DNA from: Zygnema cylindricum
Taxonomy: Eukaryota; Streptophyta; Zygnematophyceae; Zygnematales; Zygnemataceae
Direction of reading: 5' to 3'
Assembly: GCA_037447655.1 (NCBI GenBank)
Contig: JBBHKE010000240.1
Coordinates: forward strand, 1-64,000
Length of the DNA: 64,000 bases
Shown: in pieces, positions 1-64,000 of the stretch
Position numbering within the stretch: the stretch's first letter is position 1
How the letters are laid out: the number at the start of each line of letters is the position of its first letter
The notes under the pieces: generated by a model
The model's input: the letters and a program-made list of their open reading frames with translations, nothing else
Told to the model about the DNA's origin: nothing
Database searches by the model: none
Position numbers and translations under genes: made by a program

Positions 1-1560
1 AACGATGGCATGTGGACGACTGTCTTTGCCATCCCCATGAACTGGGTTTCATTTCAGCCATGATGGGAGCAAATTGCTCCTTCATTATGGCGGCCAACAT
101 GACTTGTAACTCGGCCTTTTCCCTCTCTCGTTGAGAGACCTTAGGCGAAGTCGCCTCTTTTCGGTCTCCGTGGCAAAACAGGCAGGAATTCCATCGTTCT
201 GAATCTGATTTTGATATGAGAAATTAGGGTCCTTAACATGGCAACGGTGGACATAATGTCCCTTCTGGTTGCAATGGGTGCATGTGGCTGACTTATCCGG
301 GCACATGCGGGCATCGTGCCCCGTTTTTCCACATCGGAAACACAATCGGTCTCCGGAATTAAGTGGCGGATTTCCCATGGCTGGCTTCTTTGGAGGCCTA
401 TTAGAAGGCCACGGGTTCCTCGGAGGTGGTGGGGATTGGTCAAATTGGTTTCCTTGAGATTCGAAATTGTCATGAGCATCCCACCACGACGATAAAATCT
501 CACACCTAACCGCATATTCAGCTGCTTGTTCAAAGGTAAATTTCAGCCCGTATGTTAGACTGAGATGAGTCTGAATGAATATTTTCCATTAAGGAGGAAA
601 CTGTTTCACGAATTTTTGGACAGCCTCTGCATGGGACATAAGGTCTGGTTATGCTTCTCGAAGGGTTTCCATTATAGCTCGTAAAGTAAGGGCAGGCTCA
701 CCCAACCTACGTTTGAAGTTCATCAACTCTTTAACGTGATCTGGATTTTGCATCCGATATTCTTCTTGGAGAAGATCGAACATGACCGATAGCGGGTCAC
801 GTAAAAGAATTAATCCTCCCGGTCTAGCTGGAACTTACACACGGGCAACCAGAGCATACTGCTGAGGAATCTCGGAGATGGATGGATATAGCTCATCCCC
901 GTTAACGTCCAATATTGCTGGAATAACCGCCTGGTAGGGAATTTCTACCTGGTTGGAAACGGCTGGAAGTCGTGCAAAGGGTGGAGAGTGCTCTGTCATT
1001 TGACAGATACTCTCATACTTCCGTGTGTATAAAGTGAGAGCTGAGTCGCGAAGGTATCGACCGAGGAGAGAGAAAGCGACCCTAAGGTAAAAGCGGTCTT
1101 GATAACGAAATGCCAAGTCATGCATTTCGGTATCATAAAGCATACGAAAATGGGAAAGCGACATGGTGTCTTTCATTCATGAAAAACAAAATTCCATCTT
1201 CCCCATGCCCCCCTTTGAAGAGGAAACCATCTCGTCAAAGGAAGAATGCGTTGGTGGTTCCAAATTTGGATTAACCGGAAATTGAAATGTGAGAGGATAG
1301 GAAAAAATTTCCTTTGAAAAGTCTTATTCGGTTCTTTCCAGGTTTGACCTAGAGGAAACCGATGATAATGAGGAGAGTGTGGTCAATACCGACACTACTG
1401 ACGGAGATTCAAGGACCACAACCAAAAATGGTGCGTCTGTAGACTCGGAGAAACTGGAAAGATCTAATTGCAGTGGACGGAAAACTGTCCCGCTGCGGGT
1501 AGATCCGGATTGATAACGTAAGTTATCGCAATCCGTGGGCAAAGACGAAGAGAGAACCAT
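1..1560 (-). pseudogene. Ty3-type retrotransposon gag, decayed
   Basis: A nucleocapsid-like Gag read on the minus strand from about 1560 down to the window edge. The segment 835-1176 has the hydrophobic, helix-rich look of a capsid. The segment 85-378 carries two zinc knuckles of the form CX2CX4HX4C (CFRCGKTGHDARMC and CTHCNQKGHYVHRC), which in this family bind the element RNA. The pieces join only through frameshifts and in-frame stops near 630 and 833, so it is a dead copy. The Ser/Thr-rich stretch 1324-1560 is probably the Gag N-terminus. Protease, RT and integrase would lie to the left, outside the window. The double knuckle and long capsid favour Ty3 over Ty1; no RT is visible to confirm it. 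Confidence 0.65.
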
Positions 1561-2200
1561 CGATTACGACTATGAGAGCACGGAACGGCCTAATCGAGGT
1601 GCGTCAAATGGAAGGCCAAACCACACAAGACAAGTGAACACACGAAGTCTCTATCAAGACCCGTTGGTCAAATCTAGCAAAAAGTCGGAATACCAAAACC
1701 TCTACCCTGCAAACAATGGGGCAAGGCCGAAGGGCCAGATCTATAAAAACAAACAGAGAAATATCCAAGCACTTTTCGGTACAGATCTACAGTGACATTG
1801 AGAGAAAATTGTCTAAATAGTGCCACCAACGGTAAGATCTATGAATGAAAATCCAATCCAGATAGTCACAGGGAAACTCAAGGCCACTCACGGCTAGATA
1901 GCATGCAAGGAAAGCAAAGAAAATACAAATACTCAAAAAGAAAGGTTCGTAATAGAACCAATCCACACCGATCCCCTACACGAGTGTCGACACTATATCG
2001 TAACGCTCCTGCACCCAAAAGGCATCGGAATACTTACAAACACCTTTAATACTCTGGTGAGTATTAAAAGTGAACCGGACTTGGTTGAAACAAGTCGGAT
2101 TTTGCAGAGTCCTCAGGAACGTGATCCGCCTCGGTTCCGAATAATCGTACCGAGGACCACCACTAAACACCCAGGCAATTAGTATCCTGCTAGGGTATGC
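1340..2200 (-). repeat. Diverged repeat: gag 5' end and leader (copy 1)
   Basis: This stretch and 4430-5290 share the same series of short blocks in the same order. Examples are 'aaggcc-ctcacggctag-t-gcatg' (about 1881 and 5035), 'ggccagatctataaa' (about 1733 and 4885), 'ccaatccac' and 'ggcatcg-aa-cttacaaa'. They look like two old copies of the leader and Gag start of one Ty3-like family, in the same orientation as the gag at 1-1560. No LTR ends could be fixed. Confidence 0.5.
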
Positions 2201-2239
2201 GTATCAGCGCTATGCCACGGTATACCCAACTATAAAGCA

Positions 2240-3180
2240 ATGATAATTATATGTTATAATTCGTGCAAATCTAATATATATGAATATATATTTTTACTTT
2301 GCTAGGTTTTATGAATGATTAAATTTGGCAAAGGATAAAAAAAGAGAATATCAAATCCACCACAAACCAAACATCAACTAGCCAGCAAAGGAAGTTGCAC
2401 TAAAGGAAAGAAAGATAAGAAATATTGAGAAAAGTTCAAAATAAAACACAAAGTACGGTAAAATTGGGCAAAAAGGTTTCCCAAACCCTAATACCACGCT
2501 GCAAAAATCAAAAATCTGCGACCAAGGGATGGTAATATGCTGACCTAGGGTTAAGAATTCCAAAAAATAAACCCTAAATCCGCCCAAACCCTAAATCTGC
2601 GGCCCAAACCCTAAATCTGCGGCCAAACCCTAATTCCGCAGATTAACCCTAAAAATCTGACACAAAATCAGACCTAAATCTGCAGACCAGAAATAGAGTG
2701 GAAGCAAGATAGAAGACAAGAATTGAAAGCAAGAAATAAGAAAACAAAAAACCAAAACAAAATGTTTTTCTTTTTTTTTATAAATTAAATTATATTTATA
2801 ATATATTTTCCCAAAGCAAAACTGAAAGCGAAAGCAAAATAGAGAGAAAATAGAATGGAGCTTGTAGAAAAATAAAGCTAGATCAAAAGGAAAAAAAACC
2901 AACTCAAATAAAAGGTGGAAGAAAATCTAGAAATGAAAAGATAGATTTTATATTGAAAATAATGTAATATTTATATTTTTTTCCTTTAGCTTTATTTTAT
3001 CACACAAAACTGAGAAGTAAAACTGAAAATGAAAGGTAAATAGGCAGGAAAATGGGAAGACAAAAACAACTGAATTTGAAAAGTAATATTTTTTTTATGA
3101 AATAAAGTTTATATTTTTAGTAATTTATTTTAAAAAAAATAGACTTTTAGAAAATGTGATTTTGAAAAATTTAGCTTTTG
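2240..3180. other. AT-rich non-coding stretch with telo-box repeats
   Basis: No gene is recognisable; short ORFs here are AT-rich noise. At about 2567-2660 a roughly 20-bp unit, core AAACCCTAAATCTGCGGCC, occurs about four times with drift. It contains the plant telomere/telo-box motif AAACCCTAA, and single copies lie at about 2485 and 2640. This is too degenerate for a telomere tract. Confidence 0.5.
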
Positions 3181-4143
3181 GACAAGAATGCTAAGCCAGG
3201 AGGTAGCCACTAGGCTCTCAGGTCTTTATCACATTCCATACAAGAGTTATCCCGTTACGACAGCAAAGCAAGAAATATTCCAACCGAAACAAGGGAATAT
3301 CCAAATCCGATCAAAAATACACTCCTTTCAAGCCAACCGAAATACAAACAAGACACAATACACAACCAAACCGTCAAGCTGCCCGAAGAAGGCACAGCAA
3401 GGTACAGATGTGCTCCCCCACGATCTCCAATTCCACACTTCCACCAAAAGACCAAGTTTGGAGGGAAACCTTCCGGACGTGGCCTTAGGCCGTGTGGATT
3501 AAAAACGTGGGCAGAAATAAAAGGGGAAATATTCTTAACCTATCTAGCCTCTACAGCTAGCTAGCAAGGAGAAGAAAGACACGTGGGCAATCGGTGAGAG
3601 AGAGAGCAAGAGAAAATGCTCCGCTGCCAAGAGAAAATTCTTGTCCAAAAGCTAAATTCTCTAAGTCTGAGAATTAGGCTAAGTAAGAGCTACACTAGGC
3701 CAAAGCAAAATTAGCCTACGTCTAGTCTACTTTATATGCATGAAACTACTAAAGATGTTGGCCAATAGGCGGCCAACATCGTCTGCCGTACGCCTTACAA
3801 AATCCACTGACCGTGGGTAAAAACCCTCCCTAACTACATGTGCGCGCGAACCTACATGGGTTCGCGACTTAAATAAAGAGATAGTGTATCGAAGTGTCGC
3901 CCGGAAATCGCGATGCGCCTCCAAAAGATACTCCGCGTACATACTTCGAAATCGCGTGCATACGCACGAATCGAAGCATACCGCACGAAATACTCGAAAT
4001 AGCGTCACGTCGCCCAAACGATGTTTCGCATCCAACTTTGAAAATCGTGTACCTACGCACGAAATAAACATATCGCACGAAATTAGTACCTTTCAAAGAA
4101 AAACTGAAAATATGAATCGGAATTAAATTGTACGTGCAAACGA
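3181..4143. other. Non-coding stretch, no gene seen
   Basis: Nothing codes here with support. The part 3540-3720 (GA-rich, 'gagagagagagcaag', then 'ctaagtctgagaattaggctaag') resembles an LTR transcription-start region, but no paired copy is visible. From 3890 the sequence becomes rich in CGCACG and TACGCACGAA words that grade into the satellite on the right. Confidence 0.4.
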
Positions 4144-4383
4144 AAATCATGCGCGCGTGCCAAAATCGTGCTTCCATGCATAAAACCGCGCGCGCGTGCC
4201 TTAAACTGCACGTGCATACAAAATACCGCGCGTGCGTGCAGAATACCGCGCGTGCGTGAGAAATATTGCGCGTGCGTGAGAAATACTGCGCGTGCATGCA
4301 AAATACTGCGCGTGCGTGTATTATATCGTGCGCGCACACCGAATATCTCGCGTGCGGGCATGATATCTTGCGCGCAGGCAACC
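4144..4383. repeat. 20-bp tandem satellite, alternating purine-pyrimidine
   Basis: About twelve imperfect copies of a 20-bp unit, for example GAAATACTGCGCGTGCATGC and AAAATACTGCGCGTGCGTGT. Each unit joins an AT-rich half to a GCGCGTGCGTG half of alternating purine and pyrimidine. Long ORFs on both strands through this block come from the periodicity and are not genes. Confidence 0.85.
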
Positions 4384-4429
4384 GACGTGATGCGGCATGA
4401 CAGCCGAATTCAAAGCCTGAATCGGTACT

Positions 4430-5290
4430 AACGGAGACCAAAAAGAGATGAAATTTGAATCGGGTTCCCTTTCGTTATCAGTCTGTTCTACAGATAGCGT
4501 GGATAGAATGGATGACAAAGATGACACGGTGGTTAAATCTGAACGTGTAGAGGACGCTCTAGATTCAATTAAAGGTCTTAACGTCAAAGGAACCAAATTT
4601 GATAAATTCCATTAATCGAAATTTATTAAACGCAAAGTTTCACCTCTACGTGTAGATCCGTATGAGTAGTCAAGATTATCCGAATCAGTGGGTATAAAAA
4701 TGACTGAGATAAAAAATTAATCCGCTAATGGATACGCCCTATACGAGGTGCAGCAAATGCCAAACCATACCACAGACGTAGGCAATAATCTCAAAAAGTC
4801 TCTAACAAGGCCACGATGGCTAGATCTAGTCAAAAAGCCGCTTTTACCGAAACCTCTACTTACAAACGAGTGGGTAAGGCCGAAGGACCAGATCTATAAA
4901 GGTAGAAAATTGCTAAACAAACACCCGAAGGTGCAGATATAAAGCTTCACAGGCTGAAAATAGTTCTATCCAAGGTCACCAACGGCCAGATCTAACTAGA
5001 AAATTCCACGCCAAACATACAACAAGAAAACAGAAGGCCGCTCACGGCTAGGTGGCAAGCATGGAAAGCGTAGACAATGCAGATGCTAAATACAAGTAGG
5101 TTCGATTGGACCCAATCCACTCACGTACCCTCTAAACGATCAACAACTATTTTGACACGAGCCTGCACCTGCAAGGCATCGTAAACTTACAAAGCACTTT
5201 TAGCAATGTGGTGATTGTCAAGGGTGAGCTACGGTTGTTCGCTCCAACCAAAATTTTGCAGAGCTCTTGTAAACGAATCTGCTGCACTAT
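4430..5290 (-). repeat. Diverged repeat: gag 5' end and leader (copy 2)
   Basis: Second member of the pair described at 1340-2200, with many substitutions and small indels. The coding frame of the Ser/Thr-rich Gag start is broken by several stops. Confidence 0.5.
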
Positions 5291-7518
5291 CTCCTCTCAT
5301 TGTTGAGATATGTCACAATGTGAAGAATCGATGCCTCTGATCAACTAATGATCTCACTTTGACAATGTCAGAGTTTCATGCTTCAGTGGTTGCAACAGCA
5401 AGCCTTGCTGTGCATGGTATTGAATCGCATTGTCGTCTGTTGCATTTGTACTTTTGTCTCGCCACTTTGTTGGTTGTTCCAAAGAATGCAACTGTTTTGT
5501 GTGTGGTTTTGACTGCTGTTTTGATCTAATGGTGTTTGACATCATGTCTTTTTACATTAGATGTTTGATTACAATTCCCACCTGTTATGTACGGTTTGGT
5601 TGATCTCAAATTAGCCGACATCTATTCTTATCTAACTGTTTTTGAGAGCCCAAATGCCTAGCTACCAAACTTCCATAAAAAAAATGCCTCGTCGTGGTCT
5701 TAAGATACTGCCATTATCTAAGGAAAGCACAGTCGAACACAGTTCCTAATTTGAAATTTTATGGGATATTTTAGCATATAAGTTGTTCATACAATGACGA
5801 GTTGAGTTTTTTGTATGGTAATGTTTTTCTATAGCTATGCAAACAATTTTCGTGCCTCACGATTCGGCTATGTTAACCATCTAAGTGGTTACTGGACATT
5901 GATTATTGGCATACATTGACACTAGACGACCTTACAAGATTTATAACCGTACATTGAGAGTGTCGTACACTCGTACATCTCAAACTATGTTTTGCTGATA
6001 AGACTGAACCAAGTACATTGTAAGGTCACTGACCCTTGCCAATTGAAACTCTTAACAAATATGGGAAACCATCTTGCCAAAAAGATTGTTTAACTAAAAA
6101 AGAAACAAGTTTGGCCGCAACTTGTTTTTGATTTTGTAAAGAAGTGGTTTAAGTGTGCCTTTGATCATATTTTTCAAACCATGATTTAAAAAAGTTTGGT
6201 TCTATTTGATCTAAAAGGGAGCTGAACGAAACCAAACTGAAGTGACCGGAATTGAATAAAACTGAACCGAACTAACTGCTATCTGCAAGGGGAAGCTTTC
6301 CAAGCTAACAAGTTAGAACTGAACTAAGATGGTCGTTTGGTCTCTCTGATTTTGCAAATTCACAAACGGTCTCAACCTGATTGGTTAAATTCAAACTATT
6401 TGAGCGCCATGATCATCCCAAATGTGGTTTGAACCTGTGTACCGACGTAAGGACGCGTGGTGGAATACAATACATAATATGCAATTTAATGCATATAGTT
6501 ATAGCGCACAAACGTATGGAGTAGGTTTGCTTAAGTTGAGGAAACTTTATGTTGGGAACTCTCAAGGAAAATGAGAAGCGTATGCGTCATTTTGGTAGCT
6601 CTCAAGCGCTTGTGTCAGCCTGAATAATACTGTATTGTATGTACTATATGCGTGCACAATAGTACCACTTTGGAACAATCGTGTTAGGATTTGACGACTG
6701 GTTTCATTGACTTGTTTTGAGTAGTGAAAAAATGAAGGCAACCGGTTAGAGTTTTCAACGGGATTGTGGACATCAACTGTTAATACGAAAACAACAATTG
6801 ACACGGCCGTCCAAATGATATGCCAAGCAAACCGTGGGACCACAAATAAACAAGAGCTTGGGCGCTAAGAAAAGCTTCCTTCTTCCTCTCTATGTCCGTG
6901 AGGAGAGTGAGAGGGGCACCCTTCTCTCCTTTCAATGTCTCTATTTTGTTTCACCTCCTAAACGCCCTAATGAGGGAGAGGTGGAGAGAGATGAAGAAGG
7001 AAAAGGAGGGGGAAAAGAAGCTACACTCACTGTTTTCTTTTACCTCTCTCTATTTCCCTCTTCCTCTCATTCTCCCCTCTCCCTCATTTCCTCCTTTCAA
7101 CCACTTACAACAGATTTGCTGCATCATGGTAGTATTGCACCGACATCCAGGTTCCTACCGGGAGAGATTAGCGGTGACATAGTGGCCGCACAATGTTCTC
7201 TGTGACAATCATAACCGTCCACTGAAATAAATTCGTCGACCCGCTCGTCTTTTTTCGCACCCGGCCGTTCCGTCAAATCTGGTAAACATGGTTATCGCCC
7301 TGTCATAACTTTTGTGAAACGACGACATATTTTTTGTCTTGCTAAATCGTACGAAAACCTTCGCCGACACCGATACCTATAAGTTTCGATGTTAGGATGA
7401 ATTTTCATCGTGAACATGCTGCAGATTTTTACAAGTTTGGGATTAAAGAATCAATAGTCTTGTTGACAAAAGTTAAACAGTTTTTAATATGCACCCCATT
7501 AAAAGTCTGTCCATAGTC
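5291..7518. other. Intergenic stretch without recognisable gene
   Basis: All ORFs are short and none resembles a known protein. About 7020-7110 is a CT-rich tract. Around 6180-6330 the words AACTGAA and ACCGAACT recur. No LTR ends, tRNA or protein domain were found. Confidence 0.4.
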
Positions 7519-7702
7519 TATCGGATAGGAAGTGATCAATTTGGATTAATTTTTGTCTAGATAGAACAGATCATTATTGAACATATTTGTTTAAATATTT
7601 TACTCCATGATATCGGATAGGAAGCGATCAATTTGGATTAATTTTTGTCTGGATAGAACAGATCATTATTGAACAGATTTGATTAAATATTTTACTCCAC
7701 GA
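7519..7702. repeat. Two-copy tandem duplication, 92-bp unit
   Basis: Copies at 7519-7610 and 7611-7702 begin TATCGGATAGGAAG and end TATTTTACTCCA(T/C)GA. They differ at only a few positions, so the duplication is fairly recent. Confidence 0.9.
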
Positions 7703-9291
7703 TTAACAATTTCCAAACGTATGTTCTCCCATTAAAATGTTGTAGATTTTTTTTTTGAGACTTAGGTCTGCCACATGATTTTGGATACAAAAAGTGTTGC
7801 ACTGCGGTGTGTGCAAACACAAAAACAAGACAAAACAGATAGAAAAACAATAAAAGAAAATGGTATATACCATGGTCACCACATTCCTTGGAAGAATATT
7901 CAAGTACGAAAACATTCGACAAGGAAATTTATGTCAAAACCCCCAATCTTTTCACATTTTAGACATTAGGAATGTATGTCATGCAAGATTATATTTATTG
8001 CTTATGGAGAAATTTCCACCTTATTACGACTTCATTGGATGCGGTTTCGGACCAATTTTGGAGTTAGAAATTATTGGGCCGGCAAGGCACCAAAAGCTAT
8101 TTTTGAGGGACGATTTTGAGTACAACATTTATTGTTTTGCTCTATAATCAAATGTCATATTAAAATGTATGTAGCGTAGCTGATAGAACTTTACTTCACT
8201 TAATTTGGATAATTAAGCAACAAGATATGTTAGGTTAAAGTAGTATTTTGGTGCAATTTTTGGAAACTTTGATGTACAGTAACTTTTCAAAGAATCACTC
8301 AAATACGCTCTGTTTTATATTGGTAGATAGAAAGATTTAATACCTTTTAAATAAGATCTAGTTTGGAGTAATCTAATAGATATTAACAAAGATATGGGAG
8401 TTTCTGTAAACTGCATAATATAGGTCAATTATTGACTTTTTGAAGTAATGATTGTTTTTGCCGATTGGAAATTGGTGCAGGCTGTCCAACCGACGGTTCA
8501 TAATTCAAATGTCCTGACGTTTTCGGTAATTAAACTTAGAATGAGTCCCGTAGTGTCAGTTTTTGATGCCAAGTATTAGTTCTAAGTGTTTGAGGTTGTT
8601 GGAACTCAATAGTGCCTTTGAAATGAAAGCTCAAAACCGTCTCTCAGTTGTCGCCTTCCGAAACCTGAATTCATCAGAAAAGAGCTATTTTGCCAGCCTC
8701 CCTTTTGCCATCTTTAGATCATGTTAGAGTTGCCTTCCAGTTAGTCAATTTGTGTCTTGTTTGGCAACAAGGATACTTGGGGCTTTTTGATTGCAATAGT
8801 CTTTGGGAGGCTAAAGGAGGGAGTTGGATGGATCCCTGATTGGGAGGGATCCGTGGTGTTTCGGGACCTTTGGATTCTGATCACGAGAGTTTTTCGTGGC
8901 CTTAGTTTGCTCCTTTGGGTGGGTCAAAACCCTTATTAAGTTTGCATTCGGGGACGCTTGGATATTCTTGTTTTGTTTTTAATTCTTTGTAATATCTTTA
9001 TGTATTGTGGTGAATGGCTTCTGATAGAGTAGGGTATGAAGCAATATGGTTAAATCTGCAAAGATCAGTGTCATAAATGTTATGGCAGTCTAAATTACTT
9101 CAATTTTGATTTGATTTGTTAATTCCCAAGATTATGGTTATGGTTGACTCAATTTTGTTTAAAGTTGTTAGCATAGCCCATCGAGCTTGATGATATTAAA
9201 GCTCACGGTTAGATAGAACTGAGAGACCGTGCATTGTAGTGTTTTATATGGTGCATTTGTTTCTTTGATTTCTGTTTATTTTTATTTAAAA

Positions 9292-9711
9292 ATGTCAAAA
9301 AATATTATAGATGAATGTTGGAATATAAGGGGAGGTGGGGATGCACCTCGTAGAGACATGTTTGGAACCCCGGAAATGGGTGAAACTAGCTCTTCCTCTC
9401 GGAGGGGCTTGCCAAATTTCTACAGATTTGAGGATGCCATCGGTTCGGGGATGCCATCGGTGCCATCAGTTTCTCATACAGGTGGAGGACCAGACATTCC
9501 AAATTTCCCAAGTCGTTCCCCAATTTCTCCTCTTAAGTCCACTCCTCCTATTGGGATGTCCACTGAAGATTTCCCCATTCTAGCCAAATCTGTTGAGCGA
9601 AGACGAGCTTCTCGGCCATTTCCACCAATTAGAAAGGCTTCACATTCTCTTTCTTTTTATTCGGCTGCTTTCTACTCACTCTCCTATAATTGGACCAGCT
9701 ACTCGTGCTAG
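9292..9711 (+). pseudogene. Conserved N-terminal ORF of dispersed repeat, copy I
   Basis: A 139-codon frame from ATG at 9292, rich in Gly, Ser and Pro, with the segments RRDMFGTPEMGETSSS and GMSTEDFPILAKSVE. The homologous frame in copy II (30,396-30,686) keeps the ATG and most residues, so it was once coding. It has no recognised domain. The low-complexity Pro/Ser composition would fit the N-terminus of a retroelement Gag, but that rests on context only. In copy I the frame is lost after 9711; coding-like text continues in other frames to about 9950. Confidence 0.45.
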
Positions 9712-9953
9712 GCAACCTCACCTTAAGTTCCTGATCCCACCACCAGATTTACATTAAACCGTTGTGAGGAACGAGCTTAAGGCTTTGTATGGGAAACAAT
9801 CATGTGATCACAAGGGTCCTAAAGATAGTCATAGAGGAGCTAGGTCGAGAGCAGACGTGTCAAAATCATGGAGGAGACAAAGGAAGGAAAAGCCGAAGAT
9901 GTCTCCTCTCCCACATTTTGATTTTCGTCTGCTAAATCCGTTACTTTGGGGAG

Positions 9954-10961
9954 TGTTGAAATTGCTAGATTTATGAAGTATTTTTTAGGTCTGAATAGGT
10001 TAGTGAAAACAGAAAAAAAAAGCGCAGGCAGTTTGCCTCCACCTCCTCTCTCTATTGCCCATACTTGTTGTAGTCACTGAACGAAAGAGAGGGTGGTGGA
10101 GCCATGGCAGCCTTGGCTCCTTTGCCAGGTCAAAAGAAGTGACATAAGTCAATTTTTACAAAAGGTTGAGTCCGTCAGGACTCGAACCTCCGACCGACAA
10201 AGCGAGGCGTAACTGTCAGCCTTAGCCGGTCTGTTGATGAAGTCCGTTAGAGTACATAGGGTGTGATTAGAATTTAAATATGTTAAAGTTCAATAATCGG
10301 ACTAACTGAATTACGGATAAATAACATAGAAAAAAATTGGATTACTGTGCGAACATAAAATCGCACGAAACAAATTTACCGTACATCAATTTTCAACGGT
10401 TGGCATTCAAAGCCGTTTTGAATCCGAAGGCACGCATCATCGCCGAGATCGCAGAATGGCCGCTTTGGCGGTTTTTCGGCCGTGACATGACTTGGCCCCA
10501 CGTGGCAGGATAACATTGGGAAGTGGGAATCCGTGAGAGCACGAGGGCCAGTCCGGAGGAGACATGCGTCCACTCAATGGCCGAGTCGTACACAAACGTA
10601 CAGAAAGTACACCGGTCACTGTACCTTTGGGTACTTTCCATTTGTTCGATCGATTTGCACATCAGTAGATAGGGGTTGTAAGAGGGGTGTAGGACATAGG
10701 AAATTTAAAAGGTACTTGCCTCTCTCCCAATGAACTTGTATACATATTCGCATCTTTGCCACTTGAGTTTTAATCGCCAGATTAGGCTTTTTCAGTGATT
10801 TCTTTTTCTGCGGACTCAAGGGAGTCCACAATGCACAGGGTTGTAGTCAGATTGCTTGTTTGCCTAGTTGGGTGTTTGTGATCCTAGCTGAAGAAGGCTT
10901 AGTCAAAGAATATCTAAAGGCTTCCTGATTTTTATATTTCAATGGGGAACACAGATTTGCA
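9954..10961 (+). mobile_element. Solo LTR of a Ty1/copia element (copia-1 group)
   Basis: It begins TGTTGAAATT and ends TTGCA. It lies precisely within copy I: copy II has no such insert between 'ctttgggga' and the following 'gttat'. It is flanked by near-identical 5-bp target copies (gggag at 9949-9953, aggag at 10,962-10,966). The first ~90 bp align by eye with the LTR at 31,180-32,352 (TGTTGA-ATTTG, then AGGCAGT-TGCCT). A tRNA-like block lies antisense in its U3 part. Confidence 0.8.
10150..10245 (-). other. tRNA-like block (degenerate) in LTR
   Basis: On the minus strand the block reads ACCGGCTAAGGCTGACAG followed about 35 nt later by a good pol III B box, GGTTCGAGTCC. The T-stem pairs poorly and no 7-bp acceptor stem forms, so it is not a functional tRNA. 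Equivalent blocks sit antisense in the other LTRs of this group. Confidence 0.5.
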
Positions 10962-12054
10962 AGGAGCCGTTATGGAAGACAAAACACGAGAGATCTAACA
11001 GCTAGGAGTCTCATATTAGACCTAGAGGATCCCTCAACATTGATTTTTCCCACATCTTCATCATCTTCTCCTAATTTTGGCAGGGTTTCGTCGAAAGAGG
11101 GGATAATTGCTGATTTTCTCTCACCTACGTGGGGAGGGGGAAATCAAAAGCAAGGAGGGGGTAGTTTCGGAATTAGTCGTAGAAGATAAGTAACCTAAGT
11201 TACCTGTCTAGATTTCAAAGTTACTTGAGGTAGAGGGAAAAATTGGAGCACATGGAGAATCACTTTTAAGGGAAGGAGAGGAAAGGGACCGAGAGGCTGC
11301 ACCAGTGGTTGCACAACAAGATTGGAGTCTTTTCTCCAACAAATCGGCAGGTATTGGAGCTATAGTAGAGGAGGAGTTACGAGTAGGTTGAACAGGGCCG
11401 ACAGATGACATAGTTCCGATTCCATCATTGGTACTTACTCCAACCAACAATCTGGAACTAGACCCCATTCTTTTTCGATACATGTCTGTTTTAGCTCGTG
11501 ATCCAGGAGAAGCAGCTTTGGAAAGGATCCTTGACATTGATATGATTCCAATACCTATTACCTCTCGTTTTGAGCATCTTCTTCGAACCCCTCCTCCTAT
11601 TGATCCACTTTTCCCTCATATTATGCGTTTGGTGGGACACTAGCGATTTGACCTTACCGAGTTATGTCGGCCATCTAGGCTAAATTGAATATTGGGGTAG
11701 AGAGGGGTGTTCCAACAGAGTTAGGAAAGAGTGGGAAGGACAAGGTTGGGATTCGAGAGGTCACGAAAATTAAAAGATAAGTAGGGGAATCGTCCAGGCC
11801 AACAATTGATCCATTGGGGGTTGGGCAATTTCCTAAGAAGAGACCACAAGAGGTTATAGAGACTGATGATACTTTTTCTAGATCTGATGCATAGGTACAA
11901 AAAAGGACGAGGATGAAAGCAACACCCATTTCATCACCAAATCAAACAGACCATCAGAGAGTTAGACTTCGACTAGATCCAAGGATGATTTTCAAGGGAG
12001 ATTCTTAGAAAGTACGAGAAAATTTGGAAATTAGGTTGCAGCAACTCTCACCCA

Positions 12055-12941
12055 TGCAACTCTGAGACCTCCATAGGTCCTCAAAGTAGGCAGCTCACAC
12101 GAAGCCTCTAGGATAACCCTGAACCCTTTGTGTTTCAACAAGAATAATTGTCACCCTGACAAACAAAAACTTTGACCACCTTCACCCTAATGAAGGCAAG
12201 ACTCCTTTGGGTCGTTAGCAAAAAGAATCCCCGAATTTTCTTCCGTGAGCAGTAAGTTATGGCTGGTCGAAAATGACCTTTATATTTACAAGCTCTCCTA
12301 GAGAGAGGTACCTAAATATCACTAAGTCTTAGTCTGCCTACTCACGACTACCTACTACTAAACTCTAGACCAATAGGAACACTTTATAGTACAATAAGGT
12401 ACATTGTGCGATATACTTATTGTACATTTGTTGTACAACATAGTCTACAAGGTAACACCTCTCAAATTGGGAGCCATGGTTCTTCCTCCCATCTTCAGCG
12501 ATGTCAAATAATGCGGCGCCACATGGCACCGCGTGACGCTATCTCCGAATGCCGCCAAAAGCACACTTCGAGTGGCGGCTACAATTGTGGCCGTTCGATC
12601 AAAACATATTTTACACAGTTCAGATTCGCGTACGTGCATGAATTGTTCCTCTTCGTTAGTTTGGTGTTAATTAGCTGTTTTGTCAATGTTTATATATCTT
12701 TCAAATCCGTCACGTGTATCGTTTCGTAGCGCATTAATGGTTAAGGCGCCCGGCTATAGAGAATCCAGATGTCGCAGGTTCAAATCCGTACTTAGACAAC
12801 ATTTTTGTAAAATATTATCTACTTCAAAATCTGCCACTTTCTAAATATTGCGGCAGCCATGACGTGCCTTTGATCCTCACTCCCTCCCTTTAAAGTATAA
12901 CTAAAATAGAGAAGTTAAATATTAATTACCTTTTTTCAACA
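12055..12941 (-). repeat. Copia-1 3' LTR
   Basis: Aligns along its length with 17,327-18,211. Shared blocks include 'gagacctccataggtcctc', 'atggttcttcctcccat' and 'ggcgccac-tggcaccgcgt'. 887 bp, starting TGTTG and ending TTGCA in element sense. Confidence 0.88.
12728..12802 (+). other. tRNA-like block in copia-1 3' LTR
   Basis: The plus strand carries TGGTTAAGGCGCCCGG, close to an A box of an arginine-type tRNA, and 25-30 nt later the B box GGTTCAAATCC. Acceptor ends do not pair, so I call it tRNA-derived or tRNA-like, not a tRNA gene. It lies antisense in the U3 part of the LTR and is repeated at 17,998-18,072. Confidence 0.55.
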
Positions 12942-13128
12942 ATTCATTTTAGACCTAGAAAATACTAAAAGAACCATTAATTTCCACACCCCCTTGTTTT
13001 CTAATCACTCTTTAATTTTAGACCACACTTCTCCCAACAGAAAAATATCTTAGTGGAAGGCACAGGTTTGGTCAACATGTCTGCTACCATTTTGCTATTG
13101 GTCTATACTCTAAACTGATTATTTTGTT

Positions 13129-14633
13129 TTATACCTTCTCTCTAACAAAGCTAAGTCTTATATCCATGTGTTTAGCTTTAAAATGATGTTTAGAATTGGG
13201 AACAACAGCGATTGCTACTTGATTATCACAAAATATTTTATGTACACCACTCTTAAAGTGACCAAGCTCACCAAACAAAGACTTGACCCACATCATTTTT
13301 TTTACAGGAGAGCAAGAGGCCATATACTCAACCTCCATGGTGGACTCAGTAATAACCTTTTGTTGTTCGCTACTCTTGCATTAAGCCCTATCACCAACAT
13401 ACAATACATATCCATAAGTACATCTCCTCATCGGAGCATTACCATAACTAGCATCACTCCAAGTAGTGATGTCAGTATCCCCTCCACCCAAATGAAACCA
13501 TAGATCTCTAGTTCCTATCAAATATCTAAGGACTCTCTTAGCTGCCTCCCAATCTCTCTTAGTGGGAGCATTTAGACTTCTACTCAGCACTCCTACAGTT
13601 GCAGCCAAATCGGGTTGGGTACAATTCATAAAACAGATTAGGCTTCCCACTACTTGCCTGTAAGGAATAGTCTGCATGAACTTCTGTTCTTCAAGACCTA
13701 ATTCCTCGTCTAAGATTATGACTTCTTCTTCCACACTCCCCTCACTTCCTTTCTTCAACTCAATTGGAGTTGTACAACTATTATCCTTATCCATCTGAAA
13801 CATTTCCAATATCTTCCCTATTGTTTCTTTTTGAGTTAGTCTGATAATTTTTCTTCTCGGTCTCTTTCTACTTGAATTCCCAAAATAAATCTTGCCTCCC
13901 CCATATCCTTCATCTCAAATCTCCCCTTAAGATTTGTTTTCAGTTTATTAATTTTGTCTATGATTTACTTAGAACAAGCAAATCATCAACATAAATTGCA
14001 ATAAAAATAACACCTTCGTCATCTTCAAAAACATAGATTGAGTGATTTGAACAGATCTGGATATATCCCTGACCGGTAAGAAACTCATCAAGCTTCTTAT
14101 TACACTGTCAGGCCGCCGATTTCAAACCATAAAGAGATTTAATCAGCAGACATACCTTACTCTCCTCTCCTTGTTCACAAGTCTTTCGGGTTGTCACATA
14201 ACATCTCCCCTTCAAATTCTCAATGCAAAAACAATGTCTTGATGTCCATCTGGTGCACCTCCATGTTTTCCGCTGTTGCCAAACTGAGAAGTATGCGGAC
14301 AAAGGGAAATCTGACGACCGCGGCAAAGGTTTCCTCGTAGTTGATTCCCTCTTTCTGTGTGAATCATTTAGCCACTAACCGGGCCTTGTAGCGCTCTATG
14401 GTGTTATCTGTGTTCAGTTTTAATTTGAACACCCACTTACAACCGATTGATTTCCGATTAGGTGGACAATCCACCAACTCCGAAGTATCGACTGCCATAA
14501 TTGAGGCCATCTCCTCATTGATGGCTGTCTTCCACCGGTTCCTTTCTAGACAATTCATCGCCTCTTCATAAGTCTGAGGTTCATCCGGATAAGATAGCTT
14601 TGTTACCTTGTTGTTAACCTGTTTTTCTTGCAA
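13129..14633 (-). pseudogene. Copia-1 reverse transcriptase and RNase H
   Basis: The RT fingers are at 14,364-14,633 (NRWKTAINEEM then IGCKWVFKLKL). The palm catalytic YVDD is legible at about 13,976-13,995. RNase H is split between 13,381-13,809 (WSDASYGN) and 13,129-13,338 (FCDNQVAIAV, then a KH-DIRLSFVRE motif). These are standard Ty1/copia landmarks. At least three frameshifts and several stops separate the pieces, so no active enzyme is made from this copy. Confidence 0.9.
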
Positions 14634-15900
14634 TCTTTTGCTACTTCTCTTTTCACCCTCAACATCTGTGGCCGGAATAGATGGTTCACGCGTTTTTCTG
14701 AATCTCGGTTTCTCCTGTCCCTCGATTCTGGAACAATTTCCACCACGTCTTCCGCTTCCGGTAGAGTTGTTACTGGAATTTCCACGGCCGAGGCCTTCTC
14801 GGTCTGATTTGTACCTGTAAAAATATCATCTTCTATGAAACCATGATAGTTAGGAAGCTCAAAGTCATCGGAATTTTCTGACTCAAATCGGATTTTTACT
14901 GACTTTGTATACTTGAAAGGATCCACATACTTTCCTTCATCCATAACAACTAGACGCTTTACTTAGATTATATCTTCCCTTTTTAGATCATAAACTCTAT
15001 ATCATTTTACATCCTCATCATATCCTAAAAAATACCCCAGTTTTCCTTTAGGATCTAGCTTCTAATTAGAAAGATCTGTATCTAGACTAAATACTTGACT
15101 GCCGAAAACCTTTAAGTGAGATATATCTCGTTTCCGTCCGGTCTATCTCTCATAAGGTGTTTGGCCTTTTACCGCTGAAGTAAGAACTCTATTTTTGAGG
15201 TAATTAGCATAGTTGATTGCTTTGGCCCAAAACCTTTTTTATATCTTCTGATCCAACAACATTCTTCTAGCATTATCACTTAGTGTTCTATTTAATCTTT
15301 CAGCTACTTGATTTTGTTCCGGGTTTTTTGGAACTGTCTTTTGGTGTTGGACTCCAACTTCCTTCAGAAAATCCTCAAATTGGTTAGAGGTATACTCCCC
15401 ACCATTGTCACTCCTTCCTCTCTTGATTGGGGTTTCATGGAGTTTTTCCCTCCATATTTTATATTGTCTAAAACATTCCTAAGCCTTTGACTTATTTTTC
15501 AAAAAATACACCCTGGAATACCGAGACCAATCATCAGTGATAGTCATCATAAATCTATTCCCCTCGGGTGAATGCACTTTGACCGGTCCCCAAATATCTG
15601 TGTGTACTAAATCTAGAATCGTTTCTCCATGATAGATGGTTGATTTTGGAAAGGGTAACTTGTGTGCTTTGCCTTGAGCATATCCGCTACAATCACTTAG
15701 ATTCTCACTCTCACCAAACTGAATCCCTTCCACTACTCCCATATTTTTCATCTCTCTTTACTTATCAAGATTCACATGCCCAAGCCTCTTATGCCACAAC
15801 ATTATATCATGAATACCAGCATAATAAAGTTTTATCTTTTCATTGCTTTAAATCAGCCTAAACATCCCTTGGCTACCTTTTTCAGCAGTGAAATAAACTT
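14603..15900 (-). pseudogene. Copia-1 integrase and C-terminal linker
   Basis: The integrase core is read in broken frames. The first catalytic Asp is in LVHTDIWGP within 15,479-15,751, the second in SDNGGEY near 15,400, and the Glu in AERLNRTLSD near 15,290. Together they form the D,D-35-E triad of retroviral-type integrases, which joins element cDNA to the host chromosome. The acidic segment 14,603-14,944 is the variable integrase tail before RT. A stop and frame changes interrupt the core. Confidence 0.85.
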
Positions 15901-17370
15901 CCTCCTCAAAACTAGCAGTAAAGACTACTTTCCTAGTGCTAGTATCAAAACCCTTATCATCTAATACAGATGTAGAGATGAGGTTTTTGTTCAGCTACGG
16001 AATGAAAAATTCATCGGAGAATGTTACTATGGATGTTTTTCCTTCTACTAACACTTTCGGATCTATCGATCCGACAAGAGTAGTAGTGACTATCTTTCCA
16101 TCCCCGTACTATACCTCTACGGTGGGAATCTTTCTTATCTTAGTGAACAGGTGTTTATCCTTCCACATGTGCATGGAGGCACATGAATCTACAATCCATC
16201 ACGCTTCACCTTTCAATCCACCAAAAGCACAGTTCTGCTTTCGTGGAATTTCGACCTCGTTTTTCGCCTCAAACTCCTCATCCAAAAGAAGCTCATCGTC
16301 CTTGTCCTCGGATTCCGCCTCGTGTACCTGTGTCACAAAGGCATTTTTCTTTCCTCTCGGGTGTCCACCTGTCTGCCCCTCCTTTAACCGCAACTCTGTT
16401 AACTTAGTGCACTCCGCCATATAGTGCTCTAGTTTCTTACAAAAGTGGCACAAACCCTTGAGAGCCCTTGGTCCGAACTCCTCGGTCTGATTTTTCTGCC
16501 CCCCCTCCATAATTTTCGTCGGGTTTCTTAGAATCATTGTTCCTTCAATCGGTCCCAGCTGCCAAGGCTTGCCCACTCTTTCTTCCCCTTCGGATCTCAA
16601 TCGTATTTTCCCGAATGATAATCATCCCTACCACTGAATTCCATATCCACCTTGAGTCCGGCAAGTCTTGCACACGGTTGACTATGTTCTCGAACTCATC
16701 TGGTAACTTCATAAGCAAGCAATTTACCTTCATCTTTTCAGTTTCAACCTGTCCAACACTCTCTAGCTCCATAAAAAGTGTTGCGAGCTCATTACAAAAG
16801 TCCAACATCTCCCCCCCCCTTTGTATACGTATACGTCAATTTTCTGATCAGCCAACTGCTGTTGCTAAATCGTACCACTTCGGTACATCTCTATGAGAGC
16901 CACCCAAAGATCGGAAGCCCTCTCTACCTGCAAATGAGGAGATGCAAGCCCTTGAGTAAGACGGCGGAGGATGAAGTGCTTTGCCGCCATATTGTTGTAG
17001 TCCCAAGTATCGGTATCATTCTCCTCGTTCCTAAGAATTGGTGACATGAATGCCAAACCGGTTGCTATCGGTGTGATCGTCTATTTCTCCTTTCCTTTGT
17101 CCACCACCTCCCCTTCGTTTTCTCCTCCGTTGGAGATGGATCTGCATCTTTGGTGAATCTGCTTCCACTAAACCTTGGAGGGATCCCAAGACTGACTGGA
17201 CGCCTCACCCGTCTACTCATTATTCCCCAAAACCTTTTCTTACATAAAGCTCTTGTCATCATACTTTCCCAGTATATGAAGCCAGTTCCATTCACTATGC
17301 GTACCTTAGATGGTGGGCCTATAACTTGCAATTGTGAGACCTCCATAGGTCCTCTGAGTAGGCAGCTCAC
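15900..17370 (-). pseudogene. Copia-1 Gag and aspartic protease
   Basis: Gag starts at an ATG ending at 17,370, inside the 5' LTR, and continues in three broken pieces (17,065-17,370, 16,865-17,056, 16,545-16,808). The nucleocapsid zinc knuckle CHFCKKLEHYMAEC (CX2CX4HX4C) is at 16,409-16,450. The protease active site reads VDSCASMHMW near 16,160-16,200, where the family usually has D-S/T-G-A. Gag packages the RNA and the protease matures the polyprotein. Frameshifts and stops make this copy inactive. Confidence 0.8.
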
Positions 17371-18211
17371 ACGAAGCCGCTAGGATAACCCTGAACCCTT
17401 TGTGTTTCAGCAAGAATAATTATCACCCTGAAAGACAAAAACTCTTACCACCTTCTCCCGAATGAAGACAAGACTCCTTTAAATCGTTAGCAAAAAGTAT
17501 CTCTGAATTTGCTCCCTTGAGTAGTGAGTTATGGCTGGTCAAAAATGACATTTATATTTACAAGCTCTCCTAGAGAGAGGTACCTAAATATCACTAAGTC
17601 TTGGTCTGCCTACTCACGACTACCTAGTACTAAACCCTAGACCAATAGGAACATTATAAAGTACAAGAAGGTATAATGGGCGATGTACTTATTGTATGTC
17701 TATTGTACGACATAGTCTACAAGGTAACACCTCTCAAATTGGGAGCCATGGTTCTTCCTCCCATTTTCTTCGGTATCAAATAATGCGGCGCCACGTGGCA
17801 CCGCGTGACGCTATCTCTGGATGTCGCTAAAATCTCACTTCAAGTGATGACTTCAATGGTGGCCGTTCGATCAAAACATTTTTTACACGGTTCAGATTGG
17901 CGTACGTGCTTGAATTGTTCCTTTTCGTTAGTTTGGTGTTAATTTGCCGTTTTGTTTATGTTTATATATCTTTCAAATCCGTCACGTGTATCGTTTTGTA
18001 GCGACTTAATGATTAAAGCGTCGACTATAGAGAATCCAAATGTCGCAGGTTCAAATCCGGACTTAGGCAAATTTTGGTAAAATATCATCTACTTCAAAAT
18101 CTGCCACTTTCTAAATATGGCGGCAGCCATGGCGTGCCTTTGATCCTCACTCTCTCTTTTTAAAGTATAACTAAAATAGAGAAGGGAACTATTAATTACC
18201 TCTTTTCAACA
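17327..18211 (-). repeat. Copia-1 5' LTR
   Basis: 885 bp pair of the LTR at 12,055-12,941. In element sense it starts TGTTGAAAAGAGG and ends TTGCA, directly before the primer site. The Gag ATG (17,370) lies 44 nt inside it. Confidence 0.88.
17998..18072 (+). other. tRNA-like block in copia-1 5' LTR
   Basis: Second copy of the block at 12,728-12,802. The A-box part has drifted (ATGATTAAAGCGTCGAC) while the B box GGTTCAAATCC is unchanged. Confidence 0.5.
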
Positions 18212-19439
18212 GAGTACGGAAAGATTCTTTGTAATGTTGTTTTTTGTATAAAAACAAAATAGGCGGTACGATTTGGTACGGAGAGTCGCGTGTTTCTGTA
18301 AACTACGCCACTTTTCGCCTTATGGAACGTCACCCTTAATGTTAATGTTTTTTTTCTTCTTAAAACGTATATTATCCGTATACGCTTGTTAGACTATAGA
18401 TCTGACGGCTGCGATTGAAAGCCAAGATTCTCACCTTCCCATTGGCGGTCTCCATGTGAAAATTAGACGAGTGTGTACGGGGAAAAGATGTTTTAAGTGG
18501 CAAAAAAAATATTAACACTAATAGCTAACAGGGTGCACATTCGTACATGTACACGGGTCCAAACTGGGTTTAGCGTGATGGAGCAAACCAAACGGTTTTT
18601 GAAGTCGATCAAGACGATCCGTTCCGAATTAGCGATCTTGAACCGGTGAAATAATTCGGCTTCGTTCGGTCTCAAGCGGTTTCGGCCCAAATCGGGCCGA
18701 GTGGTACAATACCAAATTTCGTACGATCTTTGCAGTACAGTAAAACAAAACTGTTTTGTTTCTATAGCGTAAAATCTTTTTTTTGTTTTTATTTGAAATT
18801 TAACCGTAGCAGATGTCCTCATGTGCTAAACGACAAAACCAAGTCCTACTTTTAGCCATTCACAACGTAGGTAACGTTACGTCTTTTTTAATATTTTTCT
18901 TGAAACGAGCGAAAAAATAGTATATAATTCCAAACAATTTTTTATCATGCGGACTGTTCACACTGGACATTTAAAATACGTTTCATAACTTGTAATGTTT
19001 TTGTGACTTGAAACTTTTGAATATTCTCCCGCGCTCTAATTCCCGCTCAAAAACCACACCATCAATTTCGTCCGTACATCATTGTACAACCCGTACATTA
19101 GTTTCAGGGTTTTTACTTTTTAGGGTACATTCAAAAGTTTTTGTACACCTCGTAAAATTTTGTTTCAAAAATTTTGGCGTCTCCGTACAGTCTGTTTCAA
19201 AAACAGTATAAAGTGGCAACCCTGATTTGCGGAAGAAATGTGACCTCTTTTCTTCCCACTCTCCTCTCGTACTATCACTGTACTTTTTCTCTCTCTCACT
19301 CCCTCCCTCTATTTCTTGGCTCCCTTCCCTCTCTTTCCTTCCCTCTCCCTCTTTTCGCCTATCCTGTCCTTTCCACTCTCTCCCTTTCCTCCTTCTGGTA
19401 CTTTTTCACCACTCTCTTTTTCTCTCTCTCTCTCTCTCC

Positions 19440-19515
<76 letters not shown>

Positions 19516-19600
19516 GAGGCTTACCCCTCAACCCCGCATTTACCTCTTTCCATTCCCATCCTCCACTTAGTGATAAAGAGGAACATTTACACCGGCAAGG
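18212..19600. other. Stretch without gene; CT microsatellite at its end
   Basis: No protein or LTR ends are recognisable between copia-1 and the Ty3 gag. About 19,250-19,515 is pyrimidine-rich, with an almost pure (CT)n tract at 19,411-19,515. The Ser/Leu-rich and Arg/Glu-rich ORFs through it are microsatellite artefacts. Confidence 0.6.
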
Positions 19601-19639
19601 TGATGGAGGTAACATCATAGATAAATGAATTTCATCTCA

Positions 19640-20995
19640 TTCCACTCCTTCATCACCATCCACCCCTTCTTCACCTTCTTCTCCAGAATCCTCGTCATTG
19701 GATCCTGATTCTTATAGTCATTCGGAGCCGCCCGATCCTCCTTCACCGACGAGGAGTGTGCAGTCTTTGGTGAACCCTATTTCTCTTATATTTAATACTA
19801 CTACTTCGGAAAACAGAGGATTTCTATTTCCTTTTGAGGACGGTTTGGATGGGGGGTAACTCGAGGTTTTTTTACTGAGGATGCATCGGGCATTTGTTTT
19901 TCTTTGTTTAAACTCCAATGGGAGTCTTTTTATGCTGCTGAAGTTAACAAGCACCGAGGAGGTGTTTTTCCGGCCAACTTAGAGCGGATGTTATTGCCGA
20001 TGATGGTTGATCGATTGGCAGAAGGGGCTTTGTCAGATTCTATGAATAGGAAGACCGGCTTGACTGCTCTAACTATCAAGATTTCAGATCCGACTTTGGA
20101 CCAGGCCCATGTTTCTGCGATGGCTGATCTCGAGGCAACCATCTGTCACCCTATTTCAACCACGTACACGTTTGATGATAAGTTACATGATGAGACATTA
20201 GCTTACTCTTAGATGAAGAGATTAGAGTATGCCGCTATTGGTGCTACGAGGATGGAGGCGAATTCCCAACCTTGTACCACATTACTAGGTATATGGGAGA
20301 CTCAGTATACAGAGAGAAATGAGGCTTCCATGAGAGAGTTTCATGAATTTAAAGGGAAGCCTGATGAAACTCCTCTCACTATGTACAATCGCCTTGCTAA
20401 CCTTTGTGTTCAAACTCATCAAGATATTAAAAATCCGTTGATAATTGCTAAGTTTGAACACGCGTTGTCGAAATCCCTTGACCTGAAAACGACCCGAAAT
20501 TTAGAAAATTGGACAGCTCAAAAAGCTCTCAATGGCCTTTCTATCACTGCTTTCGATCTTGCCACCGTTGCTCGGAAATACCATGACCACTTTGCCGATC
20601 GGGAAGCTCAAAAGAGGACCATGACAACGAAAGTTAGTAAAGAGGAATTATTTTCTAGATCGAACACTCTTTTTGTCACCAATATTGAATTGAATGCTGC
20701 CATATCAAGAGCAATGAAAGGGAAGGGACTGGCAGAGCCGAATCCGCACGCTCATGGAGCGGATAAACAGATCTTATTCTCATGTAACAATTGTGGAGAG
20801 GTTGGACATGGTTGGCAAAAATGTCTGAGACCTTTATCAGTTGAGTTAGCAGCAAAGAAGGCAAAGATTGACGCCGAACAAGATGCTCGGAATGTGGCAC
20901 GTGGAGTTGGTGATCAGAGGGAGTTGAAAGATGGTGGAGGTAAGCACAACGAGAAAAGAGGTGACACATCATATGCACAGCAGGTGGAATTTTAG
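19640..20995 (+). pseudogene. Ty3 element Gag (capsid-nucleocapsid)
   Basis: The frame from 19,904 runs to 20,995 with one in-frame TAG at 20,210. The middle (about 20,300-20,600) resembles the helical capsid of retrotransposon Gag (MREFHEFKGKPDETPLTMYN, then LANLCVQTHQDIKNPLI). A zinc knuckle CNNCGEVGHGWQKC (CX2CX4HX4C) is at 20,783-20,824. Before 19,904 a Ser/Pro/Asp-rich tract is legible in another frame, so the true start is upstream and lost by frameshift. Gag forms the particle and binds genomic RNA. The polymer of CCHC and capsid just before protease fits a Gag-Pol precursor. Confidence 0.8.
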
Positions 20996-22010
20996 AGAAT
21001 TTGTCGAATTAGGCTTCCTCGGTTGGACCATCGGAACATTCGTGATGATTTGCGGGCAAAGTTCTCTATTATTAACACGACATGCGAGGCATGTGGACAT
21101 CAAAGCCATATGGCGGCTCAATTTTTTCAAAAACACGGGATTACAAAAGAATTTTTTAAATATGTGAAGACTAATCCTGCTACCGGAAAGCATTTATGAG
21201 TATTTCCACTTTTTGTGAGATTTATCTCTCTCGTGGGACATTTCAACCCGAAGGGGAGAGGAACGAACGCGATCCGGTTTGGGGGGCACAATTCAGAAAT
21301 CCAACACCTCTTGAGACGAAATTACAGAAAGAGTTGTTGGATGTCAAAATCAAACTTGATTCATTGATGAGAGAGAACGCAAGCAAGGGTGTTTTTTCTT
21401 CAAAGTCAGCCAAAAAATTAGAGAAAGAGGCACGATTGACTTACCTAACTCACCAAATGTCAACTTTATAGACGGAAGATTCACATTCAAAGGAGGATCC
21501 GGAAGGATGGGAGATTTCAAACCACTCTCGGATGAGTGGATTGTTTGTAGGTGATCCGATTTTGTTTAAAGTTGGCATAAGAGAGAGTAGGATACAATTA
21601 CAAAAAAATACTGAAGATCAAAGGAAAGACAAGCTACCACAAAGGACCAGTGATCATGGAGGAAAAGGCAATCCGACATTACCCTTTTGCCCTTTTACCC
21701 TTTTGCAAGTTTTTTTGAAGACGAAAGTTGGTTTAGGGGTTAAAGCCGATTCTCCACCACCATCACCACCAAAGGTAACCAATTCTAATGATGGAACCTC
21801 TGATTCCTTCTCACCAGAGACTACTGAAGACAAATCGGACGACTCTTCCACTCCTCTCACCACTAAGGTGGATTCTCATCCTACTTCGACATCGGATCCG
21901 CCCATCACACCTTCTCAACCTTCCGCCATGTTAGTGGATCTTCTCATCCCACACTCTATAGAGTTAGTTCGTACATTGGCTAACTCTCACCAAATTTTGG
22001 ATAAATAACT
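20996..22010 (+). pseudogene. Ty3 element spacer region between Gag and protease
   Basis: Frame 21,196-22,008 is open except for one TAG at 21,469. A segment just before it, in another frame, contains CEACGHQSH and FFQKHGITKEFF, a possible second small zinc-binding site. The part 21,290-21,470 is Lys/Glu-rich and could form a coiled coil (KLQKELLDVKIKLDSL). The part 21,740-21,930 is Ser/Thr/Pro-rich and probably disordered. No family is recognised; position suggests a Gag-Pol linker. Confidence 0.5.
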
Positions 22011-22044
22011 CATTTCCGCATAAGGATCTAAAATCACCAGCAGG

Positions 22045-22706
22045 GTGACATCCACAGATGCTTTTGGAGCACCCATTTCATCTTCTGATTCCAATTTTGG
22101 TGGCTCGGCGAAGGTGCTAATTGCCGATAGGGATTACTCTTCTTTAGCTATTGCATATATTGGATACTCTATTGGACACTTTAAAATTAATGGTTTCGGT
22201 GGTTTCCTCCAAAACGTGGTTGATTCTACGGCCTTTCCTAACTTTATCTCTACTAGTGCTTTAGAGAAATTGCCACCCAATTGTACCCAAAAGTATTTTC
22301 CAGTAACGTGTGCCTAAGCACGGTTAGTAATGGTAATCAACCAGTGTTTGGTATGGTGAAGGGTATGGAAATCGAATTTGGGAATGATGCAGGTTAAAAG
22401 ATTACTATTCGGCTCCCCTTTCTTGTGGTAGAGGGCAATCAGTTTGAAGTTTTATTGGGGACCCATACGTGGTCACGGTTGGGAGCCATGGTAGATTTTT
22501 TGAGTGAGCAAATCTCCATTCCGGATTTGTCCACTTCGCTTGCTCGTCGTGTTTTTGTCACTCTCACCTTGTGGGGACGTCACCATTCACAAGAAGCAGC
22601 AGCAGGCTGCTACTCCGTCTATATTAGCAATGCTCCCTCCATTCATTCTTTTAAATTTTCCGTGGAATCAGAGAATGCATCCACCGACATTGCACCCCTT
22701 ATATAG
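22045..22706 (+). pseudogene. Ty3 element aspartic protease
   Basis: The segment NVVDSTAFPNFIS (about 22,215) has a catalytic-Asp setting (V-D-S/T-x-A) like retropepsins. After a frameshift near 22,320, the stretch VEGNQFEVLLGTHTWSRLGA (about 22,424-22,483) matches the second half of the fold, where family members read (I/V)LG-D-L. Such proteases cleave the Gag-Pol precursor. It sits between Gag and the methyltransferase in the expected place. Family assignment is moderate because the flap is unclear. Confidence 0.6.
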
Positions 22707-22829
22707 CAATTCCCAATCTCCGCTGAGTGGGAGGAATCCCACAAACAGACGAAAAGGTGTTCAAGGTTCTGATAGATGAGAAGACATTGCCTTGTCCGAC
22801 TAAAGAATCTAATAGAGGGACCTAATTTC

Positions 22830-24559
22830 GACATTTGGTTGAGGGCCAGATCCTCGAGAGGTGGTTGATTTGACACCGAAGCTGGCAGGGTTAACGTTAA
22901 TCTCATTATTTTTTGGCACCAGTACGGATTTAGAAGCTATACTAATGAACGACCACCAGATTAGAAGTTATTGAGCCGTGGAAATTTCATCTTCAGCTCG
23001 GACTGCGAGTGAATGTCGAGTATTAGAGCTTCATCGATTTTACCCAATTACCTGTTTCTTCCATTTCACAATCTCATCATCGTCTCCCACAAAATGTTGA
23101 CTTGATTTCTTCACAAGAAAACCGAGATTTGGGAGGGGTAGATTTAGTGATAGCTGGTTGGCCTTGTTGAGGTATTCTCATGTAGGGAATGGAAGGGGAA
23201 ATAGTGACATTCAGAATCGTTTATTCTATCAGATGGTTTTTATCCTCAACCTTTTGCAACCACATCAGCATAAGACGTTGGGATACTTGCTGGAAAATGT
23301 TGTTCTGACACAACTACTGGCACTGAAGATGAAGAAGATGCAGCAGTAGTCATCGTAGAACAAAACAAGAGAGGAAGCTTCCACAAATACCGATGGCTGA
23401 ACAGCAACTTTGACAGACTATAACTTTCAGAAATACGCTCTAAACTTCCTGAAAATTTACCACAATGTAGCTAACATATAAAGGAACACACACACAAAAT
23501 TTCAATTAATTCCGCTCACAAATCTGTGAGATATGTAGAAATGATATTACATAAAACTGAGTGTACAGTTTTCATATCATTTGTTCCTAAAAATCAAATT
23601 CTCTAAGTCCTACTTTTATACACCGAAACTACACTAAGATGTACGGAGGCATTCCAGCCGTACATCTAACATTCTATCACAAATATTTACACCGAAGTTC
23701 AGACAACGTAAAGTGACAATGATCTAGTCACGCCTCGTCACTATTTGTTGGCGGCGGCTGTCAGCGGTCCGATTAGAGGATTTGGCACCGTAGAATTGAC
23801 TTTACGAAGTCCAGTGGTCCTGCCGAATTTCCGTACGTCCACGGAGGACATACTCACGCATTCTCCCAAGTGACGACACGTGTCCCAAGTGTGAATGAAC
23901 CGTGAACTCCCAACTTCACTGTCACACTAATTTCGGTAAGTACTGAACCGAACTCAACCAAAAATAGCTTAAGTCCTGAACAGCTCTCTCTCACAGCTGA
24001 GGCATAAAGAGGACTAAAGCTTTCTAAAAACAACAGAAAATTCCTTCCCTGGTGCGGATCAACGTAGTAGGGTAGTTACTGTTTGGCAAGAGACAAGTCA
24101 ATATTTGGGGGAGCTTTTAGTGTTTGATGCAGCTCACATGGGGTCTCGTGCTTTTCGTCTTCGCTCATATTGGACCAATCTTGCTCCTCTTTCAGTATTA
24201 AAAGTCGCCGTGGGATTACAAAAGCGTCCGCCAAATCTCATCGTCGATCAGATTTTGGAGAAAGGTCGTACAACTATTCTTGTCACGTCTACATCTCAAC
24301 AACTATTTTTTGACTGCAACAAATCTGGTCAACCGAGAGGCGCACTCCCCACTCTTGTTTCGTTTCCCCGGAGCCATACATATTGCCTAGGTTCCCCTGG
24401 CATGATCTTTGACACCAATACAAAAAAATGGGATGTGCCCAATACCAATGAACGAGAACTAGCCATGGGTTTTCGCACGAATACTAAAGCGGCCCCTAAT
24501 CTCTCCCTTGAAACCCGTTGCCGTTTGATTGGTTAAGCTATGGATTTACACGCGTTACG
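22830..24559 (+). pseudogene. Retrotransposon-borne cytosine-5 DNA methyltransferase, copy 1 (interrupted)
   Basis: C5-methyltransferase motifs occur in the canonical order. Motif I LTLISLFFGTSTDL (22,891-22,932) would bind S-adenosylmethionine. Motif II is AVEIS (about 22,980), motif IV VDLVIAGWPC with the catalytic Cys at 23,165-23,167, and motif VI LGYLLEN at 23,278-23,298. After the solo LTR come motif VIII GSRAFRLRSYWTNL (24,141-24,182), a target-recognition region, motif IX (GALPTLVSFPRSH, ERELAMGF) and motif X (LIG-AMDLHALR, to 24,559). The family methylates cytosine in DNA. Breaks: TGA after PC, TGG-to-TGA near motif II, a CAG-to-TAG and a CAA-to-TAA change, the inserted LTR, and deletion of the C-terminal tail at the RT junction. 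It lies between protease and RT, so it was part of the Pol polyprotein. Confidence 0.85.
23298..24035 (-). mobile_element. Solo copia LTR inserted in methyltransferase motif VI
   Basis: 738 bp with perfect TGTTGTT...AACAACA ends and a perfect 5-bp target duplication GAAAA (23,293-23,297 and 24,036-24,040). In element sense it starts TGTTGTTTTTAGAAAGC. Near its 3' end it carries an ATG (23,353) opening a Gag-like start (MTTAASSSSS). The right part resembles the LTRs of copia A and D. The homologous methyltransferase copy at 43.8 kb lacks the insert. Confidence 0.95.
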
Positions 24560-25575
24560 AGGGATTCAATGTGCTTGTTTTTATATTGACGACGTGATCA
24601 TTTTTTTAACAATTTGGAGGATCACCTCGTTCATTTACAAATGGTGATTAATGCTCTAAGAGCGGCAGGCTGAAAGTGTCATCTAGGTAAGGATATATTC
24701 GGGGTAGATAAAATTTTGTATTTGGGACATGAGGTTACCCCTAGGACTGTAGGTCCACATATGGTCAAAGTCGCCGCCTTAGATGTGTTGCCAGCTCCCA
24801 CAGATGTTGCTTCACTTCGCACATTTTTGGGGTTAGCTAACTATTATAGACAATTTGTTCCAAAGTTTAGCAGCCGAGCTCAAGCCCTCAATTTACTTTT
24901 AAGGAAAGATCAAGAGTGGCAATGGAAGGAAGAGCAAGAAGAGGCATTCCAATTATTGAAGAATGCGCTTCAAGAAAGTCTGGTTGTTCGTATGCCGGAC
25001 CATTTTCAACCATTTATTTTTTACACTGATTGGAATAGATTAGGATTACAGGCCGTATTAGCTCAGCTTGATGATTTGGGAGACGAATACTTGGTAGCCT
25101 ATGCGAGTCGGAGCAACAACAAGACGGAGGCCTTTTACAGTAGCTATCATGGGGAGTTTCTTGGAGCTGTTTAGGCCATCCAACACTTTTGACCATATCT
25201 TTATGGCGTTCGTTTCACCCTCATCACCGATCTCCAACCTTTGAAATGGATACGGAGAATAGTAAGCTTACAGGGAAACTTGCTCGATGGGCTTTGATAT
25301 TGCAAGAGTATGATTTTGAGATAATTCACCGAGCCGGTGAGGCCCATGGTAATGCAAATGGTCTTAGCAAAAACCCCGATCCATCTACTGTTGATGCAAC
25401 AGGAGCAAGGTACGATGAGGATTCGATTTTGGGGGTTGGAATGGTCATGGCAGCCACAATATTTTTTTTGCTTCCTAGAAAAGAGAGGAACAAGGTACGA
25501 TGAGGATTCGATTTTGGGGGTTGGAATGGTCATGGCAGCCACAACATTTTTTTTGCTTCCTTGAAAAGAGAGGGA
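24560..25575 (+). pseudogene. Ty3 element RT (C-terminal part) and RNase H
   Basis: Coding resumes at the RT catalytic motif (FYIDDVIIF, YIDD at 24,582-24,593), fused directly to methyltransferase motif X, so the RT fingers and most of the palm are deleted. The connection reads YLGHEV and FLGLANYYRQFVPKFS, typical of Ty3 elements. RNase H follows (FIFYTDWNRLGLQAVLAQ, then AYASRSNN and LITDLQPLKW). An 85-bp tandem duplication at 25,406-25,575 shifts the frame after RNase H. RT and RNase H convert element RNA to DNA; this copy cannot. Confidence 0.88.
25406..25575 (+). repeat. 85-bp tandem duplication in Pol
   Basis: Copies 25,406-25,490 and 25,491-25,575 begin CAAGGTACGATGAGGATTCG and are nearly identical. 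Because 85 is not a multiple of three, it shifts the Pol frame. Confidence 0.92.
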
Positions 25576-26450
25576 ACTTTTTGCATTAGGGGAAGAGGTG
25601 GAAGGGCAAGCTCCATTATCAGCTGTCAGGGTTGACATTTTTGATGATTTAGACACCTTGAAATCCCTAGAGCAAAGGGTCAATTTTACCACATTTAGAG
25701 GGGATCCAGAAAGCTAGAGTTATGCAGAGGATGTCTGCTTACACTTGGGATAGGGGGGTTCTTTTAAGGGTTTGGCCGGATGGCGTCAGGGAGGTAGTTC
25801 CACCACCTGGTGATCGAGAAACCTTAGTTAATAACCTCCATGAGCAATGTGGTCATTTTGGTGAGAAGCGTATCGCTTCTTTGGTTACAGCATCTTATTG
25901 GTTGCATGGAATTCGAGCACAAGTGAACCGAGTTGTTTAAGCATGCCTAACCTGCGATTAAGTAAAATCGGCATTTGACAAGAAAGGTGGTACCGAATTG
26001 CTTTCTCTTCGCAATCGGGGAATGTTTTACTGTTGGTCATTAGACTTGCTAGGGCCTCTTCCGACCAGTCGTCAAGGAAACCGCTTTGTGCTTGTGATGA
26101 TTAAGCATTTTCTAAGTGGATTGAGCTCATTGTGTTACCTCGGAAAAAGTCAAATTCCGTAGCCGACGCCTTTTTACAAAGAGTCCTGGTTCAGCTTGGC
26201 GCCCCAGCGGAAGTTTTAACTGATCAGGGTTCTGAATTTGCTGGGGATTTTTCGACTTTGATAGAGCAATGCTTGATTGATCACCAACTTAGGAGTAGAG
26301 ATCATCCTCAAGCTGATGGGTTAGCTGAACGTTGTGTCCAAACAGTCAGGAGAGCACTCCGAAAATATGCCCTCGAGGAGGATGTGGGGGATTGGGATCA
26401 GGGGTGCCTTTGATTGCTATGGGCTACAAGTTTAGTAAACATGCTTCTCT
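25576..26450 (+). pseudogene. Ty3 element integrase
   Basis: The N-terminal zinc-binding region is visible as HEQCGHFGEKR then CLTC (about 25,840-25,960), an HHCC site broken by a stop. The core has LDLLGPLPTSRQGNRFV (first Asp, about 26,040), LTDQGSEFAGDF (second Asp, about 26,220) and ADGLAERCVQTVRR (Glu, about 26,320). This is the D,D-35-E triad of DNA-joining enzymes. Stops at 25,938 and near 26,100 and a frameshift before 26,132 break it. Confidence 0.88.
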
Positions 26451-26755
26451 TCACAATCAAAGTCTTTATTTTTATTTTTATGTTGTTTGGCAAGCATCCT
26501 ATTTTTCCAAGATCTGCCTCTGCCCAAGCCACTGTCTTACCCGAGATGGATAGTAAAAGGGATAGTGGTGAGGCTTATTACTGCTCGAGCACAGGTTTTT
26601 CATCGAGAGATTCCGATAGCCATGGGCAATATGCAAGCGGCCCAAAACAGAGATCAACTTTGGTATTCCTACCGTAGGAGTGGCTGTTATGTTCCTCGAA
26701 AATGACGTTTTCAGTCGGGGATTTTGTTTATCGGATGCGGTAACAAAAAGATACA

Positions 26756-27106
26756 TTGGATATTTCTGCAAGCCTGATTATTTTGAAGGTGGTTGAGGTT
26801 TCCCCTAAAGGAGTGTTAACTTTGGAAGGGGCTGACGACAAGAGAGTCAACGATAATCAAATTAATGTGGCTCCTTGCCACCTTCGAAGGCTCGAGGACG
26901 AGCCAACATTACATTTCAATTATTTTCCCTCTCATCCCATTTGTTTCAATTCTCCTTTGTATGCCTCTGGTTACGAAACTAAAACCATTTTATTATGTGA
27001 AGCATGCAATAGAGCTTGGCATTTTTCTTGCTTAACTACGGATTGGGCAGGTCGGGACCAACTTGGCCGACCTTGGTTTTGTGGGGAGTGTGAAATGGGG
27101 GTTTGA
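26756..27106 (+). pseudogene. Ty3 element C-terminal segment with PHD-like zinc finger
   Basis: After an SH3-like integrase tail (KVVEVSPKGVLTLEG), the C-terminus carries LLCEACNRAWHFSCL and, 16 residues on, PWFCGEC. This gives C-x2-C-x4-H-x2-C followed by W-x-C-x2-C, the second half of a PHD finger. Upstream ICFN offers only one of the first two Cys, so one ligand appears lost or displaced. PHD fingers read histone H3 tails; in Ty3 elements a C-terminal chromatin reader (chromodomain or PHD) can guide integration. The frame stops at 27,104-27,106, just before the polypurine tract. No methionine opens it; it is the tail of Pol. Confidence 0.7.
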
Positions 27107-27139
27107 ACTTCGGTTTTGAGGGCTTCTTAGGACAATGAC

Positions 27140-27156
27140 CTAAGAAAGGGGGGGGG
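27140..27156 (+). other. Polypurine tract of Ty3 element
   Basis: AAGAAAGGGGGGGGGGAA after the last Pol stop is typical of the primer for plus-strand DNA synthesis, which directly precedes a 3' LTR. Confidence 0.6.
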
Positions 27157-27469
27157 GAATAATTCAGGAGTGAATACGACTGTCCCCACATTGGGACGGG
27201 GTGGGTAACTTTTCTCTCTTTTTATTGTTTTTATCATCTATATGTCCGCACTAATGTTGTCAAGATAATCATTGTATTTCGACGTATGGAATTCTCCAAG
27301 CGGAGTGATATTGGTCGCCAAATTTATATATTATTCTTCTTGCATGAAGCATCACAGCCATGGCTCGACAGCTGTCATGCATGATTATATTTATTGCCTA
27401 TGGAGGAATTTCCACCTTATTACGACTGCATTGGATGCGGTTTCGGTCCAATTTTAAGGTAATTGGGCC

Positions 27470-29190
27470 AGATAAAATAAAGAGCACGATGGTAAACCAT
27501 ATGAGTCCGGGGTACAAAAGGGGTGGCATGGCCAAAACCGAAAAACTAACATCAGGGATAGGAACACAAAAACAAAAAGAAAACAACAACAACGAAAATA
27601 AAAGCACCCAAACTGAAAGTGAAAAGCACGGCAACTGGAAAAACCCAAATCTACAACCCCAATCCCAACTTAATTAAATAATCTACGAAAAGAAACCCCG
27701 TAAGTCCCCCCAACCCGGGGGAGCACGTTGAGGGAATTCCGGAACACGGCGACGATCGATAACTGCAACAGCCGATCGGAGGAGAATAGAAGCCTGCATT
27801 TGTTTTAAAGCCACAGATATGCGTTGACGATAAAAAGAAGTAAGAACCGAAGGAGGTGGGCTCCCAGGTCCTCGGCGCTCGAAAGCACGTCGAGCGCAAG
27901 TATGGAGAAAATCGTCTATTGCAACACCCAGACAACCAAAGATCTCGACCGCTATCGGAATAAAGTCATCCATAGGGTCCCGGTGGGCATAATCACGCTC
28001 TTTCGCCCTAGCGGCATCACGAGCGGCCACCCCAACATGTCAAGCCGCCTGACCAACAACTGTCGCTGAAGTAGGGTTTGCTAAGACAATATCACCGAAG
28101 ATACCACTGGCACCATCGAGTAAAACAATATCGATCCGACGCGAGGGAATAATAGTAGAAACCTCCCAACGCACAGAAAAGCTCCCCTCTGAAGCGATAG
28201 TCGCAACGGCGTCGCGGATACTGTCGTGCGCCTGGATCAAATCTCCCCCATGGGAGCAACGAAGCAAATGGACACCATCGGGCCCCAAGACACGACCACA
28301 AACACAAACAAGAGAGTCATGTAAAAGAGGATTAGGGAGGCCAAGGCGAAACAAGAGGGCGGTGGTGAACTGAGCAGAGGACAATCGGAGAGGAGACAAA
28401 ATAGGTGTAGCGAAAAGCCAAGACCCAGAACTATGTCCACCACAAGAGAGAAGACGGGCACGTGAAGAATCAGAGGGAAGTGTCTTGAGAAACTCGGATT
28501 TAATGGCGGCGACAACCCGATCTGAAATTGATTCGTAGACAAGCTCAACGGATTATGTAACAACGGTGGAGAAAATCGGCACATCCATTAGGGCATGGGG
28601 AGGAAGAGAACGTGACACGTCCAATAGAGACCGCTGGAAGGCGAACACACTGTCTAAAACCCGGGGGACAACGGTAGCTAGAACGGGGGTGTCCCCAGCT
28701 AAGAATCGGGAAACAAGAGTATAGGCAATAAGGCACCAACTTCCCAAATATGCAGTTAGAGCAACACGAGCAGTCGATAATAGACCCAACCCCCTAGTAG
28801 TGACAGGGGGGGGATGCCTGAATGTGGACTGAGGGCCCAGACTCGTTATCGAAAGCCCCACGACCTAACAGAGTGTGGAGGACGTCCATGAGGCGATTGT
28901 CAAAGGCCAAGAGAGAGGAGACAAACGTCGAGGTGGGAGGGGAAGTACGAGTAAGGTAAGAAGGACGGTGGGGAAAACACCTAGTTAACATAGCAAAAAC
29001 CACTTGGGGATTGGGAAAGTGAGGAAGGTCGTCCATTTAGGCTAGATCTGTTTATAAAGCATCGTGAATGAATTGAGTCACAAAAGTATCCGAACCAAAG
29101 GGGCAACCAAGCACACGAATGCCATCGGAGGGAGAAGGGGTTTGAAAACCAGGAGGGGGAGTAAAGGAAAGTGAAATATCCTGAGAGTTA
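27470..29190 (-). mobile_element. 5'-truncated LINE-like retroelement with zinc-finger RT C-terminus
   Basis: Minus-strand fragments in order: GIRVLGCPFGSDTFV (about 29,090-29,135), PHFPNPQVVFAMLTRCF, a segment with CVCGRVLGPDGVHLLRC and HDSIRDAVATIA (28,186-28,300), then DDFIPIAVEIFGC and SFYRQRISVALK (27,800-27,960). These match the thumb and Cys-His C-terminus of a non-LTR reverse transcriptase type common in plants. The palm and everything upstream are missing, as in typical 5' truncation. Compared with copy I it interrupts 'gagttagaaattattgggcc'; diverged versions of that target flank both ends (about 27,455-27,471 and 29,186-29,205), a plausible target duplication. Several stops and frameshifts are present. 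Confidence 0.75.
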
Positions 29191-30395
29191 GTTATTATCG
29201 GACCGGCAAGGCACCAAAAGTTATTTTTGAGGGACGATTTTGAGTACACCATTTATTTTTTTTCTCTGTAATCGAACGCCATATTAAAATCTATGTAGCG
29301 TAGCTGATAGAACTTTACTTCGCTTAATTTGGATAATTAAGCTACAAGATATGTTAGGTCAAAGTAGTCTTTTGGTGCAATTTTTTGAAACTTTGATGTA
29401 CAGTAACTTTTCAAATAATCATTCAAATACGCTGTATTTTATACTTGTAGATAGAAAGTTTTAATACCTTTTCAATAAGATTTAGTTTGCAGTAATCAGA
29501 AATATATTTAGAGAGATATGCCAGTTTCTGTAAACTGCATAATATAGGTCAATTATTGACTTTTTGAAGTAATGCTTGTTTTTGCCGATTGGAAATTAGT
29601 GCAGGCTTTCCAACCGACGATTCATAATTCAAATGTCCTGACGTTTTCGGTAATTAAACTTAGAATGAGTCCCGTTGTGTCAGTTTTTGATTCCAAGTAT
29701 TAGTTCTAAGTGTTTTAGGTTGTTGGATCTCAATATTGCCTTGGAAATGAAGGCTCAAAACTGTCTCTCAGTTCTGTCGCCTTCCGAAACCTGAATTCAT
29801 CAGAAAAGAGCTATTTTGCCAGCCTCCCTTTTGCCATCTTTAGATCATGTTGGAGTTGCCTTTCAGTTAGTCAATTTATGTCTTGTTTGGCAAAAAGGAT
29901 ACTTGGGGCTTTCTGATTGCAATAGTCCTTGGGAGACTAAAGGAGGGAGTTGGATGGATCCCTGATTAGGAGGGATCCGTGGGGTTTCAGGACCTTTACG
30001 GGATTTTTCCGTGGCCTCAGTTTGCTCTTCTGGGTGTGTCAAGTTTTCTTTCGGGGACGCTTGGATGCTACTTGTTTTGTTTTTAATTCTTTGTAATATG
30101 TTTATGCATTGTGGTGGCTGGCTTTTGATAGAGTAGGGTAGGAGGCAATATGGTTAAATCTGTAGAGATCACTATCACAAATGTTATGGCAGTCTAAATT
30201 ATTTCCATTTTGATTTGATTTGTTAATTCCCAAGATTAGGGTTATGGTTGACTCTCTTTTGTTTAAAATTGTTAGCATAGCCCACCGAGGTTGATGATAT
30301 TAAAGATCGCAGTTAGACACAACTGAGAGACCTTGCGTTGTTGTGTTTTATAAAGTGCACTTTTGTCTTTGATTTCAGTTTATTTTTATTTAAAT

Positions 30396-30686
30396 ATGTC
30401 AAAAAAAATTATAGATGGATGTTGGAATAGAAAGGGAGGTGGGAGGGCACCTCTTAGAGACATGTTTGGAACCACGGAAATGGGTGAAACTAGCTCTTCC
30501 TTCGAGAGGGCTGGCCAAATTTCTGCATATTCAAGGATGCCATCGGTGCCAACGATTTCTCCAACAGGTGGAGGACAAGATATTCCAAAACTCCCAAGTC
30601 CTTTCTTGATTTCTCCTCTTCCGTCCAATCCTCCTATTGGGATGTCAACTGAAGATTTCCGCACTCTAGCCGAATCTGTCGAGTGA
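30396..30686 (+). pseudogene. Conserved N-terminal ORF of dispersed repeat, copy II
   Basis: ATG at 30,396 opens a frame matching the ORF at 9292 (MSKKIID, RDMFGTTEMGETSSS, GMSTEDFRTLAESVE). It stops at 30,684 where copy I reads through with CGA (TGA here). A 48-bp tandem duplication (30,678-30,773) follows. Coding-like text continues to about 31,100. No domain recognised. Confidence 0.45.
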
Positions 30687-30773
30687 AGAAGAGCTTCTCG
30701 GCCATTTCCACCGATTAGGAGAGCTGTCGAGTGAAGAAGAGCTTCTCGGCCATTTCCACCGATTAGGAGAGCT
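30678..30773 (+). repeat. 48-bp tandem duplication
   Basis: Copies 30,678-30,725 and 30,726-30,773 begin GTCGAGTGAAGAAGAGC and are identical or nearly so. Absent from copy I. Confidence 0.92.
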
Positions 30774-31179
30774 TCACATTCTTATTTTTCTTAATCGGCT
30801 GCTTCCACTCACTCTCCTATAACCGGACTAGCTACTCGTGCTAGACAACCTCACCTTAAGTTCCCGACTCCACCAACATATTTACATGAAACCGTTGGGA
30901 GGAACGAGCTTAAGGCTTTGTATGGGCAACAATCACGTGATCACAAGGGTCCTAAAGATAGTAATAGAGGAGCTAGGTCGAGAGCAGCAGTGTCAAGATC
31001 ATAGAGGAGCTAGGGGAACGATAAGCCGTAGATGTCTCTTCTACCAGATTTTGATTTTTTGTCTGCCCAATACGTTACTTTGGGGAGCGGTTATCTAAGA
31101 CAAAACCCAAAAGATCTAATTGCTAGGAGGCCTATATTGGACCTAGGGGATCCCTCAACATTGAATTTTTCCACATCTT

Positions 31180-32352
31180 TGAAACTCTGAGACCTCCATT
31201 CGCCCTCAGAGTAAGCAGATCCAAAAGAAGCTTATCTAGATAGTGCCGACTCAAAGTTGATATAAACCCAAATGACTGACCCCTTGACAATCACAAACCC
31301 ATTATAGCTTCACCCCTGTGAAATAAGACTTTCTGTGTGCTCAGTTCCACCACAGAATGCAAAGTTAGAATATGAGATTTGGACACATTCACCCACTTTG
31401 ACTTTCCCTTAGAAATGCAGCCACCTTGGCAGGCAAAAACTCTGACCGACTACACCCCTGTGTAGCATGGACTCCCATGAGTCCGCAGCAAAAAGAATCA
31501 CTGAAAATGGTCAAGTAAATTGATAGTTATGGCTGGCCAAATTTTGCAATTTTACAAGGTGCTCTCTGCGAGAGGCAGCTACCTACCCAAAATTTCCTAA
31601 GTCTTATTCCCCCTCTAAAACTCTATCTACTGAAGTACGGCACCAATCAAATTACTGTGTCGTACAGAAAAGTACAGGTGCCGGTCTACTTTTTGTACGG
31701 CCATTGTACAACATGGCCAAAATGTCGACACATGTCAAATCAAGATTTGTTCCTGTAATCTCCGGAGTTCTCGTAATCTAATGGTATCAGGCCACGTGTC
31801 ATATGACGTGGCAATGACCGTAAAACGCCAAAAGTACCTTTTTTGTGATCGCGGCGCCTATCGCGGCCGTCCGATCAAAACCGGATATAATCCTAGATGA
31901 TGAAATTCGACGCGCGGTATTTGTTTCGCGGTCGAAACAAGTGCGCGATATCCGTTTCATAAAACATCGAAACCATACTCCGTACTACCTAAAACTGTTT
32001 TCATGTACTACATATCTATTTCCCGTTAAACGAACTAGTCTACGTGTTACTATTTAAATATTTGTCAAACCCTACATATATTAGCATTATTCTAGACTTA
32101 ACGGCTAGAGCTAACTGCTACTTTGACTGGGGGCAGGTATCAGGATCAAACCCAGCACCAATCAATCCTTTTTATGAACCTTCTTAATTTACCTGTCTCT
32201 CTTGGAGAACTCAAGCAGCCATGACTTTGTCTCCCTATCGAGCCTTCACTGACTAAAACAAGTATGGGGGCTTGGATAAGGGAGTCAGAGGCAGACTGCC
32301 TCTTCTCTTTTTCTATCCTAATACACACCTAGAAAATACTCAAATATCAACA
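31180..32352 (-). mobile_element. Solo LTR of the copia-1 group
   Basis: In element sense it starts TGTTGATATTTGAGTATTTTC and ends GTCTCAGAGTTTCA; the latter matches the copia-1 LTR end. A perfect target duplication ATCTT flanks it (31,175-31,179 and 32,353-32,357). It lies inside repeat copy II, at a site intact in copy I (cacatcttcatc). Like its relatives it holds a tRNA-like block antisense in U3. Confidence 0.88.
32093..32160 (+). other. tRNA-like block in solo LTR
   Basis: Plus strand TTAACGGCTAGAGCTAACTG followed by a B-box-like GGATCAAACCC. It is in the same relative place and orientation as the blocks in the other LTRs of the group. Stems are not conserved. Confidence 0.4.
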
Positions 32353-32513
32353 ATCTTCATCACCTAGCCATGACTCTGTCTCCCTATCCAGCCTTCGGTG
32401 ACTACAACAAGTATGGGCGCTTCGATAAGGGAGTCACAGGCAGACTGCCTCTGCTCTTTTCCTATCCTAATACACACCTAGAAAATACTCAAATATCAAC
32501 AATCTTCATCACC
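32216..32513. repeat. 149-bp tandem duplication spanning LTR end and target site
   Basis: Copies 32,216-32,364 and 32,365-32,513, each covering the terminal 137 bp of the solo LTR plus the flanking 'atcttcatcacc'. It therefore arose after the LTR inserted. Confidence 0.92.
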
Positions 32514-32520
32514 TTCTCTG

Positions 32521-33484
32521 TGTTGTTCTACCACTACTAGAGCAGGGGAAGCAGCAGCAGTAGTAGTAGAAGTAGACATAATTCACTCACAGCAACTGAC
32601 AAAGAATCCTACCAAACAGTTGTTTTCTACAGCTCACTAAATCTGACACAAAGATCTAAACTGCTTCAAACTATACAACAGTATAGAATATCACAAAGAG
32701 AAACAGCTCCCAAAGTTTCAGCCGAATTAATCCAACATACACTAAGATATACAACTCAAGAATTTCCCAAAAACAAATTGCAAATTACACAGTCTGGATG
32801 TCTAGATACATCAATTGTTCAAAGTCCTAAGTCTTATACTCATAGTGAGTTTATACTCCTAGCTCCTGTATTATAAATTGTTGTACCTCCGATACAAATG
32901 TTTTTGAGAGATACTTCCAAGAACCAAACTGCCACTAAGGTCTACGTACTCATAATCACGCTAAAGCTAATTCTGCCACTGTACAATCAATATTACTGAG
33001 AGATCAATACAAGTGATTGTACATTTACTTGCCGTCGGCTTAATTACTATTGTCCATATGCGACCATCTAGATGTTGCGAAAACACTTGCTAGCAAATCA
33101 CTTGTGACCTTTTGATGAATCACGTCCATTGACCTTATTGATATCAACCGCAACTGCATTGTCGTGTTCCGAATCATATTCAATGTCACCGTAGCTTCTT
33201 CGCAACTGCATCGTCTCGTACCAAATCATATCCTACATCACTGTAGCTGCTTTGTCCCATTTGCGTCGCAGCTGATTTGACCCATCTACGTCGCAGCTGC
33301 TTTGTCCCATCTGCGTCGCAGCTGCTTTGTTCCGTTCAATGTGTGACAGGCATATGTGGATGTTGGTGCCATTCCGATATACTTGTTCTTTCCTTAAGTG
33401 ACGACGCGTGTTCTTTACGTTGTATTTTAGTCTCTTTTTGCCGTCACAATTATTTATGAGACTTAAACCTTTCCAAAATGAACA
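32521..33484 (-). repeat. Copia C 3' LTR
   Basis: In element sense it starts TGTTCATTTTGG directly after the polypurine tract CTAAAGCTTTAGGGGAG (33,485-33,501) and ends GTAGAACAACA at 32,521. An ATG at 32,579, 59 nt inside the end, opens a Gag start (MSTSTTTAAASPALVVVE) as in copia A. 964 bp. Confidence 0.85.
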
Positions 33485-33883
33485 CTCCCCTAAAGCTTTA
33501 GACTCATAGTATCAGCGCAGCAAGTATGTGAAGAAGCCCTATTGCGTTGTTGAACTAGCGCAGTATGGCAGCATACGAACACATCAAATCAGCTAGTTAC
33601 CTAGTCCCACTGCATCCTAATGTACGACTAGCGCAGCATGGAAGTATAGCAATACAAGAAATCAATTAGTCACCTAGTCCCACTGCATCCCTAGAATACT
33701 TCACCTTAGGAGCAGAAAGAGCTTTAGTGAGCATATCTTCAATCATCTTTGCATCTAGCAAATAACACAATTTAATTACCCCAGAAAGCACATTTTCTCT
33801 TACAAAGTGTAATCTTACATCCAGGTGTTTACTCTTGAAGTGGTGACTCGGGTTAGAGGCAATGGCAATGGAAACCTCGTTAT
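33485..33883 (-). pseudogene. Copia C RNase H end and polypurine tract
   Basis: The frame at 33,666-33,883 reads EVSIAIASNPSHHFKSKHLD, the end of a copia RNase H. It is continuous with the RNase H start at 40,260 once copia A is set aside. The polypurine tract lies at 33,485-33,501. Confidence 0.85.
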
Positions 33884-35098
33884 TGTTGTTGTATGACAAC
33901 AGGTGCAGTTGGAGCTGCAGCAGTAGTGGTAGAAGTAGACATAGCTTAAGCAGAAGCTTTTCAAGAAGTCCTCACAAAACACTGTAAATCACCAGTCTAA
34001 CACTTCCGAGTTTTACTGAAATTTACCACATTATAGATCCTGACTCACAGATCTAATTAACACAAAACTCAGCACATAAGAACCTCAACATACATACTGT
34101 TAACTCCCAAAGTTACAGCCAAATTTACCCAGTAGACCATAAGATACACGACCTGCAAGTTTCCCAAAAACTGCCTTTTAGTTTCCTTATCTCAAAACTG
34201 GATACAAGAATATTTCTAAGTCCTAATCTTTATACTTTGAGAGAGCATCTACCACCTATTAGCCAATCAGATGTCAGTACCCAGAATAGTAGTACTTGTA
34301 CGATAGTACGACAAGGTACACTAGTGTACTTCCAAAAACCTAAATCCAACTAGCCTAAAAGTGAATAGTGAAACACTATTTCCTAAAGTGCTACGCTACA
34401 AAAACAATCTCTTCAGGTATTTATAATCTGATGTCGTACACATAATGTTGCTTGCTTAGTGAGCAACCTCAAATACTTCCAACCTGCTGTGGTAAACTTG
34501 TACGACTATCTGGGACGCTTACGAAACTCCTCGTCATCTGTGGTCCCCCTCAGAATTCTCGCCGTTAATTTGATACGAATCAACGTTTGATATTTGTCTT
34601 TTGGTATCAGTGTTCCCAGATGTCTGGTTTAATTTATGTCCGCCTGATCCGACGAATTCAGTCGTCCGATAGATGACATGTGGCCATGTCCATTCCGCAT
34701 TTCCTACACTGTCTAAAAAGCCGACGCGTGTATATGTGACCGAACTAATACTCTTTGAGAAAACATTCTACTGTCACACTATTTTATGTAAGTATTACAT
34801 TTCAAACTACACCAAAAATATTCTAAGTTCCCAGATGTCTACGTTAATTTCCGTCTGCCCGATCCGACGTATTCAGTCGTCCGATAGATGACATGTGGCC
34901 ATGTCCTTTCCGCATTTCCTGCACTGTCTAAAAAGCCGACGCGTGTATATGTGACCGTACTAATACTCTTTGAGAAAACATTCTACTGTCACACTATTTA
35001 AGGTAAGTATTACATTTCAAACTACACCAAAAATATTCTAAGTACTTAGGCTTCCCTCACAGCTCTATATACTGAAGACAAAGCTTTCAAAAACAACA
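33884..35098 (-). repeat. Copia A 3' LTR (with internal duplication)
   Basis: 1215 bp, TGTTGTTTTTGAAAGC at its start and ACAACAACA at its end in element sense. It is longer than the 5' LTR because of a 215-bp tandem duplication (34,613-34,827 and 34,828-35,042). It carries a Gag ATG at 33,942, 59 nt inside its end. Confidence 0.92.
34613..35042. repeat. 215-bp tandem duplication in copia A 3' LTR
   Basis: Both copies begin TTCCCAGATGTCT and end ACCAAAAATATTCTAAG. The 5' LTR has one copy, so the duplication arose after integration or in one LTR only. Confidence 0.93.
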
Positions 35099-35183
35099 CT
35101 CCCCTAAAGCTTTAGTCTTAGTTACTCAATTAGACCAATAACATTTCTGCAAAACTATAATTTAGGTGCAGGAAGAGCTTTAG

Positions 35184-38100
35184 TTAGCATATCTGCAACC
35201 ATGTTTTCATCCGGCAAATAGCACATTTTAATGACCTTTGCAAGCACATTTTCACGGACAAAATGCAGTCTGATATCAATATGTTTGCTCTTAAAGTGAT
35301 GGCTGGGTTAAAGGCTATGGCAATTGCTGCCTGGTTGTCGCACCAGATGACTTGAGGACCAGTTTGCATATGTCCCAATTCCTGCAAAAGTGCTTTCACC
35401 CACAGGAGTTCCTTGAGGGCAGAACTTGCTGCCATATATTTAGATTCCATAGTTGACTGGGTAGTGACCTTCTGAAGTTTGCTGCTCCAACAGCAGGTAC
35501 CATTTCCAATCTGTAGAACAAATCTAGTGGTGGATTTCCTGCTGGGCATATCTCTATAACTCGCATCACTCCAAGTTTTTAGCTTGACTTCTCCTCCTCC
35601 GAGGACAAGTTTAAGATACCGAGTTCCTACCAAGTACCTCATAACTCTTTTTGCAGCTTCCCAATCTGCCCTTTTTGGGTTTTGAAGACTCCTACTCAAC
35701 GCTCCAACCGCTGCTGCCACATCCGGCCTAGTACAGTTCATAAAATAGATAAGAGATCCAACTACCTGCCTATATGGTTTTGAGGCCATGAACTCCTCCT
35801 CCCCTGACTCTTGCATCTCATCAACTAGAATGCCTAACTCAGAGTCAACTCCCTCTAATTTCTGTCTGTATTCCATAGGAGTGACACATCCTTTAGCCTC
35901 TTTCATATCAAACTTTTCAAGCATGGAACTTATAGCCTCCTTTTGACTTAACATGATTCGCCTCTTACTTCTATCTCTCTCTACTTGTATTCCTAAAATG
36001 TATTTTGCCTCACCGAGGTCTTTCATCTCAAACCTTGATTTCATTGCTCTCTTGGTCCTATTTATTTCATCCATGGATTTGCTGATTAGAAGCAAATCAT
36101 TTACATAAACAGCAATATACAGTATTCCATCCTCCTCTTGTAAAACATAAACAGAATAGTCTGAACTGATTCTTTTGAAACCTAGATTGGTGAGGAACTC
36201 ATCTAACTTTAGGTTCCACTGTCTGGGGGGTTGTTTAAGCCCATACAAGGATTTCTACAGTTTACATACTAGATTTTCTTTTCCTTTTTCTACGTATATT
36301 TCTGTTTGCTGCATATAAATAGTTGCTTCTAGCTCTCCATGAAGGAAAGCTGTCTTAACGTCCATGTGATGGACTTCCATATTTTCAAAAGCAACTAAAC
36401 TGAGTAAGATTTTGACTGTTGGAAACCTTACCACTGGAGAGAAAGTTTCCTCAAAGTCGATTCCCTCTTTCTGATTGTAACCTTTGGCCACAAGTCTGGC
36501 CTTGAATCATTCAATCGTGCCATCTGGATTTAATTTTACTTTAAAAACCCATTTACTTCCAATGGCTTTCCGATCCGGAGGTAGATTAACCAGCTCCCAC
36601 GTTTGGGCTTCCATTATAGACTTCATTTCATCGTTTGCCGCTTCAATCCAGTGAGTTCTTTCTGGTGAAGAGAAAGCCTCCCGGATGGTCTGAGGTTCTC
36701 CTAGGTTAGCAGAATAGGCAAAGTGGGAACTTGATTGGAGGCGACTGCTAGTTCTCTTTCCCCCCGGAAATTCTGAGGCGGAGACCGATGGAAGTCTTGC
36801 GTTTCTTTGCTGTCTTGCAGCTGGCTGTGACTGATCCTGTAACTGTTCTCCTTGCTCCATTTGTTGTTGAAGGGGAACTTGAGTTCCCGAAATCACCGGA
36901 TCTGCAAGAGGTTGTTGAACAGGTTGGTAGAACACTGTTTTCTGTGTGTCAAAAATAACATAGTCCTGAGATTTTTCGGCAACTTGAGTTTCTGTCATAG
37001 AAAAAAAATCTGCTGATTCTGACTCATCTTTTATAATAATGTTCCTAGACACTACTATTTTCTGCTTTTCTAAAACATACACTCTATAACCCTTTGAATT
37101 ATCATCATACCCCATAAGAATACTTAGTAGACCTTTTGGTTCCATTTTCCATGTATTTGGGGATGTGTTAAGAATAAAGCATTTACTTCCAAATACCGTG
37201 AAATGACTTACGTCTGGTTTCCTACCTGTCCATAGTTCAAAAGAGGTAGTAGTGACTGAACAAGATGCAATCCTATTTTTGATATAGACTGCACAATTTG
37301 CGGCCTCGGCCCCGAATATCAAATCTATATTCTTTTCAACTAGCATAGATCTAGCACATTCTGTAATTGTCCTGTTTAATCTCTCAGAAACACCATTTTG
37401 CTGAGGAGTGTAATGAACTGTTAGCTGACGACTAATCCCTTCATTTAACAGAAAGTTTTCAAATTCTTTTGAAATATACTCTCCTCCATTATCCGATCTG
37501 AGTTCCAGAATCGGAACTCCATGCAGTTTCTCCACCCAAGCCTTGTAATGTTTGAAGTGGCCGAACACTTCACTCTTTTCTTTCATGAAGTAGACTTTTG
37601 TGAACCAAGAGAAATCGTCTGTAAAAGCAACCATGAAACGAACCCCCCCAGCAGATGGCACCTGTGCTGGTCCTAGAACATCCGAATGAATAAGTTGTAA
37701 GACTTTTGTTGATCTGTGATCTGATTGCTGGGGAAAAGGCAACTTATGAATCTTGCCTAAAGAGCAACCATCACATGTTTTTACTGGCTCATTTGTTAGT
37801 GAAACACCCTCTATTTTACCAGCTTTGACCATTTTTGTTAAGCTATCATAGTTTACATGGCCTAGTCTTTTATGCCATAATTCATTCTCAGATTTTACAC
37901 AAGAATAGAGAACATCATTTTCTTTAGAATCAGCCATATCCATACGGTACATTTTGCTTGCATCTCTAGTTCTTGTGACTGCTATTTTGCCTAGCTTGCT
38001 CACAACCTGCCTACCTCCTTTAAGGGAGACCTCAAAACCTTTACTCTCAACCAAAGATGTAGAAAAAAGGTTCTTTTTGAAATCAGGAACAAATAAAACA

Positions 38101-38666
38101 TTATGAAGTGTTCTTTCTACTGGTTTCCCTCCTACATCTACCAGCAATGAGACATCACCCTGTGCAGATGTTTGCACACTCATTCCACAAGCATAGTAAA
38201 TATTTCTTGCAGGTGTTGACTTCAGATTGGTAAAAAGTGACTTGTTCCAGCACATATGTGCTGATGCTCCGGTGTCCATTATCCACTCAGTGTCCTTGGA
38301 GCCTTCCATTGCCGCCGCCATTGCAAATAGCTCCGAATCGTCCTGCTCAATGAAGCTCAAAGACTCATCCTCCTCAATGACAGATGATGAAAATAAGGAG
38401 TTGTTTTGTAACTGCTGACCAAAAAAACTTTGGTTAAATAGACTCTGTTGCCATCTTGGCCTATATAATCTTCTCTCATTTGCCTTCTTTAGTTTAGGAC
38501 AGTACCTATAACCATGACCTCTTTCTGAAACAGTAAAAACAAGCAGTGAAAGACAGTCTATTATGACCTTGATTAAACTGTTTAAACTGACCTTGATTCT
38601 GATTAAACTGATTCCTTTGCGGATTAAAGTGATTTGTTCCCTGATTAAACTGTCCTTTCCTGTCAA
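35184..38666 (-). pseudogene. Copia A Pol: protease, integrase, RT, RNase H
   Basis: One long frame broken by only two in-frame stops (36,504-36,506 and 36,252-36,254). Order: zinc knuckle remainder, protease (WIMDTGASAHMCW), GAG-pre-integrase (ELWHKRLGHVNYDSL with CDGCSLGK), integrase core (LIHSDVLGP, RSDNGGEYISKEF, NGVSERLNRT), then RT (IGSKWVFKVKL, MDVKTAFLHGEL) and RNase H (WSDASYRD, WCDNQAAIAI). The RT catalytic motif reads YVND where active relatives have YVDD; copia C keeps YVDD. After FNP near 35,310 the frame shifts and the RNase H end is lost. The domain order is diagnostic for Ty1/copia. Confidence 0.95.
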
Positions 38667-39315
38667 AATCAGTGTTGAATGCTTCTACGCTCTTTTCACC
38701 ACTAAGCATCTTTGACGTAGACTCTTCTTCAAGTATAATATTAATAGCTAATTGAAGAGTCCAGCTAGACTTATCATTCTTTTTCAATTCAGCAGATGCA
38801 TCTTTCATGCTACTAGGAAGACCCCTAATTATCAATGCAGCTTGCTGGAATTCAGGAAAAGATCCTCCAGCACAAGCATGAGCATCAATGAGAGCTCTGA
38901 AATTGTCGGTATACTCGGCCATTGTTCCCCCCGAGTATTTGTAGTCCCATACTTTTCTAGCCAACAGGAGTTCTTCCTGAACATTCGCTTTCTCATAAGA
39001 AGTCTTTAGAGACTTCCATATACCGATCGCCTTTTTCATTTTGATCCTCGACATGACCATGTTTTCCGAAAGGCAGAGTTTGAGAGTATTTCGAGCCTGT
39101 GAATTCTTCTTCGCCCACGTTGGATTAGCTTCATCAAGTGATCCATCCAGAATGTCCAGCAGACCTGCATTTTCAAAATGTGTCTCAACCATATCCGCCC
39201 AGTAAGCATACTTCTGGCCGTTAAAAATAGGAATTCTTGAGGACAGGCCTATAACCTGTTGTTCTATGACAACTGGTGCAGGTGGAGCTGTAGCAGTAGT
39301 GGTAGAAGTAGACAT
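38506..39315 (-). pseudogene. Copia A Gag
   Basis: A 269-codon frame from ATG at 39,315, inside the 5' LTR. It has the copia Gag pattern: IPIFNGQKYAYWADMVETHF near the start, then LKLCLSENMVMSRIK, ARKVWDYKYSGGTMAEYTDN and a Gln/Asn-rich stretch. The C-terminus enters the nucleocapsid zinc knuckle (CFYC); the rest (GHGYRYC) continues in the Pol frame, +1 relative. That is either a mutation or a translational frameshift site. Gag builds the virus-like particle. Confidence 0.9.
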
Positions 39316-40254
39316 AGCTTAAGCAGAAGCTTTTCAAGAAGTCCTCACAAAACACTGTAAATCACCAGTCTAACACTTCCGATTTTTACTGAAATTTACC
39401 ACATTATAGATCCTGACTCACAGATCTAATTAACACAAAACTCAGCAAATAAGAACCTCAACATACATAGTGTTAACTCCCAAAGTTACAGCCAAATTGA
39501 CCCAGTAGACCATAAGATACAGGACTTGCAAGTTTCCCAAAAACTGCCTATTGGTTTCTTTATCTCAAAACTGGATACAAGAATATTTCCAAGTCCTAAT
39601 CTTTATACTCTGAGAGAGCATCAACTACCTATTAGCAAATCAGATGTCAATACCCAGGATAGTAGTATTGTACGATAGTACGACAAGGTACACTAGTGTA
39701 CTTCCAAAAACCTAAATCTAACTAGCCTAAAAGTGAATAGTGAAACACTATTTCCTAAAGTGCTACGCTACAAAACAATCTCTTCATGTATTTACAATCT
39801 GATGTCGTACACATAATGTTGCTTGCTTAGTCAACAACCTCAAATACTTCCAACCTGCTGTGGTAGACTTGTACGACTATCTGGGACGCTTACGAAGCTC
39901 CTCGTCATCTGTGGTCCCCCTCAGAATTCTCGCCGTTAATATGATACGAATCAACATTTGATATTTGTCTTTTGGTATCAGTGTTCCCAGATGTCTAGTT
40001 TAATTTCCGCCCGCCCGATCCGAAGAATTCAGTCGTCCGATAGATGACATGTGGCCATGTCTATTCCGCATTTCCTTTACTGTCTAAAAAGCCGACGCGT
40101 GTATATGTGACCATACTAATACTCTTTGAGAAAACATTCTACTGTCACACTATTTAAGGTAAGTATTACATTTCAAACTACACCAAAAATATTCTAAGTT
40201 CTTAGGCTTCCCTCACAGTTCTATATACTGAAGACAAAGCTTTCAAAAACATTA
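39257..40254 (-). repeat. Copia A 5' LTR
   Basis: 998 bp, homologous throughout to 33,884-35,098 apart from the latter's duplication. Its outer end reads TAATGTTTTTG where the 3' LTR has TGTTGTTTTTG, so the terminal TG is mutated. The inner end is GAACAACA, followed by the primer site. Confidence 0.92.
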
Positions 40255-43200
40255 GTTATCATACAAGATCACCTGTTATCCAATTTGTATGTATCCCAAT
40301 TCTTGAAACATAGATTTTACCCATAAAAGTTCTTTGAGGACCAAGCTTGCTGCTATGTTTTCACACTCCATTGTCAATTGTGCCGTGACGTTTTGAAGTG
40401 TGTTGCTCTACCTGCAAGTTCCGTTCCCAATTTGCAGAACGAATCCCGTGGTGGATTTCCGGCTTGGCATGTCCCCATAGCTTGCATCACTTCATGTTTG
40501 CAGCTTCACTTCTCCTCCGCCTAGTGTGAGTTTGAGGTCTTTAGTTCCTGCCAAAAATCTTAAGACTCTCCTTGCTGCATCACAATCAGATTTTCTAGGA
40601 TTTTCTAGACTTCTGCTCAGTACCCTAATTGCTGCAGCAATATCTAGACGGGTACAGTTAATGAAATATATTAAACTTCCCACTATTTGTCTGTAAGGTA
40701 TAAGTGTCATAGGATCATCCTCCCCTAACTCTAAATACTCACTTACAATAACACCCGGTTTGGTCTCTTCTCGCTCTAACTTTTGTCGAAACTCCATTGG
40801 AGTTACACACCCTTTTGCCCCCCGCATTCCATACTCATCTAGCATGTTTCCAATAGCCTAATTTTGAGAAAATTTTATAAATCTCTTATTTCTATCACTT
40901 TCTAACTGAATACCCAAAATAGAATTCGTCACACCGAGGTCTTTCATCTCAAACTGTGAATTTAAGGCAACTTTGATTTAGTTTATTTCAGCCATTGATT
41001 TGCATATTAATAGTAGATCATCTACATACACCGCTATGTACACTATCCCATCCTCACCCTTTAGAACGTAAGCAGAATGATCACAGCTTATCATTTGAAA
41101 TCCTAGGCTAGTTAAGAATTCGTCAAGCTTCAGATTCCATTGCCTAGGGGCATGTTTTAGACTGTACACAAATTTTAACAATTTGCATACTAAGTGCTCT
41201 TTTCCTGGCTCTGCATACATTTCAAGCTGCTGCATGTAAATGGTCTCGTTGGGTTCTCCATGCAAGAGGCCGTTTTTGCATCTATCTGATGTATTTATAT
41301 ATCTTTTCTAGGAGCTAGGGACATCAAAATCCTAATTGTCGGAAATCTTACAACCGGGGAAAATGTTTCTTCATAATCAATTACTTCTTTTTGATTATAC
41401 CCCTTTGCCACAAGCCTAGTATTAGATAGTTCAATGGTGTTATCGGGATTTAACTTCACCTTGAATACCCATTTGCTGCCGATAGCTTTTCGGTCCGGAG
41501 GAAGATCCACAAGCTCCCATGTCTGAGCTTCCATGATCGACTTCATTTCGTCGTTAGCTGCCTCGATCCAGTGATGTCGTTCTAGTGATTAGAAGGCCTC
41601 CAGAATGGTCAGAGGCTCCCCTTAGGCCGCCGAGTAGGCAAAGTGGGAGTTTGCTTACAGCCGGCTACAGGATCGTCTTCCCCACGCAAATTTTGAGGTT
41701 GACATCGTCGGAGCCCTCACATTTTTCTTTTGTCTTTGTGTAGAATCCTTAGGATTTGAATTCTGGTCATCGGGTTGAAACTGAACTTGTTGAGGAACTT
41801 GGTTAATTTTAGACACGAGTATCACCACCGGAGGCCTTTGCATCTGTGTGACAATCTCTTGTTTGCTATCTAAAATGACATATTCTTGTACTTTTTGTTG
41901 CTTTTGTTGTTTTGTCGTTTTAAATAAATCTATCGAGTCAAGCTCATCCTTTACAATAATATTCCTTTCTACAATTATTTTTTGTTTCTCAAATACAATG
42001 ACTCTATACCCTTTGGAGTGATCATCATACCCCAACAAAATACCCGTTAATCCTTTCGGTTCCATTTTCCATCTGTCTTTAGATGTATCTAAAATAAAGC
42101 ATTTGCTACTAAAGACTTTGAAATGACTAACATGTGGTTTTCTACCAGACTAGACCTCCTAAGAAGTAGTCTCTACCGATCTTGACCCTATTCTATTATT
42201 TATATAAACAACACAATTCAATGCTTCGGCCGAGAATTTCGGATCCACGTCCTTATCTGCAAACATGGAATTAGAGCTCTCTGTGATAGTTATATTTAGT
42301 CTCTCTTAAACCCCATTTTGTTCCGGTGAATATGGAATAGTTAGCTGATGACTAATACCTTCGTTAAGTATAAAGTTTTCAAACTCTTTTGGCTTATATT
42401 CGCCCCCGTTGTTCGATCTGAGTTCTAAAATTGGCACACCATCTAGTTTCTCCACCCATGTTTTGTAGTTTTGGAAGTGGTTGAAGGCGTCGCTCTTGTC
42501 CCTCGTGAAGTAGACTTTAGTAAACCTCAAAAAATCATATGTAAACGTAGCCATATATATCATCCCCCCGCTAGATGGTAACTTTGCGGGGCCGAAAACA
42601 TCAAAATGAATTAGTTGCAAAAATTTAGTGGACCGATGTTCAAATTGCTGTGGAAACCGTAATCAGTGTATTTTTCCTAATGCACAGCCATCACACGTTT
42701 TAGCTGACTGATCTGAAAGAGTGACTCCTTCTAATTTACCAAAATGTACCATTTTTTTCAACTGTCATAGTTCACATAGCCTAACCTTTTATGCCACAGC
42801 TCATCTGAAGATAATGCACTGGAATACAAAACATCATTTTCTTTATTATCGAGCATATCTATTCGATACATTTTGTTGGCATCTCTACTGCCTCTGACGG
42901 CAATCTTTCCTTTCTTGCTAACAACCTGCCGACCATGTTTCAAATTGACCTCAAACCCTCTACTTTCTACCAAAGTAGTAGAAAACATTATTTTCTTGAA
43001 ATAGGGGACAAAGACAACATTGTCAAGAATTCTCTCAAATGCCTTTCCTTCTATATCAACTAGCAACGAGACATCACCTATAGCATGTGTCTATACACTC
43101 ATACCACATGTGTCTATACACTCATACCACAGGCATAGTAGATATTTTTCTCGGGTGTGGATTTCAAATTTTTGAACATTGTCTTGTTCCAACACTTGTG

Positions 43201-43336
43201 TGCTAACCCTCTTGGATCTATTATCCATCCTGTGTCTTTTGCACCCTCCATTGCTATCGCCATAGCAAATAAATCCTCGTCCATCTCGTCAGAGAGTGTT
43301 AGAGATTCGTCTTGGTACCAGATTTTGACGCCACTT
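40255..43336 (-). pseudogene. Copia C internal region, 5' part (RNase H start to protease)
   Basis: Decayed Pol, minus strand, similar to copia A but with many more stops. RNase H start near 40,260-40,490, RT at 40,492-41,546 (VYVDDLLLI, IGSKWVFKVKL), integrase at 42,306-42,620 (LIHFDVFGP, RSNNGGEYKPKEF), GAG-pre-integrase at 42,758-43,066 (ELWHKRLGYVNYDS), protease near 43,190-43,240 (WIIDPRGLAHKCWN, where the family has D-T-G-A). Second catalytic Asp is N in SNNGGEY. Gag and the 5' LTR are missing: the element ends abruptly at about 43,330 against a methyltransferase fragment. A 23-bp tandem repeat sits at 43,084-43,129. Confidence 0.88.
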
Positions 43337-44531
43337 CCTCGAGAGTTGGTTAATTTGACACCGGAGCTAGCAGGGTTAACGGTGGTCTCGTTTTTTTCTG
43401 GCATTAGTACGAATTTAGAAGCTATACTCATGAATGACCACCAGATTTGAAGTTATTGGGCCGTGGAAATTTCATCTTCAGCTCGGGCAGCGAGCAAATT
43501 TTGAGTATTAGAGCTGCACCGATTGTACCCTCTTCAATGACATGTTTCTGCTATATCCCAATCTCATCACTGAATCCCACAAACTGTTGACTTGATTAAT
43601 TCAGAAGTTATCCAAGATTTGGGGGGGGGTTGATTTAGTGATAGCTAGTTGGCCTTGTCGGGGTATTCTGAGGCAGGGAAGGGAAGGGGAAATAGTGACA
43701 CTCGAAGTCGTATATTCTATCAGATGGTTTTTATTCTCAACATTTTGCAACTACATCAGCATAAGTCGTTGGGATACTAGTTGGAAAATGTCTTCCCTGG
43801 TGCGGATCAACGTAGTAAGGTAGTCACTGCTTGGCAGGAGACAATTCACTGTTTGGGGGATCCTTTAGTGTTTGATGAAGCTCAGATGGGGTCTCGTGCT
43901 TTTCGTCTTCGCTCATATTGGACCAATCTTGCTTCTCTTTCACTGTTAAAGGCCGCCGTGGGATTACAAAAGCGTCCGCCAGGCCTCACCCTCGACCAGA
44001 TTTTGAACAAAGGTCGTACAACTACACCTGTCACATCTACATCTCGACAACTATTTTTTGACTGCAACAACTCTGTTCAACCGAGAGGCGGACTCCCCAC
44101 TCTTCTTTCGTTTCCCCTGAGCCATGCATATCGCCTAGGTTCCCCTAGCATGATCTTTGACACCAATACAAAGAAATGGGATGTGCCTATCATCAATGAA
44201 CGAGAACGAGCCATGGGTTTTCGCACCAATTCTACTGCGGCTCGTAATCTCTCCTTTGACACCCGTTGCCGTTTGATTGGTCAAGCTATGGATTTACACA
44301 CATTACGGTGGTTAGTTGGTCTTACACTATCTCATGGTTCTTTGAATTCTCACCAGCATCGCACTTCATTTTTACAAGCTTCTGCTAGCCTGGCTATGCA
44401 AGTCACACTAGGGCTCGGGGGGGGGAGAGATAGAAAAATTCATCAAAAGATCCAACAACAGAAAACCAGGGGGGGGCAAAAGAACGAGGGAAGCAAGTGC
44501 ATAAAATATAGGATATTTTGTGGGTGTCTAG
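43337..44531 (+). pseudogene. Retrotransposon-borne cytosine-5 DNA methyltransferase, copy 2
   Basis: A second copy of the methyltransferase domain. Motif I LTVVSFFSGIST (43,376-43,411), motif II YWAVEIS (about 43,455), motif IV VDLVIASWPCRGILRQG with catalytic Cys at 43,656-43,658, and motif VI LENVFPG (ENV at 43,784-43,792). The frame 43,781-44,542 is open and holds motif VIII QMGSRAFRLRSYWTNL (43,883-43,930), a recognition region, motif IX (GLPTLLSF, ERERAMGF) and motif X LIGQAMDLHTLRWL (44,273-44,314). Breaks: TGA at 43,448, TGA/TAG stops near 43,500, frame changes, TAG before motif VI. No gag or RT adjoins. By eye about 90% identical to copy 1 over motifs VIII-X, without its LTR insertion. 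Confidence 0.88.
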
Positions 44532-45335
44532 TGTTGTCGTGAGGCAACTGGTGCTCCGGAAGAATAAGAAGAAGCACCGGCAGTTGCCATAAAAATCAAT
44601 ACATAAACTCTCACGGAAAACCCACAAAAGACCAACTTCACAATGAAGCCCCAAGCAAACCAGAGAAACCCTAAGTCTGCAAATTTGTTACAATGTACAA
44701 TATACAACAAAGAAATATCATGCAGAATTTCACAAGGTAATGCCCTAAGATCACAATGATTTTTTAATTCAAAGACACCCAAAAATCTGCTTTGCAGTTT
44801 TGCATACAAAGATGCCTAACTCCAAAATATTATAAGTCCTAAATATACAAGTGAATTTGCAGCTGATCTACACCGTTGGTCGACCGGTAAACTAAACCTT
44901 ATAAAAAAAAAACCCCGCGGTCAAACGTACTCAAATATTTGCAACAAACCTAAAACTAACAGCCGCTAAAATGAATCGTACCCGGTCAAAGTTCGCCCGC
45001 TGAAATGACAGCGCACTCAATATTCCTCTTCCAAAAATGACAGCAGACTCCGTTTGCCGTCCGTGCATTCTTTCATCACCGAAGGTGAACCTCCACGTGT
45101 AAACCAAGTCCCCAAACGAAACTGTATTTTTCATAATCCGGAACACACAATCTTGACTTCCCCACGGACGGACACATGTGCATGGAGTGTACTCAACCTG
45201 TGTACTCTCTTCGGACTTACATACCACACTAAAAACCTTTCTACGACAAATCAGCCTTCACACAAAAACGACTAAGTCCGGAGTCTTTTTCTCACACAAG
45301 AGATATAAAGAGGACTAAAGGTTTCTAAAACAACA
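44532..45335 (-). repeat. Copia D 3' LTR
   Basis: 804 bp, TGTTGTTTTAGAAACC...CACGACAACA in element sense, directly after the polypurine tract CTAAAGGTTTAGGGGAG (45,336-45,352). An ATG at 44,590, 59 nt inside the end, opens a Gag-like start (MATAGASSYSSGAPVASRQ). Confidence 0.85.
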
Positions 45336-46276
45336 CTCCCCTAAACCTTTAGACTCTTTCGGCCACTAAGTCCACATTCCTCTCTGCAAAACTTCAATTC
45401 AGGTGCCGGTAAAGCCTTAGTCATCATATCGGCTACCATCATCTCATCCGGCAAATAATTGAGTTATCTGGGTTCAGTTCTAATTTGAACACCCACTTAC
45501 AACCGATTGGTTTTCGGTTAGGTGGACAATCAACCATATCGGCTACCATAATTGAGGCCATCTCCTCATTGATGGTTGTTTTCCACCGGTTCCTTTCAAG
45601 ACAATTCATCGCCTCTCCATAAGTCTGAGGTTCATCCGGATGAGATAGTTTTGTTACCTTGTTATTAAGTTGTTTTTCTTGCAACCTTTTGTTACTTCTC
45701 CTTCCTCTCTCAAAAGCTGTGGCCGGAATAGATGGTTCCCGTGGGTTCTTTCGAACAATCTCGACTTTTCCCTTGTCCTTCGATTCCGAATCAATTTCCA
45801 CCACGTCTTCGGCTTCAGGTAGAGTTGTCACTGGAGTTTCCGCGGCCGAGTCCTTATCGGTCTCTTTTGTACTTGTAAGAATGTCATCTTCTCTGAAACC
45901 TGGATAGTTAAGAAGCTCAAAGTCTCGGAATTTTCTGACTCAAATCTGATTTTTACTGACTTTGTATACTTGAAGGGATCCACAGACTTTCCTTCATCCA
46001 TAACTACTAGATCCTTTAAAAGAATATATCTTCCCTTTTTAGATCATAAACTCTGTATCCTTTTACATCCTAATCATATCCTAAGAAGTACCCCGGTTTT
46101 CCTTTAGGATCTAGCTTCCAATTAGACCTATCACTTGACTGCCAAAAACCTTTAAGTGAGATATGTTCGATTTCCGGCCGGTCCATCTCTCATAAGGTAT
46201 TTGGCCTTTTACGGTTGAAGTAAGAACTCCATTTTTAAGGTAATTAGCACAGTTCATTGTTTCGGCCCAAAACCAA
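45336..46276 (-). pseudogene. Copia D internal remnant
   Basis: Minus strand. The RNase H end (YLPDEMMVADMMTKALPAPE) is at about 45,385-45,460. It is joined by an internal deletion to the RT N-terminus (NRWKTTINEEM, IGCKWVFKLELN, 45,460-45,700) and integrase tail (to about 46,270). It resembles copia-1 in the RT part, but its LTR resembles copia A. The 5' portion is missing beyond about 46,276. Confidence 0.75.
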
Positions 46277-47188
46277 AGCTCGACTAATTATTCTCATCGT
46301 TTATTTGGTTTTCTTTTGTATTTATTATTTGGTTTTTTAATTATTTAATTGAGCAGCATTAAAAACATATTGGCGATGGGGACCAAAAAAATAATTAATT
46401 AAAACAGCCTTATGGCTACTAAGGACCATTCGACCAGCCAGCAGAAAATTGAGTGATTAACTACTCTATTTTGAGTAGCAACGTATCGAGGAGATCGACG
46501 ATATGGGCGTAATGGTAACGAAGCGGCAATGAGGAGCACGTTTTTTTTTTTTTTTTTTTGTTTTTGTTTTTTTTGGGACGCCTTTGTGCGTTGGTTTTAA
46601 TTGTTTTTTGTTTTAATCGCGCTTTGACATCGCCCGCCGCGAAAGCACCTATTTATCCGTTTGCGTCCTCCCGTGAGACGTTGTACGTTGCCAACTAAGA
46701 TAGGTATACCTGGCCCAGTGACGTCTTCGCGGGCCAATTCGAAATGTGTCGAACCGGCATCCACAAGAGTCTCCGCGAGGTTATCCTGCGGCCGGCGTTA
46801 TTCTCCTCGACCCTCCACGAGTTTCCTCGTTTCAGCCTGTACCGGCCGTCTGCCGCCATTTGCTCTCCGCGCGAAGCAATTTACCGGTTAAAATTTTGCC
46901 GCACTTGTGAACGTCGACCGTCATAATAAAATCAACAATTCACACGGTCGCCGAAGGTTTACGGTTACAAAACTGCGGCAGGCACATGTAAAAAAGTATT
47001 GCGCACAGTCACTTTCTCACTTCACGTGAGCTCCACGGAGAGAGCACATGTTGGTTTTAACTTAGCCGCAAAATTGAAAATTATTCTCGAATGGTAAACA
47101 GTGTGGCTTGATTTACTCGCGGGTGACGACGCGCATTTTTTTCATTTAGTTTCATTGATATTTTTTCGCGGGTCCATTTTATTATAGT
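46277..47188. other. Stretch without recognised gene
   Basis: No domain found. A T-rich tract (46,543-46,575) is present. The ORFs at 46,660-46,930 have no recognisable similarity. The part 46,620-46,920 is locally GC-rich with many CG dinucleotides, which could be a remnant of a coding or promoter region; I cannot assign it. Confidence 0.4.
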
Positions 47189-47196
47189 GTACAAAG

Positions 47197-48014
47197 CGTT
47201 GTTGTTCAAATCGTGCGATTTTTTCATTTTTTAAGATTTATACATATAATTCGTGACTTTTGAAAAAATCGCAAAAAAACTTGGAGTACTTTCTGTCCGG
47301 TAAACTGAACGGAAAATTTACAAGAACGGTTTTTCACGGAAATGTACGGACTTTGACGAAAAGATACGTTGCACTTCTTAGTACTTTCTGTCCGGTAATC
47401 TAAACAAGAATTTTATGGGAAATGTACAAAATTTTACAGAAAATGTACGGACTTTTACGAAAAGAGATGTTGCAATGTTGCACCATTTGCGAGCGGTAAG
47501 TTAGAATTTTGTACGATCGTCTTCTTCAATTTTTTTTCAGAGAAACCGCCATGAAAACGAATCTTCAAGGAAGCCGCCATTACAAACGCCACAGAAGTGG
47601 TCAGTGAAACTGCCGTTCAAGCCGTTGTCGAAAAATGTGATTTGTATATTGTCTCTACTTTGTTTTTTTGCAGTTGTATGCTCTCTAAGAGATAGAGAGA
47701 GAAGGCCATGGCTGGTTGTCAAATAGTCTCAGACAAACAGAAAATATGACTATGACATAAAGGTGGCGCGGGTTAAGGTTTGAACCTAGACCATCATGTT
47801 GACAAATTAGCCGGTTTCACATTCGTCCGTTTGATGTACAAATTCAAGTAAATATGTGTAGTGTGATAACTATTTAAATAAATGCAATTGTTTAGCGCTC
47901 ATTTAATGGAAAATGTACAAACTGCGGTACATGTAAAATCAAATCGTTCAATGCATAACCTACGTATAATTCGCGTGTTTGAATCGTGCAAAATATGCAG
48001 TTTGAACAACTATT
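47197..48014. mobile_element. hAT-like MITE, copy 1
   Basis: Terminal inverted repeat core GTTGTTCAAA / TTTGAACAAC, with an 8-bp target duplication differing at one site (gtacaaag 47,189-47,196; gtgcaaag 48,015-48,022). The interior aligns with the copy at 59,247-59,971 (for example 'ttttgaaaaaatcg' and 'gtcttcttcaattttttt'). No transposase. Eight-base target copies point to hAT. Confidence 0.75.
47765..47835 (-). other. tRNA-like (SINE-like) block
   Basis: Minus strand ACCGGCTAATTTGTCAACA, then a B box AGGTTCAAACC about 13 nt later. It lies in sequence extra to this MITE copy. Stem pairing is partial; it could be part of a SINE or LTR remnant. Confidence 0.35.
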
Positions 48015-48206
48015 GTGCAAAGTTTTTTTTTTTCGTACGATATCGCGTCGTTCTTCAATTTGCGTTAAGTTCAATGTGACGCTTTGTTTCAAAAACATAA
48101 GCTTTTGAACTATATTGTTTTCATCCACCGTATTTAAAACGTTTGAAACAACAATCAGAATGTAGATTCATCAAAGTCTAAATATTGTGAACCATTACCC
48201 CACATT

Positions 48207-48207
<1 letters not shown>

Positions 48208-48240
<33 letters not shown>
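48208..48240. repeat. Poly(C) run of 33
   Basis: Uninterrupted cytosines. The Gly-rich minus-strand ORFs over it are artefacts. The length may also reflect sequencing or assembly error. Confidence 0.95.
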
Positions 48241-48242
<2 letters not shown>

Positions 48243-48677
48243 ATTGCCACAAAAACAAATGGCGTGAACCACCAATCGTGACAACACTCCGGCCATGGCG
48301 ATGCCCCATATCTTTTGGTTGGCTTGACAACTGTTGCTAAACAAGAGAGCAACATTTCTACTGACACTAATGGAACCGTGTCGAGAAAACATATGTAAGC
48401 TCCTAGCACCAAATTGAGGGGATGAGACATTGCGAAACAACTCATAAGCCATGTAAGGTGGATTCCTCGTTAAAATATGGTGAGAAGAGGCAAGCGCCTT
48501 GGTGAAGCTTCTCGATCAAGAAGAGAACACTTTAGAAGGGACAAAGTTGTGTCAATCGTCTCACAAGATGTAGCGGGGTTAATGGCTTGAGGGCCCTGAC
48601 CATGAGAAAGCCTAGGAACAACTAGGATGAACATCACGCCGGAAAAAGGACACCCGAATATGAAGCATTGAAAACAT

Positions 48678-49163
48678 TAGTGTTGTGTATTGGTAAAAAA
48701 TATATCGCGATAACATTGATACCGATAGTTATCGGTTATCGTACGGTCAGGGATCTCGACATATCGCTCGGAGACCAGCAAATTCCTTATCGGCGATAAG
48801 TGGAAAAAATATAGTACGCTATATAATAGTCCTTTCTAATATATTATATTATATTTTTCACTCTTTATAGCGTGGCATGCAAGGTGTAAAAATTTGTTTT
48901 GTACTCTGTCTAACGAAATAATGGCGGTTCAGTACGACGGAATAAACCGTACAATTGTCGCCGATAGTTATCGATACCGGTGTTATCGCGATAAAAAACC
49001 GATATTATCGGTTTTTTATTGGCGATAACACCGGCATCGATATATCGTGCCAATACATCGATTATCACCGGCGTCGATATATTGTGCCAATACATTGATT
49101 ATTGGCAAGCCAAAAATAGGTACATATCGATTATCGGCAAAACCCTGCCGATACACAACACTA
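48678..49163. mobile_element. hAT-like MITE with central palindrome
   Basis: Inverted ends TAGTGTTGTGTATTGG / CCGATACACAACACTA and 8-bp target copies gaaaacat (48,670-48,677) and gaaaacac (49,164-49,171). 486 bp, no transposase. A palindrome of about 47 bp (48,983-49,030, core ACCGATATTATCGGT) and repeated TATCG words give strong folding potential. Confidence 0.85.
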
Positions 49164-49171
49164 GAAAACAC

Positions 49172-50088
49172 AATCCCCTTGCTCAAAAGGGAGGGCCTTC
49201 CAACCACCTCGAAGAGGGCGCCTACAACAAGCCATAGCCTCATGACCCCCACTGGCACCTGCACGAGTTCCCAAGGAGCGACATCTATCGGATAGAAAGA
49301 ATGTTGGGCTAAAGGGCGGTGAAAGGAGTCTTCTACCGAAATCCGCCCAGTTACATGGATGCAGGTGTACAGTCACAATGAGGGGACGTGGGGATCCCAA
49401 ATCATAAGCCTCCAAGACATCAATATCACGTAAGAAAGTCCAATCCTTATTAGTGGATTCTTACGGAAGTGCAGTCAAAGACAATGAAGAAAGGTACTTG
49501 AAGGACTGCAATCGACAACCCTTTATATGGCAGCCGTAACCCAAGACCAGTCATAAAAGATATCCATACCCAAGATAATGTGCACAGATGCGTTACCTAA
49601 CATGATCAACCATGAAAAGGGAAACATACAGAAAATGATGGGATCAACATTTAGAATAGGGAGTAAAAAGGTCAGCGAGGTGTAGAACCAGGCAAATTGG
49701 AAAAAGGGGGGAGAGGAGGGAAAAAAGAGATACAAGAAAATGAACCAGTTTCTTGCTTCATTGTGTTCATATTTTTTTCCCCCCTTCGCTGTCTTATTTT
49801 CTATAAAGGAGGATGAAATTGAAAAGTAAGAAACATGTGTGACTGTAACCTTTCTTTTGTCACGGATGAGGTTTGTTGAATGAATGAAAACTTGATTTGT
49901 CCCAGGGAGCCACCTGCGATGTTTTGAAGGGGTTGTTTCCCGAAAAAGGAGGCAAGAAAACGACAATAATTGTGCACAAAGCCTATAAGTTATGCAGGGA
50001 AGTTCTCTCCAAGATGGCTTTTCATTCCTCTTGGCTGTGTTCTGAATGCCAGCTCAGGCTCCACCATCCGCATGCAAATTCACATTCT
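49172..50088. other. Stretch without recognised gene
   Basis: A 147-codon minus ORF at 49,523-49,966 is Phe/Leu-rich with possible hydrophobic stretches but no recognised family or splice context. I do not call it a gene. Confidence 0.4.
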
Positions 50089-50226
50089 AAGAAACACAAT
50101 GCTCCACCTTTAAGAAACACAATGCTCCACCTTTAAGAAACACAATGCTCCACCTTTAAGAAACACAATGCTCCACCTTTAAGAAACACAATGCTCCACC
50201 TTTAAGAAACACAATGCTCCACCTTT
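50089..50226. repeat. 23-bp tandem repeat, six copies
   Basis: Six essentially identical units AAGAAACACAATGCTCCACC+TTT, starting at 50,089, 50,112, 50,135, 50,158, 50,181 and 50,204. Located about 0.9 kb past the stop codon of the F-box gene. Confidence 0.97.
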
Positions 50227-51116
50227 GTTCACAAAATTTTACAACACCAATATCCTTGCAAAGCACCAGGAAAGACGGGTAGAAGTTTAAGAGATATCAC
50301 AGAGTAGCACAGCTAAACAGCAAATCCTGAACTCTCAGCTGCAAAAGAATGATTTTCGAAATTGTAAGCCATGTTTTCAAGCTTTACGAAAACTCAGATC
50401 TACTGAAAATTAACTGAAAAAAAAAAATTGGCATGATGCATTACAAACATTCATGACTATACCTACAACAATTTGAGCTAGTCTCTACTATACCTTCACA
50501 CAAAGTGATTGTCAGCTGCTACAAATTAATGAGATTGTGAATACCCACAACAGCTTCTGACCTCCTGCGGGCATCCATACACATTCTCATTGAATTATGC
50601 GACTTCCACAAAATTACACCTGCGATAATAGAAGCCTAATCCTGACAGCGGTTAAAATCTGGCCGTTCCTTCTCCATTCAGCTGTAAAAGGGGAAACAGT
50701 TCTCCATTTACTGTGCTCCACGGGCATCCTCAAGCTTGTGAATACTTATATGCTAGGCCAGATTTTGCCTACACGATAAAATGCTCCATGACGGAAAAAA
50801 GAAAAAAGAAAAAACTTTCAAGAGCCATGCTCAAACTTCCACGTTGTTTAGCCACAGGTATAAACATGCCTAAACTGCCCGTCTCCGGCTTTCGCCCACG
50901 AAATAAGCACTGATAAAACTTATCTACTCCATTTGCTTAGGCAGATGTTAAAATTTCAATCCTGAGGGAAAGCTACCATAGCGGGCTGAAACCACTCAGC
51001 CTGTCGCCGGCCACGAAAGTATAACAATTACATGATCACCCAATGGGCTCCAAAGGAAAACCTTGTTCCCTTCTTTTCAGCAAAGCTCCTCTCCTCTCCA
51101 CCTTTCTTCACCCGCG
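50227..51116 (-). other. 3' flank of F-box gene
   Basis: No further coding evidence. It probably contains the 3' UTR of the F-box gene; I see no certain poly(A) signal. Confidence 0.4.
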
Positions 51117-54100
51117 TCACCTTACCTCTGCCCCAGCCCCACTCGCCCCAGCTTTAGCTTCTCCAGTTCCTCCCCCTACCCACCTCCTTAAGGTACAGGC
51201 GACATAAGTAGTTCCTGCGGCAAAAGCTGACCGAGCTCTACTGAATCGTGCTTTCCCTCTGTCAGGTGACTCCATCATAGGCCCACGCAAAAGGAGATCA
51301 TCATCAACTACCTCACCTTCTTCCTCCACTCCCGTCCTCCTCTCCAATTGGATTTGAACCTCGGGTCGATGAGTTCGAAGAAATGAAATCGACTGCTGAG
51401 AAACTTGTGAACATCGGCGAATCTTCAACTTTTGAAGAGAAGGGCAACCATTCGCCAATGCTATAACACCCAAATCTGTAACACGAGGGCATCCTTTGAT
51501 GCAGAGACGTCTTAGGGAAGGACAGCCTTGAGCTAAACAAGCTACCTCTCCATCACCTAAAGTCTCACTGTTACATAGTGTAAGACGCTCCAAAGACAAA
51601 CAGATGGTGGCAAGAGGACGAAGGCTTGCAACAGTCACAGAATTCCCCACCAAGACAAGTTCCTGCAGAGAAAAAACCAGCAGAAATAGTAAACAAAGCA
51701 TTCAAGGGTCAAGGAAAGAGGTAGTATCATCCATTTGCATTGAAGTGGTAAGCACTCTTGCTCTCCTTGATAAAGCAAGAAATAGGCCATTTAAGCCATC
51801 ATATCCCTTACCTATGTACCTCCAGCCATCCAGTCAATAGACACTCTATAGCGCTGTTGCTTTCCGAGGTTTCCAATCCTTTTTATTTTTTCTAAATTAA
51901 GTGTACATCCGTGTTTAAAACACCAGCCCATTCCCATAATAGTATGATTCAAAATCCACTAAGATGCAAACCAGGTTTCAGTTGCTATTGCACCAAAAAA
52001 GACCCTCCACCACTACTCTTCAACCCTCCACCAATTTGACCTATTTGTAGAGCAAATGAGAGGTTTTCACTCCTAAGTATCCCCCACACAAACCTGTGAT
52101 TTTCACCCAATTTTTGCAGGAAATGTCATCGTTTCCAACATCCGCATATTAAATTTCTCTGTTTCCAGAGAGAGAATCCTGCCTTCCAATTCATGCACAT
52201 ATAAACAAACAGTTCTATCCATACCCAACAATAATGCATAGAATCCCTATGCAACAATAATGGAGTTACTGAATCCAGTTTTCTGCAAAACGGGTACATT
52301 GTTAATGTCTTATTCACAACACCCTAAGTCATCAATTTACATTTACGCAAAAAATAACATTCCATGCCAGGTTATCAATATACATTCACAAAAAACAAGT
52401 ATGTAAGACAGAATATGTTACCAGGAAATATTCACAAGTATGTTCCATGCCAAAAATCTAAATTTATCGTATTACACAAAAAAAAACATGAATATATGAA
52501 AATTTGTCCCAATGCCTGAAGTTATCAGCATTCACTGACACAAAACAATTACGTAAACATATACCTGAAGTTGTCGACAGTGTGAAGCCAAAGCATTCAA
52601 GCCTGGATCTGCCAACTGTGTAGGAGCCCAACCCTCCACATGGAGCCTCTTAAGACCCGGACAGCCCCCGGCAATGGCTGCCAGTCCCTCATCTGTGCAT
52701 TCATTGGCCCTCACGACAACAAGGGCCTCCAACTTTGGACATTTCGATATTGCCTGAAGACCTCTATCACTGATTTGGACGCGTTCCAAATAGATCTGCA
52801 GAACACAAAGACATGAAACAAGGCCCAGTAACAACTAAAGTGAATAAAACACTAGGAAATAAAATAGTTACAGCAGCAGGAGAATATTGGCCCTGTAAAT
52901 TTGCCAAATATAGAAGTAAATTTCCTTTCTACTGCAAAATGAGTGTAGCAACATGCCACAACAAACGACAACCATCCATTTCCATGCTAAAAAAAAAGAA
53001 TTTTGACTATAGACAAACCTATAGACACAAGCCACAAACATGACCCATCCTTCCCCACTCGCTGCGAGCTCCAACTTTCCCAACATATCTGCCCTCTGTG
53101 CTATCACATCAGACAAGCCCTCCTTAAAAATTGCAGCCATTCACCTGTGACAGCTCGGATAGCCGTCCCTCGAGGAGTGCTGCTTCGAGAACTCGATCCC
53201 AATTACCACCATTGCGGGCCAGAATAAGCGTTTCCAATCTTGTTGACCCAGCCACAAGGGCACTCCATAAATGGAAAGTACTTTGATCTTTGAGACACAA
53301 ACGGCGTAAAGAGGCACCACCAGGACTTAGCGCCTCAGGAGTACGCTCGTGCGCAGCTTTGATACTGCAATACAACAAAAAATACAAATTGACAAATCAG
53401 GCACCAGATTCGAAAAAATCTTCAATTCTTTAACCTAGACAAGTGAGAACATAGTGGAAAATTGCTACACGAGCAAAGAAGAAAACAGAAAAACAAGCGA
53501 AGTAATCCGATTTATTTTGCAAAAAAAAAATCACTTTCAGAACCAAAGCGGTGAAAACCAGGTTTAACTGTTAGTCTGCGAGAAAAAGGCCTCGGAACAA
53601 GTTGCAAGCCTCCGATTTATGCCTAATAAACCCTTTGAAACAAACACAGTGACGTTTTAACTCACCTGCGTTTAATGGTAAGGTCCTCCAAGGTGACACA
53701 CTGCTGTAGGAGTGCATTCAGACCACGACCTCCAAATCCACAACTACCACAAGAAAACTTTCGAAGGTCTACACAAAGTTTGGAGAATGCATCCAAGCCA
53801 TCATCTGTGATCTGCAACAACCACATTAAATAAAGTAAACGGCAGGACAACCAAAAAACAGAACCGATGAGGACAAAACCCCATGCAACAGTAGACATCA
53901 TTCGCATGCGCTTTCAGTGGGGATGAAGGAAGATGCCAGTGCAGCAAACAATTAGGTCTAATACGCCCAGCCACAAGGAAAAAAATTGCGAGTCTGCTTG
54001 CCCATTTACGAAACTGAAGTAGTCACACCAAGGCAGTTGCACTGCTTTCAAGTAACTAGCACGTCCTTCAAGATTATAGAAAAGTACATCAAACACTAAT

Positions 54101-56325
54101 GACAAAAAAAGCCTGGAAGGAAGCATCCCAACTTCAGCAGGATAAACAAGCATAAACTACAGTCATGTACAGCATTCCAATGGTAAAAAACGAGCAGGAA
54201 AAAAAACCAGGAAATCTCCAACATTATATCAGAGAAAAGGAAACAAATGGTCCGTGAAACAAACACACATATTCAGAACAGCGTAACAAAATACCCCTCA
54301 AAATTGTCATCATCGCTCCACACTTTTTCTGCTTTACTTCAGTCAAGAGGAATTTCATGGGAAATACCTGCTTGCAGTTCTTCAGTTTTAGCTTCTTCAA
54401 TTGGGTACAGTGCGTGGCAATCGCAATAAGGCCCTCATTGTCGATGCTAGGATTACCTTTTTCTGCTTTGAGTACAAGCTTCGTTAGCCCTACAAACCGT
54501 AAAAGTAATGGAGGCAGGACTGGACCAATGTCCTCATTGGCCTTCAGAATCAAATGCGTCCGCGAGTCAGCATCAACCCTGAAATTACAGGCTACAGCAA
54601 GACATTGTTAACTCACTCACAAAAACCAAGTGGAACAAGATTGTTTGCAATGGGGAAAAAGCAAACATTCACTAAAAACCATTAAGCAGATACAGCCTTC
54701 TTACACTACATAAGATAGGACAGCAGAGATTCGTAAAAAATAACAAAAAACGAACAAGACTTGCATAATTGTTAGTCTTCAAAATGGTTCTGGCAATGGA
54801 GGGAACGAACATCTCCAGAAGACAGAACACCGACTATCACAAATCTCATGACGACACATGAAAGGTATATTATTATGTACGGCATTGTCCAAGACCTTGA
54901 CAATTAGCCCACCTGGTAATGCAACGGGATAGACAAGACACCCCAAACGCAAAGACAGAACTACAAGGGCTAACTGTTTACTGCATCTAGTTGTCATCAT
55001 CAACAACCTGCCCATACCAGCTGACCGTAATAATAATCGCACAAATACACCAGGTACTACAGTAGTCCTCACATCAACCATAGATGCTAGTGCAATTTGG
55101 CCAAGTTGATACTAATACAGAAGATGTTCAAACAAAATGATTACATCAAAACAAACCCGCAGATCAGCCATACTGCTCTCAGAGATACTAGGATCATGCC
55201 AGAGGTGCAGGCAGCCGCCACAAACTACACCCCGCAACGTACATAGAACCAACTTGCTGGCTGCAAACAAATTTATTCAGCCAGGGTATCGTTTTCCTAA
55301 GCATGACATCAATGCACTGCACTCGCCTATATAACCTACCTATGAAGTGAAGTCCTATATGCAAGACAGAAGACGGTCTTGATCAGATCTGGACCTGTTT
55401 TCACACGGTACCGAAAGCTTTTGTAAGCAACCTTTGAGAGGATAACCTCTAATTTTTAGCTGAACCTGTTGCAATACAATTGAGTAAATTGACGAATGCA
55501 ACTGAAAACACTTTCTACAATGGTAAAATAATTAGCTAATGCAGGAATAATGCTATTGAAGGCAAATGTGCTGGTAGCTGCAGAACGGGACATCTTCATA
55601 CACTTATCTCCAAGTCGTGATACTTGAACTTCCACGTGTACCAATTCGACTAAACAATGTAACCGCTAGGTGATCGAAAATCAGGAGGACAAATTCAATA
55701 AAAGGCCATAAAACCAGTCTTAATCTTCCAATTAGAAGTGAGCACAACAAAAAACTTACCAACCCTGTCCCCTTGTTCCCAGAAAAAAAAAATACTACAT
55801 GTTTTTCCATTTTAGCTCATAGTATGCAAGCTCTCTGGAAATTGAAACAAATATTATGTTTGTCACGTCACCCTGTCCCCTGGCTACTGACCCCTTTCAG
55901 CAACCAGAAACCTAAGACCATGAAATTCCCTGAAATGGCTGCAAAATAGTGATTCTTTCGGTCTGGGTCATAGAATGAGACAAATGCACTTACGTCATCC
56001 AGCGACGGCAAACCAAAGAACATCGAGCCAAGTCTCCCTGTTCCAGTTTTCGAAATGCAAGTGCGAGACACTCGTCTGGAAGGTTAGAAATCAAGTCTTC
56101 GGCGTCAGCTTTTCGACCTTCTCCAATGGACACTTGAGATTCATTTCTGTCCTTCACTAGCAGCCTTTCCTCTGAACTTTTTGGCCATCCGAGAGAATAC
56201 TCTACCTCCTCTCCTTGAATTTTATGTTCTAAGGTATTGATGTTTTCAATCTCCATGATCTCCCCTGAGAACGGAGTAGTGGTGATTGGAGGAACCAAGC
56301 AGGATCCAGGCAACGGAAGACGCAT
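51117..56325 (-). CDS. F-box/LRR protein, SKIP2/VFB type (SCF ubiquitin-ligase receptor)
   Basis: Six exons: 56,325-55,994, 54,578-54,368, 53,811-53,666, 53,364-53,145, 52,795-52,565 and 51,662-51,117. All introns are GT-AG, phases agree, and the spliced CDS is 1686 nt (561 residues). An N-terminal F-box spans residues about 79-110 (LPDECLALAF, CSLVCRRWM) and would bind SKP1. Leucine-rich repeats follow (for example LKKLKLKNCKQ, DLRKFSCGSCGFGGRGLNAL, LRRLCIKGCPRVTDLGV) and would bind the substrate. Plant VFB/SKIP2 proteins act in SCF E3 ligases in growth and auxin-related responses. The C-terminus is Gly/Ala/Arg-rich. ATG at 56,325 is the first in frame; a second at residue 24 is possible. 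A GTAAGG right before the stop could hide a further exon. No defects seen, so it is probably functional. Confidence 0.93.
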
Positions 56326-57017
56326 TAGAGAAAAGATCTAAGAGACACCTAGGTATAGAAATATCTCTACCCTCCAAACCTAAACTCTGAATGACACGCG
56401 AGCACCTGCCGTATCATACGGACAAAACACCATACTCGTAGAACAGATGGACTGCTATCAAAATTCAAAATATGTTGAAACGTTGGAAAAGAAACAGACA
56501 AGACAGGAGCGGTTTTCAACAAAGGAGAGTGCGTTTGGCTTAAGGTGACGTAACACGAGACTGGAATGGCGGAAGGGTCAACCGGCCGGTGGTGGCAGAC
56601 TACCAGGTAATTACCGTACATAATCCTGCGCCGTTGGATTTTCTTCGTACGGCAACAGTCAGCGGTTGAAGTATGGAAAAAACACCAACCGCATGGGGCC
56701 GTCGACATTTGGACGTGTGGCGGATGCTTGCAACAGCTAAGCTGGACTCAAACTGCTCCGGGACAGCCGTGTTGTTTATGTACGGAACTAGGGTATACGG
56801 TGTGAAGTTTGACCATCATCGATCATCACTTCATCAGTGGCGTAAATAAATTAATTACAAAAAGGATAACGTGTGAATGTGGTACTCTCTGACAATTGGC
56901 ATGGCGGTATGCCGTTCATTCTCTTACTCGATGGACTTTTCCGTACTTGTCCAATTAAGGCCGGAATTTCAGCCTTTTCACGGATTTGGAAAACTTGCCG
57001 ATCAAATTACTCTACAG
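56326..57017 (-). promoter_or_regulatory. Upstream region of F-box gene
   Basis: Should hold the promoter and 5' UTR of the minus-strand F-box gene. No TATA box or specific operator could be assigned, and the ORF here has no recognised similarity. Confidence 0.35.
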
Positions 57018-57561
57018 TACACCGCGCATCGTTATTAGTGTCAAAGTTTAAATAGTGTGGAAGTAAATATACCGTCATTGACGCTAATTAAGATTTTTTT
57101 TTTTTTTTTTTTAAAAGGTGTATTCTAATTTCGGCGTTTATGCTAATTTGGGAACAGCAAAAATAGAATATTCGCTGTACGATTATATACATTAATATAT
57201 GTATTCGTACAAAATATTAAAAATCGTACGCCGTCGTGAAATTTTAATATCCGTACATGTAAGACTAATTTACGTGTCAAAACAATCCCGTTTTTTTAGC
57301 GCACGATCCCATGCGTGCGCGTCTGATTTAACTCATTTTTTGTAAAATTTTCACTTGAAAAGGTACATTTGTGTACGGTCTGACATCGACCGTACACCAC
57401 ATTATTTAGATATTATTGTAATTCGTCCTTTACGCTATTTTGTACGGTACCTTAATTAACGTCAAGGAAAAATTAAAATCATGTATCCTATTTGAGGAAA
57501 AAAATCAAAATTTTAAGAGCCCAAATTAGTGTCGTTGACACTAATAACGATGCGCGGTGTA
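57018..57561. mobile_element. TA-flanked MITE 1 (TACACCGC family)
   Basis: Perfect inverted ends of at least 27 bp, beginning TACACCGCGCATCGTTATTA on each strand; the outermost TA on both sides may be the target duplication. 544 bp, no transposase. Tc1/mariner-like by its TA ends; the TIR sequence is not one I recognise. Confidence 0.85.
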
Positions 57562-58066
57562 GTGTTGTACATCGTACCGAATTTTCCTCAATATATCTCG
57601 ATCTAATTCGTATCCTGAACCGCATTGAGAGCGTCTTAAACCAGTATCGCGCTATATCGTGAGACATCTTTTTGCTTTGCCCTTTTTCTAAAAGGGGAAA
57701 GCATTGTAGTTGCCTTCGTCTCTGGTGACAACGAAAATTGATCGTCGATTGTTTTTGTGTTAGATCTTGAGCCGTTGAGAGATTTGAGTTGTGATTAGCT
57801 TTGTCATGTTCCAATTTTGATGTAATGAAAAGAGACACGTGGTACAATTCTATTTGTTGTATTTCGCGTGGCTGTAATGGTATGATAAACGGGACAAATT
57901 CGACGTCACGCCAAAATGTCGTGTTATCAATACCGGTTGAGTAACGTACGGAATCGTACTTTTAATTTATGTGCGTGCGATCCCGTCACATCACGCCACG
58001 TTGTCGTGTTTTCAATATCGGTGCTACAGTAATTTGTGTTAGCGTGACGTCTCAACATCCGTACAC

Positions 58067-58633
58067 TACACCGCGAATCGTAATTAGAGTAATGAAAAAA
58101 TTAGAGTAAAAAAACAAAAAAAAAACAATTAGAGAAATGTACGCTAATTTAAGTGATAGAGATTTTTCAACTATGAAGTTTACTCTAATTTATTTAGGTA
58201 TTCTATATTGGGTTATGTCGGCGATAATTATGTGCGCGATAACTATGAACAGACGTACAACATCTGTCAGTCCAGTATATGTCGACGTCATTGTGACGTT
58301 AGTATTATTTGTCACGCTGACTGTCAGTTCCGTCGGATTTTTTTCGATGTGATTGAGTCTTTTTGTTTAGTGCGGTTTCACGTGCGAGCGTGATTCTACT
58401 AAATCATTATTTATACCATTTTACTTAAAAAAGTACAATATTGCACGGTCCGACGTCGTCCGTACTCCACACTATTTAAAACTAACATATAAAATAAATA
58501 TTTACGCTAATTAAACCTCACCTAAATTATAAAAATGAAAAAAATAGAATCGTTTACTCTATTTGATGTGATAGAGTCGAAATTTTGAGTGACTGAATTA
58601 GAGTAATTTACTCTAATTACGATTCGCGGTGTA
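58067..58633. mobile_element. TA-flanked MITE 2 (TACACCGC family)
   Basis: Perfect 26-bp inverted ends beginning TACACCGCGAATCGTAATTA. 567 bp. The interior contains one copy of the 111-bp repeat (58,356-58,466). Confidence 0.87.
58356..58466. repeat. 111-bp repeat, copy 1 (identical to 59,002-59,112)
   Basis: From AGTCTTTTTGTTTAGTGCGG to GACGTCGTCCGTACT, without a difference between the two copies by eye. Copy 1 is inside MITE 2. Confidence 0.95.
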
Positions 58634-58711
58634 ATTCCGTCACCCCAAATTTTGACTCTATCACCATAAATAGAGTACATTTTTCTAAATTGTTCTTTAC
58701 GTTGTTTAAGC

Positions 58712-58907
58712 TACACCGCCAATCGCTATTAGAGTCGCTAATACGGTGCCCCTAAATTTTGACCCCAAAACATAGAATATAATTAATAACGCTATTTAAG
58801 GACGTGGACCATAATCTGCCACGTCTTAGGCACTAAATAAGAATCAATAACGCTAATTATTTTTTGACGCTATTTAATCCTTGACTCTAATAGCGATTGG
58901 CGGTGTA
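58712..58907. mobile_element. TA-flanked MITE 3 (TACACCGC family)
   Basis: Perfect 25-bp inverted ends beginning TACACCGCCAATCGCTATTA. 196 bp, the shortest member. Confidence 0.87.
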
Positions 58908-59001
58908 CTTTTTGAATGAGCGTTGATAACTGTAATACAACGCCGTTTTAAATAGCGTGGCGTACGGTCGGTATCTGACCGTGCAACATTTTCATTTATT
59001 A

Positions 59002-59112
59002 AGTCTTTTTGTTTAGTGCGGTTTCACGTGCGAGCGTGATTCTACTAAATCATTATTTATACCATTTTACTTAAAAAAGTACAATATTGCACGGTCCGAC
59101 GTCGTCCGTACT
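59002..59112. repeat. 111-bp repeat, copy 2
   Basis: Identical to 58,356-58,466 but outside any complete MITE here, so it may belong to a broken member of the family. Confidence 0.95.
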
Positions 59113-59246
59113 AAAGAACCGCGTAGTTCAAAACGTCATAGTGGCGATAAACTGTACGTTTTGTCATATTTTATACCAATACCTAATTTACAGTAGAGAT
59201 AATCAGCGCGTCGAATTATAATGGATAAATAAAATAGAGTAAATTC

Positions 59247-59971
59247 CATAGTTGTTCAAATCGCGCGATTTTTTCCTTTTTTGCGATTGAAACGTATAAT
59301 TCGTGACTTTTGAAAAAATCGAAAAAAAACGTGTACTGTAAACTGAAACTGAAATTTAACGGCAACCTGTAAACTAATTACTGTAACTGTACATTTTTTT
59401 TACGGATATGTACGGAATATAACGGGAAATATGCGTCGCACTTATTGGTACTTTCTGTTCAGTGAACTGAACAGAAATACCACGGAAGTTGTACGTTATA
59501 TAATCGAAAATGTACGGACATTTTCGAAAAGAGACGTTGAACGTCACATTATTTCGCGCGTTCAGTTTGAAATTTGTACGGGCGTCTTCTTCAATTTTTT
59601 TTGAAAGAAGACGCCATGGAACAGAGACGAAATTGCATAAAATTTTGTCTTCGTGGCCTTCGAACCCGAGTACGTCATGCACGGATGCAAAACCCTAAGG
59701 TGAACGACAGGACTACCATTTGGTAAAGAAATTCCGGTATCAACAGAAATTGTGAAAAAATATAAAAAAGTTTATTATTTTACCATTCATTTAACGCGAA
59801 AAACTTGCAAACTGCGTTATATGTAATAGTTTTTTGTTTTTTTATGTACGGAATAGTACGGAAGGAAATTCATTAACGATTTTTTGCGATTTGATCAAAA
59901 GGTTCAATGCGTTTGTTACGTATAATTCGTCACGTACGGTACGTTCGCACTAATCGCCGTGAACAACTATG
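59247..59971. mobile_element. hAT-like MITE, copy 2
   Basis: Inverted ends CATAGTTGTTCA / TGAACAACTATG and a perfect 8-bp target duplication GTAAATTC (59,239-59,246 and 59,972-59,979). 725 bp, related to 47,197-48,014, no transposase. Confidence 0.9.
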
Positions 59972-59979
59972 GTAAATTC

Positions 59980-60961
59980 CTTTTTGAAAAAGTTTTATCA
60001 CACAAATTAGAGTTCATAACTCTAATTATTTTTTTATCTTTTTTTACTTTAGCTTTTTTCTTTACTCTAATTACAATTTGCGGTGTATCGTAATTTCATT
60101 GTTGGCGTCACGTACGATGTTCGTACATGGTAGGCACTGTACTATCGCATTGTACATGGTATTGTACCATATTGTACAGGAAATCGTTAACGATTGGTTT
60201 GAAAAACGTAATGGGTAAAGCAAACTTACGAAAAAAGGAGAAACGATTAACGTGTAACATAACGGCCGACACTATGAAACGTCGCAACTGTTAAATTTTC
60301 ACCTGTCGGCGGAAATAAATCATTGTATACAATTTAGTAACCCCATGCAAAATAAGAATAGACTATGTAACGTGGAAATAAGCTGAAACGACAAAAACAA
60401 ATGAGGCATGAACCGAAATTACACCGTAGAATTTCGCTAATAAGTGTAGTTGAATCGACACTTTGTCAAGTCAATTGAAACCAAAAAAATGTATGATAAA
60501 TGAAAACCACATGGGGGCAGAATCAACCACTGAAACGACGCGAAGAAATTAAACGACATACTAAATCGTATCACACAACATAAGTTAACATCTAATAGGT
60601 ATATTTCACGAAAAAGACAATTTTACGCTAAATACTCGTATGTTACGGGTTTATTAATTATTTGCTATCAAAACCCATGGCGCAAAAGGTTCATGTATGT
60701 AGAAGAAAATGACGAAGCCAAGTGGATGATTTGTTTCGCGTTTCGTATATGGTTTTTGTTTACTTTATATTAAGATATTAAAAATATTTTTTTTTCTTTT
60801 TTTTATCAATACATAATATTACAAAAGAAGCAAACAAAAAAGAAGACAAACAAAATAAATAACCACAATACAACCTTGTTCACAAAAAAACAAACAAAGA
60901 AACCAATGTAAACATAACAGAGAAAAAAATAAGAAAAAAAAAACCATCAGACTTAACAAGG
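59980..60961. other. AT-rich stretch without gene
   Basis: No coding evidence. A lone TACACCGC-family end (CTAATTACAATTTGCGGTGTA, about 60,067-60,087) has no partner nearby. Confidence 0.5.
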
Positions 60962-61570
60962 GATCAACCAACTTAGTCCAAAGACCTAGAAGGTTGGAAC
61001 AACATCAAAATCAGCTCGATGGTTGACTAACACTACAAACACGTATTATTTTTTATATTGTTTGATACATATAATATGTTGATTACTTTAATACTTCTTT
61101 TTGTTTTCGATCAAGCAACTTAGTCGAAGACCCAATTGCTTACATAAACATCATTATCAGCTCAAAGGCTGACTAACATTACAATCACTTAATACTTATT
61201 ATTTTTTATTGTTTGTTATAGTAGATTGAATACTTTGAGTACTTTGTTTTTTTATTTTTTTTCGCGATCAACCAACTTAGTCGTATGACTTAGAAGGTTG
61301 CATAAACATCAGTATCAGCTCCAAGCTGACCAACATTACAAACACTTATCTTCATTCATAAATTTTGTTTGTTATATTACATTGTTACTTTGAATATTTA
61401 AGTTTTTTTTTTTACTCGATCAACCACCTAAGTCTAAAGACCAAGAAAGTTGTTGAACATCATTATCACCTCAAAGGCTGACCAACATTACAAACATTGG
61501 GTTTTTTTTTGAAATACAATACAAATACTTTGAATACTTTGTTTGGGGGATACTTTGATTACTTTGTTTT
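60962..61570. repeat. Imperfect ~150-bp tandem repeat, four units
   Basis: Units start with GATCAA(C/G)CA-CTTAGTC at 60,962, 61,109, 61,266 and 61,418. Each contains CATCA--ATCA-CTC and GACTAACA/GACCAACATTACAA, followed by a T-rich part. Divergence between units suggests an old array. Confidence 0.85.
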
Positions 61571-62727
61571 TTTTACGATGTTACTTGTAAGTAAGCAAGT
61601 ATTAGTGTTAATCATGTTTATGTAGAAAAACATGACAAATACTTCGTTTTTCATAGCCTAAAAAAATTTAATGACTAGAAAAAAAGACTGTAACCCTATA
61701 AAGAGTATTAATCAAACCCATATAAACCTTTAATCACTTAACAATAACTTAAACAAGCCCTTAAAACCCCTACATACGTATCTTTGAGAAAAGTAATGTA
61801 TATTTATATATAAATGTATAACATAAATATAAAAAACTATAATGTAAAAAAACACAAAACAAGTTTGTCGATTTATTTATAGAAAACAATAACACTGAAC
61901 AATGTTAACGCTTATTGAAATTAGACTCTTATAAGTCATTTGTTTTTCGTCAGATTAAGTTGAGTTATGCTCAACATGACGAAGTACCATGTACTACAGC
62001 GAAGGGTGGCTTCTGTGAAAAACAAAAAAAATTGGTCGTGAAGGTTAGTTTTTTGTAAAGAGGTGAGTCATTAAAGACAATAAAGGTGAGTCGTGAAGAT
62101 GACGAAACAATACCCCCAGCGGAAGCTTTTTCATCTTGTTCATTGCAGCGAATTGTTTCAGCCTAGTCATGACAACAGAATCAAGGGGCTTCTCCGGAGC
62201 AGATCCATTAGGCTTGATCCAAGGATGGTTTCCATAAAAAAAATATATAATAGTTCCAATCAGCAAAATAAATTATTCCAAATCATTTAGAAGAAATTGA
62301 AACTAAGAGTAAACGAAATTAAAATCAAAACAATGTCAAGTATTTCAAAACCATTGTTGTTTTGACTCAAACTCTTACAAATAAGCTCTTTGTTGCGTAA
62401 AATAAAACAACATAAAATAAATCCATACCTATGCACCTGCGTGAAATTCAAAACATAAATCAAAAACAAAGGTAACAAAAAAGTTTTCAAACATGCACAG
62501 ATTACAGGGAAATGGCCATCAAATGACAACCGAAACATACAACAAGTGCCATCAATGTAATACACTCAAGGAGAACTCCAACGTTGATCTTAAATATACG
62601 TGATGACTAGCCAAACCGGATGAACAGACAAAGTGACACACGGAAAGCTTGGTTAACTGACCGGCCCAAAAAGAAGGCACACCATAGAGTAGAATATAAA
62701 GAATGACACCGCTGCTCCATGCCCTTG
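61571..62727. other. AT-rich stretch without gene
   Basis: No recognised coding region or repeat ends. Short ORFs at 62,045-62,290 and 62,287-62,565 have no supporting features. Confidence 0.45.
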
Positions 62728-63221
62728 TGTAACAAGGTTACAGGTTGAATACTTAGTGGCTAGAAAGTAGGCTGCTATAGTTGCGGTTCACAGCAGCGCA
62801 GCTGCGATTCTAGATTAGCGCAACATAGCAGCATAGCAACTGAGTAGAATAACGTAGCGCAGCATAGCAACGCAGCGTAGCAGTATAACAACGCCGCGGA
62901 ATGTAGATTTTACCGTATAGTTATAAAAGAATATTGTGGATAGATCTCGGTTGACCGCGAAGGTCCACGTGTACATTTGTACAGTATTGGGTTGACTAGC
63001 AGTTAGTTAGTTTAAATAGTGAGACAGACGTAGTGCGAGACAGACTCTTTTTAGTAGACCTTCGCAGCGAGCGCCGAATATTGTAATCCTCTCTGGGGTA
63101 ATAAAGCGCAATCTTGTCTGTTATTGCTGTGTGCGCCTGCTGTTGCTACGGGAAGATCCTTGGAGCTTTCCGCTGTGCATGGTGGTGTATTGTGTGGCGT
63201 ATAATCCTGGTCCCTTTTACA
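62728..63221 (+). repeat. 5' LTR of right-edge Ty3 element
   Basis: Ends TGTAACAAGG...CCTTTTACA, with a TATA-like TTTAAATA at 63,011-63,018 and a poly(A) signal AATAAA at 63,100-63,105, in the usual U3-R-U5 order. The left end is inferred from the inverted TGTAA/TTACA match. U3 near 62,780-62,900 holds a run of short AGCGCAGCATAGCAAC-like words. Confidence 0.8.
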
Positions 63222-63222
63222 C

Positions 63223-63235
63223 TGGTATCGGAGCC
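63223..63235 (+). other. Primer-binding site (initiator tRNA 3' end)
   Basis: TGGTATCGGAGCC, one base after the LTR. It matches the usual plant initiator-Met primer site TGGTATCAGAGCC except for one base. Confidence 0.88.
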
Positions 63236-63255
63236 TATCCCCGTGACCCGACAGC

Positions 63256-64000
63256 ATGGAGGAACACGGTGTATCCACTACAGAAATGTTAGCGCAAGTT
63301 CTCAAGAGTTAGAAAGCGTGAGATTACAAAATGCGCAGCTAAGCTGAGCAACACCGTCGGAACTTTGGAATCTCGTCTTGGTGAGCGACCTCATAGAGGC
63401 ATAGAGAGAGACTCTAGGAGACCGAAATTACGACTTCGCGACGAGTTGGACCCCGCAAGACACAAAAACCTGGACACGTGGCTATTCCCTGTTGCGAATT
63501 ATCTCGAGAATTTTCTTGGCCTGTCGGACCGAGAGAAGATTCACTACGCGGGTGGTCTTCTGAAGGGGGCAGCGGGTGCATGGTGGAGGACATTGGTGGA
63601 GAGTGATGAGATACCGACCGTTTGGGCTCTCTTCGTTCAATTCCTCCGAGACGCCTAGCAGCCTGTTTATACGGTTAAGGCTGCACGAGATACGATCGCA
63701 GTGCTGAAGCAACGAACTTAAGTGTTGGAGTTTACGCAACGATTTTTGGAGTGTAAGGTTCAAATACCTACGATGACGGAGGATGAAGCTGTGGATCGCT
63801 TTGTGAAGGGGCTCAAATCCTCCATTCGTAGGGATGTGGAACAGTGGCTCGCTCGGGAAAGCACAACTCCTAGTCTCTCAGCAATCATTCAGTTTGCTGA
63901 GCGGACCGATTCAGTCGAGTTCACCCTCCGACGGTCTTATCATTTTGGGTGAGTAGCGGTGGGGGGGTCGTCGAGACGATGGTCCAACTCCCATGGAGCT
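63256..64000 (+). pseudogene. Ty3 Gag at right edge
   Basis: ATG at 63,256 is followed by a frameshift, then the capsid domain (PF03732-like): HKNLDTWLFPVANYLENFLG at about 63,458, LLKGAAGAWWRTLV, then VLEFTQRFLECKVQIPTMTE and VDRFVKGLKSSIRRDV. Stops at 63,656 and 63,719 interrupt the frame. Gag forms the particle; the nucleocapsid and Pol are cut off by the window end. Confidence 0.85.

Follow-up and report, generated by a model that had tools for sequence, protein, structure and literature searches.

A decayed Ty3 retrotransposon of Zygnema cylindricum with a putative DNMT3-type methyltransferase between protease and reverse transcriptase and a PHD finger at the integrase end

The organization of a Ty3 element was analyzed in a window of Zygnema cylindricum DNA, i.e. 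the whole stretch of 64,000 nucleotides considered here. Using tblastn of related proteins (numbered P0001 to P0084 below) and Pfam, we found the decayed element on the plus strand, with gag, protease, a cytosine-5 DNA methyltransferase (MTase), RNase H, integrase and a PHD finger all on that strand. The gag region (20252..21166; tblastn of P0003, 26% identity, E 2e-11) contains one zinc knuckle and a second lacking its last Cys, and has no Pfam match. The aspartic protease (22126..22574; tblastn of P0003, in two frames) is decayed, with DSTA for DTGA, and no Pfam match was obtained for 22398-22703. The first MTase copy (22861..24560; tblastn of P0001, P0002 and P0003) is frameshifted and interrupted, its two pieces being 22861-23301 and 24036-24560. 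Between them lies a solo LTR of 738 bp (23298..24035; TGTTGTT...AACAACA) flanked by a 5-bp GAAAA duplication; its 3' end resembles 34977-35098 and 45290-45335. At 24549..24605 a deletion junction fuses the end of the MTase in frame to the YIDD motif of RT (24582): residues 169-343 of P0002 adjoin residues 673-691 in one frame, residues 344-672 have no counterpart by tblastn, and RT is only a remnant. Then come the rest of RT with RNase H (24602..25675; P0002 691-1019, 47%; PF17919, 1.5e-18), a frameshifted integrase (25674..26740; P0002 1019-1164 and 1164 on; PF00665, 6.6e-8) and the integrase C-terminus with a PHD finger (26744..27106; tblastn of P0002; PF00628, 1.2e-6).

These regions are enclosed by direct repeats on the plus strand, an upstream one (7977..11058; pieces 7977-9953 and 10963-11058) and a downstream one (27373..31179; pieces 27373-27455 and 29185-31179), whose pieces are 84-94% identical. 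Both are interrupted, the upstream repeat by an insertion and the downstream one by about 1.7 kb; TG...CA ends, PBS, PPT and target duplication could not be assigned to them. The pair probably represents the LTRs of the element. Minus-strand ORFs inside the 1.7 kb insert (28040-28864) by eye resembled the terminal part of a non-LTR element; one of them (28043-28552) has no Pfam match. A nested element (12055..18211), lying within the MTase element towards its 5' end, has its own pair of 887-bp direct repeats (12055-12941 and 17327-18211, 89.5% identical). The order protease-RT-RNase H-integrase and the retroviral-type integrase are those of Ty3/gypsy elements, RT being truncated in the window. 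The integrase C-terminus carries a PHD finger and gave no chromodomain match, in the window piece or in ORF2 of the related element L015 (see below), so that the element does not classify as a chromovirus. Judged from its sequence, the window element is an LTR retrotransposon of the Ty3 type that is no longer functional.

A second MTase copy is present on the plus strand at 43330..44422, identified by its DNA match to copy 1 and by tblastn of relatives. It consists of the domain alone, and no gag, RT or integrase match of relatives was found beside it by tblastn. The remainder of the window includes copia-type sequence on the minus strand (33884-43108), with a 725-aa open frame (36507-38684), RVT_2 at 35184-36254 and a second, diverged copia copy at 39257-43108, as well as a tandem repeat of a 23-bp unit (50065-50248). 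Pieces of an F-box/LRR host gene, not part of the element, lie on the minus strand at 51100..56340; the best 120 of its 468 matches comprise a contig (87%), three proteins (55-62%), Mesotaenium (55%, under the label Mesen1, which we take to be this genus), Closterium (51-59%) and, further down, liverworts (43-45%), which on the strength of this one gene suggests a zygnematophyte host. Searches of the window for tRNA and Rfam families found nothing.

A first-pass annotation, made from the letters of the window, had read cytosine-5 MTase motifs in order at this place. They are indeed there in the two tblastn pieces of copy 1, with the catalytic Cys codon at 23165, motif VIII at 24156 and motif X at 24450. 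Its location of the enzyme between protease and RT of a plus-strand Ty3 element is right as to order and strand; it needs amending in that the RT is just a remnant and the solo LTR sits inside the MTase. Copy 2 (43346-44422) aligns by tblastn to residues 32-390 of P0001 (47% identity, E 1e-98). The proposed check of both copies with PF00145 succeeded in part: copy 2 matches the profile when translated as three pieces, stops and shifts of frame being written as X (E 1e-4, 22.3 bits against a gathering threshold of 22.0), a score that may be low as part of the middle piece is in the wrong frame; each of the three pieces alone has no match at E <= 1, and the 172-aa ORF of copy 1 none at E <= 0.1. 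The PF00145 match within the window itself is marginal, and the case for a predicted MTase rests on the relatives.

The DNA of the two copies is 85-89% identical across the two longest blocks, and copy 2 retains, at 43783, the empty site of the solo LTR. Intact copies, which the first-pass annotation recommended looking for, do not occur in the window: copy 1 is broken by TGA 22972, TAA 24534 and a 5-nt gap relative to copy 2, and copy 2 by TGA at 43448, 43502, 43538 and 43571 and TAG at 43778, with two further stops (43631 and 43646) within a short shifted stretch. Compared with the WPCQG of relatives, one nucleotide is missing just after the Cys codon in both copies, which we infer to be a shared deletion. 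We considered a programmed frameshift at this position and rejected it, copy 2 lacking the stop that follows in copy 1 although the deletion is common to both; simple degeneration or descent from one already broken copy appears likelier. Because this motif IV frameshift is common to both copies, a lineage with a dead MTase may have spread. Ka/Ks between the copies is 0.70 (Ks 0.159, Ka 0.111; two ungapped blocks pooled), the blocks taken singly giving 0.44 and 0.88 and their other frames 0.47 to 2.27; a third block, with frame changes inside, was kept out of the pool and gives values from 0.41 to 1.32 across the three frames. There is no sign of recent constraint in these values. As read here, both copies are incapable of self-methylation. 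We also looked for a methylation footprint through CpG and obtained no clear sign: observed/expected ratios of 0.59-0.95 in the element parts compare with 0.55 for the F-box gene, 0.45 for the copia region and 0.80 for the window, so that the element shows no particular loss of CpG, and 10 of 62 transitions between the copies fall at CpG (45 CpG sites, 895 aligned bases).

To which kind of enzyme the domain belongs can be judged from its relatives. A profile search of solved structures and a VIA-align fold ranking (best 50 entries), the latter made with a structure model of P0024, a member of the window's branch, both place it nearest DNMT3, ahead of DRM, DNMT2 and bacterial MTases; structures of DNMT1, CMT and MET1 were absent from the profile search and from the VIA-align entries listed and are not thereby excluded. 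The motifs run from I to X, unrearranged, in the window and its relatives, as in DNMT3 rather than DRM. By sequence and predicted fold the enzyme is of DNMT3 type. No variation is seen at the Cys, the Gln after it, EN or RxR across the eight aligned domains; for each of these eight NCBIfam lists the dcm superfamily alone, the first member's score being below its cut-off. PF00145 scores are 39-50 bits for P0002, P0003, P0010 and P0016, and no match at 0.01 was obtained for P0018 and P0019. Motif IV reads GW(P/E)C in 69 of 84 relatives, with P in 48 and E in 21; GWEC for GWPC is unusual among C5 MTases. Of the other 15, four cover at least 93% of the query: three of them read CGWPC (P0050), GWDC (P0037) and GWPS (P0013, from Marchantia), the last with the Cys replaced, and in the fourth, P0049, no such motif IV was found.

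The search with copy 2 retrieved 19 proteins, and a profile of eight domains 78 proteins among 8000 candidates scored: P0020 to P0083 (64 proteins) at 7e-29 or better, P0084 at 9e-13, aligned along 19% of the query, and a further 13 matches between 3e-12 and 9e-4. With P0001 to P0084 taken as relatives (n=84, P0084 being doubtful), the precomputed Pfam annotation places a retroelement domain in the MTase-bearing protein itself for 19 (9/19 from the copy 2 search, 10/65 from the profile search). Linkage to an element is established for these 19, many of the others being short contig pieces. The relatives include Marchantia polymorpha (P0004, P0013, P0015) and Calypogeia fissa (P0006). These liverworts, and many other samples, suggest that this kind of element may be older and wider than described, and the rarity assumed in the first-pass annotation is less than was thought. 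The position inside Pol that it held to be unusual is the usual one in the window's branch. In the window, P0003, P0013, P0014, P0016 and L015 the MTase is encoded after protease and ahead of RT (the RT start of P0013 and P0014 being read from the sequence by eye), and in P0001, P0002, P0067 and P0073 it precedes RT. It lies after RNase H or before integrase in P0017, P0019, P0033, P0036, P0037, P0047, P0050 and P0051, and in P0018, where both hold. As P0014 shares a large group with P0017 and P0018, the tree implies that the placement has shifted at least once. A viral origin was considered and rejected: 14 contigs of the viral_contigs collection matched query A1, each just over a part of the domain including motif IV, and the 172-aa ORF of copy 1 had no match there.

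One relative, L015, is a 9285-bp contig with identical 127-nt ends and two open frames. Its first frame (8609 to end + 3-3491) encodes gag, protease and MTase, and its second (3504-6635) RT, RNase H, integrase and PHD. Gag is named by order and likeness, the protease scores 20.5 bits, below the 24.3 cut-off, and the MTase reaches PF00145 at 45.9 bits. The two frames are in phase and separated by a single UAG followed by CAAUCA, a context observed in this one sequence; CARYYA after UAG is the leaky context of tobamoviruses. No LTR or primer site was found in L015. Both L015 and P0021 are plant-type retroelement sequences lying in bacterial bins (Synechococcales, Obscuribacterales; the L015 bin is cyanobacterial); they are probably misbinned, and L015 is presumably eukaryotic DNA. 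The first-pass annotation had set its proposal of a retrotransposon-borne MTase against a lack of PF00145 matches or a host gene fragment never accompanied by gag or RT; the linked relatives and the complete L015 bear the proposal out. Among the five elements with an integrase complete to its end, four (window, P0018, P0019 and L015) reach PF00628, and the fifth, P0002, shows a similar Cys/His row in the alignment with no Pfam PHD match. A literature search over titles and the beginnings of abstracts found nothing plainly on point for PHD fingers in integrases among the entries listed.

The careful tree comprised 54 rows, P0013, P0015 and rows of fewer than 260 profile positions being left out. 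The window groups with P0001 and P0002 (99/95), then with P0003 and P0024 (100/99), and the 51 TE-type rows are split from three outgroup rows at 100/100; deeper forks among TE-type rows are weaker (82-91 bootstrap). A quick tree placed DNMT3A on a very long branch, a placement of which the program warns that it is unsure. For eight elements, pairwise identities of MTase and RT-RH show a rank correlation of 0.85 over 24 pairs, a value that random permutation of the labels attained twice in 5000 trials; four of the 28 pairs (P0018 and the window, each against P0001 and P0003) were dropped for an RT overlap of 16-50 residues, the RT-RH pieces are of unequal length, and the comparison was made without an MTase-free Ty3 outgroup. 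This agreement favours old co-inheritance over a capture in each lineage, among elements that do not include that of Klebsormidium nitens.

Reports of such elements from charophytes and dinoflagellates, mentioned in the first-pass annotation, do exist (PMC5890265). De Mendoza et al. (2018) described a Dnmt3 in Pol of a K. nitens Gypsy element, acquired in that lineage, whose copies show Ka/Ks under 0.2 (PMC5890265); Sarre et al. (2025) mention it again (PMC12344493). By its description, this KnitGypsy-Dnmt3 shares with the window element the Gypsy/Ty3 type, an unrearranged Dnmt3-type MTase inside the Pol ORF and a streptophyte algal host (PMC5890265). It differs in having DIRS-like repeats according to a figure legend, whereas those of the window resemble ordinary LTRs, and no PHD finger is named in the main text of PMC5890265, unlike the integrase of the window. 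SymbioDIRS-Dnmt3 of Symbiodinium also has a Dnmt3 MTase in Pol, with a domain order that differs among subfamilies, but is a DIRS element with a tyrosine recombinase (PMC5890265) in place of the retroviral-type integrase (PF00665). Host DNMT3, described for plants by Yaari et al. (2019; PMC6453930), resembles the window-type MTase in sequence, fold and motif order, the structures compared being of animal DNMT3; the latter is distinguished by being part of a retroelement polyprotein and, in relatives of the window's branch, by WPCQ in motif IV. As far as these descriptions go, the window element adds a member to the retrotransposon-borne Dnmt3 kind known from K. nitens. A passage in PMC6338049 states that methylase-encoding transposons are absent from land plants, such as tracheophytes; the predicted Marchantia and Calypogeia proteins speak against this for liverworts.

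We lean slightly towards the following interpretation: a Ty3 gag-pol carries a DNMT3-type MTase that follows the protease and precedes RT, its integrase ends in a PHD finger, and in relatives the MTase would methylate the element's own DNA copy and the PHD finger guide the integrase. The structure is observed, and the two roles we infer from it. In working relatives the MTase would most likely accompany Gag or Gag-Pol into the virus-like particle, and could methylate cytosines of the element's DNA copy before or just after integration, the PHD finger steering the integrase to chromatin; the methyl mark might make a new copy resemble host DNA, or let it enter tolerated chromatin at once. Self-methylation of the family's DNA is plausible. 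Counted against this reading are the test of KnitGypsy-Dnmt3 in yeast, which gave no methylation and was inconclusive according to its authors (PMC5890265), as well as the motif IV frameshift, GWPS in P0013, the missing PF00145 match of P0018 and P0019, the Ka/Ks of 0.70 and the undepleted CpG.

The MTase could instead methylate and silence new copies, with less harm to the host, so that the family is not lost. We regard this self-restraint as rather unlikely, although CHH and CHG methylation is reported on silent transposons, e.g. KnitGypsy-Dnmt3 copies, and slowed retrotransposition is one option named by the authors (PMC5890265); that methylation may come from host enzymes, and nothing here separates self-restraint from the preferred reading. 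It is less probable still that, instead of methylating DNA, the domain has RNA as its main target or serves the particle by binding nucleic acid, as the L015 MTase in the gag-protease ORF and the GWEC of 21 of the 69 motifs might suggest: the invariant Cys, EN and RxR, and a sequence and fold nearest DNMT3 rather than DNMT2, count against it. Chance capture of a roleless host DNMT fragment in this one copy, a reading in keeping with the isolated domain of copy 2, is very improbable and is contradicted by relatives with the MTase next to protease and/or RT (P0001, P0002, P0003, P0013, P0014, P0016 and L015) and by the grouping of TE-type MTases apart from the outgroup.

To return to the reading of a self-methylating element, we tentatively extend it, as a possibility still on the doubtful side, to a single ancient acquisition of DNMT3 in a Ty3 lineage, which would have retained it along with the integrase PHD finger through streptophytes including land plants, with one branch having the MTase at Gag level and making RT-integrase only via the leaky UAG. 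If so, the element would possess both a chromatin reader and a writer of DNA methylation, and in the Gag-level branch every particle would come loaded with the methylase. Old age and co-inheritance of the family, if real, would make methylation encoded by retrotransposons a lasting trait of several lineages of green plants instead of an uncommon chance event in a single alga; Marchantia and other liverworts could then serve as test hosts for the enzyme.
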